This document shows, one piece after another, positions 1 to 55,519 of a stretch of 55,519 nt of DNA. Source of the stretch: Polychytrium aggregatum (lineage: Eukaryota; Chytridiomycota; Chytridiomycetes; Polychytriales); the NCBI RefSeq assembly GCF_025602895.1, contig NW_026516406.1, positions 1 through 55,519 of the forward strand, written 5' to 3'. Each line of letters opens with the position of its first letter. Position 1 is the first letter of the stretch. The translations under genes and the position numbers were made by a program. Under the pieces are notes generated by a model that was given only the letters and a program-made list of their open reading frames with translations, was not told the origin of the DNA and did not search any database.

Positions 1-329
1 TGGTCGGCGTCGTCCCAGCTGGCGAGGGCCCTGAGCCCCTGGGCGATCGAGTATGCTCTCCTCCACACCTGGCGATAGGAGTGTCGCTCGGAGGCGCCGC
101 TTTCGTATGTGTTGATCAGGAGGGCATCGGGCTCGTCGCGGGCGCCGTTGATGAGACACTCGATGGGATGGAGCCAGGGACCAAGGGAGTCGGCTGGTTT
201 GGAGGATGCCGTGCCTGACGGCTCGGGCTGGGTTTGCTGGACAGGGGCTTTCGAGGTTGTGTCATCCACATCCATATCGACATCCACATCCATCGACGAC
301 TTGGCCGGGAGACTGGAGCTCGAGGCCAT
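1..329 (-). CDS. Probable adenylate-forming enzyme, N-terminal fragment (cut by window edge)
   Basis: The reverse strand is open from an ATG at 329-327 to the left edge, about 109 codons without a stop. The first 45 residues are low complexity, with Ser and an Asp/Val/Met run. From there the text is protein-like: WLHPIECLINGARDEPDALL, then RHSYRQVWRRAYSIAQGLRA. The pattern of a substrate-side opening, then an aromatic-Arg 'YRQVWRRA' and 'IAQGLRAL', resembles the start of AMP-dependent synthetases/acyl-CoA ligases (usual pattern 'TYaeL...A.gLraLG'). The catalytic core lies outside the window, so the enzyme class is an inference. It is divergent from nothing visible; the next gene, the nuclease, is on the same strand. 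Confidence 0.5.
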   Translation of the reverse strand, partial: MASSSSLPAKSSMDVDVDMDVDDTTSKAPVQQTQPEPSGTASSKPADSLGPWLHPIECLINGARDEPDALLINTYESGASERHSYRQVWRRAYSIAQGLRALASWDDAD

Positions 330-420
330 TTGGTGGCGGATGCGACGGAGCAGGGGAGATCGGGGGAGGAAGAGGACGAGGAGAGGGAAAGGGGCAGGCA
401 AGACGAGATGCGGCGGGATG

Positions 421-480
421 GAGTGGGATGGGTGTGGGATGGGTGTGGGATGTGGGATGTGGGATGTGGGGTGTGGGATG
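421..480. repeat. GATGGG/TGTGGGA microsatellite
   Basis: Imperfect tandem hexa- and heptamers (gatggg, tgtggga) run for about 60 bases, 90 bases upstream of the partial gene's start. It is G-rich on the plus strand and lies in that gene's promoter or 5' leader. No function can be assigned. Confidence 0.8.
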
Positions 481-1076
481 GCATGCAGATTCACCCCCTC
501 GCCGATCGGAATGGCCATGACTGGTTCGGGGTTCGCGTCTGTGGAACCTGGGGCGAGTGGTCCACCTGCCACTCTGGCATGGGCTGTCGCTGCTCGGCTG
601 TCGCTGGTGGCATCTGTGGGTGTCTGTCTCTGCTCCGATAATGCAGGAGCACCACGGGATAATGCAGAAGCACCATGGGATAATGCAGTGGATGGGAGCA
701 AAGTGGAAAGCGCCACCGCACCCCTCGATTGCCTCTCTGCCTTTGCTCCATCTCTCCCGCCATCGGAGTATCCCCCAAACAGGATGCGATATCTTGTTGG
801 ACCAACGAAAGATGCAATGCCTGCAACATTAGCCAGATCAAGTGGGGCGCACGATTGCTTTCGGGGTGGCTGCTCACTTCCCTGTTGGTTGCAATCGCAC
901 CCACCTTCACCGGTCTGTCCCACGGCCATCCGTCACATCCAGTGATCGATCGATCAACTCCAGAACGGCAGCGACGGTGCCGGGACCTATGGATGACAAG
1001 CTCGAAGGAATCAATGTTTATTCAGGGATTCGCACACATTTGCTGATATTGGAGCGATTTGGCCTCACAGATCGAG
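481..1076. other. Intergenic region, no gene recognised
   Basis: This is the 5' side of the partial gene and the 3' side of the nuclease. A short tandem triplication around 645-690 (caccacgggataatgcag, caccatgggataatgcag) is visible. Open frames here overlap on both strands and have no recognisable protein motif. Confidence 0.5.
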
Positions 1077-3249
1077 CTAGTTGCGGCAGGTGAAGCTGGC
1101 CGGATCGCAGGACAGTCCCGAGGCACAGGTGCCGAGCACGATCCAGGTGTCCACACAGATGAGGATGTCGTTGGCCGAGCCGCAGCTGAATTGACCACCA
1201 ACAGAGCAGGGCTGGCCGGCGGTGGGGAGGCCAGTGGGGATGGCGGAGGGAGTCGTGGTCTGCTTGGTAGAAGTCTGCTTGGTGGTGGTCTGCTTGGTGG
1301 TGGTCTTCTTGGTGGTGGTAGTAACAACGGGGGTGGTCGTGGAAGCAGCAGCAGTGGTAGTGGCAGAGGTGGTAGTGGTGGAGACAGCGGCACTGGTGGA
1401 GACAACGGCACTGGTGGAAGACCCGCCCGACGAACAAGTGCCCAGGACGTTGTTCAGCCACATGGCAAGGCGATATCCGGCCTTGGCCAGCTGGAGGTCG
1501 ACAATGCTCTTGACGTTCTGTGAATCGACAGCAGCATCAGTACCATCCACACTCCACGGCTTCCTTTGATCAGGTCAGGGCGTGCTTACATTGAAATAGT
1601 CGCCGCCAAGATCATCGCCCGAGGTGGCCTCGGCGTTGAAGACAGTCGAGCAGTCAAACGAGTTCGAGTCAGCGGCCCAGGCCGAGGGGCAGGCGTTGCT
1701 CGAGAGATCGGTGCAGGCCACCCACGAGGCCGTCTGGGAGGCATAGTCGTTCTGGATCTTGGAGATCAGAGCGTTGGCAAAGGTGGTGTAGCTGTTGCCA
1801 TAGTCCTCGGCCATGATTTTCTCCTGCCAGCAGATGCACATGTGTCAGTGGGGCTCGAAGCGGCATTGATGGTGCTCCAGGATTGTGGCTGCTGCAAACC
1901 GCCCACAAGTGTCAAGCCTCAGCGGATGGACTCACAGGGATTTCGGTGTCCCAGATGTGATGCAGGTTTGTCTTGACGCCGTCAAACACAACGGGGATGT
2001 TGTTTCCGCCCAGATCGCGGCCACACTGGGTGAGAGAGTGGTTGCGTCAGCGGTTGCGTCGGTGTCTGGCAGCAACAAGAGCATCAGTCGATGTGCGATG
2101 CCAGTACTCACGGCGTGCAGGGGCTGGGTGATGTCACCGAAGAAGTCTGCATGCATCCAACGATGTGAGGAGTGTTAGTTCCCAATGCCAGCGGTCCCGT
2201 CTCGGCGCAGTGCTGATGGAGGCAAGCATCTCACGATCGCTGTCATGAGCATCAGTCCAGTGAGATCCTCGACTCCAGCGCGACAGTATGGTGCTTGCAT
2301 CTCCCCTGTCCGACCGGTGTCTTGGCGGAACTGGAGTTACTCACGGGTCAAGAACTCTGGAAGAGCAGGAACAACAGAAACAAGAGCAAGAACCCGCGGT
2401 GGGCCGGCGAAGCAGTCAGCTGGATACAAGCACCTGGTCGGGCAATCGGATCATGCGTTCATGGAATCGCACGCGGGTCTGCGGTACTTACGGAGGGCTT
2501 CGACCTGGGCAGACTGGCCGTAGTTGTTGTTGCAGTTCAGTCTGCTGGTGTAGTTGGCGATGGCGCCAACAACGCAGTTGCCTCCGGGGCAATCCCGCGC
2601 GTAGTTGAAGCTGTAGATTCCAACAGGCGGCCAGTCGGTTGTGGCCAGATGGTCAGCGGGACGAGCGAGGCAGTATCCGACAGGGCTCGAGGGCGGGGTG
2701 GGAGACAGCGGGACACTTACGAGCACGAAACCGGTGGGTTGTCGACAGTGTCGACAAAGTCTGTGGAGAGTGTCGGAGGTCAGCGGCTGGCTTGGAAAAT
2801 CGAGGTCAGCAACGACCCAGGTGACAGTCGACTGGAACTCACGCAGCGGGGCGGACCAGGTGTAGCCAGCAGTGTACTTGACTTGATCGGCCCAATTGCA
2901 CACGGACGAAGCGGGGACGCTGGCTTCGAGAGTGTTGCCATAGCTGGCAAGCAACTGGAGCTGGTTGATGACATTGATGGAGTTCTGGAAACAAGCAGCC
3001 AGGATAGGTTGGCGAGCCGAGCCGGAGTAAGTCGACGAGCCGGAGTAAGTCGACGAGCCAAAGTCGGTCTCGTCCAGGCGCCGAGTGGTCTGGACATTGC
3101 CGACACAGGCAACGGCACCGCACCTGCGACAGGAAGCTCTGGGCCACATTGCCGACGAGCATATGGCCAGTGGCGCCCCAGGCGGCGACACCGTCAGCGG
3201 CCAAGACCAGAGCGACAGCGGCGGTGCAGACAGAGGTGAGCTTGAACAT
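1077..3249 (-). CDS. Secreted S1/P1-type nuclease with C-terminal Cys-rich (chitin-binding-like) module
   Basis: Zinc-dependent single-strand nuclease/3'-nucleotidase. Eight exons join in frame to 408 residues: 3249-3124, 2984-2843, 2760-2721, 2610-2492, 2146-2112, 2025-1936, 1823-1590 and 1517-1077. A signal peptide ends at ...GVAA, so mature Trp is residue 1 (WGATGHM), as zinc binding in P1 nuclease requires. Other family blocks follow in order: HFVDTVDNPP, YARDC, GAIANYT, FFGDITQPLHA, NLHHIWDTEI and AKAGYRLAMWLN. After the catalytic domain comes a Thr-rich linker with TKQTTTKQT repeats. A Cys-rich end follows (GQPCSVGGQFSCG, CVDTWIVLGTC, GLSCDPASFTC), whose spacing resembles CBM19-type chitin-binding modules. 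That module is unusual for the family, and its identity is an inference. Nuclease call is firm. Confidence 0.9.
3019..3054. repeat. 18-bp direct repeat in nuclease intron 1
   Basis: Two perfect tandem copies of gagccggagtaagtcgac lie within the intron between exons 1 and 2 of the nuclease. Each copy contains a gtaagt-like string on the plus strand, but the gene is on the minus strand, so these are not its splice sites. Confidence 0.8.
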
Positions 3250-4003
3250 GGCGGCGACTGGTGAGATTATAGAAGAGGGACTACTCCGATGAGGTGCCTT
3301 GCGCCTTGTGCAGCGGCTCTTGCGGCTTGTTCATTCCCAGAGCCGTTTCGAAACGAGACACCTTCCCACGCGGATGATCGATCTGGCTGACTCATGTCGA
3401 TCGGCCACCGAACCCGCTCGCCGAGGTCGCCCACTCCATGCATCTCCATGTTCGCTCAGGACACCTAGGGATATGATTTGACCCACTCGGTTCAGAGTAT
3501 GATCCGATCCGACGATGTCATGTTTGTCTGCAAGGATCACTTCTCATCGTCCATTCATTTGACTGTCCGTCTCGCCTGGGCTTGTGCGATGCCATAGATG
3601 TGCGCAGCCACACAAACAGTGAAGCCCAAACTGGCTCGCTTGGACACAGCCGCCCTAAAATAGCCGCCGCGCCACAGCTCTCCACCGACACAGAAACTGT
3701 GCCGAGCCACACACACACACACGTTTGCTCGATCTGCCTGCGTCTCGGCTTGGACTTGATCGCTTGCATCGAAGCCTGTGCCTTGGCCTGGGTTTGATCG
3801 ACCTCTGGCAACTTGACGGACGAACGCACCGAGAAGCAGCCCACGTCGCCATCGTCCGGTCCCGAACGCTGCTCGTCCCAGCCGTGCGGTCATCTCCAGC
3901 CAGCGATTCGTCTGTCCTGAGCCAGCCAACCAGCCTTTCGCTGTCCGTGTCTCCAAACTTCCTGCAACTCACTTTGTAGAACGATACCGGTGTTTTCGTC
4001 AAA
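3250..4003. promoter_or_regulatory. Divergent promoter region, nuclease and carrier
   Basis: About 750 bases lie between two divergently transcribed starts. No coding potential was found. A CA run (cacacacacac) lies at about 3711-3721. No convincing TATA box was seen; ttctataatc on the minus strand near 3265-3274 is the only AT-rich candidate for the nuclease. Confidence 0.4.
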
Positions 4004-5648
4004 ATGTCCGTTGCGAACTCGTCGTCTGCAGGGCTGCCGCCGCATCACCACGAACACAGCCGCGACCACGACCACAGCCATCCGCTCGGCCATCCCAATC
4101 CCGCGGCCCATTCCGATGCTCATATCTTCAACATGAATAAGCTCATGCAGGCTGCCCAGCAGCACCCTGCCGAGGCTACCGTCACGGCCTCCAAAGCCCT
4201 GGCCCAGCTCGAGAGCGCCGGCGGAACTGACAAGCCAGGTGATTCCGCATCGGTCGTGCCGGGCTTCTATGCCGGTCTTGCCAAGGCGCTGGCCACCAAG
4301 TCGGCGTTCACGGCGACGGCCGTCAGCAAGGGCCTGCTCAAGTGGTGGTTCCGGTTCCCGGTCAAACTCTTTCGCCCCGTCGCAGTCAACCCGTGGCTGG
4401 TGTTCAACAGCATGGCCCAGAAGGAGGGCAAAAAGGTGTCGGTCAAGTACGTCCGAGATGTGGTTGCCGATGAAGGGGTAAGCGCCAGGTCGCAGTGTCG
4501 CTCGCGGCCGCTGATCGGCACGGGCGATGTCGTTGGTTGTCGCAGTGCTGCTGTCTTGGCGATTCGGAGTAATCGACGACTGGTGCGATCACTGCCCGTG
4601 ATCAGCAAGTTGTCGCTGGCGATAACGACCCGCAGGCTGATGCACCTCTGTCTTTCCATCGCAGTGGGGTGTCCTTGGCAAGAACATGATGCCCCTCCTT
4701 GTCGCAAATGCCTGCGTTGGCGCATTGCTCTTCAACGTCTATGGCGGCGTGACCGACTACATGGAGGCCCAGGGCTCGTTCCACTACCACACTCCGTTCG
4801 TGGCGGGCTTCCTTGCTGGTGGGGCACAGGCTGCTCTTGCAACCCCGCTCGACAATATGCAGCGGCACGTCAACCCCGCCGATATTGTCGAGCGTCGGCA
4901 CGAAGGCATCATCCGGTTCACGTACAACACCATTCGCCAGACGCTGCCGTCCGGATTCTGGGCAAGCACCAAGTTCCTGTACACGGGCCTGGGATTCACC
5001 GCCTTCAAGGATGCCCTTGGCTTCTCCATGTTCTTTGGCGTCTTTGAGGGCGTGCGACATGTCGGCAAGTCTCTTGTGGCAGAGTTCTTCAACTCACATG
5101 TCTCCCTGCCTACTCCAGCCGGGATTCTGCAGAATATCATCCCGATCCGGCCGCCCACCGAAGCCGTGCAGATCGGCGCACCGGCACAAGGCGAGCAAGT
5201 CGTTGTCCTGCCGACCTTCAATGCCCTCGAAGCCCGAGCCAACCAGGGTTTTGTCGAGATGGAGACGGAGGAGGAGCTTCAGCGGCGGCGGTCGCTGACA
5301 TTTACGCTGCTGAACGCCCTCGCTGTGATCACGGCCGGGGCTGCAGCAGGCATGGCGTACCAGGTCGTCATCTTCCCGGTGGAAAACATCCGTGCCATGA
5401 TCGGCAACGCCGCCGCCGAGGCGGCCGTCTCGAATGGCGACTGCGGCAACACGGCCAAGATGCGAGCCGAGCGGCACATGAGCCTCAGGGATGTTGTGCG
5501 GCTCCTGCGGAACGAAGGCTTCAAGCCCTTTTACAGTGGCATCCTGCCGCATCTGATCCGGGTGATGCCTCCAAGCGCCCTCGGGTTGCTTGCCTACGAA
5601 ATCGCGAGCTCCCAGTTCTTTGACAACGAGGACAGCCTGGAAAACTGA
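4004..5648 (+). CDS. Mitochondrial carrier family (SLC25) protein, divergent
   Basis: Inner-membrane solute carrier by family; substrate unknown. Two exons (4004-4477 and 4665-5648; intron gtaagc...cgcag) give 485 residues, longer than the usual 300. The N-terminal 70 residues are His-rich (HHHEHSRDHDHSHP) and unlike a carrier. The signature PX[DE]XX[RK] appears once cleanly (FPVENIRAM) and once degenerate (TPLDNMQRHV). Helix-like stretches LVANACVGALLFNVYGG, GFLAGGAQAALATPL, FTAFKDALGFSMFFGVFEG and ITAGAAAGMAYQVVIFPVEN fit the family's repeats. A charged loop with EMETEEELQRRR separates repeats two and three. The ATG at 4004 follows a stop-rich leader and is preceded by aaa. Other possibility: one of the poorly characterised fungal carriers with lost signatures. 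Confidence 0.85.
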
Positions 5649-6817
5649 GCGGGGCGACCGACTGGGACAGCAGAAGGGAGCATCCTCGTGCGGCTCGACG
5701 CGAAGACGATGCTGGGATGGACAAGCACTGCCACTTGGAGTGCCGTTGCATAGAAACAGAAGCAGAAGCAGAAGCAGGATGGTACTATGTACAACTTGTT
5801 GTTAGATGCAGACGAATCCTGTCGGCGATATCCCTCGCTGCTTGTCGAATCGCAGCATTGGTTCTCTGCGAAGCATTCTCGAGCCTCATGTTCCCACCAT
5901 GTGCACAGCATGTCCGTCATGTCGCCGTCGGTTCCAGCAATCCCAACTTCGGCCTCAATCTGAAATTCATCCGACCCGAGCCTGCGTCGCTGCCCTCGCC
6001 TTTTCGACCTCGACCCATGTATCCCTTTGCATTTCATAACTGTCCCAATATCGCATCATACCACACCTATCCACACTATTTGTCGAGGCACTCATGACGG
6101 CCGCCTGTCGTGATCCTAGCAACTCCGGATGCGACGCTGAGGGACGTTCCGGGTCTGGTCTGTGACGGCCATTTTCCTTGCTACTAAATACATGCAACAG
6201 TGACCTGACCCGCTGGATGTGTCTCGTGTCTCGTGGTGTGAATGGTTGCGAGCCGATCCGTGCGAGCCTATCCGCGAGGCCTGGGAGTCCGTATTCAAGA
6301 CGAGTCCGCATGCATGGAGTGTCCAAGGCAAGAGTATAGCCTCCTGTCTGCAACAGGGCCACAGTCTGGTCTCTGGAAACGAGATCAATTCGCAAGCACG
6401 CCTTGGCGGACCGTCTCGAGATACCAGAGCTGAAGCATTGATGTGACCGTGGCCGTCGCCACACAAATACTGGGAATAATATATTCAAGACTACAAGCGA
6501 TGAATAGCCGCACTTTCTAACCCGCCATGCAGGCCTGTGGTGTGTTTCAGAGGCCAGTCACAGCCTGGTATCGAGCGAATCAAGGTGAGGTGAAAGCGGA
6601 TTCAATGTATCGAGGTCCGAGTGCGGTCTGATTTTCGCTGGACCCGATGCGTGGAGGTTGATGGTACAGTCGATGACAGCCGGAGGCGGTAGTCCGGCTT
6701 CGATGCATGTGTGCTTCACAATGGCGCTCCACGGATACAGCACAGCGAGGTGTCTCGGATCGGTCGGGGTGCCCGTTACTGATGACCTGGATGCGCCCGA
6801 GTCCGGTCCGGATCGAT
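5649..6817. other. Intergenic region between convergent genes
   Basis: About 1.2 kb separates the carrier stop from the stop of the small basic protein. An agaagcagaagcagaagcag run lies at about 5757-5777. Several open frames of 60-170 codons exist, but none has a recognisable motif, signal or consistent splice pattern. Both genes' 3' UTRs are probably here. Confidence 0.4.
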
Positions 6818-7433
6818 CTAGTTGATTGCTGCAGGCATATTCATTCCCTTGAACCGTCGGCCACGTCGCTGGTAGGCCAGGTCGACATAGTCCTTGTGCC
6901 CATCCAGCAGCCGCTTCTTCTCCGGGACGGCGCCCTGTTTGGGGCCGGTGTCATCGGCAGGCACACCAGCCTCCATTTCATAGTCTTCATCTTCGTCATC
7001 GTCATCGCCCTGGTCTCGAGTCGAGGCCAATTTGGCATTCCGTTTCGATTTTGACCGTAGCTGGGCGGTGGTGTTGACGGCATTGGCGATGAGGGCTGGC
7101 AGGGGACTGGCCGAGGCGGCGGGCGAGCTGTCGGCGGCGCCGGCGACAGCAGCCTGGATGACTTTGGTGAGGACCTTCTTTGCATCGGAGGTGCTGAGGG
7201 GCTTCTGGATGGCACCTGGGTCCGAGTCCTTGACGATCTTGATCATGTCCTTTTCCTTCTGTGAAGCGTTGCAGCAGATGCACACGGGCAATGGAGACAG
7301 CGGCACAAGAGAAGAAGGACGACGGAGGGTTAGCGAGGGACGGGTTGGACATGGAAATGCAGCTCGGACGGCACGGAGAGGAACGTCGACATGCCTTGGT
7401 GGGTCGCTTGAAGAACTTTGCGGACTTGCCCAT
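6818..7433 (-). CDS. Small basic/acidic protein of unknown function, probable nuclear; GC-AG intron
   Basis: Not recognised. Exon 1 (7433-7395) encodes MGKSAKFFKRPTK and exon 2 (7258-6818) opens KEKDMIKIVKDSD. Together they give 159 residues ending KGMNMPAAIN. The only in-phase join uses a GC donor (AAG|GCATGT) with a cag acceptor; no GT donor in exon 1's frame works. The start is strongly basic. The middle has an acidic tract (GDDDDEDEDYEMEAG), and near the C-terminus lies an Arg-rich YQRRGRRFKG patch. Such a composition suits a nucleic-acid or chromatin associated protein, but that is only inference. The Fanzor-1 transposon end lies about 290 bases upstream of its ATG. Confidence 0.65.
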
Positions 7434-7725
7434 GACTGCGGTGATGGATGTAGGTGGAGTGATGCACTATGAAAAAAGTTCTTGTTAATAAAATGAGCGA
7501 GAACGAAAAAACGCGCTCTCGGAGCCACCTCGGTTGGCGAGAAGAGCAATCTCTGGCGAGAGACCCCCGAGGGAAGGCGAGAAGCCTCTCGCCGTCACAC
7601 ACACACACTTTGCACAAGGGAGTCAAACACCTCCCATCGACCATCCCAAGAGGGATGGCAACCCCGAAGTGGACTGCCCAGAATATGGGCGACCCGGCAT
7701 CCACTGTCGAAATGAACAAGATACT
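7434..7725. promoter_or_regulatory. Upstream region of the small basic protein, next to the transposon end
   Basis: It contains a short CA run (cacacacaca) near 7597-7606 and no coding motif. An AT-rich spot (gttaataaaatg, 7486-7497) is the only base-composition break. The Fanzor element boundary follows immediately at 7726. Confidence 0.35.
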
Positions 7726-7765
7726 TACAGTCTATCCAGAAAGAAACGGGACAGTCACTTTCTGG
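7726..7765 (-). repeat. Terminal repeat of the Fanzor-1 element (TA + CAGTC...), hairpin-forming
   Basis: The segment begins TACAGTC and contains ccagaaag (7736-7743) and its exact inverse ctttctgg (7758-7765), enclosing AAACGGGACAGT. The same arrangement occurs at 51809-51848, and a diverged version at both ends of the 17231-20227 element. The shared core is a TACA start followed 20-25 bases later by GGGACA. A TA at the boundary is the Tc1/mariner target-site signature. Confidence 0.7.
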
Positions 7766-7965
7766 TTTCTGAAGCCCGCTGGCTGACTGTAGGCCCAGCG
7801 GGCAGGCCATGGCATTGCACTCCTGTCTTCGTTGGCAATCGAGTGGTTTTGGTTGGTTTGGGAAGCATAGTCTTGAATACACCCGGCCGATCTCCTGTGG
7901 CGATGATCGACTGGCATACCGAGATCATGTTCCGTGAGGCATTGATGTCTCGATGTGTGAGTGTG
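7726..7965 (-). ncRNA. Candidate Fanzor guide-RNA (omega/fRNA-like) region
   Basis: In TnpB and Fanzor loci the guide RNA overlaps the end of the nuclease gene and runs to the transposon end. Here the stretch between the Fanzor-1 3' end and its terminal repeat holds two perfect 8-bp stems: ccagaaag/ctttctgg (7736-7743 with 7758-7765) and cccgctgg/ccagcggg (7775-7782 with 7795-7802). A block ending ttggcaatc (about 7790-7850) is also kept in the miniature copy at about 51870-51931. Retained sequence outside the frame supports a non-coding role, but no transcript evidence exists here. Boundaries are approximate. Confidence 0.4.
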
Positions 7966-10333
7966 GTGCATTCACTCGACTCTCAGGACAACTCCATGGT
8001 GAATCGATATCAAGATGCTCGACCTTCTCGAGTTGTTTGGCTTCCCGGCAATGTGAGTACACCTGTGATGTGTTGAACTCGTTCACCGAGCACACATGGA
8101 TCTTGGAGACGGATCGGTCTGGTTGGCGTCTCTGGTGGTGGATGAACTGCTCAAAGTATTTGGCAAACCTGAGTCTCCTGGGACTGGATGCATATCCCTT
8201 CCCTTGCTTCCAGGATGCATTCCCAAAGGCAATCACCACCTCGGTCTCCTTTGGTGCCTGGTCGATGACTTGCTTGCACATCTCTTGGACAGTGCGCTGT
8301 CGCTTGCTGTGGAGATCGAGTCGCTTGAATCGCCGTCGCCGGGTCAGGCTGAAGTACAGCTGCTTGGCCAGCATGTCTCCATCGAACACATGGCGAATGT
8401 ATTGCAGGAAGGGATCCAACCCAGGGATCTTGGGACTTGGTGTGGTGCTCATCCATTCCTGCAGACCAAGGATCTTATGGGTGCTCTGGATCCACTTGGT
8501 CGCCTGGCTGGTGCCACATCGATGCTGGTACTCCTTGTTGGAGAACGACACGATCTTCTCGTTGGCGCGCTGTGCCTTGGTCACCTTGACACCGTCTTGC
8601 TCCTGGATGGATGGTTGTCCGGGTGCTCGAATGACAGCGGTGAAGATCGATCCCACACCAGGGTCGATCCCGATCCATGTGGTTCGAGAGTCGTCAATGG
8701 GACCGACCCTGGTCTGGATCTTCTTCTCGGGAGTGAGCTTGGGTGTCTTGTCGTCCTTGTCCGTGGATTCTGGTTTTACATCAGGGTCCTTCTTCTCCAG
8801 GATCTTGTATCTGAGCGTGGTGATTGAGCACCCGACTCCATCGGTGGTGATCTCGCAACCAAAGAGCTGCTTCCCTTCCTCCCTGGCACCAAAGAGTCTC
8901 GGATCCAGCTTGAAGTTGGTCTGCCAGAAGGTCTCTTGCTTTGTGGCGTCGTCGACCTTGGTCTTCAGGTCGTCCCACTTGAGTCCAGTGCCAGTCTGGT
9001 ATCCAAGGATCTCCCACAATGCTTTGGTGTCGAGCTTGACATACTTTGCTCTGGCATCACAGAGGGGAACCAAGGTGCACTGTGCTCGAGGGGCATTGTG
9101 TCGCTTCTTGGTCTGGGCAAGTCGGTCGGTCAATCGCTTTATCCGTTTCATGTTGATGGTGATCTGCTTGTCCACCTCCTCGTGCTGGGTCTGGAGATCT
9201 TTGAGTCTGTCAGCCCCGATGTGGTGGATGGGTTGGCTCATCTCCTCGTTCAGTCGCCCACGCTCTCCTTTCAGAACATCGGTCACCCTCGCGAGCCTGG
9301 GAATGATCATCTTCTGAAAGACCACCATGAAGAGGGCCTCCTTCAGGTGGGTCAGGCGAGAGACCTCACTGGCCAGTTTCGATACAACTCGATACAGGTC
9401 CTGGTGGCTTTCGTACCGAAACTTATACAGCTGGTCGGCATGGTGGGCGAAGGATTTTCTCAGATCAACGAGGAGTGTCTTGGAGAGGGGATTCTCCATC
9501 AACTTGACACAGTTGTCGACGTGTGTGTGACGTTTGACATCCTTCGGAGCAACCAGGACCAGATTGCAGTATCGGCGTAGAAGGGACCAATACCGATCGA
9601 GAATATGGGTCTCACAGTTGACGGCATAGGCCTTGTCAGCCAAACCAAGGACCTGTGAACCAGTACCCTTTGGGAGGGACACTGGAGGCAGGATACACGA
9701 CTCACTCCATGCACGTCGATACATGTCATATGTGTCGAGGAGGTGCCTGTCATCTTCTGGGGTGTTCGTCCTGACACCCACTGTTCCTGTCTGCACCATG
9801 TTGAAACACTTTCGAACAAACGAGGAATCACTCGACGACACAGTGGGGAGAGTGATGCCCTCGTCCAAGCACCGCCTGAGATGCAGCTCCAGGAGACGAG
9901 ATGCTTCGTACTGGACTTGGGTCATGGCCCGGACAGTCTCCTCGATCTTGTCGTGCAAGGCATCGTTCTTGATGATGGCATCGAGGGTGCACTTGACGAT
10001 CGAGTACTCGGCCTTGGCATACTCGTTGGGGCCACAGTCAGGCAAGGTAGAGCTCCAGAGTGGGTTCTTCTTGGTACACAATGAACTGTTGCTTCTGGCA
10101 TGACCCTCTTCCCCGCACGTGGCACATACAGGGACCTTGGGTGCTTGGCTGACCATTTCAGCGACCGAGGCAGGGCTGCTGTCGATTCTGGCTGTGCACT
10201 TCTTGGTGAAGGGCCTAACATGGTTGGTCAGGCCACAGGCACGACACGATTTGATGGTGAACTTCTTGGCCACAGGATAGTCATTGGGTGATCCCGGGTC
10301 GGGATCGGGGGGTGTCTTTCGCTTGGGAGCCAT
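7925..10333 (-). pseudogene. Fanzor (eukaryotic TnpB-like RNA-guided nuclease), copy 1, C-terminus out of frame
   Basis: The 802-codon frame starts at MAPKRK (10333), matching MPPKRK of copy 2 and giving an immediate basic nuclear-import-like motif. That is why the upstream in-frame ATG at 10453 is not used. N-terminal zinc-knuckle motifs follow: CRACGLTNHV and CATCGEEGHARSNSSLC. A Lys/Arg-rich helical middle leads to the RuvC-like core: IGIDPGVGSIFT (Asp557), VVIAFGNASWKQGKGY and VNEFNTSQV (Glu752). The last motif, RDINASRNM (its Asp codon at 7949-7947), lies one frame off, so the present frame ends in unrelated residues (...ETSMPHGT). The first zinc-finger Cys after NTSQV is also Tyr. Likely inactive by itself. 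The family call is firm; the frame change could be a sequencing error, though the miniature copy has the same spacing. Confidence 0.85.
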
Positions 10334-12416
10334 CTGGCGAGAAAATAGCAGCGATGGCTGGTTCTGCCCTTGGGGAAGAAAAATTCTCCTCAAAACCAGC
10401 GCATTTTGGGCTGGCAGAGATACTGTGCAGTGGCGTCCTTGATTCAGGTCCACAAACGCATCGCTCGCTCAATCAGTCGTGGGAAGACATCTTGTCAAGG
10501 TGAGTCTTGCCTGATAGCCAAACGATCATGTCATCTCGCTGACACACAGCCACGCTTGACTGGGTTTCCAACCAGAGAGATAGATGGTGGTGGTTCTTGT
10601 CCGCAATCGGAGTGGAGCTTCCAACAATGATCCAATTGGTCATTCCTCCACACCAATTGCCCACCCTCACCATCAATCGGCTCAAGGTGATACCAAATGC
10701 CGTCAACCGACCATGGCCGGATTCCAACTTTTGCTGCTCCACATTCGACGTGACTTTCAGGTGACCGAGATGAGCAGCCTCGAGGGGGACGGAAAAAATT
10801 GATAGTGATGGTTGTGGGCCAAGAAGAAAAGCGCAGCAGTCGGAGTTGAATTAGGGTTGTATCCAGGGCAGAGCCAGGGTTAGGGTTTGAGCATGTGTCC
10901 GGCACGTGTGCTCATCCCGTGATCTGGTCCCCTGACCGCATGAGTCACTCCAGACGGCTGGCCACATCTGGCCAGCCACCCCGTGTTCCCACCCCCACCG
11001 CGGGCCCCGGTTCGTGCGCGGGCGCCGAGCGCCGATTGGTCTCCCTTGCCAGTGAATGGCCAGAGATACGGGCTGGGCCGAAAGCCGATAGGTAATGTCT
11101 GTGCGACGCAGCTCTCGCCGAGACGCTCTCGCCGTGCTCTCGCCGCGGCTAGATGCTGGGACGGCGAGCGGTTCGGGTCTCGCCGCGTCGTTATCAGCGG
11201 AGGTTTCGGCTTGCCATTCCGTTGGTGCTGGTGCGCCGTTATCGCCCGTGTGCGAGCAAGCGGTTCGTGGGACAGCTGTGCAGTGTCGAGGTGCGCTTCA
11301 GTCGCCTGTGTATCCGCACTGTGGACTGTGTTTGCAGCTCTGCGGGAGTGGCTGAGTCCACTGCCGCAGCAGCCCCGCCACAGCTGGCTGCTCTGATACA
11401 CAAACAGCAGCACACAGTACAGCACCACACAGCACAACGGCACACACAAACACCCGCCTCCGCCGACACAACAAACACAGACAACACGCCGCCCTCTGGT
11501 GTCTTTGCCGCCGCCCTTGCCTTGGGTATCTTCCTTCTGGCCCGCCGCGGTATATCTTGGCCGTCCTTCGCCGTCCTTCGCCGTTCTTCGCTGACCTTCT
11601 TCTGCTGCCTTGCGTCCTTGGCCTGCGTCTTTGGCCTGTGTCCTTGGCTGCATTCGCCGCTTGCGCCCTGCTTGTCGCAATAGCAAACATCCGTCTTCGC
11701 CGTCCCCGCCCCTCCCACCCTCCCAGTGCAATATTTGCACGGGGCCCGATCGTCGTTCCGTCTTGCGTTCTGGTCCTTTCCTGACCTGCGGCCCCTCCCC
11801 TCGGCCTACTTCTCACTCACATTCCCCCGTTGCCGATCTTCTCCCACCGGCACTCCAGCTCCGTGTAAATACCCCCGCTAGGTCCCTGAGTGTAGCACGC
11901 TTTCCGAGAGCAATAAACGAAACTGCCGTTTGCCCTCCTCCAATTGCCACTCCTTCCCAGCCCTTCCCCCACAACCCCTTCAATCCCCACCACCTCCGAT
12001 TTTGCCGGTCTCTTGGATCCGGACCCTCTTCGTCCGAAACCCCGAGTGCGAGCCAAGTGTCTTTCCCTCGTTTGTGCTCTAAATCATCCCAGGCGGTCTA
12101 AGAACGCCCCAAGCATCCATTTTGTGTCTCTGGAGATCATCAGAAATCGCTGGCTGTTGCTAGATATCGCCGAGCATCTTTGACTGGACAGCATCTCCCG
12201 ATCTTCAACTCCCACACACACTGCAACTGCATTCGGTCTCGCCGACTAGACCCGACCGCATCTCGACTCATCTCCGGCCGACCATCAGTCTCTCTCCCTC
12301 CGGGCGTGCTTGAATCTGCTCGCAATCTGCGCAATCGCAGACAAACAATCACAGCCGCAATCTCAGTCACCATCGCAGGCGCACTGTCTCAACCACAATC
12401 GCCACCCCCCACACCC
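10334..12416. other. Long intergenic/leader region between Fanzor-1 and the kinase
   Basis: About 2 kb without a recognisable gene. 10431-10447 (gtggcgtccttgattca) is nearly repeated at 52068-52084 next to the miniature copy and may be near the element's other end. 11560-11600 has tandem cgccgtccttcgcc units. 11800-12416 is C/T-rich with many short frames and probably contains the kinase promoter and a long 5' leader. Two telomere-like hexamers (ggttagggtt) lie at about 10877-10887. Confidence 0.4.
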
Positions 12417-14273
12417 ATGTCGACTTCAATGCCCGCCTCGGCACCTCCTGCCGTCATGGAGCGCTCCCCCATGTTCACCAAGGTCAACTCCTCCAATGGC
12501 GGATGCGCCTCTCCGGCCGTCGTCTCGGCCCTGGCCTTTGGCCTTCAGCAACAGCAGTCGAACACTCCCTCGGGCGCCAGCGTCATCCGACGCACCCCCG
12601 AGCCGCCAACCCCGCTGCGGGCCCCGATAACCCTGCAGCGGGCCAAGGACCAGCAATCGTACACGGCCCGGACCTCTTGCACTGGCCCGCTCGTCAAGCC
12701 GCTCGGCAACCTGGTGCTCTCCCCCACCAGCTCGTCTCCTGAGCTCAATACCTCCTCGACTCTTGTCTCCGAGTCCGCCTCCCAGGGCCGCGGCAGCGAC
12801 GAGGCCAACCCGTCGTCCCTCTCCTCTCGCAGCGCCCTTGAGCAGCGGCGGTCCTCCAACGTCGTTGTCAAGCGGCGTCAGTCCTCCACCTCGGTGAGCG
12901 CCGGGACACCCAACGACGTAATGACTCCTCAGATCAATGCATTTTCGTACAGCTCGCTGGATCCCTCGCCCGCGGTCTCGTTCTTGGCCGCCTTTGCGGA
13001 CGCCTCGCCGACAGGTGCGTACAGTTACACCCGGTAGCGCTTTCTCTGTTTGCCCCGCCCACGTACAGCCGAAGCCTCCGGCTCGCCCACTCTGCCCTCC
13101 CTCCCCCTTCCCGAATCACGCCCGCGGCCATTGGTAGATCGCTTTTTTGCTTCGCTATCGCACGGCTTGGCAGGGGTGATCGGTTGAGAAGGCGTGCGCA
13201 TTCCGCATTATCGTTTGTCTTGTCGTTTGTCTTGTCGTTTGTCTTGTCGTTTGTCTTGTCGTTTGTCTCGTCGTTTGTCTTGTCGTTTGGCTCCACACGC
13301 TAATTTGTGCGACCCCCCTGCCTTTGGCTCAACAGCACAACATCTCCCGTACCAAGAAGGCGATCAAGTCGGCGACTGGATGCTGGTGCGCAAGGTTGGC
13401 CAGGGATCCTTCTCGGAAGTGTTTGAGGTCGAGCTGCAGAGCCTGAGCCACCCAACTCACCCCGCCCGTGCTGCCCTGAAGGCTATCCAGAAAAAGTCAC
13501 ATCCAGACATTTCGCAAGAATCCCTCGAGCGCTCGGTTTTGCACGAAGTTGACCTCTGGAAGGACCTGATCCACCCCAACATCAACCGCATGATTGAGTT
13601 CATCGAGACGGCCGACGCCATCTTTGTTGTCTCCGAGTTTTGTGACAGCGGCAACCTCTTCCAAATGATCCAGACACACGGCGCCCTGGCCGAGTTCAAA
13701 GCCATCAGCATCGTCCGCCAGGTGGCCGAAGCCGTGCGCTATCTTCATCTGGACCACCGCATCGCCCACCGCGACATCAAGCTCGAGAACATCCTTGTGG
13801 ACGATGTCAGCAACACCGTCAAGCTCTGCGACTTTGGCCTTTCCGAGCGCTTTGCCATCAGCCCGGCGTGCTCCTTCTCGGCCATGTCCGACTTTTCGGC
13901 CGACAATGGCGACGTTGCCGGCATTGCTGGCTCGATCCACTACTGTGCCCCCGAGGAGCTGCAGGAGGGCGCCACCTCGCCTGTCACCGGCACCGGATGC
14001 CACGTCAGCGCCGCCGCGAGCGATATCTGGTCGCTCGGCTGCGTGCTCTTTGCAACCGTGACGGGAACCCTCCCCTTCAACGACGACTATTTGCCGCGGC
14101 TGCAGTTCAGCATCATCAACGGCCGCTACGACAAGTCCCGCTTTGTCGATTGCTCCGTCTCGGAGCTCTGCCAGAGCCTGATCGAGGGAATGCTGCAGAC
14201 CAAGATCGAGAACCGGCTCACGATCGAGCAGGTCCTGGACCATCCCTGGCTCAAGCTCGACCAGAGCCAGTAA
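12417..14273 (+). CDS. Serine/threonine protein kinase (CAMK-like) with Ser-rich N-terminal extension
   Basis: Two exons (12417-13014, 13336-14273) give 511 residues; the phase-1 splice reads ASPT-AQHLPYQEG. Residues 1-200 are Ser/Pro/Thr-rich, probably disordered and a likely phosphorylation target (RRQSSTS). The kinase domain occupies about 210-507. It has a Gly loop (VGQGSFSEVF), catalytic Lys (ALKAIQKK), HRDIKLEN catalytic loop, CDFGLS Mg motif, HYCAPEEL and SDIWSLGCVLF, ending HPWLKLDQSQ. All catalytic residues are present. An insert between DFG and APE (SPACSFSAMSDFSADNGDV) lengthens the activation segment. Subfamily placement (Snf1/CAMKL-like) is by general resemblance only. Longer in-frame starts upstream are possible; this ATG was chosen because preceding sequence is low complexity. 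Confidence 0.9.
13211..13292 (+). repeat. 12-bp tandem repeat inside the kinase intron
   Basis: Six units of tcgtttgtcttg (fifth unit tcgtttgtctcg) plus a partial seventh fill the 3' third of the 321-base intron. It is pyrimidine-rich and ends about 43 bases before the acceptor, so it could serve as an extended polypyrimidine tract. Confidence 0.9.
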
Positions 14274-15488
14274 GCCGCCACTGCAGGGCTCCTCTTGGTC
14301 CACAACCACTCTGTCCAGCGATCAGGCTGGTGCCATTTTTTTGCCCTCGAGCGGCACCCACCGCACCCAGCTCCGTCTCCATTTCGCACTGCAGTGCTGT
14401 TTGAGCCTCCCTCCACCATACCTCTTGTCCACATCGCATCGCCCACTGCACGCCGTTTTGCTGCTGCACGTACTGCATCTTTAATCCCCTCCCTCCCTCA
14501 CCACCCAAGACCATTCTGGTTAATGTCTCTATTCCCCCCACCACCCATCTTTTTTTTTTGGTCGTCCTCTTCTCGCCGCCCGGCTGCTAACCGCTGTCCG
14601 GTCTGCATTCCCGTCTCGCTTGCGAGGCATCTCGAGTCGGACTGCTCACACACACCCCTCAGCATGCACCTTTTTGGATATCGCTTGTGCTTGCCGTTTT
14701 GTTCATTTGCTTGCTATCGTCTATTCCTTGTAGTCCAATATCAGTACCAGCTTTCACCTTGTCTTTGCCTGCCAAGTTCTCGTTCTCGCCATGGTGGCTT
14801 GGCGCCACGCCTTCTCCCCGCCCACTGCTTCCTCTTGCCTCCGTCTCACCATGCTGCTGGAGAAGGAAAGCGATGGAGACATTTTCTCTCTTTTCTTTTT
14901 GAATACAAAGTAATCCGAGCTCGCCCCATCTCGCCGCCATCGCAATAATAGTGCCAAGCAGTAGAGATGACACGGAGCAGACTCGCTGCCGCGGATGGCT
15001 GGATCTCGCGATATTCCTGCCCTCAATCTCCCAGATTCAGACCAGGGGACGGTTCAGGGGCATGACAGACGCCAGGCAAGTCTGCGGATGTCTCACGACG
15101 ATGGATTCAATCCGATAATCCAAAAAGTGGGGGAGAGCGAGGGAAACAAACGCAAGTAAAGATTTGAGAAAGCGATAGAGGCGATCAAGCGGAGCGGAAA
15201 GCGATTGAAATAGAGTGAGGAAACGGTGGGCGATGGCGGGGGGGGGCATTGCCGATACCAACAGAGGCATTGGCACAGGGCAGAGGGCGGACCGGTGCTG
15301 GATGGATTGGCGACAGTGACGGCGGCGGTGGTGGTGGACTTGATCATGAGCTCGAGACTTGCTTGGCTATCAATGCCATCGTTGGACAGGGAGCAAGCGA
15401 CATACAAACCAAATGCCTGCAGGATCCCAATAAAATGCTCGCCTGGCCGCCGCTGTCTCCCCGCCCCTTCTCTCCTGACAAATATCAA
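14274..15488. other. Intergenic region between convergent genes
   Basis: About 1.2 kb separates the kinase stop from the GPI-type protein stop. A T10 run lies near 14551 and an extended C/T-rich stretch at 14300-14900. Open frames exist on both strands but look like composition artefacts. Nothing else seen. Confidence 0.4.
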
Positions 15489-16325
15489 TTACATCCAGAA
15501 TACATAGAGACCGGCGACAAGACCCAGAGACCCGAGAACCAGCCCGTGGTCGCCCAGGAATCCGCCGCGAGACGAGCCGGCCCCGTTCTTGAATGGACTG
15601 ACGACGATGGTGTTGTTGACCTGGGCAGTGGGCTGCACCGCCGGCGCCGCAGCGGAGGCTGCGAGCAGATAGACAGGGCCAGACCAAGCCTGGATGCCAT
15701 TCTGCGTGCCATCCGCAACCTTGAGCTGTGTGGCGTTGAAATAGGTGTAGATCAGGTAGGTTTCGGTTGGCTGGGGAGCCCAGGCTTTGCTCGAATTGCC
15801 TGTGGTGGTGCCGTCGGTCGTTGCCGCAGTCGGGGCGGCAGAGCTAGCGCCGATCTGGACGCTGGGCTCGAGCGTAAACGAGACCGAGGACGAGCCGGCG
15901 GGCCAGGTGAGCGGAGCAGCCGCATAGCTGGCGACCAGGCCAGTGCCGTTGGATGAATCGAGGGGCGTGACGATGACGGTGTTGACGGTGTGGCCTCCTG
16001 CCGTGAACTGTGCCAGGCTCACGGGCTTCTTGACCATGTACGAGAACTGCACCCGACCGGGCTTGAGCTGAAGGGCAACGTTGGTTTCGGTCTCGACATA
16101 GCTGACGACGATGGTGTTGCTGTCGGTCCAGTTGATCTGCATCGGGATGATGGAGATTGCACCCGAGGACATTGACGTCGGCGGCACCGATGAGTTGCAC
16201 TGGACCGGGCTGCAGTTTGTCGTGAAGGTCAGGACGGCGAACGAGTGCTCGACCAGCACGGAGAGCAGCAGCAGGACGGCAAGGCGGGTTTGAACGAGGC
16301 GGAATTGAGCGAGTGACTTGAGCAT
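15489..16325 (-). CDS. Secreted, probably GPI-anchored surface protein of unknown function
   Basis: Single exon of 278 residues, not recognised as a family. Start MLKSLAQF at 16325 is followed by a hydrophobic signal peptide (LAVLLLLSVLVEHSFA). The mature part has two near Cys (TNCSPVQCNSS), several N-glycosylation sequons and beta-type composition (IPMQINWTDSNTIVVSYVE; PGRVQFSYMVKKPVSLAQF). A Ser/Thr/Ala-rich stretch comes next. The C-terminus has small residues (NGAGSSRGG) followed by a hydrophobic tail with no basic end (LVLGSLGLVAGLYVFWM), the pattern of a GPI-attachment signal. An ATG two codons upstream (MIMLKS) is equally possible. Confidence 0.8.
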   Translation of the reverse strand: MLKSLAQFRLVQTRLAVLLLLSVLVEHSFAVLTFTTNCSPVQCNSSVPPTSMSSGAISIIPMQINWTDSNTIVVSYVETETNVALQLKPGRVQFSYMVKKPVSLAQFTAGGHTVNTVIVTPLDSSNGTGLVASYAAAPLTWPAGSSSVSFTLEPSVQIGASSAAPTAATTDGTTTGNSSKAWAPQPTETYLIYTYFNATQLKVADGTQNGIQAWSGPVYLLAASAAAPAVQPTAQVNNTIVVSPFKNGAGSSRGGFLGDHGLVLGSLGLVAGLYVFWM

Positions 16326-16444
16326 GATCAACGGAGCAGCGACCCGGTGAATTGGGGAGAGGGATTGAACTTGTTGATGTCGGATTCAAAGTTGGCTGTT
16401 TTGTCCGTCCAAGAGGCTAGCTGGATACGCGGCTGGCTGCAGTG

Positions 16445-16480
16445 GTCGAGGAGGTCGAGGAGGTCGAGGAGGTCGAGTGG
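16445..16480. repeat. GTCGAGGAG tandem repeat
   Basis: Three perfect 9-base units and a diverged fourth (gtcgagtgg), about 120 bases upstream of the surface-protein start. Confidence 0.85.
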
Positions 16481-16848
16481 GCTGAAGCTACTGGTGGATC
16501 AAGCTGCGGTGTAGCTCGCGGTGTCGCTGGAGATGGTGTCGATGAGGACAAGGTGGCCCGGCAGCGGTGTATGAGGAGGAATGGCAGGACGAGACCTGCG
16601 GCTGGCTGGGGGAGATGGATCTGTTTTGGAGACAGCGTCTATGGAACGCTGCGGGAGACGGGCTGTCTGGGCTGCTCGCCGGCGGCAGGAACGGGGGAGG
16701 GTGTTGAGAGCAGAAAGGAGGGATCGGAGGGATGGGTGGTTGGTCAGATGTCCAGGAGCGGGGGTCTTTGGTCGAAAATAAGGGGTGGGCGGTGCGGCTG
16801 GGCTGGTGGTCCCGTCTTGGTGGAGCAGGGATGTCCGGGACGGAGATG

Positions 16849-16918
16849 CGATGGCGACGGCGATGGCGATGGCGATGGCGATGGGTGCCGAGATGGGTGC
16901 CGAGATGGGTGCCAAGAT
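16849..16918. repeat. CGATGG hexamer array followed by GATGGGTGCCGA 12-mers
   Basis: About six cgatgg units (one cgacgg) run directly into three 12-base units, the last with one change (gccaag). The two arrays share the gatgg core, suggesting one grew from the other. Confidence 0.85.
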
Positions 16919-17083
16919 GGCGATGGGACAGCCAACGATGGCGAGGAAGAGCGGATGCGTTGAGTCGTTCGTGGGTGGATTTGTCGAGCTCGTTTCGGTC
17001 GGTCAGTCGTCGCTTTGTTTGCCGGGTCTGTTTGTTGCCCTGCGCACAGCCGGCACCGCCGCACGCACCGCCGCATGCACGGC

Positions 17084-17194
17084 CACGCATGGCACCAGTT
17101 TTTTTTTTTTTCATCAGATGGGTCCGGTTATTAGACAGACTTTTGCCTTAGCGTCCCGTTCGGGCTCTGGCACTGGTTGCACGCATGGCACCAG
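17084..17194. repeat. 15-bp direct repeat enclosing a T-run segment
   Basis: cacgcatggcaccag occurs at 17084-17098 and exactly again at 17180-17194. The 81 bases between begin with T13. The pair lies just outside the Fanzor-2 terminal repeat at 17231. It looks like a small insertion or duplication footprint; its origin is not determined. Confidence 0.75.
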
Positions 17195-17230
17195 ATATGC
17201 AATCCGCTCGCTCGACACGACTGGTCCATG

Positions 17231-17258
17231 TACACTATACACATAGCAAATGGGACAC
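17231..17258 (+). repeat. Right terminal inverted repeat, Fanzor-2 element
   Basis: Begins TACACTATAC and contains AAATGGGACAC. It aligns with the inverse of 20200-20227 and with the Fanzor-1 and miniature-copy ends. Confidence 0.65.
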
Positions 17259-17330
17259 TTGCCCATGACCCATATGTCAGCGTAGTGTGGGATGACATGC
17301 GTCTAGCTATGCCACAAGAAATGGAACAGA

Positions 17331-19669
17331 TCACTTTGGCAGCCTCCGAGTGAAGACCACCGGTCGCTCTCCGATCTCCACAATCGACCTGCACACTGTG
17401 ATCATGTTGCGCGCCGCATTGACGTCGCGATTCCACACTGTCCGGCAGCTGGGATTCTTGCAGCTCCTGACAAAGTGGGAATTCGCAACACTGGGCGCAT
17501 CGAGTCCTTCCAACCGAATTGGCTCCAGGCACTTGGAGCACACTTGCGAGGTGTTGAACTCGTTCGTCGAGGCCACCTTGACGCTTCCGTGAGGGTGAGT
17601 GGGACGGCGTCGGTGGTGCTCGAACTGCTCAAAGTACCGAGCAAATCGCTGCCTCCGAGGGCTGAATGCATAGCCCTTGCCCTGCCGCCATGACGCATTG
17701 CCAAAGGCGATCACCACATCGGTCCGTATCGGGGCGTGCTTCAGGACGGCCTTGCACATCCTGTCGACGGCCACTTGGCGTCTCTTGTGGCCCGTGAAGC
17801 GATGGTGACGGGCCTTCTTGCCAAGGTGGAAGTCGAGCTGCACTCGCAGCTCCGGTCGCAGGACATGGGTGAGATGGACCTTGAAAGCCTCCGAGGACGA
17901 CACCTTGGGCGAGGGGGTGGTCGACATCCAGGTCTCGATGCTGAGTCGATACTTCATGATATTGTGCCACTCAGTATTGGACGTATGGCCACACATGTGC
18001 TGGTAGTGGCCATTGGAGAACGAGACCACCTCGTCTTGGTGGCCCGGTGCTTGGATGACCGCCGTGAAGATGGAGCCGACTCCAGGATCGATGCCAATCC
18101 AAGTGGTGCGATCGGGGTCTGGGTCGCCGATGTGGGCCTGGATGCGCTGTTCGGCAGTCGGAGGAGGCTCGATGGTCTCGGTGTGATCGGTTCGAGGCAG
18201 AAACTTGACGAGGCCGATGGTGCATCCAATGCCATCGGTGCTGATCTCGTAGTTGAACAGCTTGTGATTGATATCCCGGTCACGGAAGAGGGAACTACGC
18301 AGCTTGAAGCAGCTGCGCCAGAGACGATCCTGGTTGTTGACACCGTCCTCACCTTCTTCCTTGAGCATGTCCCAGGTGAGTCCAAGGCGTTTCTTTGGAC
18401 CAAGGAGCTCCCAGAGAGTGACGGTGTCGATCTTGACATACTTGGCCTTCGCAGTACAGAGAGGAACTATCGTGCACACGGCCGGAGGAGTGTCCAGAGC
18501 GAGCTGCTTGAGTGCCCAGTTGATCCTGGCGGCCAGCTTGTTGATCTTGGCCTTGGTGGTGCCGAGCTCCGACTTGGCCGTGGTGAACCTCTTGTCGTCG
18601 GAGGGAATGCCTCGGGCAGTGAGCTTGTCCAGCTTGGCCTGGCGCTGCAGCTCGGTGACTCGGAGGGCGGGCATGTCACAGTCGATCCACTTGTGGACAT
18701 CGTCCTGCATCTTGTCCCGGGCAAGGATTCTCACATGGTGTGAGAGGCGATGGAGGGCCCGGAAGCGGTCCTGGTCGTTGCTGTACCGAAACTCGTCAGG
18801 ATGTGGCCAAACTCGGGATAGAGGAACTCGAGATCGGCCTTGGGTGGAGTCGAGTCCGGTTTCTCGAAGAGCTCGAGACAGGCCTCGATGGCTTCGTGCT
18901 TATGCTTGTTGGCAGGGAAGACGGCAGCGCAGAAGCGGCGAAGGAGTCGCCAGTAGGCCAGGTCGAGGTGGGTGGTGCAGTTGGTGGCATAGGCATTGAC
19001 AGCCAGTGTGAGAAGCTGACTGTGAGCACCATCAGGCAGACGAGGGGCCGGAGGCAGGTCTGCGTGCCGAGTGGACTGGTAGTCGCGAAAGGATTTGATC
19101 AGCTGCTCGTTGTATTTCTTGGTATCCCTGGCCGTCGAGAGGGCACCGGCCTGGACGATCTTGAAGCATTGGCGAACGAAAGCAGGGGTGGACTTGGATA
19201 TGACGGGGATGGGAAGATCCTGCTCGATGCACCGGAGGATGTGCAGGTTGAGCAGCCTGGATGCCTCGAACTGGATCTGGGTCATGGCCTCGACGGTGGC
19301 TTGGATCTTGTCGCGGAGAGCGGGATTGAGCCACTCGCCGTACTCGTTCTTCCAGAAGAGTCCATCCATGGTCTGCTTGAAGCAGCTGTATTGGGGGACG
19401 GATGTCCTGCCATCTTCCATGAGAGGAACGACCGAGCTCTTGAGGGGCCAGTAGTTGGGACAAGCCTTGCTCGAAGCCCGAGAGTGACCTGGGAGCTGGC
19501 ATGAAGCACAGACAGGACCGGGGTCGGTGGTGTCGACATCCATCGACTCGACAGGAAGCTCGGTGGGTGTGGGTGCGGGCACAGGAGGAGGAGTGGGTGG
19601 TGTGGCCCTGGTTGTGGTGCGTTTGGGCCTGGGTGGCCGAGAGGGGCCGCCCTTGCGCTTCGGAGGCAT
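17331..19669 (-). pseudogene. Fanzor (TnpB-like RNA-guided nuclease), copy 2, one frame break
   Basis: The start at 19669 (MPPKRK, basic) is followed by a Pro/Thr-rich stretch and a zinc-knuckle-like CASCQLPGHSRASSKAC. About 290 codons then lead to a frame break near 18796-18806: downstream sequence resumes one frame over as DEFRYSNDQDRF, matching KFRYESHQDLY of copy 1. The second frame, to 17331, holds a complete catalytic half. It includes IGIDPGVGSIFTAV (Asp codon 18089-18087), VVIAFGNASWRQGKGY, NEFNTSQVCSKC (Glu codon 17561-17559) and the second Cys pair RSCKNPSC. RDVNAARNM (Asp codon 17426-17424) is in the same frame. Total would be about 780 residues. A single-base gain or loss explains the break; it could be real decay or a base-call error. 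Confidence 0.85.
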
Positions 19670-19796
19670 GAGCGCGGAGGGTGCTGGATGCCTGCAAGTG
19701 GTACTGGTCAGGGCAAAGACTTTTTTTATCGTAGAATGGCGCGATGTTCAGATCAAGGCGAGATGAGGGAAGAAAGGATATCGGAGGAGGTGTGGC

Positions 19797-19803
19797 TTTT
19801 ATA
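19797..19803 (-). promoter_or_regulatory. TATA-like box upstream of Fanzor-2
   Basis: Minus-strand TATAAAA lies 128 bases upstream of the Fanzor-2 ATG and inside the element, so the transposon may carry its own promoter. It overlaps no recognisable part of the transposase relic. Confidence 0.45.
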
Positions 19804-19837
19804 CCTGGGCTCGTCTGGCGGACTGGCAGAGGGTCAT

Positions 19838-20128
19838 CGGGTGAGCAATCCTCCTTGATGCGCCAAGCAATCCACACGACGAAACGATGGCCACATGCAT
19901 CGACCATCCACGCCAACAAAGCCACTGACAAGGAATGATGGCGCCTTGGCAGTCGAATCAGATCATCGATCAGATTGCACACCTTCCGCCAGCTGGGGTC
20001 TTGGAGTGCCAGCGGTGAATGGTGCTCTTGGACACACTGAAGATGGTGGTGACCTTGCGCAAGCTGCGGAGCAGCGAGTAGCATCGCAACGCTGCGATGC
20101 GGAAATCGAGGTTGCTGTGTTTGGCCAT
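19838..20128 (-). pseudogene. Relic of transposase N-terminal helix-turn-helix region
   Basis: A 52-residue frame (20128-19970) opens MAKHSNLDFRIAALRCY and continues with KVTTIFSVSKSTIHRWH, a classic helix-turn-helix ending in the 'STIHRW' recognition helix. Its stop is closely overlapped by a second frame (KVCNLIDDLIRLPRR, then LSVALLAWMVDACG), which looks like the second winged-helix half of a Tc1/mariner transposase. The two halves are one frame apart, so a frameshift has occurred. No catalytic domain follows; Fanzor-2 begins about 170 bases on. Alternatively the 52-residue frame is a small intact DNA-binding protein. Confidence 0.55.
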
Positions 20129-20199
20129 GAATGCGATGAGTGGGTGGGTGTGTATTCAAGTTTCAGAAAAATACACAGTATGGCTCAAAACGGGGGGGG

Positions 20200-20227
20200 T
20201 GTCCCGTTTCATTTTGGAAACGCTGTA
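20200..20227 (-). repeat. Left terminal inverted repeat, Fanzor-2 element
   Basis: On the plus strand it reads TGTCCCGTTTCATTTTGG and ends CTGTA at 20227. It closely matches the inverse of the Fanzor-1 end (TGTCCCGTTTCTTTCTGG...CTGTA). A second, weaker copy of TACACAGTATGG lies just inside at 20172-20183. Confidence 0.7.
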
Positions 20228-20343
20228 TTTCGGCACGGTGCTCTCCAAGTCAATCGCATGCAGTGGCCGGGGTGAAGAGGGCACGAACGAGCACTTGTCC
20301 GCTTCGTTCTGCGCCGGCCGTGTTGCATCGCAGCCACCGTCAT

Positions 20344-25470
<5,127 letters not shown>

Positions 25471-27810
25471 TTAGTTGGTCTTGGTCTTCTTACCCTTCTT
25501 GGTGGCCTTGGTGGTGGTCTTGGTCTTGGTGGTCTTGGTCTTCTTGGTGGTCTTGGACTTGCCGGTGGTCTTGGTGGTCTTGCCAGTGGTCTTGGCAGGG
25601 GTAGTAGTAGTAGTGGTGGTGGTGGAGGTGGTCTTGGAGGTGGCCTTGGTGGTGCTGACGGCCTTGGTGGTGCTGGTGGCCGGAGGAGGGCCGACAGGGA
25701 CACCGGGGACGGTGCCGCTGCAGCGGCTGCTGCCGGGAATCAGAGCCTTGCAGAGATCCTGGGAAAGGGACGTGACATCGATGTTGTCAGACGAGTCTGG
25801 GGTCTTGAAGAGTTCCCAGTAGAAACCGCCAGAGTACTTGGGGTGGAAGGCCTGGATCATGGAGGGAGCCGCGGAGGTGGTGAGGTTGGCCATGTACTGG
25901 GGATCGGTGGGGTAGGCGGGGGTACCGATCTCGTAGCCGACGTTGGCGGGGATCTTGGCGGTGTCGTAGGTGCCCATGTAGAAAGCAACCTGCTGCTGCA
26001 GCGAGCAGACGCCGGGGGCGGGGCACTCCTGCGAGGCCTCGCTGGTGGACAGATCGTAGCTCATGATGTTGATGCCGCCGGCATTGGCGCCAGTGGACAT
26101 AAACTTGATGATGTCGGGGTAGTACTGGTTGGCATAGTACCAGATACCCTTGAGGTTGCCACCCCACCAGTCGGTGCTCCAGGCACCGGCAGCACTGGCG
26201 GCCGTCGAGACCTTGAGCGAGGGCTGGTGCTTCTGGATGCTGAGGATGATGTCCTTGATGATGGCGCTGTACTTGTAGACGGTCTGGTACAGATGGCAAG
26301 GCTTGTCGCACTTGGCATCGCCAGTCTTGAAGGTATCGGCGTGCCCTGCATGAAGCGGTGGTGTGCATCTTGGGTCAGCAAATGCGACCGAGCGAATCTG
26401 GATTTCCAGCGATGGAGCAACCGGGGGGGAAGGTGGCTCTTGTTCTGCCCAACCGGCTCCGCGGATGCGATGCAGACGACGACCTCGCATCGATGCTGTT
26501 GCACCGGTAGGCTCACGATTCAAACAGAAATGACACTTACAGAACTCCTCGTAGTCGATGTCAACACCGGCAACGCCGAGATCGGTGGCGAGAAGGACCA
26601 AATCCTCATAGGGATCGCGCTTCTGGGTGAAGAAGCTGTTCCAGCCGGGAACGGTCACGGTGCGCTTGGACCAGGGGTCGGTGAAGCTCTGTCCACCGTA
26701 GATATCAGGGTGCCAGACGGGGGGAGTCTTCTTGGGGGCACCAGCCTGGACATACGACTGCGCCTGCTGCCACAGAGCCGAGTTGGAAGGCTCCGGGAAG
26801 ACGGCATACGAGGCCATGGTGTCGCCGTTGCTGGGGGGATCGCAAGCTGTGGGGAGGGGGAAGACAGAGGATTCGTTGGCACACCAGGAATACAGCGACT
26901 CATTGCGGGCACCATGCAGAAGTTGCGAATCGATGGCCACCAATGCGTACCATAGCAGAAGAGGTTGGACTCGTTGCAGTTGTTGATGTTGCCACCGCCG
27001 TACTGCGCGATGATGCCGGCGTTGTCGCCGCCATAGGGAGCGATGGAGTTGGCGAGGTAAGGGTCTGAAAGGACAAGTCGTGAAGTTAGCCTGGGAGACC
27101 TCTTGGGAAGTCAGACATCCGTGCTTCATGGACGAGCCAGGTCGCGAGACTTACAAGGGAAGCAGCTGTCTGGAGGTTTCCAAAGGGGGTATTGATAGGG
27201 CGGGGATTGGAGTTGGCGTCGACGATGGCGGTGCGTTTGGCAATGGACAGAGAAGCATTGAAATGTCAGCCGTAGCCGAGATACAGCGGATGCCGCCAGG
27301 CACCATGATTCTGCAGGACATGGCATGCGCTGTGCCACAGACTCGACTTACAGCTCCATCCGCCCATCGAGAGGAAGACCTCGACTCCGGCCTTCTGGAG
27401 GGTGCTGACGTAGCCCTTGATCTGATTGGAAAGCAGCGTGCACGGTCAAGACGCAGGCCGAGTCAGGCAACATGTACATCGAGACATCGAGGGGACGGGG
27501 AGGAGACTGGAGATGCTGCACGAACCTCGGCAAAGCCATAGTCCGAGGCCGAGGTGGGGTAGCCCAGACCCACGGTCTCGAGGGTGTTGCTGCCAGCAAC
27601 ATAGACCAGATCGGGGCGGACAAACGAGATCCAGATGCGGTTCAGCGGCAGGGTGGCGGCGTTGTCGGCGAGGGCCTTGAGCTTCTGGGCACCTTGGTCG
27701 TCGATGAGCAGATAGCCGCCGACGAGACCGGGGGCGGTGGCCGCGGCCTGGACAGCCTGGGCGGCAGAGGCCAGCACGGCGAGGACGAGCGAGGACTTGA
27801 GCAGATTCAT
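25471..27810 (-). CDS. Secreted GH18 chitinase-like protein with Thr/Lys-rich tail
   Basis: Glycoside hydrolase family 18; substrate presumably chitin. Signal peptide MNLLKSSLVLAVLASAAQAV from 27810. Exon 1 ends at 27526 (phase 0) and exon 2 (27421-27352) carries FLSMGGWSC, the first GH18 motif. Later exons carry APYGGDNAGIIAQYGGGN, KRTVTVPGWNSFF and LGVAGVDIDYEEF, the catalytic DxxDxDxE with the proton-donor Glu present. WGGNLKGIWYYANQYYPD, INIMSYDLS and YSGGFYWELFKTPD follow. The final exon ends in a long repeat-like tail of Thr and Lys (TTTPAKTTGKTTKT ... KATKKGKKTKTN). One exon near 27160-27260 (RPINTPFGNLQ) could not be joined cleanly. The tail is strikingly like that of the second chitinase at 53234. 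Expressed from a TATA promoter 75 bases upstream. Confidence 0.87.
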
Positions 27811-27883
27811 GGCTGCGAGATGGGATCGGACTAGGAGGATGACCAGCACTCGGCGCTTGAGCCGATGGCCGCTGCGACTTGAC

Positions 27884-27889
27884 TTTATA
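27884..27889 (-). promoter_or_regulatory. TATA box of the 25471-27810 chitinase
   Basis: Minus-strand TATAAA (within gcatataaagtc) lies 74 bases upstream of the ATG. The other chitinase has an equivalent box, while most genes here lack one, which suggests shared inducible control. Confidence 0.55.
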
Positions 27890-28633
27890 TGCGCCAGCCC
27901 CGTCCTTGCCTGCAGTCGGCACAAACGGCGACCAAGGGAAAAAGCGTCTGGCCTTGCTGCCCCTGTCCCGCGCCTTGCTGTCCTCTCTTGCATCTTCCGT
28001 CCTCGTCTGCATCTTGATTCTGCCTGTTTTATTGCATCGTTCTGGCCTGCGCCGTGGTCCTTGCTGCTGGTCGTGTGCAGGTGCCGCCCCACAAGGGCCT
28101 TGCCTTCCTCGCCCCTTTGCCCTCCCCATCGCCGAGCCACAGAGCAGCCAGGGCCCTTTTCTCTGTCCTTGATGGGTGCCTGGCGATGCTCCCGCCGCCT
28201 TTTTTCTTCTGCTCATGCGACCAACGCCTTGCCTTTTGCACCCCCCTTGCCGTGCACAAGAGCGCCGCTCTTGACCCTCGGCGACATGTCCCAGGAGGAG
28301 GCGTGTCGCTGCCAGCCTTGCTTGTGCCTCTTGTCCCTCGGCTCGTGCTCCGCGGGCTACTGGGACATACCATTGTGCGGCAGGCAGCTCAGCACCCGTG
28401 CCGCTCGCATGACGGCGTCGCATGTCCAGGGCTGCCTGGTGGCGTGGGCTCCGATGCGATGCAGCGACAGATGTGTATTGCTGCCCACCAGCTGTCGCGA
28501 TACAATCGCACCTGACAGCAGATGCAGTCGCGATACAATCCAGATGTCGCTCTGGTCTGTCGCCGACACTTGTCCACGCCAATCTTGGCCCGGCCACACC
28601 AAGATTCCATCGCATCGGCTATCGTGGACGCAG
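27890..28633. other. Upstream region of the chitinase / 3' side of MMSDH
   Basis: About 740 bases, strongly C/T-rich on the plus strand from 27900 to 28340, with no gene. A similar pyrimidine-rich stretch lies upstream of the second chitinase (about 52480-53130). The MMSDH 3' UTR ends somewhere in this interval. Confidence 0.4.
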
Positions 28634-31600
28634 CTACGTCAGCCACGAAATCTCCTCGGGTGGTGCCCACTTGGTCGTCACCTTCTTCTTGTAGGTGAAA
28701 AAGTTGAGAGCGTCGACTGGGAGGAGGGAATGCGGACGAGTCCACACCCCCGCAGCAAAGGGGTGCGTCAGATTCCAAGCCCGCAGATGTTGCCAGCAGA
28801 TATGCAATAATCTAATCGGCGATGCAGCCCGAGCCTTGGCATTCCCGCCGCGCCGTCTCCATTGTCCTTCTCCTCCTCCCTACCTCCCGTAATGTCCGAG
28901 TCAGCAAAGCTCGACTTGTTGATGCCGCCAAACGAGAACGGCTCGCGAGGGACCGGGACGCCGATGTTGACTCCAATCATGCCAGCACCGAAGCGCTTGG
29001 TGAACCATTCGGCAACCCCGCCATCTCGGGTGTAGATGCATGCTGACCAGATGACAGGCCAGGAGTGTCAATGCTGCATACTCGCTCCATGCTCTGTTGC
29101 CAGCAAGCCCACTGCAGCAGCAAATCTAGCAGCACACAGTCCAGGCCGAGCTGAACCCCCACACAAGTCGCTGGCATTCCCCGAGCCAGCAGCTGCTTTC
29201 CGCGCTCGACCCACCGGCATTTCCATATGGATTGGCGTTCTCAATCTCGATGGCCTGTTCCTTGGAGTCGCACGCCAGGATGCTCAGGACCGGGCCGAAA
29301 ATCTCGTCGTGCAGGGCAGGGTCGCTGCGGTTGTTGTGCAAAATAATAGTCGGGCCAATCCAGAACCCGCTGCCTCCTTTGTTCATCCACTTGCGTCCGT
29401 CAAGCAGGATCTTCTCTCCATTTTCTTCGGCCTGAGAAATGTAGCTGCTGATTCTCTTGAGGGAGGCCTCGTCGATAACAGGGCCGACTTGACCGGTGCT
29501 CTGTCCGGCAGTCAGACTCGTGGCCTTTGCCACAATGCTCTCGATGAGGGTCGGCTGCTCGCCAATGCAGAGCAGCACCGATGCAGCCATGCACCTCTGT
29601 CCGGAGCAGCCTATTACAGAGATGAAAATGAGTACAGAATTTACATCCACCGTGGGATGTGTGCTCTCGATATCACCACCACCGTCGGCGCTGTGGTCAT
29701 CCGTTCTGAGCATCGCCGCACATCGGCATCGGCCGCCACTGCCTTACCCGTAAACGAACTGACGACGTCCTGGGCTGTCATGTCAATGTTGCAGTCCGGA
29801 TAGGCAACGAGGTGGTTCTTGGCCCCGCCTGGAGCACCGCAATCATGCCGACATCTTATCAGCTACAGCCGCAGCTTGACTCTCAACGGCACATTCGACT
29901 CCATCCGCTGCAGCAGCTGCACCTTCAGCTGCAGCCATAGCCCCGCTTTGGCAGAGTTTACCCTGTTTGAAGTCGCATACTTTCCTCCCCATATCCTCTC
30001 ACCCCTGCTTTATGCATTCCATGCTTTTCATCATCGCTCGCACTGACCTAGCGCAAGGACACGCTTGTTGAGACCCCGGCATTGCTTCATCAGCAACTCG
30101 GCGACGGCCGAAGTGCCCACAAATGTGACCGCATTGACATCTGCGTGCTCGCAAAGCATTCGTGCGGCTGCAGAAGGCATATGTCAGCGCTTGGATTCTC
30201 TAGATGCTGGCTCGACTGCGCCGTATCCAAGCTCTCCTGGCGGGTCGTGAGCCCAGATTCTCTCACAGTCGTGTCGGTGGCGACGGATACTTACTTTCAG
30301 GACCGCCATGGACCAGGTTGACGACGCCGTCCGGCAAACCAGCCTCCTTCATCAAGGTCATCACATACGTCATGGTCATCGGAACCTTCTCGGAAGGCTT
30401 CAGAACCAAGCAGTTGCCCGTCGTGATAGCGATCGGGAGCGTCCAGAACGGGACCATGAAGGGAAAGTCTGCATATGCATCCGCAAGCCGCGTGAGATCA
30501 GAGTTCGCACATTCTGCACCGAGCAGACGGACATGGGCGGTGATGCTGCAGCCAGGCTGCCACGACTTACTGAATGGAACAATCGAGCACACGATGCCGA
30601 GGGGATTGAGCGAGTCGCGGCATGCCACTGGAGCAAGTGATTGGAAAAGACGGGTTGTTGCAATCAAGATCGGTAGTGCCAGAAGGATGTGGATCCTATG
30701 CTTGGAGTCAGTCGGACGTCCATCCCCTCATCGTCTGCAGCTCAAACAGCCCGCTGTACCTCCACGGCTGACGTCGAGAATATGTCCCTGCATCAGCTGG
30801 GGCAACGACAGTGCAAACTCAAGAGTCTCGTTGCCCTTGGCGATCTCGGCCAACGCCTCGGTGCGGTTCTTTGCGATCAGGGCAAGTCCCCGTTCGGGAA
30901 TTTGTCGAGAAACCAATCGATCGAGTCAGAAGGATGTCGCTGCGATACCAACATACCGCGAGACGAGGCAAGCCAAAGCAAGACAAGCCAAGGCAAGGCA
31001 AGTCGAGTCCTCGGAAGTTGAATGAGCAGCCACCACGAAATTTACCTTGCCATGTTCGAGCACAATCAGGTCGGCGATGTGATCGGCGTTCTTCACAATG
31101 AGTTGGTGGAGACGGATCATGATCTGGATACGATCCTTGACGGTGCGGGATCTGGGTATCGGCGCCCAAGTGATCAGATACAGAGCAGTCATGTCCGGGC
31201 TGCTTTCAACGGAGCCAGCGTCGCTTGGTCGCCTACCTCCACGCCTCAAAAGCCTGTATGATACGGACAGCATTCGCATATCATGGTTAGCATTCGCTGG
31301 CTTTCAGAGTCCCAAAGAGCAACCAGCGCTGCCCAGAGCGCCGGAATGCTAGGCGAAGAGTGGCCAGCAGAAGGATCATGCCGTCGCAGTCAGTTATAGC
31401 GCCTGCCGCCATACCTTCTTGCAGCTCGCCACCGCCAGATCAACGTCCTCTCGTTTGGACAGAGGGGCATAGCTGACAATCTCGCCGGTCGCTGGGGATG
31501 TGACCGGAATGAACTTTGTCGTGTCGCTCACGAGCTTGAGGTCCCACTCTGTCGTGGCGACATACGTATTGTCGACCCAATTGAGCAGCGGCTTCTGCAT

Positions 31601-31657
31601 ATAGGCGAGCGCCTGCAGCTGCACCTGGACTTTCTGCGAGCCGATCATGCCCGTCAT
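28634..31657 (-). CDS. Methylmalonate-semialdehyde dehydrogenase (CoA-acylating), mitochondrial
   Basis: ALDH6-type enzyme of valine/pyrimidine catabolism converting malonate and methylmalonate semialdehydes to acetyl- and propionyl-CoA. Blocks appear in order on the minus strand: LNWVDNTYVATTEWDL (exon 1), DRIQIMIRLHQLIVKNAD, EALAEIAKGNETLEFALS, PLGIVCSIVPF, FWTLPIAITTGNCLVLKPSE, LPDGVVNLVHGG, VTFVGTSAVAELL, LGGAKNHLVAYPDCN, SGQRCMAASVLL (catalytic Cys), GPTIILHNN, DEIFGPVLSILACDS, NPYGNAG, PVPREPFSFGGINKSSF and NFFTYKKKVTTKWAPPEE. The stop is at 28636-28634. About ten introns interrupt it. The start at 31657 (MTGMIGSQKVQVQ) is the first reasonable ATG; a targeting peptide is only weakly visible, so an upstream start is possible. 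Confidence 0.9.
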
Positions 31658-32105
31658 GGTGGTGGTGCTTATATTGGAGAGACTTGGGGAGGGAGGCTGA
31701 GATCGAGTCGGATCCGATTCTTGAGGCAGTCGGGGAGAGGCTGGCCGAGGCGGAGGACGATGGCTGAGACGGAAACGGGGCGGACAGGGCGAGGGCGGGA
31801 GAGACGGGACGGGTCGTTGATATAGGGACAGACGATGAGCAGCACCCTGTCTGCGCGGGCTCGCCGGGTGGTCATGAGGTCCCGGGATGCGAGCGAGTAC
31901 CCTTGGCCGGTGGATCTCTGGCGAGCCAGAGACGCAGGATGCCGCGTGGGAAACAGGATCGTTGGGCTCGGAACAACCAGCCAGGTTTTCTTTTTTTTTC
32001 GCGCTCTGGCATGAGTCGACCTGATCCAGACTGCACCCGCTGCTGGATCGCTGTTGGATCGCCGTTGGACTGCCGTCGAGGTCGACCCCACCAGAGCCGT
32101 CCGCC
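31658..32105. promoter_or_regulatory. Divergent promoter, MMSDH and TMEM223-like gene
   Basis: About 450 bases separate two divergent genes, both for mitochondrial proteins, so shared control is plausible. A pyrimidine run with T9 (gttttctttttttttcgcg) occurs at about 31985-32003. No TATA box seen. Confidence 0.4.
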
Positions 32106-33204
32106 ATGTGGATTCCTGCCGGACCAACCCGCCTCTTCGCCTCGCTGCCCCGCCGATGGGCAGACACAGTGTTCGCCAGGATACGGTCGCTCGGCTCGGC
32201 CTGCCGACCACATTCGACAGCAACCGGGCATGGTGCAGCATCGCAGTGGCTGCGGGAGGACGTCCAGCTCTATGTGCACAAGAACCAGCTCTTCCTCAAG
32301 GGCGCCTATTTCCTGGGCGCCTCGCAGCTGTTCATGTGGCTCAACATTGCCGAGCTGGCCTGGAGCCATCTGGCTTCATCCGAGTCCGACTCGGAGGGGT
32401 ATGGCACGGCATTTGCATGTCTGCTGGCATCGGTATCCGATCCATCTGCGTCTGAATCGGATTTGCTCGCGATCACAGCCTCACCATCGACCTGTCTTCC
32501 ATGTCCTCAATGCCACCCAACTTTGCGCTCGTGGTCCCAGGATCCAGCAGTATCAGCCCGCCTCGATGACATATCGGTGGGCCGCCACTGGCTTCTGCAT
32601 CGGCGTCGGTGTGGTCTTCATGGCCGTTCCTCACGTCTACGCCTCAAAGTAAGTCTCTGGCTGCCTCACTTTCCTCAGCCGTCTGATCGCCTGCGTCCGA
32701 TATCATCGGCACAGGATCGATCGTATGTTCCATCGGCTCCTCATCATGATCCTATCCATCCCGAACATGATGTGGCGGCAGGCGCATCAAGCAGCTCACT
32801 CTGCTTCGAGGCGGAAAGGAGGTCATGATCCAGACCTCAAACCTACTTGGCCGAAACAAGTACATCGTCCCCGCCACGAGGCTGAAGGCCAAGGAGCGTT
32901 GTAGCGAAGGTGAGCCGTCCGTTTGCAGTGCTCGAGTCGCAGCGCCCTCATCCAGGACACCGAGCAGCGATCTGATCTCGATGATGGTGACCTTCACGAC
33001 ACCGCTGTTGTTCTGGGTGGATCCATCCCAGCTCGAAGCCAGACAGCATCAAAGAGTCCAGCCTCAGGATGGTCCAGGGCCCTTGGCAGCCAAGACTACT
33101 ATCTTATGGAATACACTGGCAAGCCATACAAGTCCTTCCTGCTCAACCGCGGGGCGACATTCAGCGACCGCAAGCTCTTTGACACCCTCTTCTTCAAGCC
33201 TTGA
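32106..33204 (+). CDS. TMEM223-like mitochondrial inner-membrane protein
   Basis: Four exons. The start MWIPAGPTRLFASLPRRW is Arg-rich and presequence-like. Exon 1 continues LREDVQLYVHKNQLFLKGAY, then a first membrane span (FLGASQLFMWLNIAELAW). Exon 2 (joined via gtatgg...cccag, phase 2) has the second span (WAATGFCIGVGVVFMAVPHV). Exon 3 is RIKQLTLLRGGKEVMIQTS with KYIVPATRLKAKER, and exon 4 is YYLMEYTGKPYKSFLLN with RKLFDTLFFKP at the stop. Two spans, the 'VxLYxHxxxxF' opening and the 'F...RKLFDTLF' ending match the TMEM223 family, linked in animals to complex IV (COX1) biogenesis. Function here is by family inference. Confidence 0.75.
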
Positions 33205-33324
33205 TGCGAACCGCCGCCACCGATCGAGATGCTCACGAGCCAAGGACGTGGATGTGTCTCTATTCCATGTTGCCCATGCAGCCCTTTGGCTGTGGTCCAG
33301 ACAGGCGCCCGAGTGTATCTAGCC

Positions 33325-34046
33325 CTATGCCGTTGTCTCGTCAAACACCAGCTGATACAACTGGTCAATATCATCATAATCGCCGAGCTTGTAGTTGCTG
33401 AAGAGATGCGTGTTCCCGGTATCGCTAAGATAGATCGTCGTAGTCGTCAGTGACAGTGTTGCCGAAACGGTTGTTTCGCATGTGTGCATCAACGCCTCGC
33501 TGCTGGGCAGTCAATAGAACTCAGCCAACGCTTCGCACTGAGATCGAGCTCGTCCGGCTCATCATCCTGGCCCGATCCGAATTGCGGGGGGAGGGAATGC
33601 AGGACTCACCGAAAGCCGTTTTTCTCATAGAGGCCCTTGGCCCGGACATTGCCCTGCCACACTCCGAGCCAGACCGTGCGGATGCCCCGGCTCTTGAGCG
33701 TCTCAAGAAGCCAGGTCAAAAAGTATTGTCCTCGCCCACCGCCGTGGGCCGACTTGGCCAGATAGAGCCGCTGCAGCTCCATGATGGGGTCGGGTCCATC
33801 GATGCCGGGCTCGCGGCTGTTTCGCAGGAGAGCATACCCGAGGATCTCGTCGCCCTCAAGCAGAAAGTAGACCTCGGTGCTCGGGCTCGCGAGGGCTGCT
33901 TGCATCAGCGGCAGATCGAAGCTCTCGACGAGCAGCTTCTGGAACTCCTGCGGATTGTAGTATCGCTCCCATGTCTCGGTAAATGTCGAGATGGCGATGC
34001 GGCTGAGGATCTCGGCGTCGGCCAGGGTTGCCTGTCGGATGTGCAT
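33325..34046 (-). CDS. GNAT-family N-acetyltransferase (paralogue 1)
   Basis: Two exons (34046-33610, 33424-33325) give 178 residues. It opens MHIRQATLADAEILSRIAIS. It continues with FTETWERYYNPQEF, VYFLLEGDEILGYALLRN and LQRLYLAKSAHGGGRGQYFL, the last being the acetyl-CoA pyrophosphate-binding motif A. TVWLGVWQGNVRAKGLYEKN (motif B) follows. The splice falls in Arg of GFR, phase 2, giving GFRDTGNTHLFSNYKLGD and ending LYQLVFDETTA. Complete domain; substrate unknown. It is convergent with the TMEM223-like gene (120 bases between stops) and divergent from the NlpC/P60-like gene. A close paralogue lies at 36527. Confidence 0.88.
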
Positions 34047-34326
34047 GGCGGGCGAACGAGCGGATGTGCGGGGCGGGTGAGGGAGAGGGCCGCAGATGGA
34101 CGACGATGCTTTTGAGCACGATCGAGCAACGAAGTCGGGCATCCCGGCCATGGGGTCATGGGCCGCCTTGTGCCGGGTTGCGGGACAGACCCAGGCCCAC
34201 GACGGATTGCGGTGGAGGCGACTTTCGTTCTCGTCCCGGGCTTGTCTCGGCCGAGCTTGCCTCCCATCATACCGACATTTCCCGCATCGGCATCCCATCA
34301 GCAACAACAGCAACGACACCACCCCC

Positions 34327-35163
34327 ATGGTCCCGTCCCGGCTCATCGCTTTTCCCGCGGCTCTGGCGGCCGCCCTCACCTTCTTCGTCGCCGCTGCCGA
34401 GCCGCACCAAGCCCAGCAAGTCGTCGCATTGGAGTATCCCTCCTCTTCAGGCATCCGCTATCGCTGCAATCTGTCCGAGTATGACTTCCCGCCAGCTCCA
34501 AGCGCTGCGTCGTCTGCTGCGGCTGCCCTCGTCGAGACAGTGTCGCTCGTGCTGGCTTCGCTGTCCTCCTCGACCTACACGCACTTTTCGTCCATGTCCT
34601 ATGAGCACGGCATCTACCGCACAGACTGCTCCTGTCTGATCAGCTACATTCTCAATGCCGCTCCTGCGTCCCAGCCTGGATCACTGGCGCTGTACTTTGA
34701 GGACGTCCCCAAGGACGACAGTCCCACAGTAGCGCCCCCAATGCCTCGCGCCGGACAGTATGTCGGATTCTTCCAGACGCTTTTGCGACAGCGCCAGGCC
34801 CACAGCCGATGGAAAGCCGTTGCCAGCGTCCTGGACATCCAGCGGGGCGACCTCATCGGCTGGTCGATCCCAAGTCGAGGCAGTCCGAGCGACACCGGGC
34901 ATATCGTCGTGGCCATGACGTCGTCGCAGCCAAGCGATGTGATGCAGTCTTCATATCCCTCTGTGTGGCTCCAAGTGTTTGATGCATCTCAATCCAGGCA
35001 CGAGGACGATACCCGCTGCGACAGTAGAAGCTGCCACCCGGGTCTCGGCACCGGGTCGATCCTGCTCTTCTACGACCCCGTCGATGGCTCGCCAGTGGCG
35101 TTCAAGTTCCATGCCCAAGCAACCTTCCGGGACTATCCCATAGCCATGGCACGGCTGCTGTAG
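34327..35163 (+). CDS. Secreted NlpC/P60-like cysteine hydrolase
   Basis: Single exon, 278 residues. The ATG at 34327 gives a signal peptide (MVPSRLIAFPAALAAALTFF, cleavage near VAAAEP). The core reads YRTDCSCLISYIL, the catalytic-Cys block (usual form 'DCSGFVxYVL'), then SRWKAVASVLDIQRGDLIGW and SDTGHIVVAM, the catalytic-His block. It continues with VWLQVFDASQSRHEDDTR and GTGSILLFY. Cys, spacing and His fit the NlpC/P60 papain-like fold, whose members cut peptide or amide bonds in peptidoglycan. Such intronless, secreted NlpC/P60-like genes are mainly bacterial, so transfer from bacteria is possible. The position usually Gly after DCS is Cys here, which is unusual. Flanked by two GNAT paralogues. 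Confidence 0.75.
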   Translation: MVPSRLIAFPAALAAALTFFVAAAEPHQAQQVVALEYPSSSGIRYRCNLSEYDFPPAPSAASSAAAALVETVSLVLASLSSSTYTHFSSMSYEHGIYRTDCSCLISYILNAAPASQPGSLALYFEDVPKDDSPTVAPPMPRAGQYVGFFQTLLRQRQAHSRWKAVASVLDIQRGDLIGWSIPSRGSPSDTGHIVVAMTSSQPSDVMQSSYPSVWLQVFDASQSRHEDDTRCDSRSCHPGLGTGSILLFYDPVDGSPVAFKFHAQATFRDYPIAMARLL

Positions 35164-35172
35164 ACGGCTGTT

Positions 35173-35243
35173 GTCGATGGTTCTCCTTCGGATACGCAAG
35201 CGGTCGATGGTTCTCCTCCGGGTGTGCAAGCGATCGATGGTTG
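35173..35243 (+). repeat. 30-bp tandem repeat just after the NlpC/P60-like stop
   Basis: Two full units (gtcgatggttctcc...gcaagcg) and a partial third start ten bases past the stop codon, so they would form the head of the 3' UTR. Units differ at four or five positions. Confidence 0.8.
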
Positions 35244-35557
35244 CCCCTATAAGCCAAACACCCCTTTCGCCTCGACACCGCACCGCCACGGAATCGTCCA
35301 TGTTGGGCCTCGATCGCTGTGGAGAATTGATGTGTATAAGGAATCAGAAGCAGATGCTGAGCAATCGGCGTGACAAGCCGGCCGAGTTGACGAATATATG
35401 ACAGAAGGCAAAGATTTGGATATGGAGAGCGCCAAACGAGCGCCTGGGGGGGGGTGGGCCGTACGGAAGTTCCTGGCAGACTCCGATACAGTCGGTCGAT
35501 GGTGATTGCGCGACGGTGCCGTTGGGAAGCGCTGGGCGAAGGGCCCCGGGTACTGCC

Positions 35558-35595
35558 TTGGATTTGGATTTGGATTTGGATTTGGATTTGGATTT
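35558..35595 (+). repeat. TTGGAT hexamer microsatellite
   Basis: Six units of ttggat in a row, then ttg. The minus strand translates as Ile-Gln repeats in a neighbouring frame; that is not a gene. Confidence 0.9.
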
Positions 35596-36069
35596 GAATC
35601 AGTGGGCATAATTCTGGCATGGGGGAGCGCCAGAGGGCCGAACAGCTCCTCGGTCGCTGGTCGACGGATTCGCAGGCTGCTCCATGTTGCACTCGAGGAT
35701 CTCGAGACGAAACCTGTCGACATGCATTACACTTCCCCCAGTCGGTCTTGTCCATGCGATCGGGAGGTAAGTGCATCCAGAAGCCGAGAGAGCAACATCG
35801 ACAAGGTGCATCAGTTTGGATGTCTTTGGGTTGCTGTGGCACTCGAAGCCAGTTTTCGTTATCACACGGCATCTCGGTGCTTGGTCGAGCGGGTGCCATG
35901 TCGACAGTCCCCAGCCAACCGGTCCGAAAGGACCCAAGCACCCGGCGATGCGGCATGGCTGACTCCATTCTTTCTGGCACGCTGCCGTCGGACCTAATGG
36001 CACACAGGCACCGTCGTTGTGTCTTGGTGATAGATAGGCAAAGTCGAGCAGCGCCATGCAGAGCCCTAC

Positions 36070-36527
36070 CTGAATCCCTTGGATCTGTACAGGGCCAGGG
36101 CTTTCTCGTTCTGATCCCAGACCTTGAGCCACATCGTCCGGGCGCCCTTGGCTAAGAGCAGCTCGATAGTGGCGTTCAAAAAGTACCGGCCGGCTCCCTG
36201 TCCCTGGAATTCCTTGAGCAGATAGAAGCGCTCGATCTCGACACATGGGGCGGGTCCTTGGACCGTCTGGCCGCGATGCCACCGCATCTGGCAGTAGCCG
36301 ATGGGCCGGGCACCGCCGTCGGCAGCACCAGGAACGGTGTCCATGAAAAAGTACGCCTCGTACTCGGGGCTCTCGAGGTTGGAGCGGGTGGCCTCCACCG
36401 AAAAGGACTCGTCGAGGTAGGAGCGAAAGACATCGTCGGGATAGAGGTGCGCCCAAGCGTGGAAAGTCTCGATCGCCATGGCCGAGAGCGTCTCTGCATC
36501 GTCGGGGCCGAGCTTCAGAAGATGCAT
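36070..36527 (-). CDS. GNAT-family N-acetyltransferase (paralogue 2), exon 1; last exon unresolved
   Basis: The first exon (36527-36070) encodes MHLLKLGPDDAETLSAMAIE. VFRSYLDESFSVEATRSNL, EAYFFMDTVPGAADGG, GYCQMRWHRG, RFYLLKEFQGQGAGRYFL (motif A) and WLKVWDQNEKALALYRSKGF follow. It ends two bases into the Arg codon of GFR with donor gtaggg, exactly where paralogue 1 is spliced. An upstream TTG in frame is not a likely start. The short last exon should lie between 36000 and 35640; DRMDKTDWGK (35762-35733) resembles a GNAT tail but no join was confirmed. Substrate unknown. Confidence 0.78.
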
Positions 36528-36806
36528 GGTGCTGCGGATCTCGGCCAAGCACGGTCGTCGCCGGTCCAGAGGCCTGGTCGCCGGTGCAGATCGAGCCCAA
36601 GGGATGGGTGTTGCCGGTGCTGGGTCTGGCGCGGGGTTTGTTGGCGCTTTCTGGCTGTTCTCGCTGGGAACCGCCTGATCTGAGGGATTGAATGCCTTGT
36701 CGCCGTCGCCGTTGTCGCCTCGACCCTGGACTTTTGGTCTCGATCAGGTCGCTTCCTGGCCCGTCCATCCCCCGAGTCCTCCTGCACCCAGTCCGGTCCG
36801 AAAGCC
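36528..36806. promoter_or_regulatory. Divergent promoter, GNAT paralogue 2 and ISN1
   Basis: 280 bases separate two divergent ATGs. No gene and no TATA box were recognised. Confidence 0.35.
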
Positions 36807-39065
36807 ATGAGCAGCGCCTACGCCGTCAATTACCATCTGCGGTATGCTTGTCCTTACGGCACTGCCCCTCCTGCGGACTCTCGCAGCAGCATCACTCAGC
36901 CGCCATGCTCCCTCGCCCTCTGCACAGGGCCCACAAGCGCGATACCTTCATCGAGTTCATCAAGTCGCTGCTGCTCAATCCGTTTGTTCTGCACACGAGG
37001 ATCAAGGACCCAGACCACTCGGCCTGGAGTCCGCTAGGCCCTCCCGGCACCATCCAGGCCCTTCAGGCGGCCCAGACGACCCAGACGACCCAGACAGGCT
37101 CCGGCCTCGACCGGGATCTGGACCGTTACTGTGAGGTCCTGGAGTGCATCGAAGAGCTCATTGTCGACCACATTCACAACCACGAGCAAGGTGAGTGGCA
37201 TGCCGAGCCACAGCCCGCTCTGTTCTGTGCATTTCGAGCAGCATCCGATAACCCGATAGTCCCTGGGTGCAAATGCGACTCTGAACCGGCCTGGTGCTGC
37301 TTCCGCCGCAGGCCACCCCGAGCTTTCTCGCCTCGTCCAGCTCGTGCCATCCATCGGCCGGTTCTACACCCCGCTGCCGCTCAAGACGGCGTTTCTGAAG
37401 GTGAACAAGGCAAGAGCAATCGCTGCCCGCCGCAACGTCCCGCCTTCTTTCAACGACATCCGCTACATTCTCAACTCGGCACAGGTACGGAGATGCACTC
37501 GCGCATGAGCCGCCTGGATGCAGGAGCCAGAGTCCCGTTCCCCATGTCCGGACTCATGGACGCTTCTCCTGGAGGGAAGTGCCATGCGTGCACTCATCGC
37601 GGCAGCCCTTGGCTCCGTCTCCCTCTCGAAACACAGGTCCTGGCTATCCACCCGGCCCTCCGGCTTGTCACCTTGTGAGTGCACATCGATATTCACCCCT
37701 GCCCCATCGTGTCCTTGCCGGTCTGAGAGTGCATGTACGGGCGCAAGTGCCATCACTCAATACCACGATCCTTTGCCACCGATTTGCACAGCGACGGGGA
37801 CATGACGCTCTATGCCGATGGCGCCGACTTTGAGCGCGACTCGCAGCTCGTTGGGCTCATCATCGACCTGCTGAAGCATGGCCTTCATGTCGCCGTCGTG
37901 ACTGCCGCTGGGTACCCCGGCAACGCCGCACGATACGAAAAGCGTCTGTCGGGCCTGCTGGAAGGCATGCGTGGCAGCAACCTCGGCAGCGTGTGTCTGG
38001 AGCGGTTCTATGTCCTGGGTAGGTGCAAGGCGGATGGCGTTCGATCGAGGGTCTCTCGGCCACCGGGTTCGATAAAGGCCCGCGCATCAATAGGTACGAG
38101 ACCGCAGCCGTTTTGCTTTGCTGACACTGCCCTCATCCTCCCCAAGGTGGCGAGTGCAACTATCTGTTCCAGTACAATGCAGCGTCGGGCTCCTTGGTGT
38201 ACATCCCCGAGGAGAGTTATCAGTCCGAGGCCGTCAAGTGCTGGTCCAACGCCACCGACCGGATTACCGATCTCCTCAACATTGCCCAGGCAAACCTCGA
38301 AAGCTATCGCACCGAGCTCGGCCTCACGGATGATCGCGCCTTCATCGTGAGAAAGCCCAGAGCCCTGGGGCTCTGCGCTGCTCCGGGCGTCAAGCTCACT
38401 CGCGAAGTTCTGGTGAGAATAAGGGGCCGCTCCATCACAGCCGACAGTCACCGCATCGCCATGTATCAGTGCGAGTTGCTGCAAGGCTTTGCCCCGACTA
38501 TGCATTGCATCCACTATGCTGAGCTTTGCTGTCCCTCGCTCCCAGGATGAATGCGCTCTCGGCGTCCAAAAGACCCTCAACAACTATCTGTATTTGGGGA
38601 AACTCAAGGCCGCAGCCCGCGGAGATGCCAGCTGGGTCTCGATCCCGTTCTGCGCCTTCAACGGCGGAAACGACATGTGGGTCGATATCGGCAACAAGCT
38701 CATCGGTGTGCAAATTCTGCAGCAGTATCTTGGCACCCACGGACACGAAACCCTCCATCTCGGCGACCAGGTGAGCTTGGCTGGCACATGGGGGCGCGAA
38801 TGCGGAACTGCAGACACTGTGGACCACGCAGATACCCGGCAGCCGGCTGTTCAAGTGTCTGGTTGAGTGCTGGCATTGTCTGCACTTCTAACTTCTGCCT
38901 GCCGGCACCGTGGCTGCCGACTGTGACCGCAACATGCGCCAGTTCCTCTCCACAGGCAACGACATTGCTACCCGCTCGGCCTGCTGCACCATATGGATCA
39001 CCAGCCCTGAAGAGACGGCCGAGGTCCTCAATGATCTCCGCGATTTGCTCGAGTCTAGGGCTTAA
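36807..39065 (+). CDS. ISN1: IMP-specific 5'-nucleotidase ISN1
   Basis: Converts IMP to inosine in purine salvage. Eight exons. Exon 1 is MSSAYAVNYHLR, spliced to AHKRDTFIEFIKSLLLN and PFVLHTRIKD. LVQLVPSIGRFYTPLPL, ARRNVPPSFNDIRYILNSAQ and HPALRLVT follow, then FDGDMTLYADG, the HAD-like nucleophile motif completed across a splice. VAVVTAAGYPGNAARYEKRL, GECNYLFQY, RKPRALGLCAAPG, SIPFCAFNGGNDMWVDIGNK, GHETLHLGDQ, FLSTGNDIATRSACCTIWI and SPEETAEVL complete it. Order and motifs follow the fungal ISN1 family throughout, and no break was seen. Convergent with the ABC transporter (about 320 bases between stops). Confidence 0.93.
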
Positions 39066-39388
39066 TCTACTGATTCGCAGCAGCACTGTCGAGGGCGAGA
39101 AGTGCAGGACAGCGTGCCATCCCTTGCCCCCACACCGGCAACGAGACCATGACTCGACGGCCGGATAGCTTCAAATATATGTATATATTCATGATTGTCG
39201 AGCGTCGCCTCAAAGAAGTGACCCGCCACATCATCTGTTTGCTTGTGCACAGCGATGCAAGCTGGGCCGAGCCATGGTGATTTCTCTCTCGCTCCTGTTC
39301 ATCGTCATTTTTGTGTATCCTCGATCACCGTGCTTCAGGCTTCGCCTCACACGGCTTGCTTGCTTGTCCGCTTTCACTCTCGGGTCTC
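39066..39388. other. Intergenic region between convergent ISN1 and ABC transporter
   Basis: About 320 bases holding both 3' UTRs; AT-rich tatatgtatatattcatg at 39175-39192. Nothing else seen. Confidence 0.4.
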
Positions 39389-42300
39389 TCACTTGACTTT
39401 GTTTTTGGCTTTCTTCTTCCCACTTGAGCTGCTGCCGTTGCTGTCGCCGGCTTCGTGGCTCTCGCGGGCATCGTGGCGATGGGCCTCCTCATCTCGAAGC
39501 TGCTTCATCCACATCTCGTGGTATACGCCGTCCCGCTTCTGCATAAGCTCTGCGTGGTTTCCCCGTTCGACAATCTCGCCTTTGTGGAGTACCAGGATGA
39601 CATCCGCGTGGATGACGGTGCTGAGTCTGTGGGCCACGATCAGCGTAGTGCGGTTGGCCGTCATTCTCTGCAGCGCAGCTTGAATCTGCCGCTCGGTGTG
39701 CTGTTGGTTACAAGTGGATTGTCAGTCGCCTGCAACTGCCGAGCCAGTTCGTCGACACTGCGCTCCTTGCTCTCCCAGCCAGCTTGACCGCGTCGTTCCT
39801 GCATCTGGCTCTGTGGGTGCTGTGTAGATCATGCTACCCACCGTGTCGAGGGCAGAGGTGGCTTCGTCGAGTAGGACAATTTTGGGGTCTTTTAGGATCG
39901 TCCGCGCGATTGCGACCCGTTGCTTTTCTCCGCCGCTGAGACGCAGACCTCGTTCGCCCACGCGGGTATCGAATCCTGACCCCGGATGGCAACAAGGCGC
40001 ACTCGATTTAGCGAATATCCTCATGCAAGAACGTATCCCTTAGTCTCCAATACACGCCCGGTTTGCCCATACTCCCGGCATATCATCGTCGTGGAGTTGC
40101 TGCTTACCGTCCGGGAAACATAATATCGAGTCGTGGATCTGTGCCGCTTTGGTGGCGGCGCACAGCTCCTCTTCGGATGCCTCCGGACGGCCATACAGGA
40201 TGTTGTATCGCATGGTGTCGTTAAAGAGAACTGTATCCTGTAAAACACACCAGGGCGGCGGTGATAGGATCAGGATCGAGACGACGACAAGCGCCATATC
40301 CAGTGCAAACTCATATCAATCCATGCCGATCCATGCCGATCCATGCCGATCCATGTCAATCCATGATGGCCCTGTTACCTGAGGCACGACTCCGATGACG
40401 CTGCGCAGAGACCCCAGTTTCACCGATCGTATGTCTTGTCCGTCGATCGTGATTCGGCCCTCCTGCACATCATAGAAACGGAAGAGCAGGCGCAATATTG
40501 TGCTCTTGCCGCTGCCCGTTGGACCGACCAGAGCAACCGTCGATCCAGCCTCGATCTTGAATGATATGTTGCGCAGAATGGGCCGGCGTGCATCGTAGTA
40601 GAAGCAAACATTCTCTGACAGCGTTGATAGGGCCGCGGTCAGTGTCGTTACAGCGCCCATGGCGATTTTGAAGGGCAGACGAGGACGACTTGAGTACGCC
40701 TTGGCTCTGTGGACTGGCATTGCTCTCCTCTGGAGTGAGGCCACTCACCAAACTCGACCTCGCCGGCAGTAACGACCAGCGGCACAGCATTGGGGTCATC
40801 GTCGACTTCGATGGGCTCATCCAGCAGGTCGAGCATTTTCTCCATGTCCACAAAGTTTTTCTTTTGCAGCGTATCACACAGGCACGGGTTGCAAGAGCCA
40901 GAATCAAGGTGTTGTCTGGAGTGAGCCTCGGGAGTCAAAGATGGTCTGGGTCCGATGTGCCACATCCATATGGCATAAGATGACCCACCTGGATGACCCG
41001 ATAGTAGTTCTGCTCGGCGGCATTCAGTACAAAGGTTAGACTCGCCGTTGCAGTACCAAAGTGGCAGGACCGTTCGCAGTCCATGCGCTGGCAATGCGTA
41101 GCGCCAGCAGTATCCCCGCAGATCACACCCTTGACCATGGTATGCGCTCATGCACAACTCACGCCAAAGTAGTTTAGTGGGCCGTAGAGTTGGGTGATGT
41201 AGCTGAGGTACTGAACCAAATCGCCGATCGTCATAGTTTTTTCGATAATGACGCGGCGCGCGCAGAGACCGCATCCGATCAGGAGCCCGAACTGCACAAT
41301 GAAGTTCTGGGCGGTGTTGAGGGCGCTCTGGCTGAGCGAGTTGATGAGATCGGCATGCTGATACTTGTTCAGGGCCTGTGTGTACTGCGCGACCTCGTAG
41401 GACTCGGCGTTGTAGTACTTGACAGTCTCAAAGTTGAGCAGCGAGTCGACGGCCTTGGCTTCCATTTCGTTGTCGAGTTGGTTGGTGAGCTTCTTGTATT
41501 TTGTCCTCCACTCGGTGATGGTGATGGTGACGATCAGGTACAGCACCATGGTGACAAACACGATCATCCCAAAGGTCAAGTCAAATTCCATCGTAAAGTA
41601 GATGCATGCAACGACAATGTCGATGAGCGTGGGTATCACGTTGAAAAGGATCGACGACAAGAGCGAAACAATGGATGCGACGCCTCGGTCTGCAAGGAGA
41701 GCGGAATGGGTGGGATTAGAAGTGATCCCGGCAGTGTCCCCAGGACTTTGGCGGGGATCTTGCGTCCGTGCGATGCTCCAGCGGCTCTAACAGCGGGATT
41801 GCCATGACTACAGCCTTACCCTGCACTCGAAGAATCTCGCCCGTCTTTCGGTTCAGATGGAAGCGCAGCGACAGACTGAGCACAGCCCAAGTGCACATGA
41901 AGCCATGGAGTGAGTGAGTGCCCCCCAGCGGACCATGCGTGCCAGCACAGGGATGAAGCCCGAGTTGGCAGCGAACTGGCCACCCAACGGCCCTTTCATG
42001 GATGCGAGACACAGGCGGACGTACTGGTGCAGATGCTCAAACATCTTGATGGATATCTCACGAGTCGTGAACTAGTGGAAGCAGTCGCCGTGTCAGCACT
42101 CCACCATCGCAGTCCCGATGTCAGCCATACACACCATGCTGCGAGCTCTTGCGAGACACTTGGTACCTGCCCAACCGGGATCCACAGATACGTTTGCAGG
42201 CCCGCAAGCAGCCCGCCGTTGCCTTGCAGGAGACGCAGAAACACAAAGAGAAGCAGATCCGGCCAGGGAATGACGGACTCTAGCTGCTCGAGTGTGAAGC

Positions 42301-43380
42301 TGCTGGACGTGCTCAGCATATCCAAAAGTCGATCATCGCCCATGACTTCGATCAGCCGCTTGTACTGCTTGGGGACCCAGAGGTTGACCGCTCGGCCCAG
42401 GATCAGCAGGACGCCGCAGCACATCACCATGAGCTGCAACCTCCAGTTCTTGATGCCGCTTGGCCACAGGAACGGCATGAGCCGCCGGATATGACGGGAA
42501 AACTGCCCGAGGGTCTTTGGCGGGGCATACTTGTCGGGCTCGCCCGTCTCCGTGGGCCTGCTGTCGTCATAGAGCTGTGAATTCCAGCGACACTTGAGAA
42601 GCCAGATGCTGCATCCGACCAGCACGGCAGTCATGAGCCACCGCAAGACCAGCAGCAGAACATACGGTGCCTCGACCTCGTAGCTGTCCTCCGGAAACTT
42701 GCTGGCGTTGCCGAGATAGGCCCACAGATGAGCGGCCTCGATCGTGGCGAGAGCCCAGGCATATCCCCAGAACAGATAGGAGGCCGTTGAGGGGACGGTA
42801 GGAGGGTATCGCGGTGCAGCAAAATACTCGGCAGCCCAGGGAAGGACAGCGAGGGTATAGAGGACGATGAACTGGGCCCGGGGCGGTGTTGCTGGCGCCG
42901 GAAGAGAGCCCGGCGATAGACGGCTGAGCAGGAATCCTGCAATTTCGATGCCAGAGACCAGGATGGTCCAGAGCACCACCCGCCGAGCTGCCGCGATGGT
43001 GCGTCTGGCTGAGGGACTTAGCGGCTTTGGGGGTGCTATTGAAGACCCATGAACCGAGGGAGCCGGCTGCTCTTCGTCGTCATCTGAGTGTCGGGCCATG
43101 ATCAGGAACAGGCAGCAGCAGCGTCATGTGCAATACGCCCCGCCGGTCTGTTCTTGGGGCCGTCAGCGGCCAGCAGCAACTCACCCGGAAGCAGTGGCTC
43201 CTCTTCATCCGAGTGCTGATGAGAGCGATACCGAGAGGCCAGGGCTCCAATCCATCGGACAGCCGCAAATACGATCAGCAAAACACTCAGGAGCGTGCGC
43301 AGGACGCACGGCGACAGGATGCCAAGCTCGGGAATGAACTGAGGCTGCGGGCAGAACGGAACCGAAACGAATGGATCCAT
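39389..43380 (-). CDS. ABC half-transporter, HMT1/ABCB6 type
   Basis: Heavy-metal-tolerance class of vacuolar or mitochondrial ABC half-transporters; as a half molecule it must dimerise. Exon 1 ([20 protein letters not shown], start 43380) and exon 2 form an N-terminal membrane domain of several spans ([38 protein letters not shown]), typical for HMT1/ABCB6. The main TM domain has [37 protein letters not shown] and [16 protein letters not shown]. The ATPase is complete: GPTGSGKST (Walker A), GVVPQ (Q-loop), [16 protein letters not shown] (signature), [12 protein letters not shown] (Walker B) and IVAHRLST (H-loop). It ends in a Lys/Ser tail (KKKAKNKVK). About eleven exons. Substrate not deducible; glutathione or phytochelatin conjugates are known for relatives. 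Confidence 0.92.
40321..40365. repeat. CCATGCCGAT decamer repeat in an ABC transporter intron
   Basis: Four tandem units (last ccatgtcaat) and a partial fifth lie in the intron between the Walker A exon and the next one. Confidence 0.85.
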
Positions 43381-43819
43381 GGCGTGCGGATCGGCTGGCA
43401 TGCGAGAGCGAGTCGCTCGCGGATCTGGGGGGGGGGAGAGGATCGGGACTGATCTGCGGCAGATGGAGGAGGCAGAGGGCAGGGTATGCAAGACCCGAAT
43501 TGGAGCTGGCCGAGGGCGATGGGCGGGGAGCTCTTGGGCAGGCAAAGATGGACTGCAACAGCCCCAAGAGCGCCCAGGGCCGCGATCAATGTGCCGATGA
43601 CGACAGCAGCGGTGGTTGCGACGGATCACCGGGGAACGGGCTGGTCAGACCAGCTATGCGGCTTCCGACTTTCGGCTTCCGGCTCCAACCCAGCGACGTC
43701 GCTGCAGTCTGCTCGAAAGCGGATAGCCGTGCCGGCTGCAGAACAAGCCAATTGCGGGTGTAGAAGCAGGCCGAGCCCGTGGGAGTGTTGTTTCTCTCGA
43801 CCAAGCATGTATTTGCGGC

Positions 43820-46635
43820 TCACTGCAAGCCGAGCGCCTTCGATTCTGTCTCGTAGATCACCATGCGCCAGAGTTTCTTCACAAACGTCTCCGCGTCGTC
43901 AAGGGCCTGGGTTCAGAGGAACGGGCAGATCAGTACCCACGAGTCGGTGGACACACCTCGCTTTCCCAAAGCTCGCCACAGAGACATCAACCACCAGGAC
44001 GACGCCCAGTGTGCTGCTCACCATCTCAATGTCCGCAAAGAGCTGGCCGGCGCTCTTTTGGTCCCTCAGGGCTTGCAGAATAAAGTTGATCAAGTCCTGC
44101 TCCTCCTGGCCGAGATACTCAAGGATCTTCTTGGAGACGAACGGCTTGAGCTTCGCGTTGACGGTGGTGTCGTCCAGATGGCTCCAGCGAACAGTGTAGC
44201 CCCAAATGCTCTCGCGATCCGAGGGAATCGACTCGATCAGGTCTGTGATGGCCCTCTTACGCTCGTCTACCGTCATGATCCGGCCGACGACGCCTGTCGG
44301 CGCAGCGGGAGGATTCACGGCCACAGGTGTCTCGGAAGCCTCGGCCTTGTCCTGGTTTTGGTGGCTGTCGAGCATGGCCTCGAGGTCTTGCGAGCCCGCC
44401 TGGTCGGTAACGCCTCCGGCGGCAATACGGGCAGCCTCCTCCTGCTCATCCTGCCGATCGCGCGTATCGTTGTCGAGCTCCTTCTGCCGGATCGGTTGTC
44501 GATGCGACCACCATCGTTGCCTGTTGACAGAGCCATTGGCGATTGCCACGATTAGTAGATGCAGGAGCATCGGATAGCTGACAGCCCGCACGCCAGACAC
44601 GATCACAAGCACTAATGTCTGGCTTGATCCCTTTCAAATAGAGCAGCATGGTGCCTGCAGTGGCTCCGTGCGATAGAGGCCGTGCTCGCAAGTTACGCAG
44701 CACTGGTGTCGCTCACCTGTCGCGATAAAACAGTTCGTCACCCTTTTCATTCTCGGCATCGTCATCCCACTCGGCATAGAGCTTCAGCATGTGCTCCCGT
44801 CGTCGTGCACGCTCCTTCTCGTCATCGGCCTCCTTGAGAAGATCCGACTCGTACTTGCGAATGCGTGCCTGTTCGCGGGCCTCGAGACGCCGCTCCCGCT
44901 GGAAATATCCACGAGCGAATATCGACGGTGGACACATCCGGTGGCCGGACAAGGCGTCAGACCCGTATGGATGCAAGGTATGCACGAAGTACGCACGGAG
45001 AGTGAGGCCAAGTGCCCCCGACATCCACTTACGTCTTGGAAAGCCTGGAGCATCTCCGCCTCGCGCTTTTCGACCCGACGCTTCTCTTCTTCCTCGTCTT
45101 CATCGTACTCCTTGAGCCGCTTCAGGACCTGGCGGTCGACTTTGAATTCATCCTGAGTCATGCTCTTTTCGATCTGCCGCTCTCGCTCGCGCTCGTCGCG
45201 CCGCCGCTGCTCAACCTCCATCTCCTCGCGCTTCTTCTTCATCTTGTCCTTGGCGGCCGATCGCTCTCGGAAGAAGGCAATCTCGCGACTGATGATTTCT
45301 CTCTGTGTTGGCGACATATCGGCAGGAAGATCCTCGCCGTTGTCGTGGTCATCTGTCTCGGTGATGTTCTTCATCGTGGACTGCAAGAAGTTGTCGGCCA
45401 GGGCAGACTTCATGGCTTCCAACACCGAATCCAGTGACTTTTTGGCCTCGTCGATACTCTGGGAAAACACTTCGTTCTTGCATCCATGGACATGCACGAG
45501 GAAAGAATACAGAGTGCGATGGCGGTGCGGTGAGCTTGCTGCTGCGCTGCGTCCAATGGGCAGGATCTGGCTGCGGTCAGCATCGATCGCACAGAGTGCT
45601 GTCCCAACCTACATCGGACATCTTTTTCTTGATATCCTCCAGCGGGAAGCGTGCTCCGTTGTCGGTTTGAATCTGTCACATTCAGGATGGCAAGGTGCAA
45701 TGAGAACAGTGGGCTGATCCTTCCTTTCCCGGCAGACTCACGGAAACCACCGATGCGACATCACAGCGTTGCGTTAATGTGGAGCGGCTGAGGCTTACTC
45801 GGACGCTTCGAGCAGCACCGTTGTTGAAGCTGGGTAGCTCCAGGGGATTCACGGCCTTGATGATTTCCAGGGCCCGCACAACTGACTCGGGGTCTTCGAA
45901 GATGGCAAACCCAAAGGGCTTGGGCTTCCCGGTCGAGTCAGTGACCCGTCGCCAAGTCTGGACAGGGCCAAAGGTCTGGATGGGAAGCCACATGAAACGC
46001 AGACTCTGGTCAGTGGACAGACGGGCTCATCCGGCCAATACAAACTCATTTGCAGCAGCGCTCGACCGATTTGAAGCCGCAAAAAAAACAGCCAGCACGA
46101 TCGCCGGGCTTCCCGAATGAGCAGAACAGCCAAAGGCCCCTGTGCCTCACCGCGAGGAACTTCTCGACCCATTCGTCCGGTACGCCATCCGAAATGCCGC
46201 TGACAAATAGAATCGAGAGCTTGTTTTCGGGATCAATGGTTGCCCGGGCTGGCAGACTCAGGTGCGGCGACACAATCGGCGGCCGGGCCGAGGCAGGGCC
46301 GTTGGCCGAGGGAGCTACGACGGGCTGGCTGTTTGCACCCGTGGCGAAAGGAACCGGTGGCCGGGCCGGGAAAGGTGCCGAGCCTCCAGGCGGCAGAAAC
46401 GGCGGTTGGCTGCCTGGCGGCATCGTTTGGCCCGGCCCTCTGAAGCCCGCGGGAGGAGGGCGGAATGCTGCTGCCGAGGGTCCGGGGATAGAATATGCAT
46501 TCCAGCATCAAAATGCGATCCGATGGCAAGATCAGATATGGCTCCCCGATCATGAAGCGATCGACGACAGAGCACAGGATGTGCGGGCCGGCAGGATCGG
46601 TACTTACGGAACGGCTGCGGCGGTCTCGAGTCCAT
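43820..46635 (-). CDS. RBM25/Snu71-like U1 snRNP-associated splicing factor (RRM + PWI)
   Basis: Nuclear pre-mRNA splicing factor. Exon 1 (46635-46608) encodes MDSRPPQPF and joins in phase to a Pro/Gly-rich exon (AFRPPPAGFRGPGQTMPPG). The RRM follows in pieces: LFVSGISDGVPDEWVEKFL, FGPVQTWRRVTDSTGKP, FGFAIFEDPESVVRALEI. A long charged helical region comes next (AADMSPTQ-like linker, then RDERERERQIEKSMTQDEF, EEKRRVEKREAEMLQAF, RRREHMLKLYAEWDDD). The C-terminal PWI domain includes ITDLIESIPSDRESIWGY, KKILEYLGQEEQDLINFI and a last exon LDDAETFVKKLWRMVIYE ending GLQ at 43820. Domain order is diagnostic for RBM25/Snu71. Diverges from SelO. Confidence 0.92.
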
Positions 46636-46996
46636 CTCCGTGTGGCGACTGGGGCGTTCGATTGCGCAGATGCAAGTCTCTGCGGAGGGTGATCTAGATC
46701 GGGATCGATCGATCGACGGTCTGGGTGCTGACGCCCGACGAGACTGCTTTGTCCAGAGCGAGAAGAGACGCGGCTGAGATGCGGCGAGGGCCGGGCGAGG
46801 GCGTCTCGCCGGATTTCGAATCCTGCACCGTTTGGCCTCACCGACGTTTCGGCATATCAACTGCATCGACATCATCAGCTGCAATCGACGATACCCGCTG
46901 CATCGACGACATCAGCCTCACCCGATAATCCATCTCCTGACTTGACGGTAGCAACACATTCGCCGTCCTTGCGATTCAGCGCTCCTTCCACCAACG
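46636..46996. promoter_or_regulatory. Divergent promoter, RBM25 and SelO
   Basis: 361 bases between ATGs. It contains repeated gatcgatcgatcg (46700-46712) and cgacatcatcagc/cgacgacatcagc near-repeats at 46870-46915. No TATA box recognised. Confidence 0.4.
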
Positions 46997-49791
46997 ATGC
47001 CATTTGGCCATCGCGCCGTCGCCAGGTCGTTCCCGTTTCCAAAGTCGTATGTTTTTCAGCCCGTCCCTCCCCTTCTCCTTCGGTCTGTCCTTCATCCTGT
47101 CTCGGCCCGCTCGCTTCTGTACGCCGCGTCGCCGATGAGTACACTCAAGACATCTGTCGATGATCTGGTCTTCCAGAACACCATCACTGTCCAGCTGAGC
47201 TGCGACCCTCTCACTCCCGGGACACCCTTCGAGCGCCCCGAGTCCCGGAATGCGATGGCCCATACGCCCAGACAGGTCCGAAAGGCCCACTTTTCGTACG
47301 TCGAGCCCGAAGAAGCCCCCGAACCGTACTTTATCGCGGCCTCGACGCACGCCGGCCGTGAGATCGATCTCGACATCCCGACGATCCTCGCCAGCCCAGA
47401 GGAGCGACAGAAGCTTGTAGACTTTGTCGCAGGCATACGGAAGGCCAAAGGTGCGGCAGCTCGCCCTCGGGAATAGGCAGACAAGAGGGGAAGGTATCGA
47501 TACCCGGATGCCGGCCGCGTACTAATGAAGTGTGTCGCTGTTGTTCGATGGTCCCAGGGTCGAATCCGTGGGCTTATGCATATGCTGGCCACCAGTTTGG
47601 TTCGTTTGCAGGTCAGCTCGGAGATGGCCGAGCCATCTCTCTCGGTAAGTCTCTGCATCCCGACTCAAACAGCACATCGGACGCCCTGCATTTCCTCAGA
47701 GCCGAGTCCTCCACGATCTTGTCCGTGCGTACTGATGCCGTGAATGAAATCTACCAGGCGAAGTCGTCAATACCCGCGGCCGGCGATGGGAACTGCAGCT
47801 GAAAGGTAGCGACTGCGGGCAAGTCAAGTCGAGCAACGGTGTAGTTCAAGACAGATCACACAGCCTTTCGGCTTTCTAACTTTGTCAGTCTCTCCGCTGT
47901 CCTTGCTGCTGTCCAGGTGCCGGAATGACGCCGTATTCTCGGTTCGCCGACGGCTATGCCGTTCTACGCTCGAGCATCCGCGAGTTCCTGTGCTCTGAAG
48001 CTATGTTCCATCTCGGCATCCCAACGACGCGAGCGTTGGCCCTCATCGGGTCGTCCCGGATCGTTCAGCGAGAGCAGGATGAGTCCGGGGCCATCGTTTG
48101 CCGTCTGGCTCCGAGCTGGATCCGGCTCGGCAACTTCGAGCTGTTCTACGCCACGGGCGACTCCGAGAACCTGCAGAAGCTTGCCGACTATGCGATTACG
48201 ATGCACTTTCCCGAGATCCAGCCCCCGGACGGAAGTGTGGATGGACCACAGACGGGCAAATACACCCAGCTCCTCGAGCGGGTAGTCACAAAAACGGCCG
48301 AGATGATCGCTCACTGGCAAGCATACGGTACTATCTGAGCCTATGTTCAAACGATAGCAGCTGTTGCATCAGTGCAGATTGCAGTCATGCTGTTCGGAGA
48401 CTCTGAACCCAGGGCTCGTGGCTGTTGTGATTCGCCGACTGATACAGACCATACGAGTATCGCTATTCTGACTGTATATTTGTTGCGCTCGCGCCGTGCA
48501 TGGCGCTGTGGCATTACTTATCGGTGGTAAATGGCAACACAGGGTTCTGCCATGGTATGTTGGCAATCGTACCCGCAAGCTGCTGCCATTTGCTGCTGCG
48601 TGCAGCTGGCTCTCCATTTGTCGTCAGCCTCTCCCTTGCAACATCTGATGCACCGAACTGGCTGACATTCATTCACAGGCGTCATGAATACCGACAACTT
48701 CAGTATCCTGGGTCTCACGATTGATTACGGGTATGTGCAGCGATTCGTTGTGTCGCGCGGTTGGACTACATAATGACCCTGGCTCTGACCGACAACCTCC
48801 ACCCAGACCGTTCCAGTTCCTGGATGGATACGATCCGGATTACGTTTGCAACAAATCGGATTTCACCGGGATGTACGCCTTCTCGGAGCAGCCTGAGGTT
48901 GGGCTGAGAAACATGGTCAAGTTTGCTACAGCCATCAGTCCTCTGATCATCCAAGAATGCGGCGGCGACCGTGAAAAGGCGTCAGGCGAGCTCCGACCAG
49001 CCCTGAACCAGTATTCGTCGATTCTGTCGGATCGATATGGCAGGCTGATGGCCAAGGTGCGCAAATGCAAATAATGTCAAAGTGCTTGTGGGGTGGAGTC
49101 ACTCTTCCTGTGTCCGCTCGTCATCGAGGAATGCTTTTGTGAGCATCAGGGTGCTTGCGGGACGGTCAGTGTATGTGCTGTGCTTCCTACTAACGATGGT
49201 ATCCTCACATGCTCTGTATCTATAACTGTGCCTGACGAGCAGAAGATTGGCCTTGCTACTTACAAGGAAACCGATCTCCAAGACGTGATCTACCCACTCC
49301 TGACGATCATCGCCAAAGAGGCGGTGGACTATACGCTCTTCTTCCGGTCCTTATCACAGTTCTCGATCGCCTCAACAGATGCCCTCTACCCTACCGAAGC
49401 CTGCTCCCGCACCGGGCCGACAGAGCCGCGCCTGATCATTGCTCAGGCGAAGCCCAGCCTTGGGGCGGCGCTGCAGCCGTGGCTAGAGATCTATCGCAAG
49501 CGTCTGCTGGAGGACATTTCCGGTCCTGACGAGAGCTGCCCGCTTGTCACAGCCAGTCGCGAGGCCGAGCGGAGAAAGCAGATGGACTCGATCAACCCCC
49601 GATACATTCTGCGGAACCATCTGGCGCAAACGGTGATTGAAGCAGCCGAGGTCGGCAACTATGCTGAGGTCAACGAGCTCCTCAATGTTCTATCGCGGCC
49701 TTTTGAAGACGGCAGCATCCAGGAGCAGGAACGATGGGGCGGCGCTGTGCCGGACTGGGCCGCGGGCGTCAAGTGCAGCTGCTCATCATAG
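46997..49791 (+). CDS. Selenoprotein O homologue (SelO/YdiU protein AMPylase), mitochondrial, Cys form
   Basis: Pseudokinase-fold AMP-transferase acting on mitochondrial proteins. The start at 46997 gives an Arg-rich presequence ([20 protein letters not shown]) before the internal Met at 47135, so the earlier ATG is preferred. Family blocks in order: [105 protein letters not shown] (catalytic Asn), [20 protein letters not shown] (metal Asp) and [19 protein letters not shown]. The C-terminus is VKCSCSS: a Cys sits where animal SelO has selenocysteine, third from the end. About nine exons; the join after AKVRKCK (49074) to KIGLATYKE is only approximate. Confidence 0.93.
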
Positions 49792-50232
49792 TCCGCAGGA
49801 ACGTGGTCGATTCCTCTGCCAATATCACTTGTTGCCGCCCGTATATTCCGCGAGTGCATGAGCCCCCCCCCTGCGCATGCATTGCCTGTTGAGAATAGTA
49901 CATGACCTTTGGATGCAGAGCTGCCGTTACCACCGATGTCCCGCACGATCGCCGCGGCCCGCCAAAAATCACAGAATCCAGGGCCCAGGAGCTTCCTCGT
50001 CTTCCCTCGCTGTTTGGAGGAGCTTGCGCGCCAATGGCCGGGCTGAAGCACTGCCGGACAACCAAGTCGATCAAGTGCAGCGCATCATGGCCACTGTATC
50101 TCGTATCGTCGGAGTGCGGGTGGAGGCGCCAAAGCCCTCGACATGGCCTGCCCTGGCTCTGGTCCACCGAGGCTGGGCTGTTCTTGATCTTGGCGATCTC
50201 GCAGGCAAAAAAAGGCACATGTGAACCGGTCC
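49792..50232. other. Intergenic region between SelO and the Axl2-like gene
   Basis: Both flanking genes are on the plus strand. A C8 run lies at 49864-49871 and an A7 run near 50206-50212. No coding motif seen. Confidence 0.4.
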
Positions 50233-51759
50233 ATGTCTGCGATCGCGGCACTCTCATTCTCGGGCATCGTGTATGCAGAGCCGGGGCAGCGGTTCGAGTT
50301 TTGCCCAAACATTCCTCATGTGCTCGGACATGTCGGCAGCTGGAATCTGACAGCAGTTGACGGCACAGTCCGTCCGCCGGGCTGGATCGACTTTGATCGC
50401 CGCACGGGATGCATACATGGTACGGAATCGATTGGCATGCCCCTGGATGGATGTGCCCCTGATGGATGTGCCCCTGGATGGATGTGCTTCCGCAACTCCC
50501 TTGGTATTCACGGCACAATTCGCCTCTCCGACCTCTGATTACCAGGCCAGCCCTCGCCAGACGCCGTTCCGACCCAGCTCTTCCTGCTCGCCCCGATGGG
50601 CTCGGCCGGCCTGTTTGCGACCCAAGTGACTCTGTGTCTCGGCCACTCGTGCCCACCTTCGATTCCCACCCTGACCAGGCTCCAGCGCACCGGCATATAC
50701 ATCCAGGACTGTGGATACAGCCCGCCTCCCATGGCCATTGTGGGCCGGCAGTGGAACTACACTTTCCCGCGGAACGTTGTCTTTGGCAATGCCCTCGTCT
50801 ACACTGTGCGGATATCGCCCGCCGACAGCTGGATCCGGGTCAGCAGTCTGTTCTTCTCGGGCGTGCCCAGCAAGACTGGATGGAGCAACGTTGAAGTGCT
50901 TGTGCAGGATGCCGCCAATGCCTCCGCGCGGCTGCTGCTTGCGGTGCAGGCCATCGGAGTCGATTCAAGGCCGCCAGGAACCCTCTCCAGATCCAGCGCC
51001 AAACCAGCAGGAACCCAGCCAGCGAACCCAAATCCATTACAGCACCCAGGCACATCTGTGACGGTCTCTGCTTTTGTATCGGCGTCGCCATCTGCAGTCG
51101 CACCGCCCGATGTCGACCACTCGAACATGGACCAGGGTCTCGATGACTCGCACTTGATCGTTGTCGTTGCGGTTCTGTCACTACTGATTGCTGCTGCCCT
51201 TGTACTTGCCATCATCCTCTGGTGCGGTCGCCGCAACTCAAGCCGCCACCGCAGCAGTCAGTTACCCATCGACCAAGAACTGGCAAGAGACACATCCAAG
51301 TCACCGACACCACTATCGACGGTTGCTGGGCTTGCCGCTTGTTCTGACAGCCGGACCCGCCCGCCGTGTCAGATCCTTACCCCGTGGGAACATGCTCTTG
51401 CCGAGCATCGGCTGTCGCCTTTCTATCCGCCGGCAGTTGACACATACCGCCGACCGGTCTCGCGGTCGGTATCGTCTCTCTTGTCTCAGCAAAAGAGGCG
51501 TCTGATGCAAGCGATGCCACGGCCCACTTCGACTCCAAGCCTGGGCTCATGCAGTCGGGGCACACGGGCCGCTCTGCTTGGGCCGCAGGATCCGGCCCCG
51601 TCGCTGTCGTCGGTGCGATATCGCTCCAGGCCGATTTCGCAGTGGATGATCCTGCCATCGAGCGCGACAGACTCGCATTCCAACTGGCGGGACTCGGAGA
51701 CGACCGGCCTCGCGGGGTATCTGGAAGACTCGTGCTCCTCGCTCTACACGCAAGAGTAG
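50233..51759 (+). CDS. Axl2-like single-pass membrane protein with cadherin-like (CADG) domain
   Basis: Two exons. The ATG at 50233 gives a short signal peptide (MSAIAALSFSGIVYAEPGQ). The ectodomain reads FEFCPNIPHVLGH, PPGWIDFDRRTGCIHG, spliced to QPSPDAVPTQLFLLAP. 'W-I-x-F-D-x-x-T-G-x-I-x-G-x-P' is the hallmark of dystroglycan-type cadherin-like domains as in fungal Axl2. A second module (IVGRQWNYTFPRNVVF, SGVPSKTGWSNVEVLVQDAA) looks like a repeat of it. One membrane span (LIVVVAVLSLLIAAALVLAI) is followed by WCGRR and a Ser/Pro/Arg-rich cytoplasmic tail of about 175 residues. A role in cell-surface polarity is inferred from Axl2 only. A GTG-initiated reading four codons earlier was not used. 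Confidence 0.78.
50438..50487 (+). repeat. 15-16-bp tandem repeat inside the Axl2-like intron
   Basis: Three units of tgcccctggatggatg (the second lacks one g) occupy the middle of the intron. Confidence 0.85.
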
Positions 51760-51807
51760 GCAGAGGTGTCTTTACCATGCATGGAGATTTGCTGCAGGCC
51801 AGCATCA

Positions 51808-52085
51808 ATACAGTCAATCCAGAAAGAAACGGGGCAGTTACTTTCTGGCACCAGCGACACAGGACTGCTGATCCGTAGGCTCTAGCGAGCAAGCCATGCG
51901 ATTGTTCTCGTCCTGGTTGGCAATCTCCTAATGTGGTGCATTCACTCGACCCTCTGGACAGCTCCATGGTTTCTCGATATCAAGATACTCGGCCTTGTCG
52001 AGTCGCTTGGCTTCTCAGCACTGTGAGCACACCTGGAGATCGAGTCGCTTGAATCGCCGTGGCTGGGTGGTGTCCTTGATTCAAA
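51808..52085 (-). mobile_element. Miniature, internally deleted Fanzor-1-type element
   Basis: It begins with the same terminal sequence as Fanzor-1 (TACAGTC, ccagaaag/ctttctgg stem at 51819-51826 and 51841-51848). It keeps the 3' non-coding block (about 51870-51931) and then the end of the Fanzor frame (51940-52035, matching 7965-8067). At about 52035 it jumps to sequence matching 8311-8345 (agatcgagtcgcttgaatcg). Then it carries gtccttgattca as at 10436-10447. The remaining Fanzor text keeps the CSQC zinc-finger pair but has a stop right after it. Starts 49 bases past the Axl2-like stop, so it may lie in that gene's 3' UTR. The far boundary is uncertain. Confidence 0.7.
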
Positions 52086-53233
52086 ACACAGAATGGTCAT
52101 GGCCAGCGGGCGATGTTTCGAGTGATAGCATTCACCAACGACCAATATCCGTTTTGACAGTAAATTCCTCTCAGACTTTGCCTCGACGACCAAAGCGAGC
52201 AGGGCGGAAGCAACCCTGGTCGAGGTCGTCGCCTGCTCGCACCGCATCCGGAATACACATGTCCGTCTGCATGCCCGCGGATGTACAAACGCATGACCAC
52301 GAGCACATCGCCGCCGGGCTGGTCGTTCTTGTCGACAGTGGCAAATTTGCGCTGCCCGGCTGATCAGGCCTGACATCCCCTGGATATCGAGCCTCGGCGC
52401 CCCATGGGGACAGCCCTCGTGCCAGTCGTCTGCCTCTTGCTCTTGCCGCCGAGTTGCCCCTTCCCCCATGATGCGATGCTGCTCACGGCCTCTTGCATCC
52501 GTCCTGCATCCCTGCTGCAGCCGGGCTTTGCTGCGTGTCCCTGTCGCCATCTGGTCTGCCTTGTCGTCCTGCCGCGATCTTTGCTGTCTCGTGGCCCAAG
52601 GTTTTGCAAGTCGCTCGTGCCGCCCGAACCTGGCTGATGCAGCAGCCGCCCTTTCTTTTCCGATGCTGGGCGTGGGGGGAAGAAAGATCGGCCGTGTGTC
52701 GCTCACACTATCCCACACGACCAGGCAGCAGACCGCCACCACCACCACCACCCCTCCATCCCCGCTTTCGCTGGGCCTCCCGCCGCCCAGGCCGCCTTGT
52801 CCAGCAAGCAACACCCGTTGTCACTTTCTGTGCTGCTTGTCCTCCACTGCCTTACTCCAGAGGAAGGAAGGGAAGGTGCACGGACGCCCTTTCCCACAGT
52901 CCCGCGCCGCTTGCGGCTGGGCCTGTGCGCCCCAGCATCGCCCTGTCGCGCCGGTCACGCTGGCGGCCTTTCTTTTTCGCCCTTGATGGCGGCCTGGACC
53001 TTTCCTTTCTGTGTCAAGGCGACGGAGGAACAGCGAGAAGAGCGGCCGTCCGGTGTCTGGGCATGGATCGCTGTGAGTGAGCGTGGTGTCGCCTGCCTTG
53101 TCTGGGCTGGGGCTGTCGGCCGTGTATGGCTGTGTATAAAGCGGCTGCAGCCCCCTCGCCCAGGGCTTGTGGTCGTCGCTCCTGGGTCCTGCTCCTGTCC
53201 GTATCCATCCGCCCGTCCCTCTGTCCATTCGCC
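52086..53233. other. Intergenic region and upstream region of the second chitinase
   Basis: About 1.1 kb without a recognisable gene. 52400-53130 is C/T-rich like the region upstream of the other chitinase. The proximal 100 bases contain the TATA box. Confidence 0.4.
53135..53140 (+). promoter_or_regulatory. TATA box of the 53234-55407 chitinase
   Basis: TATAAA (gtgtataaagcgg) lies 94 bases upstream of the ATG, close to the equivalent spacing in the other chitinase gene. Confidence 0.55.
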
Positions 53234-55407
53234 ATGCTGGTTTCCAGAACCCTTCTCGCCGGAGCTGGTCTCCTCCTCGCCTCGTCCTCCGTCTCGGCCA
53301 GCGCCTCCAGCGCCGGCGTCAGCAACCGAGTGATCGGCTACCATGAGTCGTGGTACTACTACGACTCGCCTGGCAACAAGCCCTTCGATGTATGGGATCT
53401 GTCTGCACCTGCCATCTGCAACTGCCATCTGCAACTGCCGTCTGCAACTGCCGCCTGTGTCGATGCTCTCCCAGCGCTCTAACACTCTGCCGGCATCCAA
53501 CAGTTCACCCCGACCATCGTCTCCAAGTACACCCACATCAACTACGCCTTCGCCACCATCCACTACCACCCTCCCACTGACCAGTACTACATCGGCTTCA
53601 CCGACTCCAACGCCGACTATGTACGTTGCACCGATTGCATGTGTCTCTCCCTCGCCTGGTGGTGGTGGATTGGGTCTCGTTCGCTCGATGCCGATACTCT
53701 GATTGACTTTATCGGTCTTTGCACCACATCCACTCCATGCAGCTTGACTGCGTTGGCACCAGCTGCCCCAGCGAGTGTATCCCCGTTCCCCAGAACCAGC
53801 TCTGCACCCCCGCCGGCAAGAAGACCGCCTCCAAGGTCGCCATGGTCCCCTACATCGGTGCCTCTGGTGCCTGCCCCGACACCACCTGCTTCAACCCCTC
53901 GTCGGCCCCCGGCTCGCCCCGCACTCCCCCGTGCGAGGCCGTCCTGGACTCCAACATCCAGAAGAGCGGCAGCACCCCGGTCCTCTGCGGCAACTATGCC
54001 TATCTCATGAGCAAGGTCAAGAAGTCGGCCCCCAACCTCCGCTACCTCATCTCGGTCGGCGGCTGGTACGACTCGAACCTGTTCTCGGCCGCCACCGAGG
54101 ACAAGTACATCGACAAGCTCGTCACCAGCATCGTCAAGTTTGTCCAGTTCTTTGGCTTTGACGGTGTTGACTTTGACTGGGAGTACCCCGGGTGGGAGCA
54201 CGGCGGCGAGCCCGTCAGCCCCAATGCCCCCTCGGGCACCGGTAACTCGGAGAACACCTACGACTGCTCCGTCACCAAGTGCGCTTACCCTCAGCGCACC
54301 AACGACACTGCAAAGTACTCCAACCTGATGGCCAAGGTCCGTGCTGCCTTCACCGGTGCCGGCAAGAACCCCCACGGCGAGAACTACCTCATCTCGATCG
54401 CCGCCCCCGCCGGTCTCGACAAGATCAACAAGATCGACACCAAGGCCGTCTGCAACTCGGTCGACTATGTCAACATCATGACCTACGACATCCACGGCGA
54501 GTGGGAATCCACCACGAACCACCAGGCCGGTATCTACGACGATACTCCCAACCCCACCGCTCCCGAGACCTCGGTCGACGTTGCCGTCACTCAGTGGCTC
54601 CAGGGCTGCCCCTCCAGCAAGGTCGTCATTGGCATTCCCTTCTACGGCCACGCCTGGTCCCAGGTCAAGGACGGTGGCTCGCACGGTCTCTTCCAGGCCG
54701 GCTCTCCCCCCACCAACGCCGACGCCTACAACTACCACCAGATCATCACCGACAAGACCCTGACCACCTACTGGGACGACAAGGCCCAGGCCAGCTATGC
54801 TTATAGCGCCTCCGAGTCGCTCTTTGTCTCCTTCGACGACCCCCAGGCCATCTCGGCCAAGGTCCGCTACGCCCAATCCAAGAACCTCGGCGGCTTCATG
54901 GTATGTCCAATGCTTGATGTCGATGCCGATGTCAATGTCAATGTCGATGTCAATGTCGATGGCAATACGCCGCGCGATCACTTCTACTTGCAGGAGAGAA
55001 CGCATCTCTTCCCTCGTTCTCCCTTCCCGCATCCGACGCCAGTCTCTGGCCAAGAGTCGGCTCCTTATTTGAGACCGACACTGGTATGCTCACCATGTAC
55101 TATCTCTTCGTTCGTTCGTTCGTTCCAGGTCTGGCCCATCGATGGTGATGACGCCAACGACACCCTCCTCACCGCCCTGACCTCCAACCCTGGCCCTGTC
55201 CCTCCCCCTCCTCCTCCGGCCACCTCCACCGCTGCCAGCAGCAAGACCACCACCACTGTCGTCAAGACCAGCACCGTTGTTCCTCCTCCTCCTCCCACCA
55301 CCAAGAGCACCAAGACCAAGACCACCAAGACCACCACCAAGAAGACCAAGACGCACCACCAAGAAGGGCAAGACCACTACCAAGAAGGGCAAGAAGACCA
55401 AGACTAA
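53234..55407 (+). CDS. Secreted GH18 chitinase with Thr/Lys-rich tail (tail frame shifted)
   Basis: Endo- or exochitinase by family. Four exons (53234-53389, 53504-53620, 53743-54900, 55129-55407), all phase 0, give 569 residues. Signal peptide MLVSRTLLAGAGLLLASSSV. The catalytic domain contains VIGYHESWYYYD, YTHINYAFATI, LRYLISVGGWYDS (motif 1) and FDGVDFDWEYPGW (motif 2, donor Glu present). YVNIMTYDIHGEW, IGIPFYGHAW and GGFM-VWPIDGDD across the last splice complete it. A Cys-rich insert (CVGTSCPSEC, LCTPAGKK) sits near the start of exon 3. The tail is Pro/Thr then Lys/Thr; from about 55353 the frame gives HHQEGQDHYQEG and stops at 55407. One frame over the same bases encode the KKGKKTKTN ending of the other chitinase (stop 55409-55411). 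Confidence 0.92.
54918..54965 (+). repeat. GATGTCAAT-type repeat in the last chitinase intron
   Basis: Near-tandem gatgtc/aatgtc hexamers form most of the first third of the 228-base intron; the 3' end has a cgtt tetramer run just before the acceptor. Confidence 0.75.
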
Positions 55408-55519
55408 CTAGATGTCTATGTCCTGATATCTTCCCCCCCCCTTCCCTTTCCCTGGCGGAGCTGGAGAAGGGGAAGGTTTCCCATCCGATCCACCCCGACT
55501 GGGCGACTCCTGTCCCATC

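Follow-up and report, generated by a model that had tools for sequence, protein, structure and literature searches.

The analysed stretch of DNA, here called the window, is 55,519 nucleotides long and carries two Fanzor genes on its minus strand. Fanzors are RNA-guided DNA nucleases. Both genes are members of large families in the 64.7-Mb genome of a chytrid-like fungus, and alleles of both are present on contig C386.

The open frame of copy 1 spans 7925-10453 (minus strand) and has a plausible ATG at 10333 with the start MAPKRK, which gives a coding region of 7925..10333. Asp557 (codon 8665-8663) and Glu752 (codon 8080-8078) lie in this frame, and the last aspartate motif, RDINASRNM (7926..7952, minus strand, starting at 7952), lies out of frame, as an earlier note on this DNA had reported; its residue numbering is kept here. 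An alignment of 31 sequences identifies the lesion as a replaced block of ~50 bp (7956..8003, minus strand, limits approximate) within the latter half of the zinc ribbon, with no simple indel. Through this replacement the ribbon loses its second CxxC and the reading frame is shifted. In a Pfam search, the TNB domain (PF07282) was found neither in copy 1 nor in its out-of-frame C-terminal piece. On C386, the allele of copy 1 has normal sequence upstream and still carries the 3' portion of this block, including variants that occur elsewhere only in the window copy.

Copy 2 consists of a RuvC and zinc-ribbon part (17331..18734, minus strand) with all three acidic motifs in a single frame, and an N-terminal part that is open in another frame (18731..19669, minus strand). 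The upstream break that the earlier note had placed near 18800 is located near 18,796 by comparison with the C386 allele. It is a single-base difference from that allele, from which the break is absent, and it recurs in a copy on contig C375. The TNB domain is present in copy 2 (E 8.8e-10) and in all four open-frame relatives checked (E 7e-10 to 3e-9).

The published Fanzor motif, D-X(125,275)-[TS][TS]-X-X-[C4 zinc finger]-X(5,50)-RD (PMC3627910), is present in copy 2 and in open-frame relatives such as L012 (Asp557, T755, S756 and RD in A1 numbering); copy 1 does not carry it in frame. E752, in the motif NEFNTS, and G704 are invariant in a 12-sequence alignment, and judged by sequence their placement resembles that of a G and an E reported as conserved in Fanzor1 (PMC3627910). 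The predicted structure is weak (pLDDT 47); its top PDB match is SpuFz1 (8gkh) at E 0.15, with none at E <= 0.001. A search of a 5.8-billion-protein set returned nothing for the query protein (P0001, E <= 1e-5) or for a 12-protein alignment (E <= 1e-3).

Because dozens to hundreds of homologous places exist in the same genome, the pattern seen in copies 1 and 2 is not due to chance. There are 54 long family-1-type matches, nine of which are of an 81-82% type; both of the two that were read are mariner-borne. A 24-base marker of family 2 matches the genome 530 times with deleted copies counted in, against 0 for the reversed control. Long stop-free frames are present at 70 of the 91 best-scoring family-2 places (best 91 of 1249 candidate matches), which is an upper bound for intact genes because one of these places that was read (L045, on C46) switches frame N-terminally. 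For family 1, open frames are found at 15 of the 30 loci fetched. The earlier note had suggested that there may be a third, intact copy elsewhere in the genome: open-frame copies do exist, and they are dozens of members rather than one. Its proposed dN/dS check was run on 11 other family-1 frames (~0.36), leaving out the broken copies. Complementation between the two half-broken genes was also considered as a candidate and dropped, as nothing pointed to it.

The same note considered each copy alone to be probably dead or dependent on frameshift correction. A complete nuclease is indeed expected from neither copy alone, and correction finds no support. Restoration of the frames in RNA, by splicing or programmed frameshifting, would leave both genes functional, and introns are described in other Fanzor1 genes (Bao and Jurka 2013, PMC3627910). 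This reading is nevertheless scarcely credible and was rejected, since the block that breaks copy 1 is foreign and takes the place of zinc-ribbon cysteines, many relatives have single uninterrupted frames and the one-base break of copy 2 is missing from its allele. Both lesions recur at other insertions, and the window's own alleles either lack the lesion or carry half of it; the affected stretches of both copies are in frame on C386.

Copy 1 is carried by a CACTA-type family-1 element (7465..10807, minus strand) in which no transposase is seen. Homology to other insertions ends at these positions, the 5' end being CACTATCAATTTTTTCC at 10807 and the 3' end TTTTTTCATAGTG at 7465. The element is flanked by 3-bp target-site duplications, ATG on the plus strand, at 7462..7464 on its 3' side and 10808..10810 on its 5' side. 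Among 23 distinct family-1 insertions, both ends could be read in 20, and 16 of these have CACTA termini with a 3-bp duplication. A CACTA element of 5.7 kb that gives a Transposase_21 match has a 13-bp terminus identical to the 3' end of element 1 and is probably active; by this common terminus it is a candidate transposase partner of the family-1 elements. The most conserved stretch within 7465-10365, at 7465..7665 (minus strand, 97-98.5% mean pairwise identity), is a candidate omega-RNA region. For three 3' ends, the predicted folds do not stand out clearly from those of shuffled sequences (z -0.71 for 7465..7665, -0.50 and -1.60), and Rfam gives no match at the gathering threshold in window positions 6000-21000.

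The host of copy 2 is an internally reduced, Tc1/mariner-type family-2 element (17233..20225, minus strand) with the same terminal pattern as L044, L045, L046 and L053. It begins with CAGCGTTTCC...GGGACAC at 20225, ends with ...GTATAGTG at 17233 and is flanked by TA duplications at 17231..17232 (3' side) and 20226..20227 (5' side). The window copy keeps these termini and TA, with its transposase reduced to an N-terminal helix-turn-helix remnant at 19970..20128 (minus strand; 103 bp at 79.6% to the L045 transposase region), where the HTH_23 match is weak (E 0.0036, under the curated cut-off). Relatives contain an open transposase frame of 325 aa, and DDE_3 transposases lie upstream of family-2 Fanzors. 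L044, L045 and L046 combine a TA duplication, matching terminal repeats and a DDE transposase, confirmed as DDE_3 for L044. One transposase module (L044 and L045 DNA 96.7% identical) is joined to two distant Fanzor lineages, as the L044 Fanzor is 84% and the L045 Fanzor ~45% identical to that of family-1 L012.

A fragment of a third Fanzor element, a deleted (ghost) form, lies at 51809..52068 (minus strand). Its zinc-ribbon segment corresponds to the copy 1 lesion (79 bp at 86%) and its 3' end to the mariner-borne L044 (three stretches at 86-94%); the search pattern used did not pick up its terminal repeats. The lesion probe gave 61 other matches, of which a single one, that of the window, was read. 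A mariner-related Fanzor element with a deletion appears to be the source from which the copy 1 lesion was copied. One orthologous insertion exists in two forms, a full-length one on C373 and one with an internal deletion on C135, with identical termini and TA and with flanks that are one substitution and one small indel apart. The C135 deletion junction, together with its filler, is present at 16 places.

In most pairs examined, allelic differences are concentrated within the elements. The window and the homologous contig differ at 12 of 9115 aligned bases (0.13%) outside the elements, and at 149 of 3319 (4.5%) and 101 of 2993 (3.4%) inside them. Seven further family-1 pairs have 429/25,300 differences inside and 12/12,351 in their flanks. 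Among 13 allelic pairs, which are a non-random sample, there is no excess in L024/L025, L047/L048 and L051/L052 and almost none in L007/L008. A 10-kb window DNA query returned only ~70-85%-identical repeats, with the window itself missing, and was left out of the allelic comparison. For 487 of the 542 allelic differences tested, both variants are present in other copies, where random mutation would give ~14%. Linkage (r2) is 0.61 between sites <10 bp apart and 0.055 between sites 50-100 bp apart, so that it decays to about the background of 0.045 within ~100 bp (23 copies). Of 221 sites, 88 have variants common to the CACTA- and mariner-borne genes, where 2000 null trials gave a mean of 20.6 and at most 35; these genes also have 80 fixed differences, and retained ancestral variation could account for part of the sharing.

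In the likely explanation, copies 1 and 2 belong, in damaged form, to two multi-copy Fanzor transposon families in which ectopic gene conversion overwrites copies in short patches. Along the most likely route, breaks or gaps within elements would be repaired from non-allelic copies, so that short patches would be overwritten, and such conversion would cross the CACTA and mariner superfamilies. Plain decay, in which broken copies simply transposed to several places and exchange is unnecessary, could produce identical lesions at several insertions and ghosts with common deletions at different sites; transposition of an already broken copy could indeed account for part of the lesion sharing. As a full account it is very improbable, because in most pairs examined alleles of the same insertion diverge far more than their flanks, lesions carried by one allele are missing from the other or incomplete there, and sites beyond ~100 bp are in linkage equilibrium.

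An assembly artefact, in which read correction or polishing mixed repeat copies, would make the mosaic unreal and the copies ordinary decayed transposons. Consensus or hybrid-correction errors in repeats could yield mosaic alleles, and it fits such errors that the excess is confined to multi-copy sequence, that the patches are short with most variants common to other copies and that the smallest repeat pair, a 285-bp element, has zero differences. Majority consensus would lose rare variants, whereas the observed allele counts are nearly neutral (201 singletons against 181 expected); since random mixing of pieces preserves allele frequencies, this spectrum excludes only majority-consensus errors. 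Further evidence against an artefact comes from 3.7-kb pairs, some identical or nearly so, from the 2.4-kb structural difference at one orthologous insertion, from the half-lesion chimera in C386, from the assembly of almost identical CACTA elements of 5.7 kb at four sites and from 31 family-1 sequences checked, which contain no N. A non-Fanzor repeat of similar divergence was sought as a control and none was found; the RVT_1 places listed (mostly of the same score, clustered) and CACTA transposase copies (99.95-100% identical) cannot show exchange. An artefact is considered unlikely, and we infer that the exchange is conversion rather than assembly error.

To judge from the copy 1 allele on C386, patches from intact copies can overwrite lesions too, and exchange that spreads damage among copies may also erase it. 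Coding capacity is probably maintained by selection that acts on the copies as a pool (dN/dS ~0.36) and not on single loci. This suggests that a mobile nuclease may stay functional through family-wide shared repair and that single broken Fanzor copies tell little about the activity of a family. More tentatively, Fanzors may themselves have a part in the process: guided by an RNA that reads into the flank, they would cut element sites after excision or inside copies, and dispersed Fanzor copies would template the repair. In that case the families would persist as a freely recombining gene pool, with intact copies restoring damaged loci, ghosts returning lesions to the pool and sequence passing between the CACTA and mariner hosts, and the exchange would be a genomic footprint of the cut-and-copy role proposed for TnpB and Fanzor. 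The benefit of Fanzors to their carrier transposons is described as unknown (PMC10432273), and this genome, where Fanzor places number in the hundreds, haplotype contigs are paired and exchange tracts can be seen, allows a direct test of whether such tracts are centred on nuclease sites and whether repeats without Fanzor or its RNA are tract-free. That related Fanzors are found in both CACTA and mariner elements also indicates how such genes may switch hosts.

The closest known systems each resemble the present one in part. SPu-1/SpuFz1 of Spizellomyces punctatus is described as a Fanzor1 carried by a multi-copy DNA transposon that has TA duplications and numerous geneless ghosts (Saito 2023, PMC10432273; PMC3627910), and a multi-copy fungal DNA transposon with a Fanzor, TA duplications and many ghosts is likewise seen here. 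A C-terminal RD...RPxVF stretch aligns weakly with SpuFz1, but overall sequence similarity is very weak (E 0.2-1) and the proteins here are larger (~800-900 aa). Unlike SPu-1, family 2 has >500 marker matches and relatives with their own transposase, and a related Fanzor lineage also resides in a CACTA-type element. PGv-1 and PUl-1 are reported to unite a mariner-type transposase and a Fanzor1 in one element with TA duplications (PMC3627910), as in family 2, whereas here a single transposase module is found with two distant Fanzor lineages. Element 1 has the CACTA termini and 3-bp duplications of CACTA/EnSpm transposons and has its 3' terminus in common with a Transposase_21-matching element, but differs from them in that a Fanzor is the only gene seen in it. 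A full-text search of one literature library found no Fanzor paired with CACTA or EnSpm; one paper names Fanzor and EnSpm separately. Polymorphisms common to transposon copies at different sites are also described for the ISX elements of Drosophila miranda, where non-allelic gene conversion leaves an average of 68.9% of polymorphisms shared across sites (PMC4384637). In contrast to ISX as described there, the exchange in the present genome involves an RNA-guided nuclease gene and two transposon superfamilies, and it is seen between the paired contigs of one genome rather than in a population.

The window comprises all of contig C118 (55.5 kb), one of 418 contigs that make up a 64.7-Mb genome. 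Both Fanzor genes are on its minus strand. The window also has a kinase gene whose top named matches are from chytrid fungi at 41-43% identity, so that a chytrid-like fungus is the probable host. Copy 1 runs from an ATG at 10333 to 7925, and the residue numbers that the earlier note had given for it proved exact: Asp557 and Glu752 are in frame, and the last motif, RDINASRNM, starts at 7952 in a different frame. The description of copy 2 likewise held, with a first piece (18731-19669) separated by a frame break from a second piece (17331-18734), which contains all three acidic motifs in one frame and a TNB zinc-ribbon domain (E 8.8e-10). Elsewhere in the window, positions 25440-27830 have about 70-85% identity with many places in the genome.

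The family-1 sample consists of the best 30 of 54 long matches, copy 1 among them. Comparison of copy 1 with the other loci gives sharp limits for its element at 7465 and 10807, with ends CACTATCAATTTTTTCC and TTTTTTCATAGTG. Among 23 distinct insertions, a perfect 3-bp duplication (ATG on the plus strand for the window element) is present at 16 of the 20 with both ends readable. Contig C113 has a 5.7-kb element with a Transposase_21 match and an ACG/ACG duplication, and its start, CACTATGAAAAAA, complements the 3' end of family 1. Given these ends, the 3-bp duplications and the terminus in common with the C113 element, family 1 is best regarded as an element of CACTA type that has no transposase of its own. 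The 5.7-kb element occurs at three further sites, with its own 3-bp duplication visible in two of them, and its 99.95-100% identity across the four sites (L041:2757-8446, L059, L060 and L061) suggests that it was probably mobile recently. The family-1 5' terminus is found at 122 places (up to two mismatches). Three of these that lie away from any Fanzor match were read: two are 1.6-kb elements with an identical internal deletion and one is a small remnant. In family-1 elements of the L007 type, some 370 bp absent from the window copy precede the coding region, beyond roughly position 1177 of the oriented locus.

The element of copy 2 extends from 17233 to 20225, is flanked by TA on both sides, and has a terminal pattern common to its relatives L045 and L053 and to the related loci L044 and L046. 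A 325-aa open frame is present in L044, L045 and L046; in L044, the one tested, it contains a DDE_3 domain (E 7e-24), for which a genome-wide search gave 150 scored places among 335 candidates. The window element retains a transposase remnant at 19970-20128 (103 bp at 79.6% identity to the L045 transposase region). Nine of the 54 family-1-type places stand apart at 81-82% identity to copy 1. Two of these, L044 and L046, were read and are mariner elements with the Fanzor gene directly after the transposase; four others adjoin a listed DDE_3 match. L044 and L045 have a common 5' terminus and transposase (96.65% DNA identity), and their Fanzors are far apart, at 84% and 45% identity to that of L012, respectively. 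A single Fanzor lineage is thus carried by CACTA-type as well as mariner elements, and a single transposase module is combined with two Fanzor lineages. In L044 (843-4475, plus strand) and L046 (about 573-4289, minus strand) the Tc1/mariner transposase and Fanzor are in the same frame with one stop codon between them, the read-through of which would yield a fusion of about 1200 aa.

Both families are numerous and include many long frames. A 24-base family-2 marker (up to three mismatches) is found at 530 places, including deleted copies such as that on C135, and its reversed control at 0. Among the best 91 family-2 places, 70 match without a stop and with a frame of 700 aa or more, an upper bound for intact genes because one of them (C46, L045) shifts frame near the N-terminus; the rest comprise 11 frames below 600 aa and 10 with stops. 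The 30 fetched family-1 loci are the top scorers, so the intact proportion for the family overall may be lower. Fifteen of them, from 12 distinct insertions, have a frame that reaches 886 aa or more and passes four motif patterns, which are loose enough that L027 passes despite one replaced zinc-ribbon cysteine. Eleven long family-1 frames have a mean dN of 0.068, dS of 0.187 and a dN/dS ratio of 0.36, similar in both halves, and the ratio against mariner-borne L044 is 0.31. In an alignment of 12 Fanzor proteins, short blocks of dense amino-acid differences (e.g. columns 396-411) have two or three versions each, spread over copies independently of the remaining gene, much as interchangeable cassettes would be. 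A retrotransposon reverse transcriptase also has many equally scoring copies with a frame of 1284 aa, tightly clustered on C11, C115, C173, C201, C366, C374, C1:1.27-1.32 Mb and other contigs; these clusters could be centromere islands.

The allelic partner of C118 is C386:858000-873500. The two differ at 12 of 9115 aligned bases outside the elements, versus 149 of 3319 inside element 1 and 101 of 2993 inside element 2, and the differences are patchy (positions 19,250-20,225 of element 2, for instance, are without substitution). At 20639 of the window, C386 is longer by 60 bp of a 20-bp tandem repeat. Among the 30 family-1 loci, seven further pairs with matching flanks have 5, 18, 102, 90, 0, 138 and 76 substitutions inside the element (pooled, 429/25,300 inside versus 12/12,351 in flanks). 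A 285-bp family-1 element and its flanks are identical on both contigs, and a 1.6-kb family-1 ghost, as deleted Fanzor elements are termed here, contains 38 of the 40 substitutions in its 3.2-kb stretch. For family 2, C13 and C331 are almost the same, with 1 substitution inside and 2 outside, and the pair C373/C135 combines 24 substitutions inside and 1 outside with a major structural difference. A strong inside excess (at least 24 substitutions and a rate no less than about nine times that of the flanks) is thus present in 8 of 13 pairs, a non-random set in that family-1 pairs needed both alleles among the best scoring and family-2 pairs were picked from likely contig partners; of the others, L010/L030 is moderate (18 versus 1), L007/L008 has almost none and three have no excess. 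The main rival to exchange between copies, an assembly artefact, keeps a low but appreciable probability.

Within eight pairs, an alignment of 31 sequences over the coding-to-3' part has 542 differing sites. At 487 of them each of the two variants is also found in other copies; one variant is private at the other 55 and both at 0, with sharing of about 14% expected from random mutation. In a set of 23 copies that has each insertion once, r2 falls on average from 0.61 below 10 bp to 0.33 at 10-25, 0.13 at 25-50 and 0.055 at 50-100 bp, then 0.045-0.052 farther, with a background of 1/22; none of 500 shufflings of site positions reached this decay. The frequency spectrum is near the neutral curve (201 singletons versus 181 expected), and the most balanced class is overrepresented (48 versus 30). 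This is what a freely recombining allele population looks like, here distributed among separate insertions. The longest exact matches to sampled donors are about 350 bp. Sharing also crosses superfamilies: of 221 sites that differ between mariner-borne L044 and L046, 88 show that same pair of bases as a polymorphism among the CACTA-borne copies (null mean 20.6, maximum 35 in 2000 trials). Retained ancestral variation could contribute to this sharing, and 80 differences are fixed between the CACTA- and mariner-borne genes.

Copy 1 is broken where about 50 bp in the second half of its zinc ribbon have been replaced by another block, which three further family-1 insertions among those aligned also carry (C35/C380, C408 and C132/C375). 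The C386 allele is normal upstream, switches within the block and keeps the block's 3' end with variants otherwise confined to copy 1 of the window. The last motif of this allele is back in frame, but its N-terminal frame is broken instead. A 27-base probe for the block (up to three mismatches) matches 67 places, of which 6 are exact, all of them family-1 copies. The one read of the 61 others, at 51,944-51,970 in the window, is inside a mariner-related ghost (51809-52068, minus strand; also on C386 near 903511) with a zinc-ribbon segment resembling the copy 1 lesion. The 3' end of this ghost matches mariner-borne L044, and the pattern used did not recognise its terminal repeats. The simplest reading is that the copy 1 lesion was copied from a ghost of this kind. 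The one-base break of copy 2 near 18,796 recurs with the same neighbouring variants in a C375 copy, is absent from its own C386 allele, and was not found in the three other short-frame family-2 copies read there (C52, C334 and C381).

At one family-2 insertion, C373 is full length and C135 is without about 2.4 kb, with an 8-bp filler at the junction. The two agree in termini and TA, their flanks are told apart by a single substitution and one small indel, and inside the element substitutions cluster on either side of the deletion. Because the junction occurs at 16 places including C135 (9 exact, 7 with one mismatch), an independent origin of the deletion at that site is unlikely, and one form probably replaced the other by copying.

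The chain inferred for Fanzor elements leads from breaks to repair. Breaks or gaps would come from transposase excision, Fanzor cutting or other damage, and their repair would be templated by another copy of the element. Complete repair would leave a patch and interrupted repair a deletion with filler, that is, a ghost; a ghost template would spread lesions and an intact template would erase them.

A literature search with most subscription journals outside its coverage, so that its negatives are weak evidence of novelty, did not find Fanzor paired with CACTA or EnSpm; one paper mentions both Fanzor and EnSpm, but apart. Judged by titles and abstract starts, no work on TnpB and gene conversion concerned exchange between copies, and the search for Fanzor and chytrids found one paper, PMC10432273. 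Fungal Fanzor1 families with ghosts and TA duplications are already known (PMC10432273, PMC3627910), some Fanzor transposons are stated to reach up to hundreds of copies (PMC10711439), and conversion among transposon copies is also known (PMC4384637). In PMC10432273, TnpB is proposed to have a cut-and-copy role, which is suggested for Fanzor as well; such a role would fit the chain from breaks to repair.
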